Shown one piece after another: positions 1 through 64,000 of a DNA stretch of 64,000 nt. Each line of letters opens with the position of its first letter. Position 1 is the stretch's first letter. The notes under the pieces were generated by a model. That model was given only the letters and a program-made list of their open reading frames with translations, was not told the origin of the DNA and did no database searches. Made by a program: the position numbers and the translations under genes. The stretch is from Legionella shakespearei DSM 23087 (GTDB lineage: Bacteria > Pseudomonadota > Gammaproteobacteria > Legionellales > Legionellaceae). The stretch is taken from positions 121,982 to 185,981 of the forward strand of contig NZ_KB892393.1 in the NCBI RefSeq assembly GCF_000373765.1. The letters are read 5' to 3'.

Positions 1-72
1 CACAATCACAATGATGATGGACACAACCGTTGCAAATATAGGCCTATCTATAAAAAAATGCGCAATTTTCAT
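1..72 (-). CDS. RND efflux permease, N-terminal fragment
   Basis: The minus-strand frame opens with ATG at 72 and runs off the window after 24 codons. It reads MKIAHFFIDRPIFATVVSII, the typical first cytoplasmic helix and first membrane segment of AcrB/MexB-type proton-driven multidrug pumps (FFIDRPIFA is the hallmark). It lies 47 bases after the stop of the adaptor gene, in the usual adaptor-then-pump order. Only the N-terminus is visible, so substrate range cannot be judged. Confidence 0.85.
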   Translation of the reverse strand, partial: MKIAHFFIDRPIFATVVSIIIVIV

Positions 73-119
73 TAGCACTATCCCTGTAATGCATTGTCAC
101 AGCATGCAGCTACAACTGC

Positions 120-1208
120 TTACTCCGTTAATTGAATCAGATTCGGTTTAACTTCCTGCTCTGGTACACGAATACGCTGAATACCACTGATGACCACACG
201 CTCATTTCCCTTTAAACCGGAGCGAATGACATAGAATCCGCTATCGCGCAATGGACCTAACTCCACGTAAACTCGTTGTACTTTGTTATGTTCATCGACA
301 ACATAAACATATTTGCGCGTCTGATCTGTATTAATTGCTTTATCCGGTAAAAGAATGGCTTCATATTCACCGCTTCCTTCAACACGGGCGCGGCCAAATA
401 AACCGGGATAAATCAGACCATCAGAATTGGGAACCACAGCACGCTCCAGAATGGTTCCTGTTCCCCTGTCGACTATATTGTCCAAAAAATCTATGGTGCC
501 CTTACGGGTAAAATCCTTTTCATCCTGTAATTTGATTAAAATCTGTTTCAGATAGTTTTTGGATTCTGGCAAGTTTGCTTCTTTGGACAGACGTGAATAT
601 TTCAAGAGATCGTTTTGGCTGATTTCAAAATAAAAATGAATGGGATCAAAGGAAACTACCCGCGTTAAAACGGTATCATCCATGCGAATCAAATTACCCA
701 CGCTGACAAAATAACGACTTATCCGTCCCGCAATGGGAGAGGTTACCTGAGTGAATTCAAGATTCAGCCGCGCTTCATCTACCCTTGTTTCAGCTGTTTG
801 CATTTCCTGATAACGCTGATCAATAGTTTCTGCAGAAATGAAGCTTGATTTTTGCAGTTTAAGGGCTCGTTCATATTGCTTTTTTGCCAGTTCAAGTTCT
901 GCTGTAGCCCGTTCCAGAGCATATTGGAAAGACCGTGGATCAATGACAAATAGAACTTCCCCTTTTTTGACAATCTGTCCGTCTTTAAATTTGATTTCAT
1001 TTAAATAACCGGTAACACGAGAACGGACATCAACCTCTTCAATGGCCTGAAAACGCCCGGTATATTCATCCCATTCAATGATCTTCTTTTTAAGCGGCAA
1101 AGCAACATCGACTTCTACAGGCCCAGCAGCTGCAGAGTCTGGAGAATTATCGCAAGAAACAAGAAAGAAGCTTAAAAACAGAAACAAGACCATAGTTCTT
1201 CTGATCAT
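120..1208 (-). CDS. RND efflux periplasmic adaptor lipoprotein (AcrA/MexA family)
   Basis: This membrane-fusion protein of about 362 residues would link an inner-membrane RND pump to an outer-membrane channel. The N-terminus has a basic, hydrophobic signal ending in the lipobox LVSC, so it should be a lipoprotein. A barrel-sandwich half follows (EVDVRSRVTGYL, FKDGQIVKKGEVLFVIDP), then a coiled-coil hairpin (RATAELELAKKQYERALKL) and the second half (VTSPIAGRISRYFVSVGNLI). I chose ATG at 1208, with GGGG about eight bases upstream, over the TTG at 1223. The pump gene follows directly. No regulator is in view. Confidence 0.9.
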   Translation of the reverse strand: MIRRTMVLFLFLSFFLVSCDNSPDSAAAGPVEVDVALPLKKKIIEWDEYTGRFQAIEEVDVRSRVTGYLNEIKFKDGQIVKKGEVLFVIDPRSFQYALERATAELELAKKQYERALKLQKSSFISAETIDQRYQEMQTAETRVDEARLNLEFTQVTSPIAGRISRYFVSVGNLIRMDDTVLTRVVSFDPIHFYFEISQNDLLKYSRLSKEANLPESKNYLKQILIKLQDEKDFTRKGTIDFLDNIVDRGTGTILERAVVPNSDGLIYPGLFGRARVEGSGEYEAILLPDKAINTDQTRKYVYVVDEHNKVQRVYVELGPLRDSGFYVIRSGLKGNERVVISGIQRIRVPEQEVKPNLIQLTE

Positions 1209-1380
1209 CAGAAGTCCCCTCAAATTATTTTTATTTTAAACAAACACTTAGTTATATAAATATAGATTAGTATAATATGAGGAAAATACCAGGTAACAGC
1301 CCTGAAGTTGGAACAGGCATAAAAGAAAAATTTCCGACCTGGCACGATTCGTAGCCCGGTCTGTGCCATTCCCGGAACTA

Positions 1381-1481
1381 CGTCGTCCTGAGCGCGTCTT
1401 TTTGCGCGAAGGATCTCCAAATACTGGCATCATGCCGCTTTCAGGAGATCCTTCGCGCAAAAAGACGCGCTCAGGACGACG
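1381..1481. repeat. Family A palindromic repeat, complete copy
   Basis: Two 38-base arms (1381-1418 and 1444-1481) are perfect inverted repeats beginning CGTCGTCCTGAGCGCG. The 25-base spacer is itself partly palindromic. The same element is complete at 34194-34294 and 46294-46394, and single arms lie at 26939-26976, 54533-54570 and 63877-63914. It fills most of the space between the divergent efflux adaptor and the small membrane protein; nothing else is seen in 1209-1584. The architecture resembles a REPIN (paired REP sequences). Confidence 0.9.
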
Positions 1482-1584
1482 TGGTTCGGCGATACAGATC
1501 ACCAACTGTCAACCTTATGCAAAAGACCTCTTCTTGACATATACTTATATTGAGCAATATTTGCTCAAACAATGGAGAGGTATG

Positions 1585-1872
1585 ATGGAAATCATTAATT
1601 TAATCATCAGCCTGATTAGTGGTGTTGCCGGTGGTAATGTTGCCGGTACACTTGCTAAAAAGGAAAGCCTGGGCGCCATAGGTAATTCCCTTACCGGATT
1701 AATCGGTGGCGGTCTGGCAACCTATCTTGCCAAAGCCATGGACTTGTTACAACAAGTACAAGGCTCAGGTGTAGATGTGGGAGCCTTGTTAGGTAATGTT
1801 GGAACTGGAGGTGTCGGTGGTGCTGTTCTGATGCTGATTGTTGGTTACATTAAAAAGGCAATGGCAAAATAA
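1585..1872 (+). CDS. Small glycine-rich membrane protein, unknown function
   Basis: This 95-residue protein has two hydrophobic glycine-rich stretches: one near the N-terminus (IINLIISLISGVAGG through GLIGGGLATYLAKAM) and one near the C-terminus (VGGAVLMLIVGYIKKAMAK). It is probably an inner-membrane protein. The frame is open further upstream, but that part lies in the family A repeat and is not coding. GGAGAGG at 1574-1580 supports ATG at 1585; ATG at 1582 is only one base from the same site. I recognise no domain and assign no function. It stands alone between repeats. Confidence 0.7.
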   Translation: MEIINLIISLISGVAGGNVAGTLAKKESLGAIGNSLTGLIGGGLATYLAKAMDLLQQVQGSGVDVGALLGNVGTGGVGGAVLMLIVGYIKKAMAK

Positions 1873-1950
1873 CATTGTCTCTTTCAGGATACAAAAATTA
1901 TCCTGGCATGTTTAGAGTAACCGTTCAGGGGTATGGGCTTATGTGTACTC

Positions 1951-2069
1951 GAACAGCCAGATTTGAGCTCAGGTTGAGAGAAAAACCCGCGAAATGAGCG
2001 GAGCATAGGCGGCTATGTGAGCATCATTTCACGGGTTTTTCTCTCAAGATGAGCCAAATATGGCTGTTC
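1951..2069. repeat. Large imperfect inverted repeat
   Basis: Arms starting GAACAGCCAGATTTGAGCTC at 1951 pair with a complementary arm ending GGCTGTTC at 2069. The best inner stretch is TTGAGAGAAAAACCCG against CGGGTTTTTCTCTCAA. The structure lies between two convergent genes and could end transcription both ways. No second copy was noticed in this window. Confidence 0.75.
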
Positions 2070-2099
2070 CTTCAATAGGGCTGAACACTTACTGTTTAG

Positions 2100-2147
2100 A
2101 ACGCAGGGCGCATGAAGTATGGCTGACCTACTTCAACGACCTGCGTT
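2100..2147. terminator. Inverted repeat, possible terminator
   Basis: AACGCAGG (2100-2107) pairs with CCTGCGTT (2140-2147), and inside it TGAAGTA pairs with TACTTCA. It sits just beyond the stop codon (2160) of the minus-strand gene. There is no clear T-run, so its role as a terminator is inferred from position and structure only. Confidence 0.45.
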
Positions 2148-2159
2148 TGTGTATAAACA

Positions 2160-3176
2160 CTACAAAATAATCTGTTGCTGCATTATTTCAAACCCCAAAA
2201 ACTCCTCCATCTGCAAGGAAAGGTTAACTGCGGTGCCGGAAGGGAGCCATACATTATCCTTAGGGCTGTTCCCCTCATGACTCTCCAGTTCATCCATGAT
2301 AAGTTTCAATTGGCACAAATCAATATCAACGCCCCTCCTGGCCATCTTTGCCTGCTGGCGAAAGAAACTCAATGCGTCCCTGACTCCATTCAAAGACATA
2401 AAAATCTGTGGGTCATTCTGATACGTTTCATTTAATTCAATGGCAGAAAGGATTTTGAATGCCCTTTTATATTCAGCATCTTTTACCAAATGATAATCCA
2501 CTGCTATGCTATCCAGAACATCACCAAGCTCCAGAGACCAGTGATAAGCGATGCTTTCCCTTTGAACCGTTAACTCTTCAAAACGCCTTAAGCAATGCAG
2601 ACGATAGTCTTTAATTATTTTAATAAAGGCCTCTACATTAACCGCATCGGTGCTTTCATGGCTCACGACCTGTCTCACATGCACCGGCTCTGTCACAAGA
2701 CAAAGGAGAGCATGGTTATCCGTAACACTGTATGCCATGTTGGTTTGTGATAACGACGGGTAAAGAATACTAAGGAGATTTCGCAAATCATAATCTTTAA
2801 GAGCAGTTAAACTGTCACACTTTAAACGACAAAAGAGCTTTGTTCCCTCAAGCGTAAATTTGAATTTCAGAAAAGAATGCACGGCCTGCTCTGCATATTG
2901 CGCAGGAAAAGGTGAGGTTCCCTTACCAAGTCGATAGTACACAGGAAAGTTAACAATAAACTCTCCCGCAGAGACATGACTCTCCATTTTCCCAAATTGC
3001 ACTACGAAAGTACAATCATAAGCTTTCTTTTGAGTAGTAAGGACATCTGATACACCATTAAAAAAGAAAGAGACGTGACGTAGTTCCAAGTCCCCTCCAC
3101 TCCCTGCTTCATCAGCATTCAAGTCTATCTTTCTGCCCTGACCTTCCCTGACAACTTTACCGTCCCCAATTCCCAT
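2160..3176 (-). CDS. Hypothetical protein, 338 residues
   Basis: I do not recognise this protein. It is soluble in appearance, with no signal peptide or membrane segment. The N-terminal part is rich in beta-strand-like stretches (LELRHVSFFFNGV, CTFVVQFGKMESHVSAGEFI). The C-terminal half is mostly helical (FEELTVQRESIAYHWSLELG, VRDALSFFRQQAKMARRG). It starts at ATG 3176 with AAGGA ten bases upstream. The gene is isolated, between inverted repeats and a tRNA. In a Legionella genome an effector role is possible, but no translocation signal or regulatory box is clear. Confidence 0.65.
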   Translation of the reverse strand: MGIGDGKVVREGQGRKIDLNADEAGSGGDLELRHVSFFFNGVSDVLTTQKKAYDCTFVVQFGKMESHVSAGEFIVNFPVYYRLGKGTSPFPAQYAEQAVHSFLKFKFTLEGTKLFCRLKCDSLTALKDYDLRNLLSILYPSLSQTNMAYSVTDNHALLCLVTEPVHVRQVVSHESTDAVNVEAFIKIIKDYRLHCLRRFEELTVQRESIAYHWSLELGDVLDSIAVDYHLVKDAEYKRAFKILSAIELNETYQNDPQIFMSLNGVRDALSFFRQQAKMARRGVDIDLCQLKLIMDELESHEGNSPKDNVWLPSGTAVNLSLQMEEFLGFEIMQQQIIL

Positions 3177-3375
3177 ATTGAATTCCTTTTAATCAAAGAC
3201 CGCGAGCGATGAACTCAACGGTAACGTAATTTAAAAGTTCAATCAAGCATAAAAGAATCTGATAAAACAAGAACAAAATGAAGCAATTTTTATTCACTAC
3301 CATATAATTTTAATACGAGTTCCCTCGTTTCCGTTGTCATTTATTAAGGTTAAAGGTAGACTTGCAAATACCAAA

Positions 3376-3452
3376 GTCCCGGTGGCGCAGCTGGATAGCG
3401 CGGCCCCCTCCTAAGGGGCAGGTCGCAGGTTCGAATCCTGCCCGGGACGCCA
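3376..3452 (+). tRNA. tRNA-Arg (anticodon CCT)
   Basis: A complete cloverleaf is visible. The acceptor stem GTCCCGG pairs with CCGGGAC. The anticodon stem GCCCC/GGGGC carries the loop CTCCTAA, which gives anticodon CCT. The T arm is GCAGG-TTCGAAT-CCTGC, and the sequence ends in an encoded CCA. Its 3' half is duplicated at 23029-23077, so it is the integration site of the island to its right. Confidence 0.97.
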
Positions 3453-3455
3453 GTA
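3407..3455 (+). other. attL, 49-bp core within tRNA-Arg
   Basis: These 49 bases run from the anticodon arm through the CCA and three bases beyond. They match 23029-23077 with a single mismatch (C3441 against A23063). The copy here completes a functional tRNA. Confidence 0.9.
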
Positions 3456-3697
3456 AAATCAATAAGTTATGTGAATGCAATAATAATCCAGGTGCTCTTT
3501 TATAAAATAGGGATAACCACAGGGATAACCAAGCTATATGCTATTATCATTAATAAGTTACAGCCTCTCCAAAATTAATGAAAATGGCTATAACCTAATT
3601 TAAGCAATAGAACGACAAACAATCAATTGGTTAGTTTTTGATCAATCTTATTTTTAAACTATACTTAAAGAATAGATTTCTAATAAGGAAGTTAAAA

Positions 3698-4060
3698 ATG
3701 AGAATTAAGGATGATTTAAAACGCGCTATAGATGCGAGAAACACTATTTCTTTCGATTATAAAGGACATACAAGAATAGTCGAACCTTATCATTATGGAC
3801 AACTTTATATGACCCCTCAGTATAAATTAATTAAAAAACCTCAAGAGGATTCTCTCCTCTGTTACCAAATAGGAGGAACATCTAATTCAAACCTTAAAAA
3901 AGGTAAACCAATTGAATTTAAAACAATATTATTGAGTGGCATCGAGAATTTAAAAATAAATGAAAATACAAATTTTGATGTAAGAACTGACTATGATGCT
4001 AATGATAGAAGGTGGAAAATTGAATATGGAATAACGCACTCTCCAAACTATAAGCCATAA
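3698..4060 (+). CDS. WYL-like domain protein
   Basis: This protein of about 120 residues resembles the ligand-sensing WYL fold. Residues 10-35 read AIDARNTISFDYKGHTRIVEPY, the usual 'I.F.Y.G..R.VEPY' strand pattern. Later come a C-Y-Q-I-G-G strand and a stretch LSGIENLKINENTNFDVR, like the 'sensitive to I..' segment of WYL proteins. No HTH or nuclease domain is attached. ATG at 3698 is chosen because AAGGAAG lies just upstream; the longer frame has none. It is the first cargo gene after the tRNA and converges with the GHKL-nuclease gene. WYL proteins often regulate defence genes, but a regulatory role here is inference. Confidence 0.6.
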   Translation: MRIKDDLKRAIDARNTISFDYKGHTRIVEPYHYGQLYMTPQYKLIKKPQEDSLLCYQIGGTSNSNLKKGKPIEFKTILLSGIENLKINENTNFDVRTDYDANDRRWKIEYGITHSPNYKP

Positions 4061-4163
4061 ATTAAAAGAGCGCACATTTTCAGCAAGACTTAGATATTTC
4101 TTTTCTATTTATTTAAGCGATGAATACAAAATTTATTACAGATGCCTAAATTGATATCAAAAC

Positions 4164-5921
4164 TTAGGGAGCATATTGAAGCTCTTTTAACAACCATTCC
4201 AATTGTCGTCTCGCTGTTGAAATCAAGTCACTGAATAAAATAATATTAACACTTGATTCTTTATCGAACGAAGGCAAGTCATTTCCTTTTTTTCCACCGA
4301 TTAAATAAATATTAATATTAGCTTTTCCTGTATAATTTCGATAATCATTACGATAGCCGGTAACCTGCTGATAATCTTGATAAGTTAAGCAATGTGCTGG
4401 CTTTTTAAATTCGATGAGAAGATAATCTCCATTCAAATTTTCACTAAGCATTAAATCCGGACGCTTACTATCATTTAAACCAGAATATTTTTGATTCAGC
4501 ATTTTTTCAATTTGCTTTTTCAATGTTGTATTCGAACTAAAAAGACTGTAACTTGGCCCTAATATCCATAAATTATGTTCAATAGCCTTGTGCACATCTT
4601 GTTCAAGAGTTTCATGAGTATTGCAAAGCATTTCTAGATGATCTAAAAATTCCAAGCGATTTCTAGCCTGCTCCCTCATCCTTACCATATCTAATAATCC
4701 AAATTCATCGAGAGCTTCTGCAAAGACTTTCACATCAGAATTTTTTGCTTTATTAATATGTTCTAACACAATTCTGTAATCAGAAAATTCTATAGCATCC
4801 AATAAGACATTCACTATTGGTTCAACTTTACTTTCAGGCTCTTGATAATACCGCTCCAAAACTTTAAAAATAGCTTTTTCTGCATACTGTCTTTTGAACT
4901 CAGGAAATGAAGCTAGGCGCTGATCTATTTTCTTTTTTATACGAGCCAGAGCTAAATGTATTTCTTGGCCATAAACCTCTTTAAATTTCTCTCTTAAAAT
5001 CGGCTGTACAGTTTCCTCAACCATACGATATTTTTCACTGTTTTCAAAAATTGCGCCCCAATCAGCGGTCACATCATCAAGCAATCCATCAGCTTCAATT
5101 TCTCCAAAACACTTTTTTAGAAGTTTCGGTGGGAAATCTTCTGCCTTCTCTAGCCCCAAAAAAGAGGGTTCTCCAACAACCTTTCCTCCAATTCGCATTA
5201 TAATTCCAGGCTTCCTGAGAGAGCCTTTTTGATCAGATATAGTAAAACGTAGCCTAATTTTACCCACTTCAGGAATATCAATCTCTTGTTCGAAGAAAAC
5301 CCCTTGAATATCATCAACATCGAGTTTTTTTCCGTTAATTGTTAAAGAAAAATCGGCTTCTCTGCCATATTCTTGAATTAATAATTGCCGAAGACTTTCT
5401 GGACTAGGAAAGCCAATATGGCGACAGAGATCAGTCAAAGTAATCCTGGTACCACTTTTTTTACTATTATCTTCTGTTGATAAAACATTAATTGGTATCT
5501 CATGTAGATCAGGGTAATGATCTAAGGAGGATGTGCTAAACTGTAACTCATAACGAATCCCCATCGCCCACGTCTCTATTTTCATTGTAGTAGCAAGCAT
5601 AAAACCAGCGAACTTACCAATACCTTTAGAGCCTTTAACTTTCCGCATCTTGGCTAAGCTAAAATCACCGTGTCGCATTCTTCGGTTACTTGCAATATTC
5701 AAATATTCACTTTCAAGCTCCTCTCTGCTCATACCTCTGCCATCATCTTCAATAATGATTGGTTCATTAGTCATAGGCATTGGCAAAGAAATCGATACTA
5801 AGTTAGCATCAGCATCCCATGCGTTATCAATAAGCTCTTTTATAGCTTTTTCCGTTGAGCGATAATTTTGACTTAAAAGTTTTAATAAATGAACATCAAT
5901 TTTAAATGTTACTTTATCCAT
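4164..5921 (-). CDS. GHKL (HSP90-like) ATPase fused to a PD-(D/E)XK nuclease-like domain; putative defence protein
   Basis: The 585-residue protein has an N-terminal GHKL ATPase with all main motifs: N-box ELIDNAWDADA (about residues 28-38), DDGRGMS (59-65), KGSKGIGKFAG (96-106) and a G3-like GTRITLTDL. A helical middle follows. The last 130 residues carry RPDLML followed by YLLIEFKKP, the D...ExK spacing of PD-(D/E)XK nucleases as in Shedu-type proteins. ATPase-nuclease fusions of this kind are common in anti-phage islands, so defence is the likely role. It is separated by 76 bases from the end of the RiPP cluster on the same strand, and may or may not be cotranscribed. No partner gene is evident. 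Confidence 0.75.
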   Translation of the reverse strand: MDKVTFKIDVHLLKLLSQNYRSTEKAIKELIDNAWDADANLVSISLPMPMTNEPIIIEDDGRGMSREELESEYLNIASNRRMRHGDFSLAKMRKVKGSKGIGKFAGFMLATTMKIETWAMGIRYELQFSTSSLDHYPDLHEIPINVLSTEDNSKKSGTRITLTDLCRHIGFPSPESLRQLLIQEYGREADFSLTINGKKLDVDDIQGVFFEQEIDIPEVGKIRLRFTISDQKGSLRKPGIIMRIGGKVVGEPSFLGLEKAEDFPPKLLKKCFGEIEADGLLDDVTADWGAIFENSEKYRMVEETVQPILREKFKEVYGQEIHLALARIKKKIDQRLASFPEFKRQYAEKAIFKVLERYYQEPESKVEPIVNVLLDAIEFSDYRIVLEHINKAKNSDVKVFAEALDEFGLLDMVRMREQARNRLEFLDHLEMLCNTHETLEQDVHKAIEHNLWILGPSYSLFSSNTTLKKQIEKMLNQKYSGLNDSKRPDLMLSENLNGDYLLIEFKKPAHCLTYQDYQQVTGYRNDYRNYTGKANINIYLIGGKKGNDLPSFDKESSVNIILFSDLISTARRQLEWLLKELQYAP

Positions 5922-5997
5922 AATTCTCTCTTTGCAATCTCAGGTATAATAAAAAATTACCTACCCATACGGGCATGAACTTTATCCAGTTTTGTCT

Positions 5998-6681
5998 TTA
6001 TTCCACAAGAAATACATTATTAACCACACTGGTTTGATAGGTATCCTTCTGAAATGACTTTTGATAAATTGATCTCTGAAACGCCTCTCCACGTGCTTGT
6101 ATAAGCCAATCTTTCGACCTTTTCATAGAAATAATAGAAATATCATTTTCTTTAGCATAAATTGCAAGCCATATGTCAGTCATATTGGGAGATAAGAATA
6201 TTTCTCGAGAAATCTTTATATGGTCAGTATGGAAGCCTAAAGTGCCAGTACCAGGCACATCAACTTTTATGTCACTTTCGAGTTCTTTTTCAAAATGAAC
6301 ACCCTGCTTATCTTTGTAATAAGAAGTCAACTTTTGTTTAGGTAAAATATTTCCATGCACACAAATCAAAGTTTTTCTCTGATAAAAATCAATTTTTCTT
6401 ACCATAGAATCGACATAATCTGGTGGATAAATTAAATCATCATCAATGGTTAAAATATAACCATTTTGCTGTTCAATTTGGTAAAATTTTCCGATGTCTC
6501 CAATATCCCCGTATTCCTGACTTGTAAATACACAAATCTTCTTATGGTTTAAAAACGAAGGAATAGAACTATAGTTATTAAGATAAACTTGGATTTCATC
6601 GACTTTCTTTAAAAAATTCTCAATTGTTACTTCTAGTTGAGATATCCGCTCAGGTATTGATGCTATTTTGACAGTAATCAT
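5998..6681 (-). CDS. Glycosyltransferase (GT-A-like) of the RiPP cluster
   Basis: The 227-residue protein starts with a beta-alpha-beta unit (MITVKIASIPERISQLEVTI) and has a DXD-type metal/nucleotide-sugar motif in LTIDDDLIYPPDYV (about residues 77-90). DVPGTGTLGFHTD may be the acceptor loop. No membrane segment or signal is seen, so it should act in the cytoplasm. Its ATG directly follows the TGA of the PIG-L-type gene with no gap. I infer that it adds a sugar to the peptide product or a carrier; donor and acceptor cannot be read from sequence. It is the last gene of the cluster. Confidence 0.7.
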   Translation of the reverse strand: MITVKIASIPERISQLEVTIENFLKKVDEIQVYLNNYSSIPSFLNHKKICVFTSQEYGDIGDIGKFYQIEQQNGYILTIDDDLIYPPDYVDSMVRKIDFYQRKTLICVHGNILPKQKLTSYYKDKQGVHFEKELESDIKVDVPGTGTLGFHTDHIKISREIFLSPNMTDIWLAIYAKENDISIISMKRSKDWLIQARGEAFQRSIYQKSFQKDTYQTSVVNNVFLVE

Positions 6682-7239
6682 TCAAACACCTTGATTGGGC
6701 GCATAATAAAGGTTCTCAGGAGGAATATAATCACTTTTCCAAGTCCAGGCACGACTCTTAATATATATGTCTTTAACCTTTGAATAAAAATTAAGATCAT
6801 TTTTTACTGTTATTATATTTTTTGGATTATTAACTCCATCATTGCAAAGAGGAGAAAAAATCTTTACCTCATGAAATAGCATGAAAACCAATTTATTAAC
6901 TAAAATATGGTCGTCATGCCCATATTCACCCTCTGCATTGTGGGTATATATTTCAGTTATCACAAATTGTTTTTTCAGGTTTTCTAAAGCATCATAAAGT
7001 GCTTGTTCTGATTTTTGAAACTCTAGCTGTCGTTTGCCATCCTTCCAAAATCCTGATTCTTCAATACCAAGTAAAACAATGCGATCTCTTAGTGGATGCG
7101 CTTCTATAGCTAATTTTCTACAGTATTCCGCATAAGGCTTATCATGACGAGCTAAAAAAGCAATGATAATAAGATCAAAATCTTGAGGTGAAAACCATAT
7201 TATTTCATCATCAGGATGAGCCACTATTAATGCTTTCAT
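6682..7239 (-). CDS. PIG-L-type zinc deacetylase
   Basis: The 185-residue protein begins MKALIVAHPDDEIIWFSP; AHPDDE is the signature zinc and catalytic motif of the PIG-L/LmbE family. The second zinc motif is GEYGHDDH (HxxH type) at about residues 126-133. Family members remove acetyl groups from N-acetylglucosamine conjugates, as in GPI, mycothiol and bacillithiol synthesis. The start overlaps the preceding stop (ATGA) and the stop abuts the glycosyltransferase start. The pair suggests glycosylation with an N-acetylated sugar followed by deacetylation. Substrate is inference. Confidence 0.75.
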   Translation of the reverse strand: MKALIVAHPDDEIIWFSPQDFDLIIIAFLARHDKPYAEYCRKLAIEAHPLRDRIVLLGIEESGFWKDGKRQLEFQKSEQALYDALENLKKQFVITEIYTHNAEGEYGHDDHILVNKLVFMLFHEVKIFSPLCNDGVNNPKNIITVKNDLNFYSKVKDIYIKSRAWTWKSDYIPPENLYYAPNQGV

Positions 7240-7883
7240 ACAACCAAACTCTCACATTTATCAACTAAATGATGCTCCACTAGTTCAACCTTTATAGGGT
7301 CTAATAAATCGAGATGTGCATCATGATGAGTTGTTAAAATAATGCCACAATGAATGGCTTTTTCTTGTAAGAGCATTAATAATGCTTGCTGTGACTTTTT
7401 ATCCAGGCCATTTAATGGCTCATCTAAAATAATAAAATCAGGTTGACCTATTAAGGCTGAGCTTAAAAGAAATTTCTTTTTAGTGCCAAAAGACATATCA
7501 GCGATGCGAGTTTTTAAATGCGGTTGTAACTCCAATCGCTCAAGAATCTGGTTTATTTCATCAACTTTCTTTGTTCTTGCCTTTGCAAGCCAAGATAAGA
7601 GCTCTTTTCCGGTTAGAAAAGGATATACTGCTAAATCATCAGGTACATAAAATAAATTTTTTGCATTAACGCTATTATCGCTTACTGGATAGTGGTTATT
7701 TAAAATAATAGAACCTGAATCGGGAACATCTAAACCAACTAGCAGACGTAAAAGAGTCGATTTTCCAGTGCCGTTCTTTCCTATAATATGATAAGCCTGT
7801 TGCTGAAAAGTATATGAAAGATTTGCAAATAAGACTTTATCAGCAAAAGCCTTATTAACTTTCTGTAATTGTATGTGACTCAC
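7236..7883 (-). CDS. ABC transporter ATP-binding protein
   Basis: This is a single nucleotide-binding domain of about 215 residues. Walker A is GKNGTGKSTLL, the signature-like region is ADMSFGTKKKFLLSSALIG, Walker B is FIILDEPLNGLD, and the switch histidine lies in LTTHHD. The signature departs from LSGGQ (MSFGTKKK), as in ABC-2 type drug and antibiotic exporters. I prefer GTG at 7883, one base after the upstream stop and with GGAG ten bases before it. An in-frame GTG at 7925 would overlap the ABC-2 gene by 41 bases. It should energise the preceding membrane protein. Confidence 0.85.
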   Translation of the reverse strand: MSHIQLQKVNKAFADKVLFANLSYTFQQQAYHIIGKNGTGKSTLLRLLVGLDVPDSGSIILNNHYPVSDNSVNAKNLFYVPDDLAVYPFLTGKELLSWLAKARTKKVDEINQILERLELQPHLKTRIADMSFGTKKKFLLSSALIGQPDFIILDEPLNGLDKKSQQALLMLLQEKAIHCGIILTTHHDAHLDLLDPIKVELVEHHLVDKCESLVV

Positions 7884-7884
7884 C

Positions 7885-9135
7885 TTAGTATGCTCCCAGA
7901 AAGATGTATTGGACAACACAACCACCCACAGTATTTAACAAAGAGCTAAACAAGCAGAACCGCAGAGATAGTGCGTAAAGAGTTCTATTTATTGCAAATA
8001 AAACACCATTCATTGCAAAAATAACTAAGATCAATAAACAGTAATTTTTTAAACTAAAAATGCAAAACAAAAACACTGGCATTAATGCCAACATTAATCC
8101 TATCCAAATGAGTATTATCTCTTTAATAGGTTGAGCATGTTTTTGATAAGGAAATATACTGTGGAATAATGCGTACTCTAATTTTCCTTTTTCAAAAAGA
8201 GTAAATAGCGTCGATAAGATATAAGTTTGCAACCCTAGCAAAACAAGAATAAGTCCCTGTCGGTTATCCACTGTTTCCTGAGGGTTTAATACTTGTAATA
8301 TAAGTAGTGATATGGCGAAACAAAGCGTAAATCTAATTAAAAACGAAATTTTATTCTGCCTTAAAACAGCTAATTGAATAATAAAAATATTTTTTAAAGA
8401 GTGAATACTTTTTAAGCTATTAAAAATATCAAGGCGCAGTATATTAAATGAAGATTTTTGTTCATGCCGACGAGGTTGTATTGTTCCAAGAATAATACAA
8501 CACAGCAAAGAAATGCTTAACCCGACACCAAAATTTAACAACGAGCTGCCCTGCTTTGAAATGACAATAATTAAAAGAAGTGCTAAGAAAGCCATAACTC
8601 CTTTAGCTATTCTTTTATAAAGAAAATTCAGTAGCAGAGTACACAGCACAAATACAGTAGATGCATAGAGACAATATTGCGAGGCCTTAAATAAGGTATC
8701 TTCAGTATTATGAAGAATATTGGCTCCTCCAAAGAAAATAGCCAGCCAGACAAGATTTAAAGAAAGTAAAAGGATAATGAAATCTATTGCCTTATGAACT
8801 CGCAAAGGAATGTATAAAGTATGCAGATATTCTCTAAATATCCCACCTTTTATAAAAGAAGATTGCGCTCTAGTCAGACTCAGCAAAAAGAAAAGTAATG
8901 TAACCAAATAAATAAACTTTGCTTTAAATGTCATGGATGGATCAATAAGGGCATAAAAAGGAATACCAATCGCTTGAATATTTTTTACCCCTGGTGCTAA
9001 TAAACAGATAATAAAGGCTGTTAATAGTTTATGTCTGGCAATCAATTCTTTGGTTTCATTAAAATAATATTGAGCTCGAAACTTAAGGAACTGATGATTA
9101 AAATAGTTCTTATTTAACTGAGTCAGTTCTAACAT
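7885..9135 (-). CDS. ABC-2-like membrane protein of the RiPP cluster
   Basis: The 416-residue protein has about ten hydrophobic segments (for example LLTAFIICLLAPG, FIYLVTLLFFLLSLT, FIILLLSLNLVWLAIFF, GVMAFLALLLIIVIS, LMLALMPVFLFCIFSL) and a soluble N-terminal stretch. It lacks recognised catalytic motifs. It sits between a full ABC exporter and a lone ABC ATPase, and overlaps the former by seven bases. It is most simply the permease partner of the ATPase at 7236-7883, giving the cluster a second transporter. That may serve export or self-protection. Confidence 0.65.
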   Translation of the reverse strand: MLELTQLNKNYFNHQFLKFRAQYYFNETKELIARHKLLTAFIICLLAPGVKNIQAIGIPFYALIDPSMTFKAKFIYLVTLLFFLLSLTRAQSSFIKGGIFREYLHTLYIPLRVHKAIDFIILLLSLNLVWLAIFFGGANILHNTEDTLFKASQYCLYASTVFVLCTLLLNFLYKRIAKGVMAFLALLLIIVISKQGSSLLNFGVGLSISLLCCIILGTIQPRRHEQKSSFNILRLDIFNSLKSIHSLKNIFIIQLAVLRQNKISFLIRFTLCFAISLLILQVLNPQETVDNRQGLILVLLGLQTYILSTLFTLFEKGKLEYALFHSIFPYQKHAQPIKEIILIWIGLMLALMPVFLFCIFSLKNYCLLILVIFAMNGVLFAINRTLYALSLRFCLFSSLLNTVGGCVVQYIFLGAY

Positions 9136-10820
9136 GTTAGTGCACCTTCATTATAAAATTTTTTATAAGGCTCTCGTGAGGAAAAAGATATGGTCTTAGG
9201 AATAATTGAATGAATATCTCTAGAATGGGTAATGACAATTAAGGTTTGGTTTTTTAAAGCAACTAGGTTACTCAAAACCTTTCTTTCAAGATCTTTGTCT
9301 AATCCAGAGGTTGATTCATCTAAAATAAGAATTTTAGGCTTAAACAATAACGCACGAGCTATTGCAACTCTTTGTATTTGACCTCCTGATAAAGAGCTCC
9401 CTTGCTCGCCTAACTTTGTATCTAGACCTTGAGGCAATGCACTGATAAATTCATGGCAACAAGAGATATTTAATACCTCGCTTAACTCAGATTCGGAATA
9501 ATCTGTATTACTATAGCAAATGTTTTCTCGTATGGTTCTATTAAAAAGAAGTGGATTTTGCTCTACTAAAATAACTAATTTATTAAGCTCAGTTCGTGAA
9601 AATTGGTTTAATTGCCTATCTCCAAGAGTGATTTGTCCTTTAAATCCGGTGTGTAAACCCACTAAAAGTTTTGCGAATGTTGATTTTCCTATTCCTGATC
9701 TACCTTGCATTAAGATTTTTTCACCAAAATCAATTTCTAATGATAAATCCTCAATAGCTTTGATTCCTGATAAAAACATATAGCTAAGATTTTTTACTCT
9801 AAGATTTGGCTCAATAATAGGAGTTACATGTGGCTCTGAACATAAAGTGCTGGAATCATCTTGTCCTTTAGCTAAATGGTCATAAGCTTCTCTTATTGTG
9901 CCCAACTCTCGTGCGAAAATAGTAAGCTGAAAAGAACTAAACCAGACATAATTAATTAAATTGAAGGTTACAAAAGCAACAAAAATAAAATCCCCTATCG
10001 AATAATAGCCTTTATTAAAACCACTTACCTGGTGAATGACTAAAGCAATAATAAAAATTAAGGAAAATAAACTTTGAACTATTTTTATTCTTTCAAAAAA
10101 AAACTGTGCCTTTCTTAACGCTGATTTTTCAGAAGATAAGTGTGTATCTAAATTTTTTAATTCGTACTTTTCACCTACATAAATCTTAATAGAGGATATT
10201 CTGCTAATTAGCTCGCAAAGAGTGCCTGAGATAAAGGAATGAATCTTGTTATATTGTTGCACGACTTTAAGTGATTTTTTTAATCGATACCACGTAGTTA
10301 AAAAGTGAATTGAGAACCATGTAATAATAAAAACAGAATAGAATGGCTCAATTGAATATAGAAACACTGCAGCCAGCAATACAGAAAGAGAGATAGGAAA
10401 AAAATTATAAAAAACAATTTGTATTATTCTTTCTGAAGATGAAGCAAAATCATTAACCTTCTGAGTTAAACTACCTGGCATTGTTTCTAAGAAATAAGCA
10501 TATTTTTTTTTAAGTAAACTACCTATCAGTTGGCTTTTAATATTTTTCTTAAACTTAGGTAAAACAATCGCCACAAAAAAGCCCTGACTTCTAATAACCA
10601 CTTCTGATATAAGAAAAATTATTAAAAATACGATCACAGCACGAGTAACTCCTATTTGCTCATACTTTACAGCAGCACACATATTCAAAATATACCGAAT
10701 TGCCCAAGGAGTGACACATTGTTGGATAGCACTAAAAACTGAAGTAACAATTAGCAACATAAAGCCAAGCTTTTGCTTTTTTATGTTATCTAAAAAAATA
10801 TTGATTAAAGGCACTTTCAT
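9129..10820 (-). CDS. ABC exporter, fused membrane and ATPase domains
   Basis: This 563-residue half-transporter has about six membrane segments in the first 300 residues and a nucleotide-binding domain in the last 230. Walker A is GRSGIGKSTF, the signature LSGGQIQRVAIARAL, Walker B ILILDESTSGLD and the switch histidine VITHS. There is no N-terminal C39 peptidase domain, so it would not cleave a leader itself. No other protease is evident in the cluster. It overlaps its neighbours at both ends (ATGA with the TauD-type gene). It is the likely exporter of the mature peptide. Confidence 0.85.
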   Translation of the reverse strand: MKVPLINIFLDNIKKQKLGFMLLIVTSVFSAIQQCVTPWAIRYILNMCAAVKYEQIGVTRAVIVFLIIFLISEVVIRSQGFFVAIVLPKFKKNIKSQLIGSLLKKKYAYFLETMPGSLTQKVNDFASSSERIIQIVFYNFFPISLSVLLAAVFLYSIEPFYSVFIITWFSIHFLTTWYRLKKSLKVVQQYNKIHSFISGTLCELISRISSIKIYVGEKYELKNLDTHLSSEKSALRKAQFFFERIKIVQSLFSLIFIIALVIHQVSGFNKGYYSIGDFIFVAFVTFNLINYVWFSSFQLTIFARELGTIREAYDHLAKGQDDSSTLCSEPHVTPIIEPNLRVKNLSYMFLSGIKAIEDLSLEIDFGEKILMQGRSGIGKSTFAKLLVGLHTGFKGQITLGDRQLNQFSRTELNKLVILVEQNPLLFNRTIRENICYSNTDYSESELSEVLNISCCHEFISALPQGLDTKLGEQGSSLSGGQIQRVAIARALLFKPKILILDESTSGLDKDLERKVLSNLVALKNQTLIVITHSRDIHSIIPKTISFSSREPYKKFYNEGALTC

Positions 10821-11605
10821 TGTGATATCGACTCATTCCAAAATCGAAGTAATAATCTATCATCCTGATCACTGAACGCTGTTCTACCATGTAATACCTG
10901 ACAATTATCCATCATAAGTAAATCATTTTCTTTTAAAGAGAACCGATATTGATTTGCAGGCTCATGAATAAATTTATTAATCCATGAAATCATGTCATAC
11001 CCAAGCTCATTTGTTTCTAAGCCTCGTACAGTGGGAGAGTAGGACATACCAATCATGCCATTGCTCATATGAAATAATAATTGCTTCTTGGTTTTCCCAG
11101 ATGCAGTATTTATTTGAATAAAATTAGGACAAAATAAGTTTTCTATATCTTCTTTAAATACCGCGCGTAATCCAGCCAACAATTCCGTAACTTTTATAAT
11201 AGTACTAACCCCCCCTTTCAATGAAGACTTGACGCAATAAAGAGAAACAAATCTGGGAAATGCGGTACGGTATCCTTCATCACAGTGAAGTGGCTGTGAA
11301 AATGCCGTATTAATATAAAATTTTCCATTATTTACAGCTTCCACCCGAGCAATATATTTTTTATTAATACCAACATCTCTGATTTGTTGCCCAAATGTTT
11401 TTGCCAATCCTCTTAATATTGAGAGCACAGTTCTTTCTTTCATATTGATAACTGCAAATCCATTTTCCTGGATTATTGCTTTCAGCAAGTCTGCGATTAA
11501 AAAAGTATCCTCATCAACAAAAGGTAATACATCTGACTTTCCTGGATGATTACAATAATTTTCACTACTAATGTGAGCCTGAATATCTTTGAGATTAAGC
11601 AACAT
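10817..11605 (-). CDS. TauD/clavaminate synthase-type 2-oxoglutarate Fe(II) dioxygenase
   Basis: The 262-residue protein has the facial triad and 2-oxoglutarate site of the TauD/TfdA superfamily. HxD is in PLHCDEGYR (about residue 109), the distal histidine is in DNCQVLHGRTAF, and the 2-oxoglutarate arginine is in DDRLLLRFW. The first 40 residues are poorly conserved. It overlaps the HExxH-like gene by 11 bases and the exporter gene by four. Enzymes of this type hydroxylate or cyclise amino acids and peptides, so it is a candidate peptide-tailoring oxygenase. The modified residue is unknown. Confidence 0.8.
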   Translation of the reverse strand: MLLNLKDIQAHISSENYCNHPGKSDVLPFVDEDTFLIADLLKAIIQENGFAVINMKERTVLSILRGLAKTFGQQIRDVGINKKYIARVEAVNNGKFYINTAFSQPLHCDEGYRTAFPRFVSLYCVKSSLKGGVSTIIKVTELLAGLRAVFKEDIENLFCPNFIQINTASGKTKKQLLFHMSNGMIGMSYSPTVRGLETNELGYDMISWINKFIHEPANQYRFSLKENDLLMMDNCQVLHGRTAFSDQDDRLLLRFWNESISQ

Positions 11606-12425
11606 GACTTATTTCCAAATCTAACTTATGAAGCAATTCACCATATGAACTCAATAACTTTTTTCCTTTCAAGGTGAATAAATTAATATGATCATTTAAA
11701 ATTAAAAACCCATCCTTACATCGCTGCATTGCGGTAGATGTTATCGGGTGATAATTAACTTGGGCCTCTAATGTTTGAAAATTATATCGGTAATTTAAAA
11801 CTTCGATACCAACACAAAGACTATGGAAAAAAATATATAGAGGGAATAAATTTCCGCCTCTTTTATGTGTCGCAGCCGTTCTTACAGGAAGTTGTTTATG
11901 GGAGTCTTCAACTAGAGGCTCTATGAAATCATCGATAAAAAGTAGCATATGAGTAATTTGATGAATAATAAGCTCATTAAAATCTTCTTGATTAAAATGT
12001 TCTTTAAAATCAATATGAGCAATCCCTAATCCATCAGCTGTTGTTCCCTCTATATATGAGTCTAATTCCGTAATCAAAATAGCTTTAATTAATTGGTTAC
12101 AAAAAAGAGCAGCCATAGGATGAGCATTACTGAATGATTTATAGTGTTCATCTATTTTCTTTTCTTCAACTAGAGTAGCTGAATAACGATTATCATGAGA
12201 AAAATAATCTTCTCTTTTATTAACGTAATATGGAATAATATTTAAAGACTGAAATTTCGTAAGAAAAATTGTCTCACTCCAATCTGGAACTGAGTTGAAT
12301 GCTGAAATATTAGGTAAAACTTTATCGTAGGAAAGTATCTCAGCCAGCCTATTTTCAATTGCATACTTTTTTTCAAACTCAGTTAATAACACCTCAAGCT
12401 TGTTTTCATTAAAAAATGCAAACAT
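11595..12425 (-). CDS. HExxH-type putative peptide hydroxylase with HQITH
   Basis: The 276-residue protein resembles the RiPP-associated family with an HExxH motif, in which studied members are iron/2-oxoglutarate peptide beta-hydroxylases. The motif region reads ELIIHQITHMLLFIDDF (about residues 148-164), with glutamine where glutamate is usual. Downstream, THKRGGNLFPLYIFFHSLCVG offers the arginine and third histidine expected of the family. I chose ATG at 12425, which overlaps the PhyH-type stop (TAATG). The longer frame begins inside that gene. Family assignment rests on motif layout and context and is moderate. Confidence 0.55.
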   Translation of the reverse strand: MFAFFNENKLEVLLTEFEKKYAIENRLAEILSYDKVLPNISAFNSVPDWSETIFLTKFQSLNIIPYYVNKREDYFSHDNRYSATLVEEKKIDEHYKSFSNAHPMAALFCNQLIKAILITELDSYIEGTTADGLGIAHIDFKEHFNQEDFNELIIHQITHMLLFIDDFIEPLVEDSHKQLPVRTAATHKRGGNLFPLYIFFHSLCVGIEVLNYRYNFQTLEAQVNYHPITSTAMQRCKDGFLILNDHINLFTLKGKKLLSSYGELLHKLDLEISHVA

Positions 12426-13195
12426 TAAAGAATCTCCCTCGATAGAGTTTTGCGCCATTGTTCATAATCTTTCTCAGATGAACGCTCTATTCTTGGTGGA
12501 AATTTTTCACGCTTAAAGGCGAAATAAGCATCCCTTAAATCCCCAAAGTTATCTGGAGAGTAAGTAATAAAATAACAATTTCTATCTAATTGGGATAAAT
12601 TATCATTAGATTGATGAACTAGATAAGAACTGAAACATAAAAGATCTCCAGGGACCATTTTGACATCTTGCCAATTTATATCCTTTTTTACATCGTATTC
12701 ATCTAGTTCAATACTACCATTGACATGAGGCAGTAACTCTTTCAAGTATTTTTGACTTGAAACTCTAAAACAACCATTTTTTTCGTCAGAAAAATGAATG
12801 GGGATCATAATAGTAATAAGTTCATCATCTACAAATTTTCTAAATGCAGCTCCATCCTGATGAGGTCTAAATCCACCCCCACCAGATAATTTATAATTAA
12901 TTTTTTCTTTAAAAAGTCGATAGTTCCTAGCTGTAAGTTCTTTTAGTAATCTACCAATTTTTTCACCTCTAACAAGCTCATTAAGTAATGGTAAGTAATC
13001 ACAAAATTTTTCGACCCGATTTAGAATAATCTCATCATTAATTTGACTTTTTTCAAAATACTTCATGGGACCACCAATTATCTCAGGAACTTCTTTAAGA
13101 TAAGAGGCACCTGTTTCCCACAATTTTATTTCGTCACTATTAAAAAAATTTTTTAATAATACATATCCATTGGTTTTATAATCGGCTATCAACAT
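12425..13195 (-). CDS. Phytanoyl-CoA dioxygenase (PhyH)-family oxygenase
   Basis: The 256-residue protein shows the PhyH pattern: NGYVLLKNFFNSDEI at the start, the iron-binding HxD in FRPHQDGAAF (about residues 110-119), GCFRVSSQ in the middle, and the distal histidine in PGDLLCFSSYLVHQSNDN. These are Fe(II)/2-oxoglutarate enzymes that hydroxylate or halogenate small molecules, including natural products. The start lies one base after the MNIO stop (TGATATG), and the stop overlaps the next start. It is one of three predicted oxygenases besides the MNIO. Its target is not predictable. Confidence 0.8.
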   Translation of the reverse strand: MLIADYKTNGYVLLKNFFNSDEIKLWETGASYLKEVPEIIGGPMKYFEKSQINDEIILNRVEKFCDYLPLLNELVRGEKIGRLLKELTARNYRLFKEKINYKLSGGGGFRPHQDGAAFRKFVDDELITIMIPIHFSDEKNGCFRVSSQKYLKELLPHVNGSIELDEYDVKKDINWQDVKMVPGDLLCFSSYLVHQSNDNLSQLDRNCYFITYSPDNFGDLRDAYFAFKREKFPPRIERSSEKDYEQWRKTLSREIL

Positions 13196-13196
13196 A

Positions 13197-14042
13197 TCAC
13201 ATCATCACTTTAGCTTGTTCTACTCTATATTTTCGCATAATGCTTCTGGCAAATTGCACCTCTTCAATAATGTCTGAAAAAGGCTCAAAATTAGCATCTC
13301 GTTCGATTACCACACCACGAAAAGGAACCGTTCGTGCTACATAATCAAAAAGCTTCCAAACCTCTTTTGAAATTGCATTAGCATGGGTATCAACATGCAT
13401 ATTTTCTTTAAATGAACCACCTGCTAAGTGGATTTCAACAACGCGTTCTAAAGGAAGCTTGCTCAAGAATTCATAAGGGTCATAATTATGGTTGAGAGAA
13501 TTTAAATACAGATTATTCAAGTCCAAAAGCATGCCACAATTAGCTTGCAAAAGAATTTTAGAAAGAAACTCTGCTTCGCTCATAGATGAGTTCGGTACAA
13601 TATAATAATAGGTAATATTTTCGAGCAAGAAAGGACAGGCTATACGCTGAGTTAACGATTTAACCTTAGAGACAATAAGGTCTATGTTTTCGTCATTGAA
13701 GCTTATTGGCATAAGATGACCAACTTCAATGTTATTAATTTTAGTTAGACTAATATGATCACTATACCAATGACAATTAGTTTCATTAATAACTGTTTCG
13801 AGTTTAGCGCAATAAGATTCATCGAGTTCTTCAGGTGTACCAATCGATAAATCTAGGCCGTGTAAAACTAACGGTTTCTTGCTAATAAGACGTTTTAATC
13901 TGCTATTTTGTTCCCGAATAAAAAATCTTTCTGAATAGGCCTCAATAAAATCAAATAAATCAAGATTCTGCTCTATTTGCTCTCCAATAGCATTCATGTA
14001 ACTGATGCCAACGCCTAAGTCTGCTCCTGATGAATACAACAT
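13197..14042 (-). CDS. MNIO (DUF692) multinuclear iron oxidative enzyme
   Basis: This 281-residue TIM-barrel protein belongs to the MbnB/TglH/BufB family, whose members use two or three irons to rearrange cysteine-containing peptides. Metal-ligand blocks are all present in order: LVLHGLDLSIG, WYSDHIS, FLLENITYYY, MLLDLNNLYLNSLNHNYDP, EIHLAGG, DTHA and GVVIERD. The ATG at 14042 overlaps the stop of the partner gene (TAATG), with GAAGG four bases upstream. The coupling to a partner and the nearby cysteine-bearing peptide identify the cluster as an MNIO RiPP pathway. The product chemistry (oxazolone, thiooxazole, excision and so on) cannot be read from sequence. Confidence 0.9.
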   Translation of the reverse strand: MLYSSGADLGVGISYMNAIGEQIEQNLDLFDFIEAYSERFFIREQNSRLKRLISKKPLVLHGLDLSIGTPEELDESYCAKLETVINETNCHWYSDHISLTKINNIEVGHLMPISFNDENIDLIVSKVKSLTQRIACPFLLENITYYYIVPNSSMSEAEFLSKILLQANCGMLLDLNNLYLNSLNHNYDPYEFLSKLPLERVVEIHLAGGSFKENMHVDTHANAISKEVWKLFDYVARTVPFRGVVIERDANFEPFSDIIEEVQFARSIMRKYRVEQAKVMM

Positions 14043-14860
14043 TATCCTTCTCTCTGCTGAATAACCCAAACACCTAATTGCTCAAGTTTTTTTAAAAATC
14101 CTAAAAAATCACCTTGTGATAATCGCTCTTCAAAAAAATGATAAGCTGCTAACAAATTTTGGCAATCAATCACTTTCTCCACTATTTCCCTAACATCCTT
14201 GGATAAACTTAATGTGCCAATCCCTTCCTTTTTTAAATTCTTAAAAAATAAAACCGTACAATCTTCTTTGATAAATTTTTTATCTTTTTTATTTAGGATA
14301 GATGGAATGTTATATTCAAATTCCTCTATCCGGTAACACTCATGTATATACACTATATAACTATCTAGGCCAGTAAATTCAGTTAAATCAATTACCTTTG
14401 AGGCATGAAAAATAAAGTTTTCATGATGCTTATAGGTCACTTCATTTCTTATTCTTTCATATCGAACAATTTGTTTCTCGATACAATCTAATAATGGACT
14501 TTGCTCTGCAAAAAAAGCGAAGCAAATACTTTCGGCTAAAGGATTTTTGGGTGGGTTGGCTTTAATTGTTAGGCTATCTAGATAACTATCCCAAATACTA
14601 GTGAGACGTTGAGTATCCAAAAAATCAACCGTAATCGGTAAAGAAGCTTTAATATCATCTCCTCTATTTTTCTTTAAAATACGAGCAGAGGCGATAAAGC
14701 GTTTGCTATTACGTTGATAAAAATCATCAATAATTTGCATATCATGTGCAGTCAAATTTAAATCGGAACTAATTTGCGTTCGAAAATCATCATAATTTTC
14801 TAATGCATTAAGATTTGTTATTAATGCTGCGAGAACTGTTTGTATTGTGTTATTGTCCAT
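14042..14860 (-). CDS. MNIO partner protein (MbnC/TglI/BufC-like role)
   Basis: The 272-residue helical protein lies directly before the MNIO, where the precursor-binding partner is usually encoded. The N-terminal half (TVLAALITNLNALENYDDF, MQIIDDFYQRNSKRFIASARI) resembles the DUF2063-like helical domain of such partners. A middle part with alternating strands follows, and a C-terminal segment (LGFLKKLEQLGVWVIQQREG). Primary sequence similarity is weak, so the call depends on position and size. I chose ATG at 14860; an upstream in-frame TTG at 14875 is less likely. It overlaps the GNAT stop by 11 bases. Confidence 0.65.
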   Translation of the reverse strand: MDNNTIQTVLAALITNLNALENYDDFRTQISSDLNLTAHDMQIIDDFYQRNSKRFIASARILKKNRGDDIKASLPITVDFLDTQRLTSIWDSYLDSLTIKANPPKNPLAESICFAFFAEQSPLLDCIEKQIVRYERIRNEVTYKHHENFIFHASKVIDLTEFTGLDSYIVYIHECYRIEEFEYNIPSILNKKDKKFIKEDCTVLFFKNLKKEGIGTLSLSKDVREIVEKVIDCQNLLAAYHFFEERLSQGDFLGFLKKLEQLGVWVIQQREG

Positions 14861-15395
14861 GATGTAAAACTTCAATTTCTAAAACCATTAAATGCTCATC
14901 TTCATAAGCATCATTGATTTTTATAGCGTTTCTTTTAATCCCTTCTGTAATGAAACCAAATTTCTGAGTAAGAGCAATGGATTTATAATTACTTTGCGCA
15001 ACATGGCCCTCTATTCTTCTGAGATTATTTCTTTTTGCATGATCAATCATTTCAATAAATAATTGATTAGCAATCCCTTGAGAAGAATAAGACTCAAGGA
15101 TACCTATTCCAATAGTCGCTACATGAGATTTTCTATTATTTCGATAAGCTTCAACAGAAAGATACCCTACAACGTTATTATCCTCTGATAGCGTATCAAA
15201 TGCTAAAAAGATAGCTGATTTTGGATAGTTTATTGCAGAAATGATCTTGTCTTTATATTTGCTAATATCAGAAGATCTTTCCCCTGGCTGAAATGTTGTA
15301 TATACAACCTCTTCATCCAACTTGAGAAGCATAACGGCCCAATCAGGCGCATCTTGAGGCAATGCTTTTCTTACAATGATGTTATTTGATTTCAT
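14850..15395 (-). CDS. GNAT (RimJ/RimL-type) N-acetyltransferase of the RiPP cluster
   Basis: The 181-residue protein is a single GNAT domain. The acetyl-CoA loop lies in IGILESYSSQGIANQLFIEM (Q-x-x-G-x-A form), followed by NNLRRIEGHVAQSNYKSIALTQKFGFITEGIKRNAI, the usual C-terminal 'N..s..l..k.GF..eG..r' block. RimJ/RimL-like enzymes acetylate N-termini or amines. It is the first gene after the precursor gene, 41 bases away. It may acetylate the peptide N-terminus or a released amine, or protect the host from the product. Confidence 0.8.
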   Translation of the reverse strand: MKSNNIIVRKALPQDAPDWAVMLLKLDEEVVYTTFQPGERSSDISKYKDKIISAINYPKSAIFLAFDTLSEDNNVVGYLSVEAYRNNRKSHVATIGIGILESYSSQGIANQLFIEMIDHAKRNNLRRIEGHVAQSNYKSIALTQKFGFITEGIKRNAIKINDAYEDEHLMVLEIEVLHHGQ

Positions 15396-15436
15396 TTAAA
15401 GACAATAATTGAGGCCAGGTAAACCCAGCCTAATTA

Positions 15437-15514
15437 CTAAGGACAGCCAACAGAGTTACAAAGAACTTCAACACTGTTTGCAGATTCTTCAATAATTTCG
15501 ATATTTAGATCCAT
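15437..15514 (-). CDS. Candidate RiPP precursor peptide, 25 residues
   Basis: A 26-codon gene on the minus strand starts at ATG 15514 with GGAG seven bases upstream and ends with TAG at 15439-15437. The peptide has an acidic, hydrophobic leader-like part (MDLNIEIIEESANSVEVL) and ends in CNSVGCP. The two cysteines are at residues 19 and 24. It is the first gene of the cluster, directly before the GNAT, partner and MNIO genes. Size, position, ribosome binding site and paired C-terminal cysteines fit an MNIO substrate. There is no signal peptide, unlike bufferins. It is not homologous to any precursor I can name. Confidence 0.8.
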   Translation of the reverse strand: MDLNIEIIEESANSVEVLCNSVGCP

Positions 15515-15737
15515 TTTTTTCTCCATAATTATTTTTTGAAAAAAGACAGACTTGTCTGTATTTCCTTATGAGCAATTGAGTTCATCCGTTGCTCAGGGCC
15601 AATTATACATAGAATAACGATGTTTAAAAGCCCCAAAAATAAGCAGGAAGTGTTTTAATTTTTTAACTATATAATAAATAATGAAAACAGGAGAGATATT
15701 TATTTTTAATATCTCTTCAATGATACTAATATAAAAT
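15515..15737 (-). promoter_or_regulatory. Leader region of the RiPP cluster
   Basis: This 223-base gap before the precursor gene holds three signals on the minus strand. A TATAAT -10 hexamer lies at 15607-15602, with a weak -35. An inverted repeat TGAGCAA (15569-15575) / TTGCTCA (15589-15595) would form a 5'-UTR hairpin. A perfect palindrome ACAGAC-TT-GTCTGT lies at 15546-15559, about 32 bases before the start codon. The last could be an operator. No further gene is seen here. Confidence 0.5.
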
Positions 15738-16043
15738 TTAAGGGAGATAACCCTTCATATGTCTTAAAAGATCCATCTTTTCCTGTGAATTCAATTTTTC
15801 AAATAATTTAATAAATTCAGCTAAATTATCATCTTCTGAATAAAAATAAGCAGTGGGTATTTTCAGAATATCTGCAATTCGTTTTAAAGTCGCATAATCA
15901 GGATTATGGCGCCCCATTTCATAATGATTCATTCTAGCGCTAGCAGAAAACTCATCCATTCCGGCAGCAATACCCAGTTTTTTCTGGGAAATTTGAGCCA
16001 CTAATCTGGCTTCTTTAAGTCTCTTAGGAACAGGAGAATCCAT
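15738..16043 (-). CDS. XRE-family helix-turn-helix regulator
   Basis: The 101-residue protein has an N-terminal Cro/C1-type HTH: LKEARLVAQISQKKLGIAAGM with the recognition segment SASARMNHYEMGRHNPDYATLKRIADIL. A short C-terminal part (AEFIKLFEKLNSQEKMDLLRHMKGYL) probably dimerises. It is transcribed toward the RiPP cluster, whose first start codon is 223 bases beyond its stop. Three related palindromes lie upstream of its start (16072-16157), so autoregulation is likely. It is also a candidate switch for the RiPP genes, though the palindrome there is different. Confidence 0.85.
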   Translation of the reverse strand: MDSPVPKRLKEARLVAQISQKKLGIAAGMDEFSASARMNHYEMGRHNPDYATLKRIADILKIPTAYFYSEDDNLAEFIKLFEKLNSQEKMDLLRHMKGYLP

Positions 16044-16071
16044 CTAGACAAACATCTATTTAAATCAACAT

Positions 16072-16157
16072 ACTTAGAGAATCTAAGTTTTTTACACTTT
16101 GCGATACTTAGGAATCCTATATATTATTCTTGACATGCTACTTAGGATTCCTTAGTA
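16072..16157. promoter_or_regulatory. Three palindromic operator-like sites and a promoter
   Basis: ACTTAGA-GAA-TCTAAGT lies at 16072-16088, CTTAGGAATCCTA at 16107-16119 and ACTTAGGATTCCTTAGT at 16140-16156. All share the half-site ACTTAG and are probably bound by the XRE protein starting at 16043. A plus-strand TTGACA (16129-16134) with TAGTAT (16154-16159) overlaps the third site, so the divergent membrane-protein gene may be controlled too. Nothing else is seen in 16044-16357. Confidence 0.6.
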
Positions 16158-16357
16158 TTGGGATTGATGGTTAAACTTAGATCACTAGGCTATGGATTTA
16201 TTCACGAAAAAAATACGCTGAAAAACTATTAGGTAAAATATACCATTATGATTTTATTCAACTCATTGAAGGAGTCAGCTGAAATTTAACACCAGCTTAT
16301 TCATTATTCAGCAAAGTTTGAATGCTCATAAATAAAAGTAACACTTATGAGGTAAAG

Positions 16358-16609
16358 ATGTATTTAGAAGATAAAATTTTTTACAGAGCCCTTACTGCTA
16401 TTTATGCATTATTTATGTTTTTTTATTTAGCCTTTCTTGTTTATTACCTTTTTTGTGGTGAATCTCTTACAATAGAGAGCTTATTGATACCTATCATTCC
16501 CTTAATCTGCAAAGATACCCTCATCTACATTGCTTATGGTAAAGACGCTCTGTGGAAAAAGTGGGACAAATCATTTGTTACATTTAGGCGGCTTATTAAT
16601 CATTTCTGA
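16358..16609 (+). CDS. Small membrane protein, unknown function
   Basis: This 83-residue protein has a strong hydrophobic segment near the N-terminus (ALTAIYALFMFFYLAFLVYYLF) and a second apolar stretch (LLIPIIPLICKDTLIYIAYG), with a basic C-terminus. I chose ATG at 16358 because GAGG lies just before it; an in-frame ATG at 16322 lacks a site. It is divergent from the XRE regulator and shares the operator region. The layout recalls superinfection-immunity or toxin-like small proteins on islands, but no function can be assigned. Confidence 0.55.
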   Translation: MYLEDKIFYRALTAIYALFMFFYLAFLVYYLFCGESLTIESLLIPIIPLICKDTLIYIAYGKDALWKKWDKSFVTFRRLINHF

Positions 16610-16695
16610 TACCGAAATAATACCTTTACCTGAAAACAGCTAAAAAGTTATTTCATTAGACAGAAGTGTCTAATACAAATAAACAGGCCGTGTTG

Positions 16696-16920
16696 TTAAC
16701 AAAAAGAGAGCAACTCTTTTAGCTCTCTTTTCCACACTGAGACACTATGTTGAAGTTCCCTCATTTCTTTAGATCTTGCACCGTGTTTAAAGCTATTTTT
16801 TTGAGAAATAGCTTTACCCTCTATAGTATTAGGACCTGTTGAGTACTTCCAAGGCTTCTGCTGCCTTATCCGCTGTGCCTGTTGCAATCGTTGCTCCAAC
16901 GTCCAGGTTCTTTGTTTCAT
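16696..16920 (-). CDS. Small island protein with a TGPNTIEGKA motif
   Basis: This basic protein of 74 residues contains WKYSTGPNTIEGKAISQKNSFKHGARSKEM. This 'sTGP.T.EGKa..s.NslKHG' motif recurs in small proteins of phages and genomic islands; its function is unknown to me. ATG at 16920 follows GGAGGTG. It overlaps the end of the upstream gene by 92 bases in another frame, so the two are probably cotranslated. It is the last gene of the island's replication-module strand. Confidence 0.6.
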   Translation of the reverse strand: MKQRTWTLEQRLQQAQRIRQQKPWKYSTGPNTIEGKAISQKNSFKHGARSKEMRELQHSVSVWKRELKELLSFC

Positions 16921-17437
16921 AAAGCACCTCCCCATTCAGTTCGTTTGCAAATTTTTTATTATTTTCAATTTCGCCTGATTGAGATTTTACACCATTGTTT
17001 ACTTGTTGAGTAATCGCATTGTTTTGTTGCTTTATTATAGTTGTACGTCGAGGATGTTTTAGCTCCGCTAAAGCCATTAATGTTTTTCTACAACCAGATT
17101 GAGCCTTTAAAGCAATACCGGAAAAAATTTCTGCATGTTCGATATTTGAGCTAGATAGCTTACTTAATGCGTTATAGAACAGATAATCTAGACTTTTAGC
17201 CTGTGTTATAAGCATAGCCTCAATTTCATTAGTATCATTATTATGAATACGCTCAACGCTTCTTGATAATCGCTCAAATGCCTCTACAGCATCAAATCCA
17301 TCACCATGTAATTTACTAAGTGCCATTGTTGCATGACCACGGCAGTGTAAATATAACTTAGTAGTATTTGCTGCTTTTTCTTTTACCTCTATACCCTTAT
17401 TTTCAATTTGTTCTTTATTTTTATTCTTTTTGGGCAT
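16829..17437 (-). CDS. Hypothetical island protein, 202 residues
   Basis: The protein is mostly helical, with a charged N-terminus (MPKKNKNKEQIENKGIEVKE) and a core around RLSRSVERIHNNDTNEIEAMLITQAKSLDYLF and ALKAQSGCRKTLMALAELKHPRR. The C-terminus is low in complexity (INQQ/N-rich). Pairs of this gene with a small TGPxTxEGK protein are familiar on proteobacterial islands. AAGGAGTATGCC spans the start region and supports ATG at 17437. Function is unknown. Confidence 0.6.
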   Translation of the reverse strand: MPKKNKNKEQIENKGIEVKEKAANTTKLYLHCRGHATMALSKLHGDGFDAVEAFERLSRSVERIHNNDTNEIEAMLITQAKSLDYLFYNALSKLSSSNIEHAEIFSGIALKAQSGCRKTLMALAELKHPRRTTIIKQQNNAITQQVNNGVKSQSGEIENNKKFANELNGEVLYETKNLDVGATIATGTADKAAEALEVLNRS

Positions 17438-17452
17438 GGCATACTCCTTAAA

Positions 17453-17710
17453 CTACATAGGCAAATTATAAAATCGGCAGGTACAAAACGGGCGGCGATA
17501 CCCACATTCACACAATGCTTTTATCTCATTCATATTTGTAGTGTTTTCCAAACTATCTTTTTGATTTGTGGATATATTAAAAGAACATAGAGAACACAGA
17601 GAACCCTCTTCACACAGTAGATCTAAATCGGTTCCCTCAAATACACGTATAGAGGGAACAGGGAGTACAGGTGTGTTATCAAGACGATCTAATAATTCAC
17701 GAAGTCCCAT
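17453..17710 (-). CDS. Cysteine-rich small island protein
   Basis: The 85-residue protein begins MGLRELLDRLDN and carries cysteine clusters CEEGSLCSLCSFN and CECGYRRPFCTCRFYN, which could bind zinc. ATG at 17710 has GGAG six bases upstream and overlaps the helicase stop by 14 bases. The longer frame to 17764 lies inside that gene. The short length and clusters suggest a small zinc-ribbon-like protein. Function is unknown. Confidence 0.5.
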   Translation of the reverse strand: MGLRELLDRLDNTPVLPVPSIRVFEGTDLDLLCEEGSLCSLCSFNISTNQKDSLENTTNMNEIKALCECGYRRPFCTCRFYNLPM

Positions 17711-19623
17711 AACTAACTCCATTTTCAACAGGTAAAATCCAGTATAGTATTGAGGGATGGCCATTAATCCTTATTTTTTTAGATCGTTTACCATGATCAT
17801 GTTCTGCAATCCAACCTGCATCATTTAATGTTCGTAAGATGAATGATAAATCATACCCAATTGCAGCTTCCTGTAGTGCAGCGGAATTAAACATAAATAT
17901 TCTTCCTTGTAGTGTTTCTTTCCAATATCCTGCACGATCTCTCACAATTGGTCTTTGCTCAACATTATCCCCCTTGTAATCAATCCGATCTATTCCTAAT
18001 TCAGAAAATCGACTATCTCCATGACGGTCAATGAATTGGTATATTCCCTCAAGTATCTGCCTAGTTTCAGTTTCCCCCTGACCACGAAATCCACGCCATA
18101 TTTTAAAGCACTCAATAACTGCTTTTAATGCCTCCCCTTCCTGCCATCCGGTTAAATCATACTCAGTTGCTTTTTCACCTGCCATTGCTATTAACGCAAA
18201 TATACCCGCGGCACGACTTTCAACACCATCGGATGATTTAAACTCTGAATGATTGCACAGCCTTGCATACAAATCGGGTAGACAATCCTTATCCTCTAAT
18301 AATTTTTTAATAAATTCAGGTCCCGCCATACCGTAATATGAACTAGTTGATTGTTTTAAGTAATCTGCAAAAGCACGACTATCCTCAAATCCATGTAGTT
18401 CATCAAATACACCATACAAACGATCTGTAACTGGAATACTTAAGAGTCGCACCTCTTGGCCGGCTTTGATTTTCTTCCCCGATTCTTGCATATGTGCTGA
18501 TAATGTACTTTCGCCACTGGAGAGAACTATTGTTCTCCAATTAGCTGCTTCTTGTAGCCCCCCTGCACGCTTAGCTCGCTGTTTTCCTTGCCCATTTGCC
18601 ACGGCATAAACAATAGCTCCTATTTCACGAGGATCACTTTGACCAATTTCATCTAGTATGAGTAAACAATCATTTAAAATGATATTGGTTGCTTCTAATC
18701 CATTAGCAGTAGCACGCCATGTACGAACATATGTTGGACTACCCCATATGCTTGCAGCAACCTGTAGTGCTGTTGTTTTACCTCGACTAGATTTACCCAT
18801 AATATGAACCCCCGCTCCTCCTGAATACTGCTGTTTTGCTTTTAGTAGTAAAGGAGCAGCAAAGGCTGTAGCAAGAGAGAATAACAACACTGGATTTCCT
18901 TTACATTTTGATGCAACTGTATCGCGCCATGCTTCGATAGTTCCTTTTTCTATAAAATTATTTTGTATGACAAATTCAGATTGGAAGCGGACGGTATTAT
19001 TTCCTCCAATGGTTTTATTAGGCATCACGAAGACTGTACCATCGGAATTCCATCCGTACGCGTAGCAGCGATTATCCGAGTCTTTGGCTTCTGCTCCATT
19101 AACCATGCACTTAGATGCATTTTTGCATTCAGATTCATTTTTACACCTAAATCTAATAGTTCATGACGGATTTCCTCACCACTACCTTTTAGAAGCCACA
19201 TGGGCATCGACCATTCTCGCCATTGTCCATATGTATTTATAAATCTTAATAACAACCCAAATGACTCTCCGCGTTCATTTGCAGTTGTTGCTTCAGCATG
19301 AATAGGTGAACAAATCCATACATCTACAGGATATTGCTGACCAGCGCTTGTTTTATATCCATGCCAATAAAGATCTGGCTTCTTATGTGACTCTCCAATT
19401 TTGAACCAATCATCGTATACCTTATAACTAGGCCGCTCTATTTCTGGCTCTTCAGATATAGCGGGCGGTGACTCTAATGGTAAAATTGTTTCTAGTTCAT
19501 ATCCTATAGTTCCCTCAGTTCTCTTGATGTTTTTTCAAGGTAACTGCTATTTTCTTTATTGGTATTGATAGTTCTCTCAGTTACCTCTGTTCCCTCGCAA
19601 ATTTCCAGATCAATATTAGACAT
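17697..19623 (-). pseudogene. DUF927 island helicase, broken by two frameshifts
   Basis: Three successive frames together encode a DUF927 protein. Frame 1 starts at ATG 19623 and stops at 19507-19505 (TAG). Frame 2 covers the DUF927 N-terminal part, including LLLRFINTYGQWREWSMPMW and KTRIIAATR. Frame 3 (from about 19060 to 17697) carries GWNSDGTVFVMPNKT, the P-loop MGKSSRGKTTAL, and LLILDEIGQSD. Each junction fits the loss of one base. At the second, one extra G near 19055 would restore ATRTGWNSDG. The P-loop half is intact for about 470 codons. DUF927 proteins accompany primases in P4-like islands. It is a pseudogene unless the shifts are assembly errors. Confidence 0.8.
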
Positions 19624-19624
19624 G

Positions 19625-20524
19625 TTATTCCCCTTGCTCAAAAAACCAACAGTGCAGATCATTAAAATCTTTTAACGACTTCGGTGAACCCTCAGGCCAT
19701 TTAGGTTGGCTAAATAATGCTCCCGATGCGATTGCAGCCTCCCGTCCTTTAATTAACCCAGGATTATCTGCTCTCATTCTGTCATCATCAGCACAAATAA
19801 TGATTTCTGCACTTGCTAGATTCTTACGAATAGAGCATGCGACTGGTTTTAAATTTCCTGCATTACAAGCCGCAATCACGCAATATGTAGGACATTTTTC
19901 AGCTAAAGTTGCACCTGTAGCAAATCCCTCACAAATTAATATTTTTTGATTATGATTTGGTCGATATTGAATAGGTATAAAATATTCTTTTATTGCTCCA
20001 TTTAACAAAAACCTTTTTTCACCAAGTTCATTGATATACTGCAAACTCCATATCTTTCCGCCAAAATCAATTACAGGTAGCACTATTTCTTGATAAAATT
20101 GACGAGCGTAATGTGGTGGTATGCGTTTCTTTTTCAGGTATGGATGATGTGGATTTGCTTTTGGATAACCCTCCCAGAGGTTCTCAGCAAGAGAAGCCGC
20201 TTCTTGTTGTTCTTTGTCTTTCATCGCATTACGTATTTTGCATGCCTCATTGATGCGTTCCATTTGGTTACGACGTTCAGCTTTCGTCATGCAGCCTTGA
20301 TTTTTAGCACTCCATTTAAAATGCACTCCTTTTTTCCAACTACCGAATACCCCACACGATACACCGTCAAGATAAAGCACATACCATCCATTTTTTGATC
20401 TAAATTTATCTCCCACAATATGGAAACGATGTAGCTTCCCATCCGCGATGATTTCCTCTGGGGGAGTAATTCCATTTGCTAAAAACTCTGCTTGGAACTG
20501 ATTAATAATTTGATTAAAATCCAT
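19625..20524 (-). CDS. TOPRIM-domain primase of the island
   Basis: The protein of about 299 residues has an N-terminal part with basic strands (FRSKNGWYVLYLDGVSCGVFGSWKKG). The C-terminal TOPRIM fold shows the acidic motifs ILICEGFATGATLAE (glutamate) and IICADDDRM (DxD). This matches primases of P4-alpha/phage-satellite type. No zinc finger is obvious. ATG at 20524 follows AAGGA. The stop lies one base before the helicase start. It should prime replication of the excised island, but the partner helicase is broken. Confidence 0.8.
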   Translation of the reverse strand: MDFNQIINQFQAEFLANGITPPEEIIADGKLHRFHIVGDKFRSKNGWYVLYLDGVSCGVFGSWKKGVHFKWSAKNQGCMTKAERRNQMERINEACKIRNAMKDKEQQEAASLAENLWEGYPKANPHHPYLKKKRIPPHYARQFYQEIVLPVIDFGGKIWSLQYINELGEKRFLLNGAIKEYFIPIQYRPNHNQKILICEGFATGATLAEKCPTYCVIAACNAGNLKPVACSIRKNLASAEIIICADDDRMRADNPGLIKGREAAIASGALFSQPKWPEGSPKSLKDFNDLHCWFFEQGE

Positions 20525-20666
20525 GATAAAAATCCTTTTCATTCTTTTTTAATTGGTGACAAACTTCCTCTAATTCGCTTTGGATATAAATTTGCCCTAA
20601 AGCGATCTTTTTGCTTATTTGAATAATTTTTATCAAAAATAAAGCAAGAATTATTTCAAAGCTCAT
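20514..20666 (-). CDS. Possible 50-residue island peptide
   Basis: A short frame opens with ATG at 20666, overlapping the end of the AlpA gene, and ends at 20514 inside the primase start. It has an apolar helix (FEIILALFLIKIIQI) followed by a charged helix (YIQSELEEVCHQLKKNE). The tight overlaps on both sides suggest translational coupling. There is no strong ribosome binding site. It may be a real small membrane peptide or just a leader for the primase. Confidence 0.35.
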   Translation of the reverse strand: MSFEIILALFLIKIIQISKKIALGQIYIQSELEEVCHQLKKNEKDFYHGF

Positions 20667-20887
20667 TTTTTGCATAGCTTTCCCCTTCTTGGTTTATACT
20701 CTTGAAACTCCTGTTCTATGAGCTGCTTTATATCCTCTACACGCCATGCAGTAACCCTTGGGGATAGTTTTATAGGTTTGGGGAAATACCCCTCCTTCAC
20801 ACCTGCCCACCATGTGGATTTGCTAATAGGAATAAGTTGGAGAATTTGAGTAATTCTTAAAAACCCAGCATTGGGTAATTGATACAT
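20663..20887 (-). CDS. AlpA-family regulator / excisionase-like protein
   Basis: The 74-residue protein is a MerR-like winged helix: FLRITQILQLIPISKSTWWAGVKEGYFPKPIKLSPRVTAWRVEDIKQLI, the full AlpA/Cox pattern. AlpA proteins activate or direct excision of P4-like elements. It lies between the unknown 187-residue gene and the primase, in the order typical for these islands. Confidence 0.85.
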   Translation of the reverse strand: MYQLPNAGFLRITQILQLIPISKSTWWAGVKEGYFPKPIKLSPRVTAWRVEDIKQLIEQEFQEYKPRRGKLCKK

Positions 20888-20990
20888 AAGATGTCCTTTG
20901 TTATTTGATTAAACGCAGGACAATCCTAAGTTGATTTTTTGAGAGATTCACTGCAATTGCATAACGATTAACTGCAATTGCAGTACTTGA

Positions 20991-21554
20991 TTACTTAAAG
21001 TTATTTCTAGCAAGAGGTAATTTACGTGATAATGAGCTGACAGACATCCCGCTGTAACCTTGATATTTGTCGGCTAAGTGATCTATTAACTGTGATTCAT
21101 TAGTAAAGGACGGATGTTTTCCAATACCTGGTGTTTTCCCGCTTATATATTCGAGCAATGCAGCTATAATATTTTGATAAGTAGCTTCTGTTCTAGGATG
21201 GATCCGGTTATGTCCGCTATTTATTTTATTATTTACTTCTTTCATTTCCTCAGGAATATCCAACTTGTGTAAAAGGGCCCAATCTATAAATTTAGATAAT
21301 TCAACTGCCCCATTTAAACCCAATTGTGCTTGTTCTATAAGCCTATACCTCATTACGTATTCATGAGTAAACTCTGTATTAAATCCTAACTTAATCAACT
21401 GTCTGATACTATTTAAGTTCACAATATCTGGGTTTTTTCTAAAAGTTAACGCAGTTATTTGATCTATGGTTAACCATATAAATTTACACCAATAATAAAA
21501 TTCTGCTACCGCGTCATCCATGTTATAAAATAAATCGTTTTCGTTACATTTCAT
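20991..21554 (-). CDS. Hypothetical island protein, 187 residues
   Basis: The protein has an N-terminal helical part (VAEFYYWCKFIWLTIDQITALTF). The C-terminal block TEATYQNIIAALLEYISG...NESQLIDHLADKYQGYSGMSVSSLSRKL resembles a segment often found in integrase-adjacent island proteins. Function is unknown. I chose ATG at 21554, just downstream of the integrase stop. An upstream in-frame GTG (21590) overlaps that gene. A roughly 100-base gap before AlpA holds ACTGCAATTGCA repeats (20951-20981), which could be a binding site. Confidence 0.6.
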   Translation of the reverse strand: MKCNENDLFYNMDDAVAEFYYWCKFIWLTIDQITALTFRKNPDIVNLNSIRQLIKLGFNTEFTHEYVMRYRLIEQAQLGLNGAVELSKFIDWALLHKLDIPEEMKEVNNKINSGHNRIHPRTEATYQNIIAALLEYISGKTPGIGKHPSFTNESQLIDHLADKYQGYSGMSVSSLSRKLPLARNNFK

Positions 21555-21580
21555 ATTCGTCTCATTTAAACAGTATGCTT

Positions 21581-22786
21581 TTATTGGCACATAGTATTAG
21601 AGTTAATCACCTGTTGCTCAACCAGTTCCCCCCAAGCAAGCCAAACTTTTTTTTGCTCATCAGCATAAAGAGCACGCTGGTATGTTGCAACTAACTTATT
21701 TTGAGGTTGATGATTTAGCATTTTTTCAATTATATAAGGAGGAGTTTTTAAATGTTCCCCCCAGGCCGTAGCCGCTGACCTACGGATATCATGTACAGTA
21801 AATGGTTCAATATCAGTCAAACATGGCAAAAGTTGACTTATCTTTTTAGGATTTTGTCTTAATCGAGCTATATAACGTGACAAAGTATCCTCTCTAATAT
21901 GACTTTCTTTTATATTGCGGCCAGTATCAAAGACATAAGGCGAATGGCCAGTAATAAGTTGAAGATTTTTAATAATTTTCATTGCCAATTCGGAAAGATA
22001 AATAACATGAGCACGGCTATTTTTTGTGCGCTCTTTGGGGAGTAACCAAACACATGTATTCAAATTTAACTCAGACCAGGACATTTTTGCCACTTCCGCT
22101 CTGCGAGCCCCAGTGAGAACTAATAACTTGATAGCACTAGCTGTAATTGCTGTTATTTTGAAAGAGGCGCTTTCATTTTGAAATGAAGTTTCTGTATCTA
22201 AAACACTCCATAATCTACTGAGCTCCTCCAATGAAAGGGCTCTATCACGTGGATCGTTAGCTGAGGCATTAAAATCTTTTGGTTTTAGCAAACGAGCTGG
22301 GTTTTCTATTAAATGTCTATGCTTTAAACCATAATCAAGCATTAAATTCAGTGTTGTGAGTGCCTTACGAGTTTCCTCTTTAATGCCACTAAGGGCCATT
22401 TTTTCTAACACAACAGTCAAATGAAATCTGTTAATGTCCTTTACTAATAGATTACCAAGATCAGCTCTAAGATGCAGATGCCAACGGTCTTCATGGCGCT
22501 TAGCCCAGAGAGTACTCATTTGGTCAGTTGCCTTAACATATGCAACCCAAGCATCAAATAATGTTTGCATTATTATGGCTTGAGTATTTTCTGCCTTCTC
22601 AGCTGCACGTGCAGTTCGAGGATCAATGCCCTTGCGCACCAATGCACGAACGTTTATTAATTCTTTACGTGCTTCCTTCAATGAAAGATCTTTCAGCGAA
22701 CCTAGCGTGATGCGATTCAAGCTTCTATCATCCCCTAAACGGAAAAAATATATCCAGCTCTTTGCACCACTTGGTCTAATTCTCAA
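21581..22786 (-). CDS. Tyrosine site-specific integrase (P4-type), N-terminus damaged
   Basis: The catalytic domain is complete: arginine in LVLTGARRAEVAKMSW, HxxR in VHDIRRSAATAW, the second histidine in EKMLNHQ and tyrosine in LVATYQRALY. The gene is adjacent to attR, as expected for the enzyme that inserted the island into tRNA-Arg. The only in-frame start is TTG at 22786, which cuts the N-terminal arm-binding domain. Upstream in the same frame the sequence continues as VRSKEYNLSDGDGLF, a family-like start, but meets TGA with no ATG. A one-base shift would join it to an ATG at 22839. A 5' frameshift is likely. Confidence 0.85.
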   Translation of the reverse strand: MRIRPSGAKSWIYFFRLGDDRSLNRITLGSLKDLSLKEARKELINVRALVRKGIDPRTARAAEKAENTQAIIMQTLFDAWVAYVKATDQMSTLWAKRHEDRWHLHLRADLGNLLVKDINRFHLTVVLEKMALSGIKEETRKALTTLNLMLDYGLKHRHLIENPARLLKPKDFNASANDPRDRALSLEELSRLWSVLDTETSFQNESASFKITAITASAIKLLVLTGARRAEVAKMSWSELNLNTCVWLLPKERTKNSRAHVIYLSELAMKIIKNLQLITGHSPYVFDTGRNIKESHIREDTLSRYIARLRQNPKKISQLLPCLTDIEPFTVHDIRRSAATAWGEHLKTPPYIIEKMLNHQPQNKLVATYQRALYADEQKKVWLAWGELVEQQVINSNTMCQ

Positions 22787-23028
22787 GAACAGACCATCAC
22801 CATCTGAAAGATTATATTCTTTGCTTCTTACTTCAGCATTTCAACATCGTCTTTTTTTAATTTATGTTTCAACGTAAACTCTTTGTGATGGGTTAACCAA
22901 GGGGATAACCAATTTTCTGACTTTAGATGAATTCTATTGGATTCAATTGGACATAGCAACGGTAATAACTTATTGTATTTAGGTTGTTTATGGATAATAA
23001 TGGATTTTCCCGGACAAATGTACACGCG

Positions 23029-23077
23029 CCTCCTAAGGGGCAGGTCGCAGGTTCGAATCCTGACCGGGACGCCAGTA
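23029..23077 (+). other. attR, 49-bp tRNA-Arg fragment
   Basis: This copies the tRNA-Arg 3' half (anticodon arm through CCA plus three bases). It matches 3407-3455 except for A at 23063 in place of C. It lacks the 5' half, so it is not a tRNA. It marks the right junction of the island. Confidence 0.9.
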
Positions 23078-23201
23078 TGCTAACCTTAGTTCTATATATA
23101 ATCGATCCAACAAAACTGATTACCTGCTCTTAGAAGGTGGGGAGTTATAATATTTATAGCAAAAAACCGGAGCCAATCTCAGCAATAAGAGAGTTTTAGC
23201 A

Positions 23202-23510
23202 ATGAAATATCAATTAGTCATACAGTTTCCGGAACACATATATGGTGATTTAGATTGGATAGCTGAGATGGAGGATAGAATAGATGAATCACTTATTGAT
23301 GCAGAAATTGATGGTCATGATATAGGTAATGGTGAAGTGAACATTTTTATACATGCTAATAATCCTATTAACTCGTTTGAAGTAGTCAAAGATATTCTTG
23401 AAGGAGAAAATATTGTCCTTGAAGGTATAAAAGCTGCCTATAGAGAGTTAAGCAGCGACCATTATATTCCTTTATGGCCTGAAAATTTAGTGGATTTTAA
23501 AGTCGTATAG
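23202..23510 (+). CDS. Conserved hypothetical protein, 102 residues
   Basis: This small acidic soluble protein starts MKYQLVIQFPEHIYGDLDWI and contains AEIDGHDIGNGEVNIFIHANNPINSFEVV. I know similar short proteins from many proteobacteria as uncharacterised; the 'DGHD.G.GE.NIFI' strand is the conserved core. It is the first gene right of the island and probably belongs to the old chromosome. It stands alone, followed by a family D repeat. Function is unknown. Confidence 0.7.
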   Translation: MKYQLVIQFPEHIYGDLDWIAEMEDRIDESLIDAEIDGHDIGNGEVNIFIHANNPINSFEVVKDILEGENIVLEGIKAAYRELSSDHYIPLWPENLVDFKVV

Positions 23511-23536
23511 GAAAAGATAGGATATTTCGGTTAAGA

Positions 23537-23594
23537 GGGGTTTATTTAAAATAGGCGTAGCCTTGATGCAGCGATAGCGTAATCAAGGTTTTCA
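23537..23594. repeat. Family D repeat, single arm
   Basis: The segment GGGGTTTATTTAAAATAGG followed by CGTAGCCTTGATGCAGCGAT and AATCAAGGTTTTC matches the left arm of the complete copy at 48022-48120. Only one arm is present. It lies between two plus-strand genes. Confidence 0.8.
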
Positions 23595-23699
23595 TATTGA
23601 GTATTGTAATTTTTACCATCATTAGATGAAGATACTAAGAAAATGCAAAGTGACCATCGCATTCTATAATTAAATAACAACACAATAACTTATATTTAT

Positions 23700-25964
23700 A
23701 TGTTAGAACTTCTATATCAAATTAGCGCTGATACTTACTTATCATCAGGTAGTGTTAGAAAAGAAAAAGATGAAGTTTTCACATTTGATGACTTTAAAGA
23801 TGCATCTTTTCCACTACCTAGAGATGGGAAAAATGTTATATTTTTATGCTGTACCAACATGAATGATGGTGTAGGGGATTACAGTCATCTTAAGAATTAT
23901 ATCAAATGGGTCAAGGAACTGGTTGGTGAACACTATCAGATTCAACCAATCCTAAAGGCACATATACCCTCGTCTTCCAACACAGAATTACTACAAATCA
24001 TTACCGAGCGGCAAAAGCATGTTCGCAAGGACTTTCAACAGTTTTGTGCTCAAGAAGGTCTCAGACCCATAATCTATGAAGAAAACCATGAATGTATAGG
24101 TATTGAACAAGATGAGCTATCAGAGTTATTAAATAAATCAGCAGCCATGCTATTAATTTCTATTGGTTCTCCTTTACATAAATTAATAAAAGATAGAAAA
24201 GGATTTTTTCCAGTTATCTGTCGGCAATTAGGTCGATCACATAATGAGCGCACTCTTGAAAAAGCCTACCAGTCAGGCAGTATGAATATTGACGTAACGG
24301 CTCATTTGGGGGCGTCATATGGCCTGGATATTGAAAAAGGATTACCTTCATTACAATCCCTTGCCAAGGAATTAACAACCTTTGAAAGTGAAACCGGACA
24401 AATTTTGGTAAAGCAATTATTGGGTGAAGAAATATTAATTGAAAGCGCACAGAGCTATTTAACTACCCATAAATTTATGCCTGGATATCCTCAATCAAAA
24501 TGGGCAGCGCTAAGCTTTATTTTAACCGGTATAAACAAAAACGCCTGCAACAATAAATTACAGAACAACTGTGATTTTTTTCTCCCTAAAAAGGTGATTG
24601 ATCCGGACGAAATATTATATTTTTTGGAAAAAATGGGCATTGAAGCCCCTATAGAAATTGTAACACCTGATGGAAACCTGAATATTGGGCGTGTATCGAA
24701 TCCAGAAGACAAGCATAAAATCAGAATTTTCACTTCATTTTATGTATCTGATAAGGAATACGAAGCCTTATATCGTTTACGAACTGATTTAGGCTTGGGA
24801 TCAGGAGATAATACTGGAGCAAAAGTTATTTCCAACTCAAATCTACCCTTTTTTGAACAAAAAAGTGGAGGATTCAGTGACTTTGTAAGATGGAATTTAA
24901 TAGATGGAATAAAGGCATATATCGACCAGACTCAAGACCCTGACTTAAAAAGAAGTTTAACTAAACTAAAAAAATTTCTTGTTTTACCAATGGATATTTA
25001 TCTTAAATTTGAATTAGAAGGTACTGTAAATAATAATTCTCCATCAAGCGTTGACCAAAACAACTTAGAAAAGTTAAAACATAATATAACGGATTATTTG
25101 GATATAATTAACCAAATAACAGAGCTTGCAAAAGATCCGGAAGTCGAAGATGCCTGGCAATATTTTCAAACAGAACTTAGAAAATATCATTGCTATCATG
25201 ATCATTTTCCCTCCATTTTAGCAGGTGCCTTATATCTGAATAATCCGCATCCCACAGCAAGCATAAATGGAAAAACATCTTCGTTACATGACTGGGTGCC
25301 TGAACAATTTATACGAAAACATCAAGCACTACAAATATGGACTAAAGATGAACTTGATATATTGATTAATCCCGCGATAGTAAAGTTACTTAAGCGCGGT
25401 ATCGAAATTGAAGATATACTACTAACTCAAAAAATATCAGAAGAATTACCCAATAGTTTCATTATTGGAACATTTGTCTGGATTATTAAGGATATTGAAA
25501 AACAAACTGGGGCAACCTACTCTCAAGTTGAATTAAAAAACTATTTAAAGTTAATATCTTTAAGAATCATGTCACAAGATGACATTCTACCGCCCAATCA
25601 GAAAATCGAACCCAAATGTGAACAGCTACCCGATAAATGCATCCAAATTATTGATGCAATGGAAAATTTACAATTAGGGGACCCAACACCTCAAATAGAA
25701 TACATCTTAAATAATATCGCACATGATGAGCAGTTTCAGCTGAATGTAAAGACATTAAAAGAAGTTATTGAAAGAAAAAGACAAGATGGTACATTAAATA
25801 AAAATTACTGTACCAATCTGACACGTGTTATTGACAAATTTATCCTTGACAAAAGCTTAAATGAATCAAATCCTTTAGAAAATGTTAATAGGTATGCGTT
25901 TAAATTTGAACATCATGAAGATGACATCAAGCCCGCCCCAAAAATACCTAATAATAAATTATAA
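23700..25964 (+). CDS. Large unknown protein, 754 residues (effector candidate)
   Basis: I do not recognise a named family. The N-terminal 250 residues look like a Rossmann-type fold: VIFLCCTNMNDGVGDYSHLKNYI opens like a GT-B glycosyltransferase, and AAMLLISIGSPLHKLIKDRKG follows later. A second region (KIRIFTSFYVSDKEYEALYRLRTDLGLGSGDNTGAK) and a helical C-terminal third complete it. There is no signal or membrane segment. TATAAT lies at 23665-23670, but the ribosome binding site is weak. The isolated position, size and low GC fit a Dot/Icm substrate. No PmrA or CpxR box was found. Confidence 0.6.
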   Translation: MLELLYQISADTYLSSGSVRKEKDEVFTFDDFKDASFPLPRDGKNVIFLCCTNMNDGVGDYSHLKNYIKWVKELVGEHYQIQPILKAHIPSSSNTELLQIITERQKHVRKDFQQFCAQEGLRPIIYEENHECIGIEQDELSELLNKSAAMLLISIGSPLHKLIKDRKGFFPVICRQLGRSHNERTLEKAYQSGSMNIDVTAHLGASYGLDIEKGLPSLQSLAKELTTFESETGQILVKQLLGEEILIESAQSYLTTHKFMPGYPQSKWAALSFILTGINKNACNNKLQNNCDFFLPKKVIDPDEILYFLEKMGIEAPIEIVTPDGNLNIGRVSNPEDKHKIRIFTSFYVSDKEYEALYRLRTDLGLGSGDNTGAKVISNSNLPFFEQKSGGFSDFVRWNLIDGIKAYIDQTQDPDLKRSLTKLKKFLVLPMDIYLKFELEGTVNNNSPSSVDQNNLEKLKHNITDYLDIINQITELAKDPEVEDAWQYFQTELRKYHCYHDHFPSILAGALYLNNPHPTASINGKTSSLHDWVPEQFIRKHQALQIWTKDELDILINPAIVKLLKRGIEIEDILLTQKISEELPNSFIIGTFVWIIKDIEKQTGATYSQVELKNYLKLISLRIMSQDDILPPNQKIEPKCEQLPDKCIQIIDAMENLQLGDPTPQIEYILNNIAHDEQFQLNVKTLKEVIERKRQDGTLNKNYCTNLTRVIDKFILDKSLNESNPLENVNRYAFKFEHHEDDIKPAPKIPNNKL

Positions 25965-26280
25965 AACACCGATTAAACATGTGCTCCGCAATAACAGCAC
26001 TCGACTTGATTTTCAGCCCAGCCTACGTACTTCAACCGCCCCACGCCTAATTCAGGATATTAACTATTGATCATTTTAGATGGAGTCCTGAATATGACAG
26101 TATCTTATTTGAACTTAAGGGAATTGATTCAAAGAATGATAGATAATACACGTTTGAATTTGGTTTAAAACCTAGCCCGTTATCCGAATGACGGGAAGAT
26201 CTATCCTGCTCAATACGCAGAAAACCCGAACCGAGTATCTTTGGGGGCGGTCCGAAACTCACGTTAAGTTAAGGAGTTCC

Positions 26281-26367
26281 GCCGTCCCGCGGCTTGTCCG
26301 CGGGATCCAGGAATCTCACTCCGAACTTAGATCTCTGGATACCGCGGACAAACCGCGGTACGGTGGA
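26281..26367. repeat. Family C palindromic repeat
   Basis: CCGTCCCGCGGCTTGTCCGC pairs with GCGGACAAACCGCGGTACGG around a centre containing ATCTCACTCCGAACTTAGAT. A near-identical copy lies at 29151-29237. Confidence 0.85.
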
Positions 26368-26524
26368 GTAGCGCTTAATAATGGCGGTGGGTCCGGGACG
26401 GACTCCAGCAAAAAATGCGAAGCCTTAGTTCGATGCCAAGGCTTCGAGACCTGAGTGATCCCCACGGAAATGATTTATTTATCAGCACTACATTTTCTGT
26501 TTACTTATGCTCTCATTACCTAAA

Positions 26525-26634
26525 GAAAACCGAGCCGCGACCGTGAGGGAGCGGAAATTTTGGATGTACACCTAATGAGTAATCAACAATGGAGTGCATC
26601 GAACTGTTCCGCTTCCTTACGGTCGCGGCTCGGT
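26525..26634. repeat. Family B palindromic repeat
   Basis: AACCGAGCCGCGACCGTGAG on the left pairs with TTACGGTCGCGGCTCGGT on the right, across about 50 unrelated bases. Related copies lie at 34451-34555, 34622-34654 and from 63941 to the window end. Confidence 0.85.
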
Positions 26635-26817
26635 GTTCTTAGCATGATGCTCTTTTGTACTCTTGATTTGCGAGTCACAATACAGGCTCAAGGGGGATAG
26701 TTCGTGGGGATTCCTCAGTTCGAGACAGCGCTATCGCGCTTCCACAGCCCGAACGGCATCGAAGTAACGACTGAATAAAACAATCTTGTTACTATAACTC
26801 ACGTTAATTTACAGTTG

Positions 26818-26845
26818 ATTAGGGTGTTAATATTAACACCCTAAT
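26818..26845. repeat. Perfect 28-base palindrome
   Basis: ATTAGGGTGTTAAT is followed directly by its reverse complement ATTAACACCCTAAT. It could be a protein-binding site or a terminator stem. No nearby gene clearly uses it. Confidence 0.8.
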
Positions 26846-27187
26846 TGCTACTTTAGCTTTTTGTAAATCGAATAGGCTTTTTTGTTGGTTCATCCGCGCT
26901 TGTACTGGCACCGCCGAAAGTGGCATGTGCCAATATTTGGAGATCCTTCGCGCAAAAAGACGCGCTCAGGACGACGTAGTTTGAGGAATAGCCAAGATGT
27001 GTAGAAGAGTCAGTTGCTTGCAGCCGGGGAACTGACACTCGTTACACAACTGGTGTTTCTAATCAAATCTCCATTCCCGGCTGCGAGCAGACCGGGCTAC
27101 AAGGTTTGAAAGCAGTTCTTCGTGTTTACTTTGAATTTTCAAATGATATTGATATTATGGAATTCATAATTATCATAAGGATGTGAT

Positions 27188-28378
27188 ATGTCACTCAAAC
27201 GTACCTTGTCGTTACCTCTGGTTTCCTTTTATGGATTGGGTACTATTTTAGGGGCTGGAATCTATGCTCTTGTGGGTGAAGTTGCTAAAAGAGCGGGGCA
27301 ATTTACTCCTTTATCCTTTCTAATCGCATCGATTCTCGCTTTATTTACTGCGATTTCTTATGCAGAATTGAGTTCACGTTTTCCGCAGAGTGCGGGTTCT
27401 GCTTTATATGTTCGCAGAGCATTTGATAAAACCTGGTTATCCGGGTTAATCGGTTGGGTTGTGGTATTAACGGGGGTCATTTCAGCGGCGACTATATCGC
27501 ATGGTTTTGTAAACTATTTTGTTTTGTTTTTTCCTTTATCGTCCTATCTTATTATTTTTCTTTTGCTCGCTCTCTTCGCCGGCCTTGCTATATGGGGTAT
27601 TAAAGAATCCGCTACGGTAATCATGTTGATGACCTTAATTGAGGTTGGCGGATTGTTGATGATTATTTTTTATGGCCGCGCTACCTTCGATTCAATTGAT
27701 ATCTCACAAATCACTTGGCCTGCTTCTTTTGACGGCGTATTGATGGGGGCATTTCTTGCATTTTATGCTTATATTGGTTTTGAAGACATGGTCAATACTG
27801 CAGAAGAAACTATTAAGCCTGAAAAAACCTTACCTAAAGCGATTTTTATTGCCCTTGGCTCTGCAACGATTCTATACATACTTGTTGCCTGGGTCATTGT
27901 CAGAAGTTTTCCTTCGGAAGTATTAGCTCATACCAACATGCCTCTTGTTGAAATCATTAAACAGCAAGGACAATCTCCTGTTTTATTTTCTATTATTGCT
28001 TTGATATCAATCAGCAATGGGATCCTGGTGCAAATCATTATGGCTTCGCGTTTAATCTATGGTATGGCAAAACAGGATAATGCGCCTCGAATATTCTCAA
28101 AGGTGTACAGTAAAACTCAAACACCAGTGTTATCTACCCTTCTGGTGGTTGGTATTATTTTATTGTTTGCTTATGCCTTGCCGATCACCACCCTGGCAAA
28201 AATAACCAGTACTATTATGCTTTGTGTGTTTTTAATGATTCATGCTTCACTAATTAAAATAAAGCTCACTGAGAAGAAGTCAGAAGGCGCTTTTTCTATG
28301 CCGATTTTTTTCCCAATTATCTCAATTGTATTAACTCTGATGTTTTTAGGAATGCAGTTTTTTATTAGTATGTCATGA
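27188..28378 (+). CDS. APC-family amino acid permease
   Basis: The 396-residue membrane protein begins with LPLVSFYGLGTILGAGIYALVGEVAKRAG, the family's TM1 with the substrate-binding G-A-G motif. About ten further hydrophobic segments follow, and the conserved FLAFYAYIGFEDMVNTAEETIKPEKTLP region (TM6-loop). It should import an amino acid or amine by ion symport; substrate cannot be told. It is slightly short for the superfamily, probably lacking the last one or two helices. ATG at 27188 has AAGGATG just upstream. Intracellular Legionella depend on amino acids, which fits. Confidence 0.85.
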   Translation: MSLKRTLSLPLVSFYGLGTILGAGIYALVGEVAKRAGQFTPLSFLIASILALFTAISYAELSSRFPQSAGSALYVRRAFDKTWLSGLIGWVVVLTGVISAATISHGFVNYFVLFFPLSSYLIIFLLLALFAGLAIWGIKESATVIMLMTLIEVGGLLMIIFYGRATFDSIDISQITWPASFDGVLMGAFLAFYAYIGFEDMVNTAEETIKPEKTLPKAIFIALGSATILYILVAWVIVRSFPSEVLAHTNMPLVEIIKQQGQSPVLFSIIALISISNGILVQIIMASRLIYGMAKQDNAPRIFSKVYSKTQTPVLSTLLVVGIILLFAYALPITTLAKITSTIMLCVFLMIHASLIKIKLTEKKSEGAFSMPIFFPIISIVLTLMFLGMQFFISMS

Positions 28379-28412
28379 CGAGTTAAGAAAATTTCTTTAT
28401 CCTTCGCACAAT

Positions 28413-28496
28413 CCGTTCGTGCTGAGGAGGGGTGGGTGGGATTAATAAAGCCTTATGATGAAAACCTTGATTTCGCTGTCGCTGCATCAAGGCTAC
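28413..28496. repeat. Arms of family E and family D repeats
   Basis: CCGTTCGTGCTGAGGAGGGG (28413-28432) matches the left arm of the family E copies at 48803 and 49013. GAAAACCTTGATTTCGCTGT... to GGCTAC (28460-28496) is a family D arm. They lie between the convergent permease and GNAT genes. Confidence 0.75.
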
Positions 28497-28527
28497 ACTT
28501 TTATATCAATATCAGGAACATTATCAT

Positions 28528-29037
28528 CTAGTCTTTTGCATCGCCTAATAACAGTGCCATAAAAATATGATCTTCATAAATTCCATCAATGCGGACTGCA
28601 TTTTTGTGTATGCCTTCTATTTCGAATCCCATTTTTTTATACAGCGCAATCGCGGGTTGGTTTTTTTCGCGTACCGTAAGTTCAATGCGTGTTAATCCTT
28701 TTTGTTCGGCTTTTTGAATGGCTGTTTGCATTAACTTCTTACCAATCCCCTGCCCTCGATAAGGTGCTAATACGCTAATTCCTAAGGAGCCAACATGAGC
28801 AAAGACCGGTCTATCAAGTGCGGTAATGTCACACCATCCAATGATTTTTCCTTCACTAACAGCAATAAAATGAGGCCAATGTCCATTGATATTCCCTAAA
28901 ACATAATCTCTGGTGGTATTAATGGGTGGTCCTTCCAGAAAAGCAAGATATTTACGCTCACGGGCAACACTGTCTACGGCAGCCCAAAATTCTTCAATGT
29001 GTTCTTCAGTTATTGGGATTATTTCGACATTAACCAT
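28528..29037 (-). CDS. GNAT N-acetyltransferase
   Basis: The 169-residue protein is a RimI/PhnO-like GNAT. The acetyl-CoA loop is LAPYRGQGIGKKLMQTAIQKA (Q-x-x-G-x-G/A), with a C-terminal NQPAIALYKKMGFEIEGIHKNAVRIDGIYEDHIFMAL block. This pattern is common in acetyltransferases for peptides or small amines. AAGGAG lies before ATG 29037. It shares the general fold with the RiPP-cluster GNAT but is separate from it. Substrate is unknown. Confidence 0.85.
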   Translation of the reverse strand: MVNVEIIPITEEHIEEFWAAVDSVARERKYLAFLEGPPINTTRDYVLGNINGHWPHFIAVSEGKIIGWCDITALDRPVFAHVGSLGISVLAPYRGQGIGKKLMQTAIQKAEQKGLTRIELTVREKNQPAIALYKKMGFEIEGIHKNAVRIDGIYEDHIFMALLLGDAKD

Positions 29038-29150
29038 CGTTCTTTACTCCTTGTTATAGTGAGCTTAACTCGGTAAGTCAGGCTTCAAAAATCTTTGCTT
29101 AGACAATAAAATACTGAATTTTTATGAAAACCCGTTCGCTTAAATTCAAT

Positions 29151-29237
29151 GCCGTCCCGCGGCTTGTCCGCAGGATCCAGAGATCTCACTCCGAACCTAG
29201 ATCCCTGGATCCCGCGGACAAGCCGCGGGACGGTGGA
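29151..29237. repeat. Family C palindromic repeat, second copy
   Basis: It copies 26281-26367 with a few differences. CCGTCCCGCGGCTTGTCCGC pairs with GCGGACAAGCCGCGGGACGG. It lies just after the stop of the 29260-30384 gene and before the GNAT start. Confidence 0.85.
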
Positions 29238-29259
29238 GTGGTGGCTCTTCTAGTCTTCC

Positions 29260-30384
29260 TTAGCAATTCATAAGATTAGTTTTCTCAGGTTGGCGTAAAT
29301 CCAAACTGATCTCACCTGTTTCTGAGATAATGAGTCTATCACCAAATTCATTCTTCAGTTTTTTATTAAATGTATCAGTCGGTTTAGTGACATCGAGAAT
29401 GACGGTTGTATTATAAGCCCACTCAGAGACCTCTTTAAGCAACTGAATCGAAGAAGAATCTCCCACTATGACCAACGTAAATGAAGAGCGTTGATTCAAT
29501 AAATCAAACAATTCTTCTTTATGCCAATCCGACCATTTTGTTAACGAATCTGATTCAAAAGATAATTTCAATACTTTGGTGTTTTGTAACACGCGATAAT
29601 ACCAATCGTTTTTATCTTTCAAAGACATCCTTGAATTCAGGTTTACTTCTATTGAGGGAACCATCTCCCAGACATTAAATTCTGATTCATTACAGTCCTT
29701 ATCCGCAACTATCTTAAGTGATGTATTGGCCAGTAACGAAGAATCAAATGTTGCCAGAGCACCCTTTAAGTCAGAAACAGAACCGCCGTTCACATTAAAA
29801 TGTATTGATTTCAATTGATGAGGAAAAAACAACCGTACCAGCTTCAAAAAATGAAGATTAAAGTTATCTTCAGTACAATCAATATTCACATGCTTTGGTT
29901 TGTTCGTATACAATGGATTGTAATACGAGTTTCCGCAGTAAAAGTAAATCGGTAACGGCCATGTAGCCGAACTAAGTCCCCAGTCAGTCAAGATAAATGC
30001 ATCGCAGGAGAAATCTAATCCAAAAGATGTTGTTTTACTGTATCCTTTTAAACATTGTTTTATAGTAAAATATTTAAGATCGGGTTGGCGCAAATGTGAA
30101 GGCAAATCACAAAAGGGTTTAACTGCTTCTTTAATAGCGTATATTAAATGTTTACGTTTTTCAGGATTTTTTAATTCCTCTCGAGCAGAAATAATTAAAG
30201 GCAGAAAGGTATCATGAGACTTGCAAAACGCTTCCAACTCTTCTGATTCTAAAATTATTCCAGTTAATACAATCTGAATGGCTTCTTGTGGTTTGATATG
30301 ATGCTGACTTGCAAGACGGTTTATCCGATGTTCAAAATAACGTCCATATTCCCTTTTATCATTAAAAAACGCGATATCTGTCAT
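29260..30384 (-). CDS. Hypothetical protein, 374 residues
   Basis: I do not recognise this protein. The N-terminal 100 residues are helical (EYGRYFEHRINRLASQHHIKPQEAIQIVL). The rest has repeating strand-turn units such as LKSIHFNVNGGSVSDLKGAL, NTSLKIVADKDCNESEF, NTKVLKLSFESDSL and SFTLVIVGDSSSIQLLKEV, spaced like a leucine-rich-repeat or F-box-LRR style solenoid, though not a clean consensus. No signal or membrane segment is present. CAGGAGG lies ten bases before ATG 30384. A Legionella-specific effector is possible; there is no direct support. Confidence 0.55.
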   Translation of the reverse strand: MTDIAFFNDKREYGRYFEHRINRLASQHHIKPQEAIQIVLTGIILESEELEAFCKSHDTFLPLIISAREELKNPEKRKHLIYAIKEAVKPFCDLPSHLRQPDLKYFTIKQCLKGYSKTTSFGLDFSCDAFILTDWGLSSATWPLPIYFYCGNSYYNPLYTNKPKHVNIDCTEDNFNLHFLKLVRLFFPHQLKSIHFNVNGGSVSDLKGALATFDSSLLANTSLKIVADKDCNESEFNVWEMVPSIEVNLNSRMSLKDKNDWYYRVLQNTKVLKLSFESDSLTKWSDWHKEELFDLLNQRSSFTLVIVGDSSSIQLLKEVSEWAYNTTVILDVTKPTDTFNKKLKNEFGDRLIISETGEISLDLRQPEKTNLMNC

Positions 30385-30767
30385 ATTTACCTCCTGTATT
30401 ATCCAGATTCGCTTCCCAGTTTATAACTGTGTTATTTGCTATCGCAAGCTATTTATAATCAGCTGTAAAAACAGCATGAATTTTTAAGACTCTCTGTTTC
30501 CAATTTGGGACAATTGAATATAATCTCTATCGATTTACAATCGGACAATAACTCCCAACTCATTAATAACGGTGTTATTGAGTTTGGCCAGGGTCATTTC
30601 ACTGGATACCGTGTTGGATAATTTAGGACCTAAAACAGCAGGCGCCCGAGGAAATACAATAACCCCAGAAGCCCAAATCACAGCCCTGCTACCAGCAATG
30701 CCAGAACTCGACCCGATAGTCGTCACTGAAATAGCATAATCCTCCCTTACAGATCGTGTGGCACAAT
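30385..30767. other. Intergenic stretch, no clear gene
   Basis: One short minus-strand frame (30535-30726, 63 codons) reads through GSSSGIAGSRAVIWASGVIV. It has no ribosome binding site or recognised similarity, and may be decayed coding sequence. Nothing else is seen. Confidence 0.5.
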
Positions 30768-31565
30768 CTAATGCGAACCAGAATAATCCGTAAATATAAA
30801 TGAATTGAGAAATTGGCGACTTCGCATATAATTTTTATCGACACTATTGAGGCTGGCCTCTTCACAGATTAAATCCCAATTCGCATGAACTGTTTCAATC
30901 TGAAAATCAATGATGGAGCGTGCCTCTATTTCTGTTAGCAGATAATTAGAACTTGTCTTTAAACAATTTTGTAATAAGCTTAAATTATTATCCTTGTAAA
31001 CCAGCATTGCCTGTGATGCCTCATTACCAGCTCTGTTTTGTGGACATAAATCATAAGCAGGAGTTAATTGCAGCTGTTTACCATCCCAAAAGGCAGCATG
31101 GTTGCGAGCATGATCATCCGTATTACCACATATTAAATTAAATACTAATCGTGAAAACAACTCCCTTAATTGTTTTTTAGGTTCAGTAAATCGACTACGA
31201 ATAATCCAGGCTAATTGTTCATAACTCGCGTAACGAGCCATCATCTCATCCAACCCCAGCAAGGTTAATCCAGATAATATCGATTTCCTATACCAGTTAT
31301 TTTCATGACGAATTCTATCAAATCGTTCGATTAATAATACGTCTTTACCACCAACCTGAACAAGCCTTACCTCTGCCACCTCTATACCGCATAATTTTGC
31401 CAGACGCATAGCAATATATTCAGCTTTTATGACATTGGTTATATCTGTTGAAGAAGAAAATTTTGCAACATACTTTTTATCATGTGCATTTAGTAAAGCT
31501 TTAGGCCTTGCCCCACCTATAGATGTGCCGTGTTGTATGGCGGCTTGTAGCTCTGGAGTCAGAAA
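30768..31565 (-). pseudogene. hipA-like kinase, 5'-truncated
   Basis: The open frame covers the C-terminal kinase part of a HipA-family serine kinase. It has the glycine-rich loop HGTSIGGARPKALL, catalytic GNTDDHARNH and metal-binding TPAYDLCP. The frame meets TGA at 31568-31566 and has no ATG, GTG or TTG before the ATG at 31409, which lies after the ATP loop. The roughly 150 N-terminal residues of HipA are missing, and no HipS-like gene replaces them. It overlaps the hipB stop, so the pair probably derives from a hipBA toxin-antitoxin operon. Kinase activity is unlikely. Confidence 0.75.
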
Positions 31566-31888
31566 TCATCATCTACTCCAGATGGCTTTTTTCTAATGCG
31601 TTTTGGTAATAACGTATTTTTTTCTTCAATATTTTGTAATTGGTAATATAAAGGGTTTTTATCCATAGCAAATAAAGAAATACCCAGCAAAGTAGCGGCT
31701 TCAAAGTAAAAGCCTATAGCACAGGATAAATCTCCGTCCTCAAGACGATTCAGCGTGACATGAGAAATATTTAGCCTTTCGGCCAATTCTTTTTTTGTCC
31801 AACTCTTATTTTTTCTTTCGTATTGAATCATTTCACCTAAAAGTTTGCATGCCTGGATGGTGAGAGAATTAAATGTTTTTATCTTCAT
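31559..31888 (-). CDS. HipB-like XRE antitoxin
   Basis: The 109-residue protein has a Cro/C1 HTH in its middle: WTKKELAERLNISHVTLNRLEDG, followed by a dimerisation strand (GFYFEAATLLGISLFAMD). A long charged C-terminus ends GVDDDF. HipB proteins neutralise HipA kinases and repress their operon. Two near-identical palindromes lie just before the start (31890-31938), consistent with autorepression. The adjoining hipA is truncated, so this may be an orphan antitoxin. Confidence 0.8.
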   Translation of the reverse strand: MKIKTFNSLTIQACKLLGEMIQYERKNKSWTKKELAERLNISHVTLNRLEDGDLSCAIGFYFEAATLLGISLFAMDKNPLYYQLQNIEEKNTLLPKRIRKKPSGVDDDF

Positions 31889-31889
31889 T

Positions 31890-31938
31890 ATTAAATTTTA
31901 GTTTAATTAAAGTCAATTAAGTTAAATTATAGTTTAAC
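31890..31938. promoter_or_regulatory. Twin hipB operator palindromes
   Basis: TTAAATTTTAGTTTAA (31891-31906) and TTAAATTATAGTTTAA (31922-31937) differ at one base. Their centres are 31 bases apart, about three helical turns. They lie immediately upstream of hipB. Confidence 0.7.
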
Positions 31939-32047
31939 AAAAATTAATATTCAACTCACGATTGTAAGTAATCAAGGCTACAATTATAGAATTGCCGGTT
32001 GGATATCGATCCAATCGGCAATTAGAAGGTGAACCAGGGGGTATTTG

Positions 32048-34039
32048 TTATTCCATGAAGTCAACAGGTTTTGGGAAGCTGATAAAGTTTTTGGTAACTT
32101 GCTTTTCTTTCTGTTGATTGGGGTTAGCATTGGCACACCAATTATCTGATTTGGGATGTTTCTGTCCATTCTTGTCCGTTACCAGGCAACTTCCCTTAAC
32201 GACAATGTCTAGCTTGTTAGCAGGGCATTCCGCAGGCTCCGCATTATCGCCGCATGCTTTGAATTGTTCCCTGACAACAAAGGTGTATATATTATCATCC
32301 AAGTCTGTAAAACTGACTTTAATGGGATAAGAGGCTACCGTACCGATTCTAAAGCCAGCGATTTGGCTGTTGTCGGGCATGATAACGTCCTGCTTGTCCT
32401 GTCCACAGGGGGTATCATCATCTACAGATTTCAACAGGCATGCTCCGTATTTCTTGATTAAAGGACTGCTTGCCTCATTCTCCATGGATTTTGGCACTCC
32501 TATCGCTACAGAAAAACCATCGGCATAACTGAATTGCTTTTGATTTTCCAGACCATGAGTGCCGCCAACGGTAAAGACCAGGCCATCTCCCAATTCACTC
32601 ATAAAACCCACTGCATCATCTACAGAAAAGCCATAAGCATCCATATCAAGATACTGGTTATCATGAATCAGTTTGACATAAGGATTGAATAAATAGTCAG
32701 GATTATCTCCTTCTGGTTCTTTATAGTTGTACTGTAAGTCATGAATGTACATGGATTGAATTTTGGCATGATCCCATCCAGGAATCTCGGTTTCGGCCAA
32801 AGGATTTGCCGCCGCGCCGCATCCTTCATTAAAGGGTACCCAGCCATAGATATGTTTGATGGCTTCCCAATAATTAAAGGGTGTTGCTGGAGTGTTGGGG
32901 GTTAAAGTACACTGTTTAGCAGCATACATTGCCATGTATTGCTCATGGTTTTTCTTATAGAATTGATGTACAGCCTCCAGTTTCTTTTTCATACTGTCAG
33001 GACATTCAAATACCTCAGTCCTGTATTGACTCACATCCTCACTACCCCAATTAACGCAGTTGGCCCATAGATTCTGCATGCGCTGAACCGATTCGCCGAA
33101 ATGAAGTGATTTCTTCTGCTCTTCAGTGCATTCTCCTTGCTTACATGCCAACACGGTTAAAACAGGAGGAAAACCCTCTTTGGGCTTAACGGGCACATTG
33201 TCAGTCGGAGGCAAGGTTCCAGAGCGTTGCGCAAAAATATTATAACCACCAGGCAATTTTAGCTCTTCCAGGTTATAAATAGGCCAGCCCTGCCCTATAG
33301 TCGTGTTCAAAAAGGAATTCAGATGAGATCGAAATTCCGCTAAGGGTTGAGCCGAACCGCTGTACCCAATATAAGGATTATTTTTAGCTCCAATAGCGAC
33401 AGGCAAATAAACGTGATCCACATAGGAAATGTTATATCCCACATTCTCTGGTTTTAATAACCTTAGGGTTTGCTTCGCGGGAATAATTGAATCACCAAAA
33501 GTATATTCTGATAACTGGGCATAGATATTTTCAGGGAATTGCACCTTACTGGAATAGGTTGTCAAGGTACATGGATTATGTTCTCCCTTACAGAGTACCT
33601 CTCCAGGTGTAGCTAAGGCTGTATCTACGTCTTCATCACGCAAACGCTCATTTCTATCGGCCAGAACCACACGTCCGCCATTCCACCAGGTGATGTATTG
33701 TCCGTCTGATAATTTGCTGTATAAAGGCAAAGTAATAGTCACTGACTCACCAGAGCCTATTCCTTTACCTTCATTAACATATAGTTTATAGACAAAATTG
33801 GTTGGATAAGGGTCTGTGCTGCGAAAACAGCCTTGTAGCCATTCGTTTACAGCATTCTGGCTGGTGGCCAGGACGGGATAAATAGTATCTTCGGAATTAT
33901 TATAGATGGTTATTGTTTTGGGTTTGACAGTGGTATTTTTTCCATTGTAATCTTTGCATACGATGTCGCCAGCAGCACTTACTCCCGTCAATAAAGACAA
34001 TACAACAGCACCTGAAATAGTAATCAGCTTTGTTGACAT
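32048..34039 (-). CDS. Secreted thaumatin/GH64-like protein, 663 residues
   Basis: A clear signal peptide (KLITISGAVVLSLLTGVSAAG) precedes a mature part that opens TITIYNNSEDTIYPVLATSQNA, a strand pattern like GH64 beta-1,3-glucanase/thaumatin-like domains. ESVTITLPLYSKLSDGQYITWWNGGRVVLAD continues the barrel. Later parts hold many cysteines (CLLKSVDDDTPCGQ, CGDNAEPAEC) and YADGFSVAIGVP, also thaumatin-like. It is probably exported across both membranes, perhaps by type II secretion. GGAAGG lies upstream of ATG 34039. No catalytic residue assignment is possible; domain call is moderate. Confidence 0.6.
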   Translation of the reverse strand: MSTKLITISGAVVLSLLTGVSAAGDIVCKDYNGKNTTVKPKTITIYNNSEDTIYPVLATSQNAVNEWLQGCFRSTDPYPTNFVYKLYVNEGKGIGSGESVTITLPLYSKLSDGQYITWWNGGRVVLADRNERLRDEDVDTALATPGEVLCKGEHNPCTLTTYSSKVQFPENIYAQLSEYTFGDSIIPAKQTLRLLKPENVGYNISYVDHVYLPVAIGAKNNPYIGYSGSAQPLAEFRSHLNSFLNTTIGQGWPIYNLEELKLPGGYNIFAQRSGTLPPTDNVPVKPKEGFPPVLTVLACKQGECTEEQKKSLHFGESVQRMQNLWANCVNWGSEDVSQYRTEVFECPDSMKKKLEAVHQFYKKNHEQYMAMYAAKQCTLTPNTPATPFNYWEAIKHIYGWVPFNEGCGAAANPLAETEIPGWDHAKIQSMYIHDLQYNYKEPEGDNPDYLFNPYVKLIHDNQYLDMDAYGFSVDDAVGFMSELGDGLVFTVGGTHGLENQKQFSYADGFSVAIGVPKSMENEASSPLIKKYGACLLKSVDDDTPCGQDKQDVIMPDNSQIAGFRIGTVASYPIKVSFTDLDDNIYTFVVREQFKACGDNAEPAECPANKLDIVVKGSCLVTDKNGQKHPKSDNWCANANPNQQKEKQVTKNFISFPKPVDFME

Positions 34040-34193
34040 GTGAACCTTCCTTTCTTTAATTACTAATGTAACTATATGTCAAAATCGTTTAAATTTTGTT
34101 CAGTAGATACATTTTTAACTCTTTTTTAACAAAATGATGTAAGAGGAAACAGAACAGTATGTTGTCTTCGAAGCTGCGTTGTATCCCAAAACG

Positions 34194-34294
34194 CGTCGTC
34201 CTGAGCGCGTCTTTTTGCGCGAAGGATCTCCCGAAAGCGGCATGGTGCCAATATTTGGAGATCCTTCGCGCAAAAAGACGCGCTCAGGACGACG
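34194..34294. repeat. Family A palindromic repeat, complete copy
   Basis: Arms 34194-34231 and 34257-34294 are identical to those at 1381-1481. The spacer contains AGCGGCATGGTGCCA. It lies between the secreted-protein gene and family B repeats. Confidence 0.9.
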
Positions 34295-34450
34295 TGGATT
34301 TGGAATTGGGGATTGGGGATTGGGGATTTCTTAGTATTGCCCGTATTAACGAAGCGTAATACGGGAGCGAAGTGGCAATGAACCTCATTCCTGTATTACA
34401 GCTAACGCCTGATACGGGCTAGGAGTCTGATTTTTGCGTGTAATCAAGGG

Positions 34451-34654
34451 TTCCGCTCCCTCACGGTCGCGGCTCGGTTTTCGTGCGTTTGTATTCACTT
34501 TATCGTGCACCAGAAAACCGAGCCGCGACTGTTAAGGAGCGGAACTTTTGTTGAGGCACGCGGCCGGAGATAACTCAATCTGTGTATAGGCCCAGGAAAT
34601 CAAGTACGTGCCAATATAACTGTTCCGCTTCCTCACGATCGCGGCTCGGTTTCT
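34451..34654. repeat. Family B repeats in array
   Basis: A complete inverted pair spans 34451-34555 (TTCCGCTCCCTCACGGTCGC left, its complement on the right). A third arm lies at 34622-34654. They fill the space between the secreted-protein gene and flgL; no gene is seen in 34040-34654. The array sits right at the flgL stop and could end transcription of the flagellar operon. Confidence 0.85.
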
Positions 34655-35890
34655 TTAAATAAAGTTAAAAATAGATGAGCCCTGTATTTTCACAAAGCTT
34701 TGTTGCGCGGCCTGTAAATTGATCAACTGCAAATTATACTGAACAGCGGTAGCTATAGGATCTATTTCTCTTAATTTCTTTAAAGCTTCCTGACTTACCA
34801 GTAATAAATCAGAGTTGGTTTTATCAGCACTTTCTAACTGATTCATACGTGCCCCTAAATCCGATTGATAGTTGGAAATATTCGCAAAAGCACTGTCAAT
34901 CTGAGCCAATAACTGATTGTTTTCAGTTTGTATTGCCGTTTTTTCAACATCGGTACCGTAAGGTTGCTGCAAATTGGCAATCATGCGTTGTACCGTTGAG
35001 AACATGGATTCATTTTGCGAAGGCGCTATGGAAAAAGTATCCCCTACTTGCGGAGTACCCGTGAGCGTCATTTCCATACCATTAAAACTGATTGCTGAGT
35101 CCGCCTGATAAAGTGGTGCGTCATCAGGTAATCCCGATGGGGGCAAGACATTGCCACTCGCGGTCCCGCTCACCATAACCACCAGTTGTCCTTGAGTATT
35201 TAAAGCAAAACTCATCGTGTAGTCATCGGCAACATAAGCACCGGCATTGATCACAGTTCCTGTACTTACCGAAGCCGTACCTGTATTTGGCGTGCCTGTA
35301 TGGCGTACTGTAAACGTACCATTCCCGTTTGGAATACGCATAAAGAGATTATCGCCCGTGTCACTAATAGCAACCTGTAAACTGCCAGTTACCGCCTGAA
35401 AGCGCTGGACACTATCGCCATTATAAACAAACTGGCCTGAGCTGTTTAAGGAAACAGGCTGAGTTGTCGACTTTCCGCCACTGAACATATAACTGCCCGA
35501 ACCGTCTTTTGCATTTGCATAATCCTGCAATTGATTCAGAATGGTTTTGGTTTCAACGGCCAGTGCCTTCCTGTCTTCCAAAGACAAACTACTGTTACCA
35601 GCCTGAATCTGAATTTCACGCAAGCGCTGCAAGGAATTGATAGTGCCGGTTAAAATACTCTCTTCCAGATTTAAAGCACCCTCAGCCGACTCACGGTTCT
35701 TTTGTAATAACTCAGTCGTAGCAATGCGCTTGTTCATCAATTCAATTTGCGCTGAAGCTATAGGATCATCCGATGGGGATTGTACCCTTAATCCACTGGA
35801 AAGTTGCTCATTAAGTTTCGCCGCCCTTTCCTGCTGAATCAGCATGTTATCCAATCCGCGCTGATAAATCTGATTTGTTGAAATACGCAT
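34655..35890 (-). CDS. flgL: Flagellar hook-filament junction protein FlgL
   Basis: The 411-residue protein begins MRISTNQIYQRGLDNMLIQQ, the flagellin-like D0 helix, and has LRVQSPSDDPIASAQIELMN. The C-terminal helix ALKKLREIDPIATAVQYNLQLINLQAAQQSFVKIQGSSIFNFI is the matching D0 domain. Between them is a strand-rich variable region. FlgL joins the hook to the filament with FlgK. It is the last gene of the operon, four bases after flgK. Confidence 0.95.
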   Translation of the reverse strand: MRISTNQIYQRGLDNMLIQQERAAKLNEQLSSGLRVQSPSDDPIASAQIELMNKRIATTELLQKNRESAEGALNLEESILTGTINSLQRLREIQIQAGNSSLSLEDRKALAVETKTILNQLQDYANAKDGSGSYMFSGGKSTTQPVSLNSSGQFVYNGDSVQRFQAVTGSLQVAISDTGDNLFMRIPNGNGTFTVRHTGTPNTGTASVSTGTVINAGAYVADDYTMSFALNTQGQLVVMVSGTASGNVLPPSGLPDDAPLYQADSAISFNGMEMTLTGTPQVGDTFSIAPSQNESMFSTVQRMIANLQQPYGTDVEKTAIQTENNQLLAQIDSAFANISNYQSDLGARMNQLESADKTNSDLLLVSQEALKKLREIDPIATAVQYNLQLINLQAAQQSFVKIQGSSIFNFI

Positions 35891-35893
35891 TTA

Positions 35894-37843
35894 TCACCTC
35901 ATCATAGTGAACAACACATCCATCATTTGACTGGAAATTTGCATTAATTTTCCAGCAGCTTCATAGGCCTGTTTGAATTTCAATAAATTGGCGCCCTCTT
36001 CATCAGTATTGACACCACTTTTGCTGTCACGAAAATCAGTGGCTTGCTTTAGTAAAATTCCAGCGGACTCTGAACGTTCCTTTGCCTGATTCGTTTGGCC
36101 GCCAACATCTGCCAATAAATTGGCATAGCTATCAAATAAGCTTTCGGTTCCACCTGAAAATACTTTAGCATCGTGAATGCCAAAAAGTTTTAATCCATTC
36201 GTATTATTACCTATACCGCCCGCATTATATTGGGCAGTAAATTGATCTCCAGACTTGGGAATTCCTGACAAGACTACTGAATAAGATGGATTGAGTGAGT
36301 CAGGTATCTGAATAATATTGTCCGAATTAGGAACTATATTTATAGGTCCTGCTGTCGTGCTGTCGGTGACATTTACCAGGTTGTACTGCGTGTCTGAAAT
36401 AAACTCAATTCGGTATTCTTTATCTACTGCAGCAGTATTTAATAAAGTACCTAATGCAATTTTCCCGTTACCCGTATTACTGGTAGCCGCAGAAGTAACG
36501 ACCGGTGACGCCAAAGCAATTTCTCTTGCATCATTAATCTGCAAAGCAAATTGTCTTGCAGCACCTCGCGTTGGCGTTAAAGTAAATTTATCATTGTTAA
36601 CAAGGCTCGAAGTATCATTTACTGTAATGGTCATACCATCAATAACTAACTGCCCGGCAGGAGGCGCTGGGGGTGTATTCGTCCAGTTCAGCGTAGTTGA
36701 AGTGCCATCTGATTTACGAATGAGCCTTACTTCATTTGTTCCCGCATCACTTACTACCAATTCATAGTCACTCAATTTGGTCTGGGCTATGTCCGAAATG
36801 GAAACGGATAATACACCCGTCCCGGTATTTGCCGGAGAACTTAAAGAGCGATTTAATTGTTTGTCCGCCGAATTGTAATCAGTAAAAAAAGCCTTACCAA
36901 TTTGATCATTCATATCCATGCCCAATTGATGTTGAGCATTAAAGGTTTGCGCCAGACCTATAGCCATCTGACCTATCTGTTGGCTTGCCTGACCGATAAC
37001 ATTGCGCTCATAATCCAGTAATCCGCCGAGCATACCCGTGTTTAATCTGTTGGAAATATCCAGTTGGCCTGAGTTGCCAGTGCTTAACATAATGCGGGTT
37101 CCCAGAGTGCTTGCCTTATCGGAACTCACCTTTAAGTCACGTTGTTCAGAGCCTGCAACCAGCATTTCACCACTGGAAATTCCGACACTTACAGTGCCAT
37201 CTCCCTGTTCAAAGACTGTTAATTCAGCATACTGGGAAAGCTTACGTAACAATTCATCCTTTTGATCCAGTAATTCAGGGGCATTGGGGGTGCTCATTAA
37301 TTGGCCATTTACCGCGGCAATGTCTTTGGTCAGTTGATTGACAATAGTTACTGCTTCAGTGATTTGTTGTGTTGAGTTAGCTTGCAATTCATCAAGCTTT
37401 TTTTGTAGTGAATTAAATTGTTCTACTAAAAGCTGACTTTGCCTCAAGGCATCTCCTCTGGATGCAATATTGTCTGGCGTACTGTTTAATCGTCCTAAGG
37501 TATCAAAGAACGATTGCAGGGATCCGGAAATACTGTTTCCTCCCTGGGACAATAATTTATCCACCTGAATTGCTTGCTGATAAAAGGCATCATATTGCGA
37601 TTTGGCACTGGTAGTACTTCGCACCTGTGTCGTGGCAAATTGATCCACATTACGAGTAATTGAAGAAACCATAACACCGCTGCCAATGTATGAACCGGCA
37701 TAGCGATGCGAAATACTGGGAGTAAAATTAATGCTTTGCCGTGAATAACCAGGTGTTGAGAAATTGGCTATGTTATTTCCCGTAACAGCTATAGCACGCT
37801 GAAAAGCGTTTAATCCTGAATAAGCGATATTAAGTATAGACAT
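35894..37843 (-). CDS. flgK: Flagellar hook-associated protein FlgK
   Basis: The 649-residue protein opens MSILNIAYSGLNAFQRAIAVTGNNIANFSTPGYSRQ, the rod/hook family signature. It closes with EGANLLKFKQAYEAAGKLMQISSQMMDVLFTMMR. The middle is long and strand-rich, typical of FlgK (HAP1). It caps the hook and starts the filament junction. The gene follows flgJ by 40 bases, with AGGGAGT before the start. Confidence 0.95.
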   Translation of the reverse strand: MSILNIAYSGLNAFQRAIAVTGNNIANFSTPGYSRQSINFTPSISHRYAGSYIGSGVMVSSITRNVDQFATTQVRSTTSAKSQYDAFYQQAIQVDKLLSQGGNSISGSLQSFFDTLGRLNSTPDNIASRGDALRQSQLLVEQFNSLQKKLDELQANSTQQITEAVTIVNQLTKDIAAVNGQLMSTPNAPELLDQKDELLRKLSQYAELTVFEQGDGTVSVGISSGEMLVAGSEQRDLKVSSDKASTLGTRIMLSTGNSGQLDISNRLNTGMLGGLLDYERNVIGQASQQIGQMAIGLAQTFNAQHQLGMDMNDQIGKAFFTDYNSADKQLNRSLSSPANTGTGVLSVSISDIAQTKLSDYELVVSDAGTNEVRLIRKSDGTSTTLNWTNTPPAPPAGQLVIDGMTITVNDTSSLVNNDKFTLTPTRGAARQFALQINDAREIALASPVVTSAATSNTGNGKIALGTLLNTAAVDKEYRIEFISDTQYNLVNVTDSTTAGPINIVPNSDNIIQIPDSLNPSYSVVLSGIPKSGDQFTAQYNAGGIGNNTNGLKLFGIHDAKVFSGGTESLFDSYANLLADVGGQTNQAKERSESAGILLKQATDFRDSKSGVNTDEEGANLLKFKQAYEAAGKLMQISSQMMDVLFTMMR

Positions 37844-37883
37844 ATTCGTTTACTCCCTAAACTGATGTGTCCTTTGGTCAGAA

Positions 37884-38777
37884 TCAAAGTTGTTCTGATA
37901 ACCCACATCGTTGTAGTGATTGGTTCAATTCATCACCATGATAAATTGACAAAATTTTACTGCCATAATGAGGGTCAGTGGCGTATCCCGCTTTGTGCAA
38001 TTCATTCACGTATTGCTCGGGATTTCCTGCACTCGCCAAAGCGCCCTGATAACGCTCGCTGCCTTTAATCAGCGATACATAATCATTAAAGCTCTGCTCT
38101 ACCGATGGATATTTTCGGAATGAAGCAGTCATCTTAACTGGTGTATCGGCAATATACTCAGTTGTTTTAATTTTAACCGAATCAGAGACATCAGATGAAC
38201 CGGATTTGATGTTAAATAAATTGTTGCTGCTTGAGCCATCAGCATCCTTGGCAATGAATTTGCCCCAACCGGTTTCAAGCGCTGCCTGAGCCATGAGAAT
38301 TTTAGGATCCAGCCCCATCATTGACGCCGCTTGTTTTGCTTTAGGCCACAGTTCTTTAACAAAGTCATCGATAGTCGGTGAAGGCGCTGCCTTGGCATCA
38401 TTATTGACATTGATTTTTAATGCGGCCTCAGCGGGAGGATTTATTGCCAGACCATCCCCCTTCTTATCCGTTCCAACCGTATTTTGCAATTGCTTCACCA
38501 ACATGTCCGCAAGCCCAATTCCTTTTGAACCGGCGATGTCATTGGCGTATTGCCCATCCAGCATTTCCTGGAACGTTGTTTCATTTTTTCCTTTGAAAGG
38601 ACTGGACTCATCCAGAAAATGCTGCCCCATACGCATGCTTTTCAACATGGATTGCAGAAATATCCCTTCAAACTGTTTTGCTACCGCCGGCAAAGCATCA
38701 TTGGCATCATTTTTTGCCTGGAGCTTTAACTCGTTTAAGCCTTTAAAATCGCTGGCAGCAATGCTTGGTACTGTCAT
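37884..38777 (-). CDS. flgJ: Peptidoglycan hydrolase and rod scaffold FlgJ
   Basis: The 297-residue protein has two domains. The N-terminal part (AVAKQFEGIFLQSMLKSMRMGQHFLDES) is the rod-binding domain. The C-terminal part from about residue 135 is a glucosaminidase/muramidase domain, with catalytic glutamate in AQAALETGWGKFIAKD and a conserved FNIKSG, then FRKYPSVEQSFNDYVSLI. It acts in the periplasm to open peptidoglycan for the rod. It keeps both domains, as in enteric and other gammaproteobacterial FlgJ. Confidence 0.95.
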   Translation of the reverse strand: MTVPSIAASDFKGLNELKLQAKNDANDALPAVAKQFEGIFLQSMLKSMRMGQHFLDESSPFKGKNETTFQEMLDGQYANDIAGSKGIGLADMLVKQLQNTVGTDKKGDGLAINPPAEAALKINVNNDAKAAPSPTIDDFVKELWPKAKQAASMMGLDPKILMAQAALETGWGKFIAKDADGSSSNNLFNIKSGSSDVSDSVKIKTTEYIADTPVKMTASFRKYPSVEQSFNDYVSLIKGSERYQGALASAGNPEQYVNELHKAGYATDPHYGSKILSIYHGDELNQSLQRCGLSEQL

Positions 38778-38787
38778 GTTTTCACCT

Positions 38788-39891
38788 TTAAATAACTATT
38801 AATGTTGCATTTAATGCACCTGCCTGCTGCAGGGCCTCAAGTATCGAGATCACATCTGCAGGAGTCGCACCAACAGCATTGATTCCTCTTACTATATCCT
38901 TCAAAGTAACGCCTTTGGGTAAAACGAAGGCATGATTATTTTTCTGTTCTACATTGACCTGAGATTGTTGTGTTTGTACTGTCCGGCCATTTGCAAAAGC
39001 ATTGGGCTGACTGATAACCGGCGTTTCTGTAATACTCACCACCAGATTACCATGAGAAACCGCCGCAGATTTGACAATGACGTTATTGGAAATAACTACT
39101 GTTCCAGTACGTGCATTAATAATAATTCTGGCCTGTGACTCGCCTGGTTTAAATTCGATGTTTTCCAGAACAGAAACATAATCCACTCGTTGGGATAATG
39201 TCTTGGGAGCAGTTACCTGGATTGAAGCGGCATCCAATGCACGCGCTGTTCCTGGCCCCATCAATTCATTAATGGCATCACTCATGCGTTTTGCAGTGGT
39301 GAAATCAGGAGAATGCAAATTGTAAGTTAATGACTTGGAAAAATAAAAAGGATTGGGAATATCGGCTTCAACCGTAGCCCCATTCGGTATACGGCCGCCA
39401 CTGGGAACGTTTACAGTCACACTGGAGCCATCGCTTCCTGAAGCGCTGATACCAGAAACAACGATATTACCCTGAGACATCGCATACACACGGCCATCAG
39501 CTCCTTTTAATGGAGTTAATAATAAAGTACCGCCTAACAGGCTCTTGGAATCTCCTATGGAGGAGATGTTAACGTCTATTGACTGTCCCTTCTTCATGAA
39601 GCTGGTTAAACTGGCGGTAACCATAACAGCAGCTATGTTTTTGGAGTTAAGACGGGTTCCTGCGGGAATATTGATTCCCAGCTGGGTCAACATATTGGCA
39701 AAGCTGTCTTCTGTAAATCGGGTTCCGATTTTATCACCAGTACCGTTTAAGCCAACAACCAGACCATAACCAACCAATTGGTTAGTACGCACGCCAGCCA
39801 AAGTAGCCAGGTCTTTAATTCGTTCGGCAAAAACCTGCGTTGTCAGCAGGCTTATCAGCACTAACCATGTAATAATCAGCAATCGCCGCAT
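38788..39891 (-). CDS. flgI: Flagellar P-ring protein FlgI
   Basis: The 367-residue protein has a signal peptide ([21 protein letters not shown]) and the FlgI core: [30 protein letters not shown], then [28 protein letters not shown]. The end is [40 protein letters not shown]. It forms the peptidoglycan ring of the basal body. Its length matches the family. Confidence 0.97.
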
Positions 39892-39951
39892 TACAGTTCC
39901 TTGTCTTTGATCGTGCTGCCCATCACATCATGGACAGCATATCCGTATTAA

Positions 39952-40644
39952 TTAAGTAGGGAATAAAGGACCCCATAAGAATCGTGACAGCCAGCCTTGT
40001 GCATTGGTATTATTGACCTGTCCCGTTCCGCCGTAAGAAATTCGTGCATTGGCAACTCTGTCCGAATTAACCGAATTGTCCGCCCGTATGTCTTGAGGAC
40101 GTACAATACCGGAAAGCTGCACAAATTCATTACCCTGGTTTATTCTAACCCATTTTTCGCCTTGTACCATCATATTTCCATTAGCCAGTACTTTTGATAC
40201 GGTCACAGAAATACTTCCGGCCAATCTGTTGTTCTGAATGGAACGGGCATCACCAGTAAATTGTCGCTGGTTATCCAAATCAAAATCCATACTGTAACCA
40301 CTGCCTAAAGAAATAGGTCTGCCCAAAAAGAGTTTATTAGTAACCTGGGTGGAGTCATTCTTCTTCTGGGTTGTGGTCGCATTTTTCTGTGCATCAGTTC
40401 GCTCTACCAGGAACACCGTCAGGATGTCTCCAGCGTGTCTCGCCCTTGGGGTTTCAAAAAGAGGTAAAGCCGTTTCATTACTGTATATAGCCCCGCTTAC
40501 TTTACGCAATTCCTTGGGATCTGGTGTCGTGGGATACGTAGGAGCGTAATCAGGATTCTTGCCTGGAGCAGGTGCATTTAAAGTTTCGCACCCGCTCAGC
40601 ACGGCACAGGACAAACCAAAGATGATAGCGTTAATTAATTTCAT
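39952..40644 (-). CDS. flgH: Flagellar L-ring lipoprotein FlgH
   Basis: The 230-residue protein starts with a lipoprotein signal (AIIFGLSCAVLSGC) and has RARHAGDILTVFLVERTDAQKNA, then ANGNMMVQGEKWVRINQGNEFVQLSGIVRPQDI, the family signature. It forms the outer-membrane ring. It lies between flgG and flgI as expected. Confidence 0.97.
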   Translation of the reverse strand: MKLINAIIFGLSCAVLSGCETLNAPAPGKNPDYAPTYPTTPDPKELRKVSGAIYSNETALPLFETPRARHAGDILTVFLVERTDAQKNATTTQKKNDSTQVTNKLFLGRPISLGSGYSMDFDLDNQRQFTGDARSIQNNRLAGSISVTVSKVLANGNMMVQGEKWVRINQGNEFVQLSGIVRPQDIRADNSVNSDRVANARISYGGTGQVNNTNAQGWLSRFLWGPLFPT

Positions 40645-40656
40645 AACTTAATCCAA

Positions 40657-41442
40657 TTACAGAGTTTGGTTCAGATACTGCAACATACTGTCAACAGTCT
40701 GGATGCTCTTGGCGGTGATTTCATAGCCACGTTGCGCCTGAATCATATTGACTAACTCTTCAACCACGTTGACGTTGGATGACTCAAGAGAACCTTGCAT
40801 TATGGTACCTAAGCCCGAGTTACCCGGATTATCAATCTGTGGTGTACCGCTTGATGCGGTTTCAACAAACAGGTTCTGGCCTATAGGCTGTAAACCGGCC
40901 GGGTTAATAAAATTTGCTAACTGAATGTTACCAAGAACCTGTGGTGCATTATTTCCAGCAACAGTCACTGTCACTGTACCGTCTTTACCAATAGTAACAC
41001 CTAAAGTTTGCTGAGGCAGTGTTATGGCCGGCTGAATAGGATAGCCGTTATTGTTTACAATATTTCCCGCATTATCCGTTTTTAAAGATCCATCGCGGGT
41101 ATAGGCCTGTGTTCCATCAGGCATGAGTATGGTTAAAAATCCTTGACCTTCAATTGCTACGTCCAGAGCATTTTGCGTATTCTGCATGCCACCGGGAGTG
41201 AATATTTTTTCAGTTGCAACCAAATGAACACCGGTTCCCATATTAATCCCCGTAGGAATCTGGGAATTTTGGGAGGATTGTGCGCCAGCCTGACGTATGT
41301 TCTGGTAAATGAGATCTTCGAACAGCGCTCTCCCCTTCTTGAAACCAGTGGTGTTGACGTTCGCCAGGTTGTTGGCGATGGTTGCTATGTTTTTATCTTG
41401 AGCTTCCAGTCCGGATTTACTGACCCATAGTGCTGGTTCCAT
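40657..41442 (-). CDS. flgG: Flagellar distal rod protein FlgG
   Basis: The 261-residue protein starts with KSGLEAQDKNIATIANNLANVNTTGFKKGRALFEDLIYQ and ends SSNVNVVEELVNMIQAQRGYEITAKSIQTVDSMLQYLNQTL, both FlgG hallmarks. The central part includes FLTILMPDGTQAYTRDGSLKTD. It forms the distal rod. Its length of 261 is standard. Confidence 0.97.
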   Translation of the reverse strand: MEPALWVSKSGLEAQDKNIATIANNLANVNTTGFKKGRALFEDLIYQNIRQAGAQSSQNSQIPTGINMGTGVHLVATEKIFTPGGMQNTQNALDVAIEGQGFLTILMPDGTQAYTRDGSLKTDNAGNIVNNNGYPIQPAITLPQQTLGVTIGKDGTVTVTVAGNNAPQVLGNIQLANFINPAGLQPIGQNLFVETASSGTPQIDNPGNSGLGTIMQGSLESSNVNVVEELVNMIQAQRGYEITAKSIQTVDSMLQYLNQTL

Positions 41443-41475
41443 GAAAGTCTCCTGCTATTATTCTTATTATTATAC

Positions 41476-42225
41476 TTAGACCTGCAATACTTGTGCCAGC
41501 TTTGCCCCGTTTTCATCTACAGTTGTCATGAGCTTCATATGTGCTTCAAATTCCCGACCAGCACTTATCATTCCAACCATTTGCTCGACCGCATTCACAT
41601 TACTTCCTTCAAGGGCTCCGCCTACCACTTTCACAGTACCATCAGCAGCAGGATTTCCACCTTGTGCAATTTGTAGCAGCCCCTCTTCATTTTTAGTTAC
41701 ATTATTTCTATCAAGTTTCACGAATTTAATTCTGTCCAGTATTGCCAGACTTTTGACATCACCCTCAAGAGGAACTATGGATATAGTACCGTCATTGCCT
41801 ATTTCTATAGATTTGGCTGGAGGAATGGATATAGGACCACCATCGCCAAGAACGACTTTACCAGAAGAAGTAACCAGGCGACCATTTACATCCAGTCGTA
41901 AGCTCCCTCCTCTGGTATATGATTCACGTCCCTGATTATCCCTGACGGCCATCCAGCCATCCCCGTCAATGGCCACGTCCAAATCACGCCCTGTAGTCAT
42001 GATTTCACCGGGAGTAAAATCAACGCCATTCGCAACCTGAACAACAAAAGAATGGCCATCATTACTTTGAGTCCCATCTGCACGGGTCATATACATAGTT
42101 TGTGCCTGATATAAATCCGCCTTAAATCCAGGAGTGTTTACATTCGCCAAATTATTGGCAATCATTTCCTGCTTTTTAAAGTCCGCACGACCACCAGTAA
42201 GAGCGCTATACAGAATGGGTTCCAT
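41476..42225 (-). CDS. flgF: Flagellar proximal rod protein FlgF
   Basis: The 249-residue protein begins MEPILYSALTGGRADFKKQEMIANNLANVNTPGFKADLYQ and ends VNAVEQMVGMISAGREFEAHMKLMTTVDENGAKLAQVLQV. It has the rod-type DGDGWMAVRDNQGRESYTRGG middle. AGGAGA precedes the start. It follows flgE and precedes flgG, as usual. Confidence 0.96.
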   Translation of the reverse strand: MEPILYSALTGGRADFKKQEMIANNLANVNTPGFKADLYQAQTMYMTRADGTQSNDGHSFVVQVANGVDFTPGEIMTTGRDLDVAIDGDGWMAVRDNQGRESYTRGGSLRLDVNGRLVTSSGKVVLGDGGPISIPPAKSIEIGNDGTISIVPLEGDVKSLAILDRIKFVKLDRNNVTKNEEGLLQIAQGGNPAADGTVKVVGGALEGSNVNAVEQMVGMISAGREFEAHMKLMTTVDENGAKLAQVLQV

Positions 42226-42235
42226 GGCTTATCTC

Positions 42236-43549
42236 CTAACGAATATTAATAATCGTCTGTGTAATCGCATCACCCGTACGTATGGTTTGAGCATTAGCCT
42301 GGAAATTACGCTGGGCGCTGATCAGTTTAACCAGTTCACTGGTCAGATCCACGTTAGACTCTTCCAGACGACCTGACTCAACAAGACCTAAACCTCCTGA
42401 GCCCGCGGCGCTAATCAGTGGTTGACCTGAAGAAATAGTCTCAGCCCAGTTGGTATTACCAAGGTTCTGTAAACTTTCAGGATCGGCGAAATTAGCCAGT
42501 TGAATCTGTCCCATAGCCAGAGATTGACCGTTTGAATAGCGGCCTAATACGATTCCGGACTGGTCAATATCAAGTCCAGCCAGACTTCCTGTAGTATACC
42601 CGTCATTATGCATGGTCTGTACGGCAAAAGGACTACCAAATTGCGTACTGTTTGAAAGGTCAATATTTAAATTTAAAGGATTGGAACCGTTATTCAAGTT
42701 CAGCGATAAAGGGATCAATCCGTTAGCCAGCGCAGTGTTGGTAGTATCAGCAACCCCTGCGAAAGAACCATCCGCATTAAAATTGGCGCGAAACAGGTTA
42801 TCTGTGTTATTTGTACCAGCAAGGGCTGGAACATCCTGATTGTCGATCTGGAATGCTACATACCATTGGTTTCCTGTACCAGCGGGAGAGGCAGCATTGG
42901 GATCGCCTGCAGCAGCATCAGGATTAGCACGTATAAAATACATGCTTAACACGTGTGAATTACCCAAACTGTCATAAATTGTTGAAGAAGTCACATTATT
43001 GTAAGTATCGCTGGATGGTGTCGCGCCGCCAGCCCAATTCGCAGTTAATTTAGTGCTGTCAGCAAAGAGATTAACCCCACCATTCACCAGAGTACTGGCA
43101 CGTGGGCTGATGTTTGCTGTATTAATGCGTAAATCACCAGACGCACCGGTAATAGCACCACTGGCATTAGCCAATAAGCCCGTTAATCGCTGGTTTGCCG
43201 CATTGGTAATATAGTTTTGATTATCGAGTTTGAACTGGCCGGCTCGTGTATACACTCGCGAACCTTGATCACTCAAGATGAAAAAACCAGAACCATTCAC
43301 TGCCAAATCAAGGGTATTATTGGTTGGCGTCAAACTTCCGGTAGCGAATGACTGGTGCACGCGCGACAATTTGACACCACCACCTACAGCCACGTTACCC
43401 GTTCCATAAGCGTTATAGGTATAAATATCCGCAAACTCTGCTCTTGAACCTTTAAATCCTATAGTTGCTGAGTTGGCAATATTATTACCGATAACATCCA
43501 AATCCTTACTCGAAGCCTGAATTCCGCTTAAAGCCGTATTAAAAACCAT
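42236..43549 (-). CDS. flgE: Flagellar hook protein FlgE
   Basis: The 437-residue protein opens MVFNTALSGIQASSKDLDVIGNNIANSATIGFKGSRAEF and ends SNVDLTSELVKLISAQRNFQANAQTIRTGDAITQTIINIR. The middle has the hook-specific insertion (TYNNVTSSTIYDSLGNSHVLSMYF). I chose ATG at 43549 because AGGAGG lies at 43555-43560; the longer frame begins upstream of it. Confidence 0.96.
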   Translation of the reverse strand: MVFNTALSGIQASSKDLDVIGNNIANSATIGFKGSRAEFADIYTYNAYGTGNVAVGGGVKLSRVHQSFATGSLTPTNNTLDLAVNGSGFFILSDQGSRVYTRAGQFKLDNQNYITNAANQRLTGLLANASGAITGASGDLRINTANISPRASTLVNGGVNLFADSTKLTANWAGGATPSSDTYNNVTSSTIYDSLGNSHVLSMYFIRANPDAAAGDPNAASPAGTGNQWYVAFQIDNQDVPALAGTNNTDNLFRANFNADGSFAGVADTTNTALANGLIPLSLNLNNGSNPLNLNIDLSNSTQFGSPFAVQTMHNDGYTTGSLAGLDIDQSGIVLGRYSNGQSLAMGQIQLANFADPESLQNLGNTNWAETISSGQPLISAAGSGGLGLVESGRLEESNVDLTSELVKLISAQRNFQANAQTIRTGDAITQTIINIR

Positions 43550-43611
43550 AGTAGCCTCCTGCATTATAATTTTTAGCACAGACCCTTTTTACAAACAGGA
43601 TTGCCTGTTAT

Positions 43612-44286
43612 TTATACCGTTATTTGTCTTACCTGATCTAAAGTCACTGAACCTACACCGGAAACATTTAATTTTAGGCCTTCACCATTTTGCCCCAGGC
43701 TCACACTGTCTACATTTGCCGAAGTCATCGTCCTTAATGCCACTTCCTGACCACCGTAGACTCCTGTTACCTTGACGGTGTATTTCCCTGCGGCCAAACG
43801 CTGTTCGCCTTGGCCGGTGCCATCCCATGCAAACTGAAAAAACCCGGGTTCTGGTTGTCCCAAAGGAATGGTTTTAACAAGTTCGCCTGATTCTGAGTAA
43901 ATTGCAGCACTGAGATTACTCAAGCCAGCGGGCATATCAATCGCAGTCTTCACATCACCCTCAGCCCCCAGAGATAATTTATCGCTGTTGACTAATACCT
44001 TTCTACCCACCAGAGCAGATGCCTGCAGCGCCTGGTTTGATTGTAAGGATGAAGCTAACTGTTGTAATGATTCCTGCATTTTTGTAATCCCGTCATTAGT
44101 GCTGAACTGTGCCAGTTGTGATAAAAATTCGCCGTTTGCCTGAGGTTGCATGGGATCCTGATTTTGTACTTGGGCTACCATCAAGCGTAAAAAGTCTTGT
44201 TGTCCCAGGCTTTTTTTAGGCGCTTCTGGCTGTTGGAATCCCAAAGCTGATGCTGCATTAGCACCATTCACCGAGTTTGTTGTCAT
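43612..44286 (-). CDS. flgD: Hook-capping protein FlgD
   Basis: The 224-residue protein contains GQQDFLRLMVAQVQNQDPMQPQANGEFLSQLAQFSTNDGITKM, the FlgD signature. A FLG/Fn3-like part follows (AGLSNLSAAIYSESGELVKTI, FFQFAWDGTGQGEQRLAAGKYTVKV). It scaffolds hook assembly and is then removed. ATG at 44286 is preferred over a GTG at 44304 that overlaps flgC; GGGGAAAAGG lies before it. Confidence 0.95.
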   Translation of the reverse strand: MTTNSVNGANAASALGFQQPEAPKKSLGQQDFLRLMVAQVQNQDPMQPQANGEFLSQLAQFSTNDGITKMQESLQQLASSLQSNQALQASALVGRKVLVNSDKLSLGAEGDVKTAIDMPAGLSNLSAAIYSESGELVKTIPLGQPEPGFFQFAWDGTGQGEQRLAAGKYTVKVTGVYGGQEVALRTMTSANVDSVSLGQNGEGLKLNVSGVGSVTLDQVRQITV

Positions 44287-44296
44287 CCTTTTCCCC

Positions 44297-44719
44297 TTAT
44301 TCACCGAGTTGCAATGTCCGTTGCATTAACTGTTTGGTGGTGTTAAGTAACTCAATATTCATTTGATAGGAACGTGATGCTGAAATCACGTTTGACATTT
44401 CTTCTACATAATTGACGTTAGAGGTATAAACGAAACCATCTGCGTCAGCGATGGGATTATTAGGTGCGTAACGTCTGGTTGGTTCCGCATCACTTTCATG
44501 AATTCCTTTTAATTGAACCCCCGCTTTTACCTGATCACCCATCCATTGGTTTGCCTGTTCCTGAACTGCTTTAAAAATGGGGTACTTAGGCTTATACACA
44601 TCATCAGGATTTCCCACTTCCACATTGGCATTACTCATATTGCCAGCACTGGTTTTCAAACGTGCTGTTTCTGCGGTCATTGCGGAGCCGGCTATATCAA
44701 AAATTGCATTTAATGACAT
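44297..44719 (-). CDS. flgC: Flagellar proximal rod protein FlgC
   Basis: The 140-residue protein starts MSLNAIFDIAGSAMTAETARLKTSAGNMSNANV and ends VNYVEEMSNVISASRSYQMNIELLNTTKQLMQRTLQLGE, standard FlgC features. It lies two bases after flgB and should form the proximal rod with FlgB and FlgF. Confidence 0.96.
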   Translation of the reverse strand: MSLNAIFDIAGSAMTAETARLKTSAGNMSNANVEVGNPDDVYKPKYPIFKAVQEQANQWMGDQVKAGVQLKGIHESDAEPTRRYAPNNPIADADGFVYTSNVNYVEEMSNVISASRSYQMNIELLNTTKQLMQRTLQLGE

Positions 44720-44721
44720 AA

Positions 44722-45120
44722 TTATTCTCCTTTTAACGCCACCATCATGGTTTTAATTTTACTGCCCAGGAAATTTAAGCTGGCCTGATAATTGAGCGCA
44801 TTTTTAGCAAATTCAGCGGTTTCCACGTCTTTATCTACGGTATTACCATCCAGAGAGTCATGAGTGGGAACCCTATATTTGAGATTAGCACTGAAATCAG
44901 CATTGGTATTGATGTGATTGGGTGAGCTGGTTTGCAATTGTTGTGAACTTCTCGCCATGGTTGCGGTTAAAAGTTCATTGAAATCAACATCTACAGCCTT
45001 GTAATTGGGCGTATTCACATTAGCCAGGTTATTGGCCAGTTGTGATGCTCTCTGATCTCTGGCAACCAGTGCTTTGGCATGAATCCCCAAATATGAGTCA
45101 AGGTTAAGCGCCATATTCAC
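44722..45120 (-). CDS. flgB: Flagellar proximal rod protein FlgB
   Basis: The 132-residue protein contains LGIHAKALVARDQRASQLANNLANVNTPNYKAVDVDFNELL and ends with ETAEFAKNALNYQASLNFLGSKIKTMMVALKGE. It is the first gene of the operon, which then runs through flgL without a break. A sigma-54 type promoter lies 67 bases upstream. flgA and flgM are not in this window. Confidence 0.96.
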   Translation of the reverse strand: MNMALNLDSYLGIHAKALVARDQRASQLANNLANVNTPNYKAVDVDFNELLTATMARSSQQLQTSSPNHINTNADFSANLKYRVPTHDSLDGNTVDKDVETAEFAKNALNYQASLNFLGSKIKTMMVALKGE

Positions 45121-45185
45121 TCCTTATTATTATTGTGCAACTTCATTTATATCGCAGTGAAAAGCTACATCTCTTAATTATAACA

Positions 45186-45203
45186 AAGCAAACATTGTGC
45201 CAA
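45186..45203 (-). promoter_or_regulatory. Sigma-54 promoter of the flgB-L operon
   Basis: On the minus strand the sequence reads TTGGCACAATGTTTGCTT, matching the consensus TGGCAC-N5-TTGC exactly. It lies 67 bases before the flgB ATG, in the divergent gap with hemF. In Legionella, RpoN with FleQ drives rod and hook genes, so this is the expected control. Confidence 0.85.
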
Positions 45204-45225
45204 TTCAGAAAGAATGAGAAAATGA

Positions 45226-46194
<969 letters not shown>

Positions 46195-46272
46195 TTCCAA
46201 TTGGCACAATGCGTACCCGGCGTGCTTGCAACCGGGGGACATGCTAAATCATGCTCTGTGCCGCAACAAAAC

Positions 46273-46415
46273 TTCCGCTTCCTGACGGATCCACGTCGTC
46301 CTGAGCGCGTCTTTTTGCGCGAAGGATCTCCTGAAATTGGCACATTGCCAGTATTTGGAGATCCTTCGCGCAAAAAGACGCGCTCAGGACGACGTGGATC
46401 CGTCAGGAAGCGGAA
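46273..46415. repeat. Family A repeat nested in longer inverted arms
   Basis: The family A arms (46294-46331 and 46357-46394) are flanked by a second matched pair: TTCCGCTTCCTGACGGATCC on the left and its complement on the right, ending at 46415. The outer arms resemble family B, so this copy is a composite. It lies between the convergent hemF and transporter genes, in a stretch (46195-46549) that has no gene. Confidence 0.9.
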
Positions 46416-46549
46416 CAGTTATACTGGCAGGGACTGTGTTTCTGCCCTGAACCCCTGGCTCCCCTCGAACAAGCAGAGGGATGTCAGAGTCAATCCCAGA
46501 TTGTGTTGTAGAAGAGACAACTGCAAACAGACCGGGCTACGTTACTATT

Positions 46550-47857
46550 CTATATTTTTTCTACTGCGTTCTTTTCTCTGTAACGTAAGCAAAACCATAA
46601 GCCAAAGGCTGCGATAAGATTCAATAAACTTAAGATCAAGAACACCTGAGGAATAGCGACATTCAAATGCAATAACAACATTACCAACATAGTGCCCAAA
46701 ACCATAAACAAGGCGTTATAAATATTATTCGCCGCAATAGTCCTTGCCCTTGCCTCCGGATGGCTGGCAACCTGTAAAAAGGTATACAAAGGAACAACAA
46801 ATAATCCGGCACTAAAAGCCAACATGAATAAATCAAAGGCAATACGCCAATGCCTGAAATAAGTAAAAAACGAAAATATGCCAATTAAGGGTTCCTGTAC
46901 AACTAAATCTGTTGGCGATGCCCAATACAAATCAAAGGTAAAAACAGTTAAAGCGATCATGGCCAAGGGAACAATAGACAGAGTAATTCGCCCTTGTAAA
47001 ATGCGATTAATAGTCAACGAACCCATAGCGATACCTATTGAAAATAAAGCCAGAAACAAAGCGAAGACCGTAGTATTAGCACCCAATACATAATGAGCAT
47101 AATCAGGTAACTTGGTCAGCAGTACAGCACCAATTAACCAAAACCAGGAAATGGTTAAAATGGATAGTAAAACGCCCTGCTCTTCTTTAGCCTGTTTCAG
47201 CATAGCCAAAGTGGCGCGCCAGACATGCAAATCCACTTTTAAATTCACTAAAACCGATGGAGCGCTGGGAATAAATAAACTGGAAAATAATCCTGCGAAA
47301 GCAGCGCATAAAGTCATAAAAATAGCCAGGTAAGGGATGGAGCTGGTAGTGCCTATAGACAGAGTTCCCAGTGTTGTACCAAGAAGTATAGCGATGAAGG
47401 TGCTGGCCTCAATTAAACCTGTTGCACCTAATAAGTCCTGCCTTGGCAAATGGTCTGGCAAGATGGCGTATTTTATTGGTCCAAAGAAAGCAGAATGAAT
47501 GCCCATTCCGGTAAGCGTGATCATCATGAGCAAGATGCTACCGCCATAAAGGGCAAAGCTGCCAATAATCATTAATATGACTTCAAAAACCTTTATCAGA
47601 CGGGTCAATAAGGCCTTGTCGTATTTATCCGCCAATTGTCCGGAAGTTGCTGAAAAAAGAAAAAAAGGAAGGATGAATAAGGCTCCAGCCAAAGCCTGAT
47701 AATATTCAGATTGTGCCTGAGAATGGCTTAGATGATAACTAATGAGCGTGAGCATCGCCAATTTAAAGGCGTTGTCATTGAAAGCACCAAAAAACTGGGT
47801 CAGAAATAAGGGTAAAAATCTTCTTTCTTTCAAAAGATACGCACAACCAAACCCCAT
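46550..47857 (-). CDS. LplT-like major facilitator transporter
   Basis: The protein of about 435 residues has twelve predicted membrane helices. It opens FLPLFLTQFFGAFNDNAFKLAMLTLISY, the hallmark of the LplT/lysophospholipid transporter group, and contains the MFS loop SGQLADKYDKALLTRLIK and GIHSAFFGPIKYAILPDHL. In enteric bacteria LplT flips lysophospholipids for Aas; no aas-like gene adjoins here. ATG at 47857 has GGAG nearby and is preferred over 47869. Confidence 0.8.
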   Translation of the reverse strand: MGFGCAYLLKERRFLPLFLTQFFGAFNDNAFKLAMLTLISYHLSHSQAQSEYYQALAGALFILPFFLFSATSGQLADKYDKALLTRLIKVFEVILMIIGSFALYGGSILLMMITLTGMGIHSAFFGPIKYAILPDHLPRQDLLGATGLIEASTFIAILLGTTLGTLSIGTTSSIPYLAIFMTLCAAFAGLFSSLFIPSAPSVLVNLKVDLHVWRATLAMLKQAKEEQGVLLSILTISWFWLIGAVLLTKLPDYAHYVLGANTTVFALFLALFSIGIAMGSLTINRILQGRITLSIVPLAMIALTVFTFDLYWASPTDLVVQEPLIGIFSFFTYFRHWRIAFDLFMLAFSAGLFVVPLYTFLQVASHPEARARTIAANNIYNALFMVLGTMLVMLLLHLNVAIPQVFLILSLLNLIAAFGLWFCLRYREKNAVEKI

Positions 47858-48021
47858 AGCACACTCCATCGTGAAAACCTGAAATAATTGGCCATAAGGA
47901 TAGGGTTGTCGTTAAGGAAAGTAAATCAAAAACTCATTTAAATCATTATTTTGTGTTTTCTTAGCCACATCGCCATGAGCTCACTGCCATTAAGTTAAAG
48001 AGGGGTTGATTTAAAATAGGC

Positions 48022-48120
48022 GTAGCCTTGATGCAGCGATAGAGTAATCAAGGTTTTCATCCAGCAGGTCTAAGTGACCATAGGAAAACCTTGATTACTC
48101 TATCGCTGCATCAAGGCTAC
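48022..48120. repeat. Family D palindromic repeat, complete copy
   Basis: Two 37-base arms (48022-48058 and 48084-48120), beginning GTAGCCTTGATGCAGCGATA, are perfect inverted repeats. Single arms or short forms occur at 23537-23594, 28460-28496 and 62533-62568. It is the only notable feature in 47858-48232. Confidence 0.9.
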
Positions 48121-48232
48121 AGTTTTTTATATATTTAAATCAAGCGATTTTGACAATTCAAGAAACTATGTGCTTTACAATTAACCATTACTTAATTAAA
48201 ATACAGTCTCAACAAAACACTATGAGCATCCC

Positions 48233-48754
48233 ATGAACCATTTTTTTAAAAAAGCAAAGTCCTATGAAAAAGCAGCAAATCAGCACTTTGAAAATGCATA
48301 CAATTGTTTAAGTCTTGAAAACGAGCTGCTATACAGACCATATTTTGATGCCTCATTTCATACCAGTTCACTTGTGTACCCATTGTGTCATACTCTAAAA
48401 ACCTTTATCGCAATAGGACGAATTTTACAAGGAACCTGGCTGTTAATCGAAGCTCTGTTTAACGATGATTTAGAAGAAACTTCTGAACGTATATTAACGG
48501 GCATGGGTAACGAATTACTTACATGCTTTTTAGATATAGGCAACATTTTCGCTTCTGTTCTTTCCATTATCAGCAGAACAGTAGCTTCTTTAATTAATGG
48601 ATATTCAGAGAATACTATGAAAAATAGTATAGATTTTAGTAATCCACTCGCTCTATTCCAGTCCAGCAACATACTAGAGTCACTTGCAAATGGAATCACG
48701 TATAACGTGCTAGACGCGGCACTTTATGAAAGCACAACCACATTATCTATGTAA
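48233..48754 (+). CDS. Hypothetical protein, 173 residues
   Basis: I do not recognise this protein. The N-terminus is charged and helical (FFKKAKSYEKAANQHFENAYN). Two long apolar helices follow (LVYPLCHTLKTFIAIGRILQGTWLLIEALF and ELLTCFLDIGNIFASVLSIISRTVASLI), and it may associate with membranes. A degenerate TTAAC-N6-TTAAT direct repeat lies about 40-60 bases upstream, a weak PmrA-like hint. The gene stands alone among repeats. A Legionella-specific origin is likely. Confidence 0.55.
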   Translation: MNHFFKKAKSYEKAANQHFENAYNCLSLENELLYRPYFDASFHTSSLVYPLCHTLKTFIAIGRILQGTWLLIEALFNDDLEETSERILTGMGNELLTCFLDIGNIFASVLSIISRTVASLINGYSENTMKNSIDFSNPLALFQSSNILESLANGITYNVLDAALYESTTTLSM

Positions 48755-48802
48755 CCATTATAATTAATTAGTGTCAGTTCGGGGCTCATCATACTCACTG
48801 CA

Positions 48803-48914
48803 CCGTTCGTGCTGAGGAGGGATGGGAACCCCGTCTCGAAGCATACTCAGGGCAAAAAACCTGTGCCAGTGCTTCGAGACGGCGCAAAAAGACGCGCCTC
48901 CTCAGCACGAACGG
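48803..48914. repeat. Family E palindromic repeat, copy 1
   Basis: CCGTTCGTGCTGAGGAGG pairs with CTCCTCAGCACGAACGG. Inner arms CCGTCTCGAAGCA/TGCTTCGAGACGG also pair. A second copy lies 98 bases on. Confidence 0.9.
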
Positions 48915-49012
48915 ATCGTGCGAGGGCGAAAAAGTTATGGTTTTATTCAGAACTGATGTGAACTCCAAATAAGGGTTTTCTTAGCCCATCCCACCCACCG
49001 ACCCGTTCGTGC

Positions 49013-49115
49013 TGAGGAGGGGTGGTAACCCCGTCTCGAAGCATCCACCAGGACAAAAAACCTGTGCCAGTGCTTCGAGACGGCGCCAAAAGACGCGCCT
49101 CCTCAGCACGAACGG
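49013..49115. repeat. Family E palindromic repeat, copy 2
   Basis: Same architecture as 48803-48914, with small changes in the centre. A single left arm occurs at 28413-28432. The two copies occupy most of 48755-49197, which has no gene. Confidence 0.9.
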
Positions 49116-49197
49116 ATTGCGCCAATGCAAATGTCGCCCTTATCCAGAACTCATATTAAATTAAGCTAAAATCATGGGTCTAAATATCCTATTTTTA

Positions 49198-51750
49198 TTA
49201 GTTTGGCTTTGCCGAGAAAGCCCGCTCCTCAACCATTTCATTCGTTATTTTAGACAATGCTTCAATAGTTCTACGCGAACTGCCCTCTTCAAGCTTGCGA
49301 TGAAAACTTATCATTGTATTCAGTGCTTCAACTTTCAGCTGTTGCGGATCATCTTTATACTGTTCTGTAATGCGCTCTATATCAGCAGCAAATTTATGGA
49401 TGCTTTCGCTATGTTTTCCTGTAAAAAACGATAAAAAGGATCGTTGATGTAACGTGGAATTAGTATCAAGTACCATAGCTATAGTCTTGAGTCTCGCTAT
49501 CAAAACCTCAGAATCAGACTCCTCCATAAGTAATGCCACGTTATCGTAAAATGGTCTCTCACTCCGGTTCAAAGTAACTGCCGCATGGAGTAAATTTTTG
49601 CGAATAAGCTCTGCATCTTCAACTTTGGAAACAAGCGGAAGCTTTAATTCATTTGCTACTTTATTAAAATGCTTTAGATCACCGCCAGCCAGCTCCTGAA
49701 TTAACTGATCGGATTGTTTGGCATCCAGACTGGTAACAACAAGTGCATAGGTATCTTTCAGCAATGTCGGATAATTTTGAGTAAACTGATCACGACAGGC
49801 CAAAACTTCTTTATCTGATAATTTGGATAAATCCTTATTGATCAATAAAGGCAAAGTCTGACGCACAAAAGCGATGTTTTTACCTTTACGATTTAACATT
49901 TCCATGATCACTACAGCACGGGCAGCCTCATTAAACTGGTCGCTTTTATAATCATAATGATGAACTTTATTGTAATCAGCCAATATTGTTTCAAAATGCT
50001 GCGTGGCTGCAATTTGGAGCTTCACTTCCCGCGAAGTATCCTGGATCATTTCCCTGATTATTTCCTCACTGGATTCAAGGACAACAGGCTCCAGACCCAC
50101 GTTTTCTTTAAAATCAAGAAAATGCATATCACGTATATGAAGCAGTTCCTCATCTGAAACTTTGGAGAAATCCATATTTAAGAGCTGCGGCATTACTTCA
50201 CGTAAAAAGCCAATGTTATTTATTTTCAGAAGCTCCATCACCACAGCCCCGGAATCAAGTCCGTCAAACTGTTCTACCGATAAATCAGCCCATTGATAAT
50301 GATTAAACTTTATTAATAGCTCTTCCAGTCTTTTACCCATTTCATTGAGCGACTGCGTATGTATTGCATTGAAATAACGACCTACCTTAGCTTTATTATG
50401 GTCAATAATGTCACGCGACAAAGTCATGAATAATTCTTGCTGAAAAGCTTTTAACGCTTTTTGAGAATCATTAGCAGTTAATTTTTCATAAGTTTTTTGG
50501 ATGTTATCCGGATTGATATCATCACCCAAATGGCCATGTTCAATTGCCCATGCAATTAAATCAGCAAAGGAATTACGGCTGTAAATTTCTGCATAAAGTT
50601 CATTTTGCAAAAAGGCAGTAACAAAACCGCTTCCTGTCTGATAGTGTGGTAAATAACGGCTATCGCCATGATAAGCTACTGTAACATCCGCTTTAATCAC
50701 TTCATCGTTCCAATGCAAATCCATGTCGGGATGATAATTGAGTACATCACCCCGCTCTCCCCTTGAAGTGGGAAACCTGGAACGCAGATGAGGATTAACG
50801 GGTAATGAATTGATGTCCAGATCTGGAAAAACCAGTCTGGCGATTTCACGAGTATATGCCGTTACCTGACGCTCAAAATCCTCCTTGTCCATATTTTGCA
50901 TATTAAAAGGAATCTCTGCGCCTATATATAGAATATCATTGGCATAAAAAACACGCGTTCTGGGAGGACGGACAAGATTCCATCCGTATTTTTTTAAGGG
51001 CTGTTCCCAATCCGTTAAATCGAGAGAGCGTTGGTTATCTCTTAATTGGTCCAGAGTGATTTTGTTTTTGATGACAAAAGTAGTCGTTCCATGCAACGCA
51101 GTAACTGTCAATGATTTGACATCCTCTGAAGCCGTTTGAAGCGGCTCCGTGTTTCCATCAGCACGAAACATGGCTTTTTTATCATGATAAACTATTTCAT
51201 TTTTACGGGCATCGCCTCTTAACGCTCCCGTGGCGACATGAATATGCAGATCTTTAACATCTTCTGTGGATATATCCAGAAGATGGGAGTTTTCATATAC
51301 AATATGTGCAACTTCTTCTTCAAGCGAACGCAGGTCATCCTGTCCTATTTTTCTATCGATCAACAGAGGCTTGTTGTCACCACTTAAAGCGTCAATTGTT
51401 TTCAAAAGCAACAGTTGTAAATCTCTGATTTGGATTTGCGTAAATCGCTTATTACTGAAGACCCTGTCATCGCCTGATTGAAATCCTTGAGCTACAGAAA
51501 AATCACGATCATAGATCAAGGGAGCCAAATCTGTTTGTCTGACGCCAGCAGCTAGCAATTTTGCTGTTACTTCATCATTTTCAAATCTGAAAATATTGGC
51601 ACGGGCCCTTACTCGGTCGATATCACGCGTTTGCGGCCTTAAACGGTCATCAATAAAAACGAATTTCGCCTTAGGATCATAGTTTCTTATCTTTAAAGCA
51701 CGATGGAGATTCCCAGGCCCAGCACCGATAAATACGTGAACAGTCATCAT
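49198..51750 (-). CDS. Large FAD-dependent oxidoreductase-like protein (effector candidate)
   Basis: This protein of about 850 residues opens with a dinucleotide-binding unit, TVHVFIGAGPGNLHRALKIR, followed by the acidic strand end KFVFIDDRLRP. A second FAD-site motif, VAYHGDSRYLPHYQTGSGFVTAFLQNEL, matches the GD...P..G.G of aromatic hydroxylase/MICAL-type flavoproteins. The C-terminal 400 residues are helical and unrecognised. I chose ATG at 51750 (AGGA upstream; 51747 also possible). A PmrA-like box and a -10 lie upstream. A Dot/Icm effector is likely; the substrate is unknown. Confidence 0.65.
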   Translation of the reverse strand: MMTVHVFIGAGPGNLHRALKIRNYDPKAKFVFIDDRLRPQTRDIDRVRARANIFRFENDEVTAKLLAAGVRQTDLAPLIYDRDFSVAQGFQSGDDRVFSNKRFTQIQIRDLQLLLLKTIDALSGDNKPLLIDRKIGQDDLRSLEEEVAHIVYENSHLLDISTEDVKDLHIHVATGALRGDARKNEIVYHDKKAMFRADGNTEPLQTASEDVKSLTVTALHGTTTFVIKNKITLDQLRDNQRSLDLTDWEQPLKKYGWNLVRPPRTRVFYANDILYIGAEIPFNMQNMDKEDFERQVTAYTREIARLVFPDLDINSLPVNPHLRSRFPTSRGERGDVLNYHPDMDLHWNDEVIKADVTVAYHGDSRYLPHYQTGSGFVTAFLQNELYAEIYSRNSFADLIAWAIEHGHLGDDINPDNIQKTYEKLTANDSQKALKAFQQELFMTLSRDIIDHNKAKVGRYFNAIHTQSLNEMGKRLEELLIKFNHYQWADLSVEQFDGLDSGAVVMELLKINNIGFLREVMPQLLNMDFSKVSDEELLHIRDMHFLDFKENVGLEPVVLESSEEIIREMIQDTSREVKLQIAATQHFETILADYNKVHHYDYKSDQFNEAARAVVIMEMLNRKGKNIAFVRQTLPLLINKDLSKLSDKEVLACRDQFTQNYPTLLKDTYALVVTSLDAKQSDQLIQELAGGDLKHFNKVANELKLPLVSKVEDAELIRKNLLHAAVTLNRSERPFYDNVALLMEESDSEVLIARLKTIAMVLDTNSTLHQRSFLSFFTGKHSESIHKFAADIERITEQYKDDPQQLKVEALNTMISFHRKLEEGSSRRTIEALSKITNEMVEERAFSAKPN

Positions 51751-51822
51751 GATTCCTGAAAATGGATTACATGGCATGAAGAGCAGCAAAAAATGCTTCT
51801 GCTCTCACCTCTACTTGTTCAA

Positions 51823-51855
51823 AGTATAAAACATGAATATTAAGAATACATTAAG
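51823..51855 (-). promoter_or_regulatory. PmrA-like box and -10 element
   Basis: On the minus strand CTTAAT-gtatt-CTTAAT (51855-51839) forms an 11-base-period direct repeat like the Legionella PmrA element. TATACT (51828-51823) follows ten bases later, the spacing expected for PmrA-activated effector promoters. It drives toward the FAD-type gene starting at 51750. Confidence 0.6.
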
Positions 51856-51971
51856 CATATATTTGTCACAAAAATCAGCAAATTAAATGTGATTTGAGTA
51901 CCCTAATCTTATTGATAGAGTAAGCATAAAGTTAAAAAAAGCTTCCATATTATTTAACAATGTGATTAAAT

Positions 51972-53282
51972 ATGCAACACAAGAGGCTGTATTTAATTGT
52001 TTATGGAGTTTATCTTTTGATTTATGACGTCTATTCATTCGATTTTGATGGCTGTTTAGCCCATGTAGGATTTTTATCAGCCCAACAAAAAGACATCCTC
52101 GCTGCGAACAGAGATTTACTCGAATCACTTAAAGCCAGTCCTAATCCCAAAATTGCTTTTGTGGGTTCAAACAGACAATCCGCACCGGATGACTCAACAA
52201 ATTCTCATGCCGATGAGCGTGGCTCTTGCTTTCCTGCAATTTCTGCTATTAGTCAGGAACTCAATGCCGTGTTGGATGGGTTCCTGCTGAGCGACCTCTA
52301 TAATGATTTGCCTGATGGCACTTCTTTCAGGATGGCATTGGAACATATTGCTCCGAATAAAAAGGATTATAACCCAACAGATATTAAGCTGGTCAAAGGA
52401 CTTCCTAACTGGATTCATGATGAAAGCAAGCTCACCCTGCTCTATGCACAAATTCATAAAATAGCATCCGAACATCCAAACGATACAATCAACTTCAACT
52501 TCTTTGACGATCGTGAAGATTTACTGGATAACCTGCATGCCTATTTTTCAAAATACCCCGAATTAATTCCCGGTAATGTTACTTTAAAATTAAAGCAGTA
52601 TCGCGGTCCTGTTGACAAGTTCGATAAACCGATTGAGCCACAGGTAAAGGAGTATCCTTCTATACAAGGCAGCAGAACAACCTATGACGCAGATTATCGC
52701 CAGACTGTGAAAGATATGGCAGCTGTTACTATTGAAGAAATGACCAGGCAAGGTATAGACATTACAACATCCAAATCATCCAGACCAATCACCAGTTTTG
52801 CAGAGGCGAAACAGAATCAGTTTGATATGTCACCCATAAAATGCATCCGCTATTATCAACCTGGCATGACACTAGTCCCCAAAATTCAGGCTCCCGAGAA
52901 AGTTCAACCCCCGGTGAAAACCAAAAAATCGCGGTTCTTTTTTGGTTCGAGGAAACAGGAAAGCAATTCCAATTTGTCTGCAGCCTCCAGCTCATCAAGT
53001 TCTGCTGACTCACCAACGTCCCCCCGATTTGCAAGCTCGTCCAGCTCTTCGGGTTCATCAAGATCATCAAGTACTTCAAGCTCTCCAGATGATCCGAATT
53101 TAATAGCTATTGATAAAGGAAAACAGGAAGTGCAACCTGAACCTGTAGTATTTGGTAAAACCGTACCTAAACCGATAAAAACCTGGTTCCATCAACCCAT
53201 GGGCGAACATAGAAGAAAAGGTCGTTCTACTGAAGATACTGCTTTATCTGGTGAAAGCCCAACAAATGGCAGTTTGAAATAA
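51972..53282 (+). CDS. HAD-like protein with serine-rich C-terminal region (effector candidate)
   Basis: The protein is up to 436 residues. Near the N-terminus, VYSFDFDGCLAHVGF carries the DxD nucleophile motif of HAD phosphatases, and later NFNFFDDREDLLDNL fits the motif IV acidic pair. A long serine-rich stretch (about residues 330-375, for example ASSSSSSADSPTSPRFASSS) precedes a basic C-terminus. HAD-like proteins with this start are found among Legionella effectors. The ATG at 51972 has no ribosome binding site. A TTG at 52018 (giving MIYDVYSFDFDG) with GGAG upstream is a good alternative. It is divergent from the FAD-type gene. Confidence 0.65.
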   Translation: MQHKRLYLIVYGVYLLIYDVYSFDFDGCLAHVGFLSAQQKDILAANRDLLESLKASPNPKIAFVGSNRQSAPDDSTNSHADERGSCFPAISAISQELNAVLDGFLLSDLYNDLPDGTSFRMALEHIAPNKKDYNPTDIKLVKGLPNWIHDESKLTLLYAQIHKIASEHPNDTINFNFFDDREDLLDNLHAYFSKYPELIPGNVTLKLKQYRGPVDKFDKPIEPQVKEYPSIQGSRTTYDADYRQTVKDMAAVTIEEMTRQGIDITTSKSSRPITSFAEAKQNQFDMSPIKCIRYYQPGMTLVPKIQAPEKVQPPVKTKKSRFFFGSRKQESNSNLSAASSSSSSADSPTSPRFASSSSSSGSSRSSSTSSSPDDPNLIAIDKGKQEVQPEPVVFGKTVPKPIKTWFHQPMGEHRRKGRSTEDTALSGESPTNGSLK

Positions 53283-53308
53283 ATTAAGGAATAATGCAGT
53301 GCAGCCAC

Positions 53309-53334
53309 GAAGCCAGACCAGGTTATCTGGCTTC
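53309..53334. terminator. Hairpin after the HAD-like gene
   Basis: GAAGCCAGA (53309-53317) pairs perfectly with TCTGGCTTC (53326-53334) around an eight-base loop. There is no T-run after it, so intrinsic termination is uncertain. Confidence 0.45.
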
Positions 53335-53415
53335 AGCATGTAACTGGTAAAAGGTCAGCCCCTAGCAGGAAACGTTCGAGCAAGAGACAAGCTCCTCCCT
53401 GACCTGTTACTTTAC

Positions 53416-53634
53416 CTATTGTTCGTTAGCTAAAACAACATCTTGTGCTTTCAGGCCTTTCGGTCCCTTATCCAGCACAAACGTTACAGGATCATTTTCA
53501 TGGAGTGTTTTAAACCCAACACCCTGGATGTCTTTGTAATGTACAAAAATATCATCGCCTTGCTGGTTGATAATAAATCCAAATCCTTTTTTTTCATTAA
53601 ACCATTTTACATGGCCTGTTTCTCTTTGCGACAT
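53416..53634 (-). CDS. Cold-shock-domain protein
   Basis: The 72-residue protein is one OB-fold cold-shock domain with both RNA-binding motifs: VKWFNEKKGFGFI (RNP1) and DIFVHYKDIQ (RNP2). It should bind single-stranded nucleic acid as an RNA chaperone. RNP2 has VHY for the more usual VHF. It is a single-gene unit, convergent with the HAD-like gene. Confidence 0.95.
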   Translation of the reverse strand: MSQRETGHVKWFNEKKGFGFIINQQGDDIFVHYKDIQGVGFKTLHENDPVTFVLDKGPKGLKAQDVVLANEQ

Positions 53635-53883
53635 TAGCTATCCCCTTTGTCTTAAACATTTTACATCTTTTTCGTTATTTAAATATTATAATGTCTATCG
53701 TAAGAACTCAGGCAGGGAATTAAAATACGGTTAATGCTCTGTCTAAAAACTATAATAAACATTTTACTATACGCACAAACATGATGCGCATCTCCATTAG
53801 CATAACAGTTTTTTATTGATTGTTAAGGATTTTTTTCAAAATATGTGTTTGTTTTCAATAATTTTTTATTTTAGGAATAAATA

Positions 53884-54516
53884 ATGAATCATACCAAATC
53901 ATCTTTTATAAAATTAGCTCTAGATAGCCAAGTTTTAAAATTTGGGGAATTCACGTTAAAGTCAGGCCGGATAAGCCCCTATTTCTTCAATGCAGGATTA
54001 TTTTATCAGGGTAATGCCTTACGCCAGTTAGGGAAATTTTACGCGCAAACTCTATTGGATCAAAAAGTAGAATTTGATCATCTGTTCGGTCCCGCTTATA
54101 AAGGGCTGCCTCTTGCAACAGCTACCGCAGTCGCTTTGGATGAAATGGGTAAAGATGTCACAGTCACTTTTAACCGTAAAGAAGTCAAAAGCCATGGTGA
54201 AGGCGGCCAGTTAATTGGAGCCCCTTTGACCGGAAGGACAGTAATTATCGATGATGTTATCACCGCAGGAACCGCTTTTCGTGAATCACAAACCCTGATT
54301 AAAGAGAACGGTGGCCAACTCAGTGCCGTAATTATTGCCCTGGACCGATGTGAACGAGGGTTAACCGAAAAGTCCACCCTCTCTGAAATTAAAGAACAGG
54401 GTATTGAAGTGTATTCGATCATTAATTTATTTGATCTGATCGAATACCTTAATCATGCCAATCAAAAAGATCAGGTACAGAAACTCGAGGCCTATCAGGC
54501 TCTTTATGGGTGTTAG
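53884..54516 (+). CDS. pyrE: Orotate phosphoribosyltransferase
   Basis: The 210-residue enzyme makes orotidine 5'-phosphate from orotate and PRPP in pyrimidine synthesis. It has [37 protein letters not shown], the flexible loop [21 protein letters not shown] and the PRPP motif [15 protein letters not shown]. The length is standard. The gene ends beside a family A arm. Confidence 0.97.
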
Positions 54517-54532
54517 CATAGTGCCAATATCT

Positions 54533-54570
54533 GGAGATCCTTCGCGCAAAAAGACGCGCTCAGGACGACG
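54533..54570. repeat. Family A repeat, single arm
   Basis: GGAGATCCTTCGCGCAAAAA to GGACGACG is the right arm of family A, without its partner. It begins 16 bases after the pyrE stop. Confidence 0.85.
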
Positions 54571-54640
54571 TAGATCGGGGAATGGCAAAGATGCGTAGCC
54601 CGGTCTGCTTGCAGCCGGGATCGAAGTGGCACAATCCCGT

Positions 54641-55116
54641 CCAGGATTCAGATTTACACTCTCTGCCACGTTGGCACAATCTCTCAGAAACACCTTGACC
54701 TAAGCCTGTCTTTTAGGGCGTTGTGCACAGGGACGTGCACATCGACCGCATGGACGCAGGTTTCCCTAAAAGACAGGCTTAGGTCAAGGGGTTTCTTGCT
54801 CAGGACTTTCGGACTTTCGTACTGGAACTAAAGCTCATTGCCACTTCGATCCCGGCTGCAAGCAGACCGGGCTACACACCGTGCCAGGATTCGGATTTAC
54901 GCTCTCTGCCACGTTGGCACAATCTCTCGGAAACACCTTGACCCAAGCCTGTCTTTTAGGGCGTTGTGCGCAGGGACGCGCACATCGACCGCATGGATGC
55001 AGGTTTCCCTAAAAGACAGACTTGGGTTAAGGGGTTTCTTGCTCAGGGCTCGAAACCCTGGAGTTATCTTGAAGTTCGGTGCCACTTCGATCCCGGCTGC
55101 AAGCAGACCGGGCTAC
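54641..55116. repeat. Tandem duplication of a 240-base palindromic block
   Basis: Block 1 (54641-54876) and block 2 (54883-55116) are direct copies, 242 bases apart, with scattered differences. Each contains an inverted pair (CCTAAGCCTGTCTTTTAGGG against CCCTAAAAGACAGGCTTAGG) and ends in CCCGGCTGCAAGCAGACCGG. The sequence has no convincing gene, though short frames cross it. It fills 54517-55204 along with the family A arm. Confidence 0.9.
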
Positions 55117-55204
55117 AACCCATAACTCACTTTGATTTATTTATTGACAAATTTATTGCATCAGATTATCATGTATTAATGTTATAACACGCTAATACAT
55201 TATT

Positions 55205-55501
55205 ATGAAAATACATACTACTGCTAAAAGCTCTGCTCTGCCGGAATTAATGGATGCCATCAGCATGTTGGCGAATGGAAATGAAGCCATGCAGTTTTTT
55301 ACTGATTTGTGCACACCCGCCGAATTGGAATCAATGGCAGATCGCTGGCAAGTGGTGCCCTTGCTTCGTCAAGGCATACCCTATCGCACCATCCATGAAC
55401 AAACCGGGGTGAGCGTCACCACCATTACTCGAGTGGCGCGTTGTTTAAGTTTTGGTACTGGCGGTTATAAGTTAATTGCCGACAGATTGGAGAAGTTATG
55501 A
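55205..55501 (+). CDS. YerC/YecD-type TrpR-like regulator
   Basis: The 98-residue protein has the TrpR-like HTH of the YerC family: LCTPAELESMADRWQVVPLLRQGIPYRTIHEQTGVSVTTITRVARCL. YerC genes often precede hisG. Here the stop overlaps the hisG start (ATGA), so it is the first gene of the his operon and may regulate it. No his leader peptide or attenuator was evident upstream. Confidence 0.85.
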   Translation: MKIHTTAKSSALPELMDAISMLANGNEAMQFFTDLCTPAELESMADRWQVVPLLRQGIPYRTIHEQTGVSVTTITRVARCLSFGTGGYKLIADRLEKL

Positions 55502-56379
55502 AAAATCGCTTACGTTTAGCCTTACAGAAAAAAGGTCGTTTATCAGAAGAATCACTAAGCCTCTTACAACGCTGCGGATTAAAATTTCGCATCAAACCCA
55601 ATGCTCTGCTGACCCATGTAGATAATTTCCCCATAGACTTACTCTTTGTCAGAGACGATGACATCCCTACTCTGGTTTTCGACCGCCTTTGCGATGGCGG
55701 CATAGTCGGTGAAAACGTACTCTTTGAAGCCTCTCTGGCCAAACCAGAAAAACAATACAAAATAATATTGCCCCTGGGCACCTGCACTTGCCGTTTATCC
55801 ATCGCTGTTCCTGAATCATTCGACTATCAAGGTCCAGGCAGCCTGGATGGCAAACGCATAGCCACCAGCTACCCATATTTGCTTGGCCAATACTTAAGTG
55901 AACGAAAAATCTGTGCCGAAAGCCTGATTCTGTCCGGCTCAGTTGAAGTGGCACCCCGAATGGGCATGGCAGATGTCATCTGCGATTTGGTATCCAGTGG
56001 CCAAACCCTGGAAGACAACAAACTCTATGAAGTAGACACCGTTTTACAAAGCCAGGCCGTATTCATCCAAAGCCAAAAACAAATGGCTCCCGAAATTCAG
56101 GACTTATTTGACATGCTTACCCGCAGAATACAGGCAGTACAACAAGCTCAGGAAAGAAAATACATAGTCTTCCACGCGCCAAAATCGGCGCTCCAGAGCA
56201 TTGCAGAAAAGCTTCCAGGAGCTGAAGCCCCCACCATCCTGCCCTTGCCCGACAACATCGATAAAGTAGCCGTACATGTTGTTTCCACCGAGCGGGTATT
56301 TTGGAATACCCTGGAAAACATTCAAAGTCTGGGAGCAAGTTCCATACTGGTGTTGCCAATAGAAAAGATGTTGGAGTGA
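55498..56379 (+). CDS. hisG: ATP phosphoribosyltransferase (long form)
   Basis: The 293-residue HisG_L form catalyses the first step of histidine synthesis. It begins LRLALQKKGRLSEESLSLLQRCGLKF and has FDRLCDGGIVGENVL, KRIATSYPYLLGQYL and GSVEVAPRMGMADVICDLVSSGQTL. The C-terminal ACT-like regulatory part follows, so it needs no HisZ and should be feedback-inhibited by histidine. Confidence 0.97.
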   Translation: MKNRLRLALQKKGRLSEESLSLLQRCGLKFRIKPNALLTHVDNFPIDLLFVRDDDIPTLVFDRLCDGGIVGENVLFEASLAKPEKQYKIILPLGTCTCRLSIAVPESFDYQGPGSLDGKRIATSYPYLLGQYLSERKICAESLILSGSVEVAPRMGMADVICDLVSSGQTLEDNKLYEVDTVLQSQAVFIQSQKQMAPEIQDLFDMLTRRIQAVQQAQERKYIVFHAPKSALQSIAEKLPGAEAPTILPLPDNIDKVAVHVVSTERVFWNTLENIQSLGASSILVLPIEKMLE

Positions 56380-56383
56380 TGTG

Positions 56384-57679
56384 ATGTTAACGATTAAAAA
56401 CTGGCAGCTACTCTCTGCCGCAGAAAAGAGACAGTGCCTATCCCGTCCTGTACCCACAGTATCAATCAAAGAGCGTGTTGCTGCAATTATTCAACAGGTA
56501 CAAACTCAGGGTGATAAAGCCCTGTTTGATTTAACCCAACAGCTCGATGGTCCGGCACTGGAGCAAATACAGGTTCCTGAAGAAACCATTCAGAAAGCGG
56601 CGATCAACCAACAGGCATTAACTGCGATCAATCAGGCAATAGTGACCATAACCAGCTACCACCAATCACTGTTGCCAGAAAATACCCGAAGTACTACAGC
56701 TCCGGGAATAAACATTCTCACCACCTACAGACCCATTCAAAAGGTAGGCTTGTACGTCCCGGGTGGGAATAAAACTCCATTAATATCTTCCCTGCTGATG
56801 CAGGCAATCCCTGCACGTGTTGCCGGGTGCCCTGTAAAGGTTTTGTGCACACCACCTGATGCACAGGGAAAAATCAATGAGCATTTACTGGTTGCTGCAC
56901 GCTTGTGCGGTATAGAGACCATCTACACTCTGGGTGGAGCTCAGGCCATTGCAGCCATGGCCTATGGTACAGAAACGGTAACCAAGGCAGATAAACTCTT
57001 CGGCCCCGGTAACAGTTATGTAACGGAAGCAAAAACACAGGTTGCCAGCGACCCTTTCGGTGCGGCTATAGATATGCCAGCAGGTCCATCTGAAGTCATG
57101 GTTCTTGCTGACGATAAAGCCAATCCTGATTTTGTTGCTGCAGATCTGTTAGCACAGGCTGAGCACGGAATTGATTCACAAGTCTATCTTGTCTGCGATG
57201 ATTCAGCTTTTGCCCAAAAAGTGAATCAAGCCTTGAAAAGACAATTAGCCAGTTTATCCAGAACCGAGATAATGAATAAATCACTGGCAAACAGCATGAT
57301 TATTGTTTGCTCTGATCTGCAAGAACAGGCGGATCTGGTAAATTCCTACGCTCCGGAACACTTGATTATTAATCGCGAAGACGCAGATTCCTGGGTGGAT
57401 AAAATAACCGCCGTGGGTACTGTATTTCTTGGTGCCTGGGCTGCCGAAAGCATGGGCGATTATGTTACCGGCAGCAATCACGTGTTACCCACTAATGGCT
57501 TTGCCAAAAATCATAATGGTCTTGGCACTCTTGATTTTCTTACCCGTTTTAGTGTGCAATCAATAAACCAGGAGGGTATCAAAGCTTTAGGTCCAGCTGC
57601 AGTAACACTGGCCACAATCGAAGGACTAGACGCCCACGCCAATGCCGTACAGATTCGGCTTAATGCTTTGGAGGTTTAA
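56384..57679 (+). CDS. hisD: Histidinol dehydrogenase
   Basis: The 431-residue zinc enzyme oxidises histidinol to histidine. Key blocks are VGLYVPGGNKTPLISSLLMQAIPA, YTLGGAQAIAAMAYGTETV, KLFGPGNSYVTEAK, DMPAGPSEVMVLADDKA, AQAEHGIDSQ, and NHVLPTNGFAKNHNGLG. ATG 56384 follows GGAG. It lies four bases after hisG. Confidence 0.97.
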   Translation: MLTIKNWQLLSAAEKRQCLSRPVPTVSIKERVAAIIQQVQTQGDKALFDLTQQLDGPALEQIQVPEETIQKAAINQQALTAINQAIVTITSYHQSLLPENTRSTTAPGINILTTYRPIQKVGLYVPGGNKTPLISSLLMQAIPARVAGCPVKVLCTPPDAQGKINEHLLVAARLCGIETIYTLGGAQAIAAMAYGTETVTKADKLFGPGNSYVTEAKTQVASDPFGAAIDMPAGPSEVMVLADDKANPDFVAADLLAQAEHGIDSQVYLVCDDSAFAQKVNQALKRQLASLSRTEIMNKSLANSMIIVCSDLQEQADLVNSYAPEHLIINREDADSWVDKITAVGTVFLGAWAAESMGDYVTGSNHVLPTNGFAKNHNGLGTLDFLTRFSVQSINQEGIKALGPAAVTLATIEGLDAHANAVQIRLNALEV

Positions 57680-57680
57680 A

Positions 57681-58775
57681 ATGTCCATATTAAATTTGAT
57701 ACGCCCTGAATTACTGAACAGTCAAAATTATGTACCAGGCGGCGAAAGCAGCCAATACAGGCTGCACGCTAATGAATTGCCCTGGTCTCCGGTTGATTTT
57801 GACTCTCTGCCACTGAATTTTTACCCGGACACTCGTCTTGAAGCGCAGTTACAAAAACAATTGGCAGCATGTTACGGCATTGAGACCGATCAATTAGTAC
57901 TGACCCGCGGCAGTGATGATGGCATTGATCTCGTAACCCGGCTCTTTTTAAATGGGCTGCAAGATGCATTAATGCAATTTCCTCCCACCTTTCCCATGTA
58001 TGCCTTTTATGTTCGCTTGCAACAGGCACAACTTCTGCAATGCCCACTTGATGCCGAACAAAATTTTAATCTCACCCTCGATACCATCCGCAACAGCTGG
58101 CAAAGCAACTGCAAAATAATCATGTTCTGCAGTCCGAATAATCCCACAGCGAATGTGATGGATTTAAAACTTATAGCCGCAGCCTGCGAAGAATATACTG
58201 ATAAATCAGTAATAGTAGTAGATGAGGCCTATATAGAGTTTTCCAGTTCTGAAAGTGCGACATCATTACTTTCGCAGTACGATAATCTGGTAGTATTAAG
58301 AACCATGTCCAAGGCACGAGGCCTTGCCGGATTGCGTCTTGGTTGCATTATTGCTCAGGCCGAAGTGATCAACGCATTTAAAAAAATTATCGCACCTTAC
58401 ACCATTCCCAGCACAACCATGCAACTTGCTGGCAAGGCTTTATCTGATCATAACTGGTTTTCTTCAGTTATAGAAAAGATTCAGAATTCACGCACGCAAC
58501 TCATCAATGCATTGCAGGCTATGGCTGTATTCAAAAAGGTCTATTCGTCGGAAACCAATTTTATTCTGGTACAAACAAATCATGCCCGGGAATTAACTTC
58601 CTGGTTTGCAACCCATGACATAGCAGTGAGGGACTTCCCGCCCACATCTGTATTACATGACCATTTACGCATAACCGTGGGTGATGAGACACAAAATCAA
58701 TTACTGATAGATGTCCTGTCTTCTTTTATCAATAATGTTTCAGGATTAAATGATGCAAAAAATCTTATTTATTGA
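57681..58775 (+). CDS. hisC: Histidinol-phosphate aminotransferase
   Basis: The 364-residue PLP enzyme has ANELPW near the start, [36 protein letters not shown], and the lysine motif [20 protein letters not shown] 57681 follows the hisD stop by one base with GGAGG upstream; the longer frame lies inside hisD. It overlaps hisB by 26 bases. Confidence 0.97.
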
Positions 58776-59811
58776 CCGCGATGGTACCTTGATTGAAGAA
58801 CCTTTTGATTTTCAGGTGGATTCCCTTGATAAAATCAAATTAACCAAAGCTGTGATACCTGCCCTGCTCGAATTGAAAAAAGCAGGCTTTAACTTCATTA
58901 TGGTTTCCAACCAGAATGGCATAGGCACCGCATCCTTTCCGGAAGAAGATTTTGCTGTTTGCCATGAATTTACTCTCGACCTTTTTTCCTCTCAGGGAAT
59001 TGAGTTCGATGAAATTTATATTTGTCCCCATATGCCTGAAGACAATTGTGCCTGCCGAAAGCCTAAAACCGGTTTGCTCGATCAGTTCATGCGCAATACC
59101 CGTATTGATAATAATTCATCATGGGTTATAGGTGACAGAGAGACAGATCGCGAATTGGCAGACAATCTGGGCGTTAAATTTCTGCCAGTGTCCAAAGAAC
59201 ACGGCTGGCCAGAGATTGCTTTATCCATACTCAATAATCGCCGCAGTGCTGCAATTAACAGGACAACAAAAGAAACAGCAATAAGCTTGAATTTAACACT
59301 GGATACCGATCAAAAGAGTCAGATAAATACACCCATTGCTTTTTTTAGCCACATGCTGGAACAAATTGCAAAACACGGTGGCTTTGATCTGGAACTGACC
59401 GCAACAGGAGATGTGGAAGTAGATGATCACCATTTGGTAGAAGATACTGCTATTGCCTTAGGCGAAGCATTAAAAAATGCTTTGGGAGATAAATGGGGAA
59501 TTAATCGATATGGGTTCACCTTACCCATGGATGAAGCACTTGTCAGTATCGCATTAGACATCAGCGGCAGAAGTTTTTGTGAGTTCAACGGCCAGTTCAC
59601 CCGTGAATTTGTCGGCGGCATGGCAACCGAAATGGTGCCGCACTTTTTTAACTCACTGGCCAGTGCCTTGAATGCCACCATACACGTTAAGGTCACAGGA
59701 TCCAATCACCACCACATGATTGAAGCCTGTTTTAAATCTTTGGGGAGAGCCTTACGTCAGGCCTGCACCAAAACCGGGGATGCCCTGCCCTCAACCAAGG
59801 GGATGCTATGA
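58750..59811 (+). CDS. hisB: Bifunctional histidinol phosphatase / imidazoleglycerol-phosphate dehydratase
   Basis: The 353-residue protein fuses an N-terminal HAD phosphatase ([38 protein letters not shown] with zinc ligands, [12 protein letters not shown]) to a C-terminal IGPD ([64 protein letters not shown]). The fusion is the gammaproteobacterial form. The stop overlaps the hisH ATG. Confidence 0.97.
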
Positions 59812-60407
59812 TTGCGGTCATTGATATCAGCGGTAATAACCTGACATCACTGGCCAATGCTCTGAAAAGGCTGGGATTTGATTATGTACTCACTCATGAT
59901 GCCAAAGTGATACAGAAAGCCAGCCATGTCATTTTACCAGGGGTAGGAACGGCCTCTTTTGGGATGAATGCATTGCGCAGTTATGGCTTGGTGGACGTAC
60001 TCAGAAATTTAAGCCAGCCATTACTGGGCATTTGCCTTGGCATGCAATTGCTGCTCGAATACAGTGAAGAAGGCCAGGTAGAATGTCTTGGGTTAATTCC
60101 TGGTAGTGTGGAGCGTTTAACAGCAAAAAAAGACTGCCCCGTCCCGCACATGGGCTGGAATCAGTTACAGTGGCGCCGCGACAGTGTCCTGCAGGAAGGC
60201 TTGACTGAAAAGGATTACGTTTATTTTGTTCATAGCTATGCATTTAAAGCGGATGAATTCGCTTTGGCTCGCTGCCAATACAGCGAAGAATTCACTGCCA
60301 TAATCAATAAAGGCACTATTTACGGCATGCAGTTTCATCCTGAAAAATCGGCAGAAACAGGTATGAAATTACTGAAGAACTTTTTATCACTGGAGGCTGT
60401 ATGCTGA
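59808..60407 (+). CDS. hisH: Imidazole glycerol phosphate synthase glutaminase subunit
   Basis: The 199-residue class I glutamine amidotransferase has [15 protein letters not shown], the nucleophile motif GICLGMQLL, the PHMGWNQL block, YFVHSYAF, and the histidine/glutamate pair in GMQFHPEKS. It feeds ammonia to HisF. It overlaps hisA by seven bases. Confidence 0.97.
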
Positions 60408-61147
60408 TTATTCCTGCTATTGATTTGCAAGCTGGAAGCTGCGTGCGTTTAAAACAGGGAGAGTTTGACAGAGTAACCCGATTTGATATGGATCCAGTAG
60501 AGCGTGCTGCTTTTTTTGCCCGAACAGGAGCCCAAAGGCTACATATTGTTGATTTGGACGGGGCAAAGCTTGGTTCAATGCAACAACTTCCACTCATACG
60601 GTCTATGCAAGATACAGGTATTTCTGTTCAGGCGGGCGGAGGAATCAGAACCCTGGAGCAAGCCATATTGTGTCGTGACTCAGGTATAAAGCGTTTGGTT
60701 ATTGGCAGTATTGCCATTTCTAATCCTGAGCTGACCGCTGCAATCATTGAAGAAATAAAACCTGAAAATATTGTGCTTGCTTTAGACGTACGTGTAGAAC
60801 AAAACGTTCCCATTCCCGCGATTCATGGCTGGCAGAGCTCGAGTAACCGCACTTTGTGGGAAGTCGTTTCGGCTTATCGTCAATCAGGGATAAGAGAAAT
60901 ACTGTGTACTGATATTGCCTGTGATGGAATGATGCAAGGCCCTAACTTTTCCCTTTACCAGGAGGCCGTGAAACGCTTTCCCGACATAAACTGGCAGGCA
61001 TCAGGCGGCATTCGCAGTATTGAAGATATAGCCACTCTTAAAGCATCTGGAGTTGCCGGAGCTATTCTTGGCTTATCGCTTTATAAAGGCACTATTGATT
61101 TGGCCGAATGCCTGGAAAAATACAGCTTAGAGGGGGATTTATGCTAA
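60401..61147 (+). CDS. hisA: Phosphoribosylformimino-AICAR phosphate isomerase
   Basis: The 248-residue beta/alpha barrel isomerises ProFAR to PRFAR. It begins [21 protein letters not shown] and has [43 protein letters not shown] and [13 protein letters not shown]. It overlaps hisF by seven bases. Confidence 0.97.
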
Positions 61148-61908
61148 CAAAACGTATTATACCCTGTCTTGATGTACGGGATAATCAGGTGGTAAAAGGG
61201 GTAAAATTTCGTAACCACAGAATCATAGGCGATATTATTCCCATGGCCGAGCACTATTCAGCATCGGGAGCTGATGAGCTGGTCTTTTACGACATAACCG
61301 CCAGCAGTGATCAGCGCTCCGTGTCCCCGCAGTGGGTAGATCAGGTTGCGGCAGCAATTAATATTCCCTTTACCGTAGCAGGAGGCATACGCTCTTTTTC
61401 ACAAGCCAGGTCTATACTTAATGCGGGTGCAGACAAAATCTCAATCAACAGTCCTGCACTGGAGTCCCCCGCGTTAATAAATGAGTTAAGCAGTCAGTTT
61501 GGCAGCCAATGTGTGGTTATTGGCATTGACAGCCAATGGATAGAAGATGATTATTATGTATACCAGTACACTGGCAGTGAGAGTACCAGCATTAATTCAA
61601 GGCGAAAAACCCGCGACTGGATTAAAGAAGTTCAAGACCGCGGGGCTGGTGAAATTGTATTGAATTGCATGCAGTCTGATGGGGTACGAAAAGGTTATGA
61701 CCTGCATCAGCTGGAAGAAATGTACCCTTTATGTCAGATACCTTTAATTGCCTCAGGAGGCGCAGGCAGTACTGATGACTTTGTTAGCCTGTTTTTAAAA
61801 TCACATGTAAGTGGGGCTTTGGCAGCCAGTGTTTTTCATGACAAAATACTGACTATCAACGACGTAAAATCAGCCCTGAAAGCACACAATATTGAGGTAA
61901 GACTATGA
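61141..61908 (+). CDS. hisF: Imidazole glycerol phosphate synthase cyclase subunit
   Basis: The 255-residue barrel protein has [64 protein letters not shown] and [17 protein letters not shown] 61141 is chosen since the upstream frame is within hisA. It works with HisH to give IGP and AICAR. Its stop overlaps hisI (ATGAG). Confidence 0.97.
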
Positions 61909-62528
61909 GCGATTTGGAAATAAACTCACTGGATTGGCAAAAAATGAATGGCCTGCTCCCGGCCATTATCCAGAATGCTGAAAACGGAAACGTATTAATG
62001 CTAGGCTACATGAATCAGGAAGCCCTGATTGCTACAGTAACTTCGGGCCAATTGACCCTGTTTAGCAGAAGTCGACAAAGACTATGGCGTAAAGGGGAAT
62101 CCTCCGGAAATAGTATGGCCGTACAATCCATTAGTGCGGATTGCGATAACGACAGCCTGTTAATTCATGTCTTGCCTAAAGGCTCTTGCTGTCATTTAGG
62201 CTATTCCAGTTGCTATCAGCCGCCATTACCGACAACACTCGGCTTTCTTGATGCTTTGATTGAACTGATTAATGAACGTGCAGAAGCCAATGATAGCGAC
62301 AGTTATACCGCAAAATTATTAAGAGATGGCGTCAGCCGTTGCGCACAGAAAGTAGGTGAAGAGGCAGTAGAAACCGTAATCGCTGCCGTGAATGCTGACA
62401 GAGAAGAACTTATCAATGAAAGCTCTGATTTAGTGTTTCATTTGCTAGTGCTTTTAAAATCCTGCGAACTGAGCTTTTATGAAGTATTGCAGTGTTTGCA
62501 GGATCGGGATAGAAGTACTCATACATAA
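61905..62528 (+). CDS. hisI: Phosphoribosyl-AMP cyclohydrolase / phosphoribosyl-ATP pyrophosphatase
   Basis: The 207-residue fusion (HisIE) has an N-terminal cyclohydrolase ([26 protein letters not shown], metal-binding [27 protein letters not shown]) and a C-terminal pyrophosphatase ([43 protein letters not shown]). It ends the operon and is followed by a short family D hairpin. Confidence 0.97.
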
Positions 62529-62532
62529 AAAT

Positions 62533-62568
62533 GTAGCCTTGATTACGCTATCGCTGCATCAAGGCTAC
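62533..62568. terminator. Family D short hairpin after the his operon
   Basis: GTAGCCTTGAT (62533-62543) pairs with ATCAAGGCTAC (62558-62568). It is a compact form of the family D repeat, five bases after the hisI stop and 28 bases before the convergent NagZ-like stop. It could act as a two-way terminator, though it lacks a long T-run. Confidence 0.55.
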
Positions 62569-62596
62569 GCCTATTTTGAATCAACTACGCGATTTT

Positions 62597-63727
62597 TCAG
62601 TTAATGCCTTGCTTCATTTTCACAATATGACGATAGGCCTCATCAATTCTCTGCTCAGGAATTTCCCCTGACCTGACCTTTTGCTCGATAAGGTCAATCA
62701 ACTCTTTAGAGCCTTGAAATTTATCAACCAGCTGATTGCCAAAAATCAGCATGTCTACACCTGCATTAATTGCCAGCGTGACGGCTGTATCGACACCGTA
62801 ATAATTGGCAATTGCTTTCATCTGCATATCGTCAGTGATCACCACACCATCAAACTTCAAATCATGGCGCAACAGACCAGAAATCATCGTGTAAGACAGG
62901 CTGGCAGGAACTCCGGTTGGATCCAGTTTCCGGTTTACTATATGAGCCACCATAACCATGCCACAGTGCTGTGGTTGAGACAGTAATTGTAAAAAGGGAA
63001 TAAGTTCCTGTTCGCTCCAGGTATCAGTGACATCAACAAAACCCAGATGAGAGTCATCCTGCGAACTTCCATGCCCTGGAAAATGCTTATAAGAACATTG
63101 GATGTTATGTGCCAGAAATTGATTCGAAAACACTTGTGCATACAAACCGACCTGCTCAGGAATGGAAGAAAAACTGCGCTCCTTTCGGCCTATAATCGGA
63201 TTGTCAGGATTCACATCAACATCAAGAGAAGGGAAAAAATCAAGATTGAAGCCTGATGATTTTAATGCGTCCGTCATAAGGTTTGCTACATTCTGAGCAT
63301 CTGTCAATGACATCTTACCCACCATCTTGGGCGCAGGAATGACAGGAAAGCCATAATTGGGATGAAGGCGATTTACCTGCCCTCCTTCGTAATCCACCGA
63401 AATCAATAAAGGCAAATTGGCACGATGATGTAAGCGGTTCGCTTTCTGTGTCCAGGACTGTAATTGCTGGTTTAATTTTTTTACTTGTTCAGGGCTTTCA
63501 ATATTTTTATCAAAGGTTTGTGATTGCTGATTGTAATCAAAGAGAATAACCCCACCAATATTATCCTGCTCAATCGCATCGGCAATCGATGAATGCTCAT
63601 CAAGCACTTTGCCATGAAATCCCAGAATAATCATCTGGCCAATTTTATCCCTAAGGCTTGGTTCTGCAGCAGGTGTACTGGCGGAAAAAGTGATGAGACT
63701 GATAGCGAATAGTATTTTCTTTAACAT
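62597..63727 (-). CDS. Glycoside hydrolase family 3 protein (NagZ-like beta-N-acetylglucosaminidase)
   Basis: The 376-residue protein has a signal peptide (KKILFAISLITFSASTPAA) and GH3 motifs: LLISVDYEGGQVNRLHP, the substrate-assisting loop YKHFPGHGSSQDDSHLGF, and the nucleophile aspartate in VVITDDMQMKAI. NagZ is usually cytosolic; the signal here suggests a periplasmic or secreted enzyme acting on peptidoglycan or other GlcNAc polymers. ATG at 63727 is chosen; the preceding codon is TTG. Confidence 0.9.
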   Translation of the reverse strand: MLKKILFAISLITFSASTPAAEPSLRDKIGQMIILGFHGKVLDEHSSIADAIEQDNIGGVILFDYNQQSQTFDKNIESPEQVKKLNQQLQSWTQKANRLHHRANLPLLISVDYEGGQVNRLHPNYGFPVIPAPKMVGKMSLTDAQNVANLMTDALKSSGFNLDFFPSLDVDVNPDNPIIGRKERSFSSIPEQVGLYAQVFSNQFLAHNIQCSYKHFPGHGSSQDDSHLGFVDVTDTWSEQELIPFLQLLSQPQHCGMVMVAHIVNRKLDPTGVPASLSYTMISGLLRHDLKFDGVVITDDMQMKAIANYYGVDTAVTLAINAGVDMLIFGNQLVDKFQGSKELIDLIEQKVRSGEIPEQRIDEAYRHIVKMKQGIN

Positions 63728-63876
63728 CAATAGGTTCTCATTTTAAAATGAAACGAAATAGAATAACCACAAATTATACCTATTTAGCCCATTTTAATCA
63801 AATTATAATCAAAAAGAAAGACTGTAGCCCGACCTGCTTGCAACCGGGACAAACCGAGGAACGTAGAAGTGATCCA

Positions 63877-64000
63877 CGTCGTCCTGAGCGCGTCTTTTGG
63901 CGCGAAGGATCTCCTGAAAGCGGCACGGTGCCAGTATAACTGTTCCGCTCCCTCACGGTCGCGGCTCGGTTTTCGTGCGTTCGTAGATATTTCATCGTGC
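63877..64000. repeat. Family A arm followed by family B arm, at the window edge
   Basis: CGTCGTCCTGAGCGCGTCTT to GGATCTCC (63877-63914) is a family A left arm with one change (TTTTGG for TTTTTG). From 63941 a family B left arm (TTCCGCTCCCTCACGGTCGC) runs to the window end and is truncated there. A CCGACCTGCTTGCAACCGGG element precedes them. No gene is seen in 63728-64000. Confidence 0.85.

What the first reader, a model, noticed from the sequence alone, without database searches (positions are those of the whole stretch)
5998..15514. Apparently undescribed MNIO-type RiPP cluster on a Legionella-like island
A 25-residue peptide gene is followed by ten closely packed genes on one strand; from the GNAT on, they are joined by overlaps or gaps of at most one base. 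They include the MNIO and its partner, three more predicted oxygenases or hydroxylases, a GNAT, a PIG-L deacetylase, a glycosyltransferase, and two ABC systems. Known MNIO pathways (methanobactin, 3-thiaglutamate, bufferins) are far simpler. Gene content and order are seen; the product is inferred.
Basis: partly seen in the sequence, partly recalled or inferred. Interest (0 to 1): 0.95.

Follow-up and report, generated by a model that had tools for sequence, protein, structure and literature searches.

The report
New sugar-modified oxidised-peptide pathway family
An integrase-bearing DNA island in a Legionella-type bacterium carries a gene for a 25-residue peptide followed by eleven tightly packed enzyme and transporter genes; a matching peptide gene beside the same predicted iron-enzyme pair turns up at twelve sites including this one, from Legionella relatives to Photorhabdus and Xanthomonas, and the enzymes are predicted to oxidise the peptide and likely to attach a glucosamine sugar, which would make this a new family of natural products.

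Summary
Twelve loci including the window (Legionella, Coxiellaceae/Legionellales and other gamma MAGs, Photorhabdus, Xanthomonas, Luteibacter) carry a small peptide of the form (I/V)EE...CN(S/T)xxCP (one variant, CNRACS) next to a partner-MNIO pair. Their MNIOs form one group (SH-aLRT 96) of an 84-row tree; the motif was not found beside the other 70 rows. The partner's model folds like TglI with a C-terminal RRE-like domain. The family-less protein has the fold of alpha-ketoglutarate HExxH hydroxylases (here HQxxH). The "glycosyltransferase" is a relative of KfiA and heparosan synthase and sits beside, or is fused to, a PIG-L deacetylase in the 8 of 12 loci that have them: likely glucosaminylation. 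Two Legionella lineages apparently lost the HQxxH gene separately, and in both the Gly before the second Cys is Ala. My literature searches gave no description of this precursor family, but MNIO + HExxH clusters are known, so this is a new variant of a known kind. Product structure and function are inferred.

The parts
15437..15514 (-). precursor peptide gene, 25 aa; predicted leader with (I/V)EE motif, predicted core around LCNSVGCP
   Evidence: relatives in 11 further loci; purifying selection among Legionella copies
15396..15436 (-). hairpin between precursor and GNAT, likely sets the precursor/enzyme ratio (inferred)
   Evidence: folded 15392-15440: -16.3 kcal/mol, z -3.5; gap after the peptide in L003, L004, L008: z -4.0, -2.95, -3.4
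14850..15395 (-). GNAT acetyltransferase
   Evidence: PF13420 7.3e-15
14042..14860 (-). MNIO partner protein, TglI-like predicted fold with C-terminal RRE-like domain (PME-type 2 like)
13197..14042 (-). MNIO enzyme
   Evidence: PF05114 2.3e-77; putative metal-binding residues invariant in 22 rows
12425..13195 (-). PhyH-type oxygenase
   Evidence: PF05721 9.6e-15; HxD...H invariant in 8 of 8 aligned
11595..12425 (-). HQxxH protein with the fold of alpha-ketoglutarate HExxH hydroxylases; predicted peptide hydroxylase
10817..11605 (-). TauD-type oxygenase
   Evidence: PF02668 1.6e-24; HxD...H invariant in 9 of 9 aligned
9129..10820 (-). ABC exporter, membrane and ATPase domains in one chain; no peptidase domain found
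   Evidence: PF00005 and PF00664
7885..9135 (-). DUF6136 membrane protein, permease of the ATPase below (inferred)
   Evidence: PF19632 1.6e-7
7236..7925 (-). ABC ATPase, CcmA/lantibiotic-protection-like
   Evidence: PF00005 1.2e-22; NCBIfam hits below cutoffs
6682..7239 (-). PIG-L deacetylase
   Evidence: PF02585 3e-7; AHPDDE and HxDH invariant in 7 of 7 aligned
5998..6681 (-). KfiA-related glycosyltransferase, predicted UDP-GlcNAc donor
   Evidence: heparosan synthase B 9.9e-32, KfiA 1.2e-17; profile 1.1e-46 and 4.5e-24
3407..3440 (+). island end inside tRNA-Arg (CCT), attachment repeat
   Evidence: 34-bp exact direct repeat with 23029-23062
23029..23062 (+). other copy of the attachment repeat
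21581..22786 (-). island integrase
   Evidence: PF00589 4.6e-16

Best explanation
This is a run of twelve closely packed genes on an island bounded by tRNA-Arg repeats, whose first gene encodes a 25-residue peptide of a conserved family ending in CN(S/T)xxCP; the MNIO with its partner is predicted to oxidise that peptide, other enzymes would hydroxylate it and likely add a glucosamine, and transporters would export it. Shown by sequence or model comparison: the peptide family and its tie to one MNIO group; the partner's TglI-like fold; the HQxxH protein's HExxH-hydroxylase fold; the GT's kinship to GlcNAc-adding capsule enzymes; the pairing of GT with PIG-L. Inferred: the (I/V)EE leader docks on the partner's RRE-like domain; the MNIO turns one or both core Cys into an oxidised heterocycle (thiooxazole or oxazolone/thioamide type); PhyH, TauD and HQxxH enzymes hydroxylate core residues, the HQxxH enzyme at or next to the residue before the second Cys; the KfiA-related GT adds GlcNAc to a hydroxyl or thiol and PIG-L removes the acetyl group, as in teicoplanin or bacillithiol assembly; the conserved membrane/ATPase pair exports the product or protects the producer. 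My bet for the role is a secreted competition factor (antibiotic-type peptide), with a metal chelator second.
For: Peptide next to partner-MNIO in 12 loci; one MNIO group, SH-aLRT 96, 84 rows. Selection on the peptide. Fold matches of partner and HQxxH protein. KfiA/heparosan synthase kinship. GT and PIG-L both present in 8 of 12 loci (adjacent in 6, fused in 2) and neither found in the other 4. HQxxH gene missing in L. drozanskii and G119; in both the core reads CNSVACP while their sisters read CNSVGCP; in the gormanii-G119 pair this is the only amino-acid change in the precursor. The ABC ATPase is found in 12 of 12 loci.
Against: No product, mass or activity is known. L007 has Ala before its second Cys (CNRACS) and still has the HQxxH gene, against a simple rule. 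GT and PIG-L are not found in 4 of 12 loci, so glucosamine is not family-wide. The GNAT does not track the sugar genes (found in L007 and Xanthomonas without them, not found in L005 and Photorhabdus with them). No leader peptidase was recognised among the eleven. The MNIO falls below the cut-off of each of the five NCBIfam MNIO models it hits, so its reaction cannot be read from sequence. GT and PIG-L could act on something other than the peptide.
Confidence: 0.75

Rival explanations
1. Metallophore: the two Cys become thiooxazole or oxazolone/thioamide ligands and the product binds copper, as methanobactins and captophorins do; the sugar tunes solubility.
For: The MNIO scores best with HvfB and BufB, the captophorin-type enzymes (217 and 214 bits); two Cys with a Ser between them recall the methanobactin core (recalled).
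Against: HvfB, BufB and MbnB cut-offs not met; no DUF2063 Pfam hit in the partner; no receptor or copper gene recognised among the eleven; the patchy, island-borne spread fits a competition factor as well.
Confidence: 0.3
2. Scaffold pathway: the peptide end is built up and then cut off as a small amino-acid-like metabolite, as in the pearlin (3-thiaglutamate) pathway.
Against: No PEARL (LanB-like) Pfam hit among the eleven; the conserved block spans 6-7 residues, not one.
Confidence: 0.1
3. The sugar genes serve the cell envelope and are merely co-transcribed; the peptide is modified only by the oxygenases.
For: KfiA builds capsule polysaccharide (PMC5412866, passages); neither sugar gene was found in 4 of 12 loci.
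Against: In the 8 loci that have them the two genes lie inside the peptide gene run, fused in Photorhabdus.
Confidence: 0.2
4. The small ORF is not a precursor and the MNIO acts on something else.
For: Only that no modification has been measured.
Against: Conserved ORF, selection, shared (I/V)EE and CN...C, and restriction to one MNIO group among the loci scanned.
Confidence: 0.03

Closest known systems
pfl/pos clusters of Pseudomonas (PMC12636437, first part read)
   Same: small precursor, GNAT, alpha-ketoglutarate HExxH enzyme, MNIO, two transporters
   Different: the MNIO is fused to a nitroreductase; NHLP-type precursor with consecutive Gln and ARMD; no GT, PIG-L, PhyH or TauD named in the part read
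Biphenomycin-like clusters pbs/bpm (PMC12257519, passages)
   Same: MNIO, RRE partner and, in bpm, an HExxH hydroxylase and a further hydroxylase
   Different: aromatic core motifs, arginase and B12 radical SAM; 'glycosyltransferase' occurs 0 times in the main text
Nitrilobacillins, pes (PMC13060819, first part read)
   Same: MNIO, partner and alpha-ketoglutarate HExxH; a core residue co-occurs with the HExxH gene
   Different: C-terminal R(V/T)DN, asparagine-synthetase-like nitrile maker, M16 peptidases
TglHI (pearlin/3-thiaglutamate, PDB 8hi7)
   Same: partner fold
   Different: no PEARL gene recognised here; precursor unlike (recalled)
Captophorins (fontiphorin, oxazolin, bufferins; PMC13097082, passages)
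   Same: nearest NCBIfam MNIO models; Cys-based precursor
   Different: no DUF2063 Pfam hit, no EGKCG repeats, many more tailoring genes
Teicoplanin, mycothiol and bacillithiol assembly (PMC4101496, passages)
   Same: a PIG-L-domain enzyme deacetylates a GlcNAc-type sugar on a small molecule
   Different: not ribosomal peptides with MNIO

Membership tests
MNIO-dependent RiPP pathways | PF05114 enzyme with conserved metal-binding residues | tested here: met
   260 bits, cutoff 25; His/Glu/Asn/Asp positions invariant in 22 rows; their ligand role is recalled
MNIO-dependent RiPP pathways | partner protein with RRE | tested here: met
   TglI-like fold and RRE matches of a predicted model
MNIO-dependent RiPP pathways | conserved small precursor at the locus | tested here: met
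   12 loci, 11 with the motif and L007 a variant
MNIO-dependent RiPP pathways | precursor is modified | not testable with these tools
   needs mass spectrometry
Methanobactins | MbnB above model cut-off | tested here: not met
   43.1 bits, cutoff 325
Methanobactins | MbnC-type partner | tested here: inconclusive
Captophorins/bufferins | HvfB or BufB above cut-off | tested here: not met
   217.2 of 360 and 213.6 of 310 bits
Captophorins/bufferins | DUF2063 (PME-type 1) partner | tested here: not met
Pearlins (TglHI) | PEARL ligase in cluster | tested here: not met
   no LanB-type Pfam hit among the eleven at E<=0.01
Aminopyruvatides, chryseobasins | ApyH or ChrH above cut-off | tested here: not met
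   124.6 of 400 and 74.9 of 600 bits
alpha-ketoglutarate HExxH peptide hydroxylases | TIGR04267 above cut-off | tested here: not met
   window protein no hit at 0.01; homologue L030 34.7 of 40 bits
alpha-ketoglutarate HExxH peptide hydroxylases | fold of the ChlB HExxH domain | tested here: met
alpha-ketoglutarate HExxH peptide hydroxylases | HExxH motif | tested here: not met
   HQxxH in 28 of 28 rows, one row a duplicate; both His invariant
KfiA-type GlcNAc transferases | sequence homology over the domain with acidic DxD-type motif | tested here: met
   1.2e-17 to KfiA, 9.9e-32 to heparosan synthase B; DDD invariant in 8 rows
KfiA-type GlcNAc transferases | UDP-GlcNAc donor use | not testable with these tools
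   needs an assay

The most novel reading that the evidence does not exclude
A new RiPP class spread across gammaproteobacteria by horizontal transfer: an MNIO-oxidised CN(S/T)xxCP core carrying a free glucosamine put on by a KfiA-type GlcNAc transferase and a PIG-L deacetylase, with an HQxxH hydroxylase acting at the residue before the second cysteine, so that loss of the enzyme and a Gly-to-Ala change go together.
Probability: 0.35. Interest if true: 0.82.

Novelty: new variant of a known kind. Interest (0 to 1): 0.63.

Why it matters
It gives a precursor motif, an enzyme set and named isolates (Photorhabdus, Luteibacter, Xanthomonas) for a modified-peptide family that my searches did not find in print. 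It would join two chemistries not combined in the MNIO papers seen here, MNIO oxidation and aminosugar decoration. Two parallel natural losses of one predicted oxygenase, each with the same change in the core, point to that enzyme's target residue before any experiment.

Tried and rejected
Viral contigs: no relative of the MNIO. Plasmid collection: no near DNA match; MNIO protein hits in 355 records, all under 60% identity, 29.6-33.6% in the 15 listed. Sequence search of PDB with the HQxxH and partner profiles: nothing, and only hits at E 0.6-1; fold comparison helped with both. PIG-L profile against PDB: no hit at 0.01. PIG-L and GT profiles are not alike. A rule 'Ala before Cys means no HQxxH gene' was rejected as general because of L007. 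The idea that the GNAT acylates the sugar was dropped because GNAT and GT/PIG-L do not co-occur consistently. G052's weak HQxxH hit (75 residues, E 2.9e-4) was not followed. L078 was left out of the tree as a fragment, L001 and L083 as copies of the window. Of the 14 tree rows with the precursor, L084 is identical to L003 and L086 to L004, so 12 are distinct. Relatives with broken partner genes were noted and left as they are.
Full report
What is there. All genes lie on the minus strand: precursor peptide 15437-15514, then GNAT, partner, MNIO, PhyH, an HQxxH protein, TauD, an ABC exporter, a DUF6136 membrane protein, an ABC ATPase, PIG-L and a glycosyltransferase down to 5998. That makes eleven genes after the peptide. 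From the GNAT on, spacings are overlaps of 1 to 41 bases or gaps of 0 or 1 base. A hairpin lies in the gap after the peptide in the window, L. drozanskii, F. gormanii and Photorhabdus khanii (4 of 4 folded, z -2.95 to -4.0; the L006 gap was too long to fold). It probably keeps the precursor transcript in excess (inference).

The peptide is real. Relatives of the MNIO were sought in genome contigs (80 loci kept of 88). Upstream of the partner-MNIO pair, small ORFs of one family appear. A pattern scan over 86 loci found it in the window's own genome, L. drozanskii, F. gormanii, G119, a Coxiellaceae MAG, Legionellales UBA4722, Photorhabdus khanii and akhurstii, Xanthomonas populi and hortorum pv. 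cynarae, and Luteibacter, plus two chance places. G119's contig length (3272100) is the one listed for L. clemsonensis, so I take it to be that species (inference). A twelfth locus, L007, has the variant LCNRACS and does not match the pattern. X. populi looks decayed: its MNIO and partner reading frames are shorter than in X. hortorum, and a Xanthomonas genome that I take to be the same has a stop in the partner. Shared features are (I/V)EE in the predicted leader and, outside L007, CN(S/T)xxCP at the end. Between the window and F. gormanii 13 codons differ silently and 3 change the residue, of 25. In an MNIO tree of 84 rows the 14 rows with this peptide (12 distinct) form one group with SH-aLRT 96 (quick tree, no bootstrap). 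The pattern was not found beside the other 70 rows; some of those loci are short, and the one chance hit among them (L040) lies about 6 kb from its MNIO on the other strand.

The sugar pair. The glycosyltransferase falls below the PF00535 cut-off (6 of 8 members hit at E<=0.01). Against solved structures it matches heparosan synthase B at 9.9e-32 and KfiA at 1.2e-17; the Photorhabdus khanii domain gives 4.6e-29 and 1.9e-16. KfiA and KfiC build heparosan from GlcNAc and GlcA (PMC5412866, passages); that KfiA is the GlcNAc-adding one, and that the matched part of heparosan synthase B is its GlcNAc-transferase domain, is recalled. PIG-L-domain enzymes remove acetyl from GlcNAc in mycothiol and bacillithiol assembly, and teicoplanin deacetylase is one of them (PMC4101496, passages). 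The two genes are adjacent in six loci (window, L003, L004, G119, L005, L006), fused in two Photorhabdus loci, and neither was found in the other four. GlcNAc addition followed by deacetylation is the likeliest reading; that the peptide is the acceptor is inferred from gene context alone.

A natural experiment. L. drozanskii and G119 carry the same eleven-gene set less the HQxxH gene. No trace of it was found in any frame of the two loci, and a search of 143 genomes of the family hit only the window genome, the gormanii genome and one weak 75-residue place in G052 (G119 and G121, the drozanskii-type genome, are same-family genomes and are not among the hits, though the list of misses is cut). 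The tree makes window/drozanskii and gormanii/G119 sister pairs (support 91 and 98), so there were apparently two losses, the outgroup loci having the gene. In both losers the core is CNSVACP, in both sisters CNSVGCP; in the gormanii-G119 pair Gly to Ala is the only residue change in the precursor. With two events this is suggestive, not proof: the single change of that pair falling by chance on one of the four residues changed in the other pair has odds of roughly 4 in 25. L007 has Ala and keeps the gene, which speaks against a universal rule. Nitrilobacillin clusters show a similar link between a core residue and the HExxH gene (PMC13060819, first part read).

Variation. Partner, MNIO and ABC ATPase: 12 of 12 loci. 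TauD: 11 (not found in Luteibacter, whose contig starts about 2 kb upstream). HQxxH: 9, plus pieces in X. populi. PhyH: 9 (not found in L007 and the two Xanthomonas). GT with PIG-L: 8. GNAT: 8. ABC exporter: 6 (four Legionella, the Coxiellaceae MAG, UBA4722). X. hortorum adds a LanM-like gene (DUF4135 1.8e-60; LanM 203 bits, cutoff 304), X. populi has it in pieces and Luteibacter has a stretch of one near its contig start; these are the loci with Thr at both variable core places (CNTVTCP). Photorhabdus and the Coxiellaceae MAG add a HisC-like aminotransferase.

Spread. The partner protein or profile hit 4 of 143 genomes of the order, own included, 1 of 369 of the class sample (the window's own), 1 of 149 of the family sample around P. 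khanii (itself), 2 of 12 in its genus (itself and a fragment with a stop), and 3 of 35 in the Xanthomonas genus (the centre itself, one with a stop, one split over two frames). It is rare and patchy. The window copy sits on an island of about 19.6 kb between tRNA-Arg and its repeat, with GC of 0.31-0.33 in the cluster against 0.42-0.43 in the first 3 kb. In L. drozanskii an integrase lies upstream, in F. gormanii a relaxase.

Literature. Ten searches were run; eight bear on this family, the other two on glycosylated RiPPs (113) and KfiA (114). Listings were capped. With passages or sections of the MNIO landscape paper and others they showed no description of this precursor motif or gene set. 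Figures and supplements could not be seen and most subscription papers are not held, so a listing there cannot be excluded. MNIO + HExxH clusters are known, so the class of system is not new; this precursor family and the aminosugar pair appear to be.

Verdict. A real, conserved, apparently undescribed MNIO RiPP family. Product and role are inferred; I lean to a secreted competition factor.

Noticed in passing
window 4164-5921: ATPase gene (HATPase_c_3 8e-26) with a weak Shedu SduA_C match at its C-terminal part (26.5 bits, cutoff 27), next to the cluster and inside the island: possible defence gene.
   Followed up: no
window 15738-16043: Small helix-turn-helix protein just upstream of the peptide on the same strand; candidate regulator.
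   Followed up: no
window 17697-20542: DUF927 and Toprim proteins between the cluster and the integrase: perhaps the island's own replication genes.
   Followed up: partly
G000:C1:27917-28711 (L002): Second MNIO in the same genome, 31% identical, outside the precursor group.
   Followed up: partly
L030:5825-8923: LanM-like protein in the Xanthomonas hortorum version of the cluster, matching only positions 89-671 of the 932-position LanM model: possible dehydratase without a recognised cyclase domain.
   Followed up: partly
window 15527-15565: Hairpin with a T-run just before the peptide start (z -2.3): terminator or attenuator.
   Followed up: no
L093, L095, L096/L097: Partner genes that are a fragment with a stop, carry a stop, or are split over two frames in three relatives: the pathway seems to decay in some lineages.
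   Followed up: no
L037:6989-7153, L016:3864-4031: Different small Cys-rich ORFs upstream of related MNIOs in an Acidobacteria MAG and Nonomuraea: possibly other MNIO precursors.
   Followed up: no
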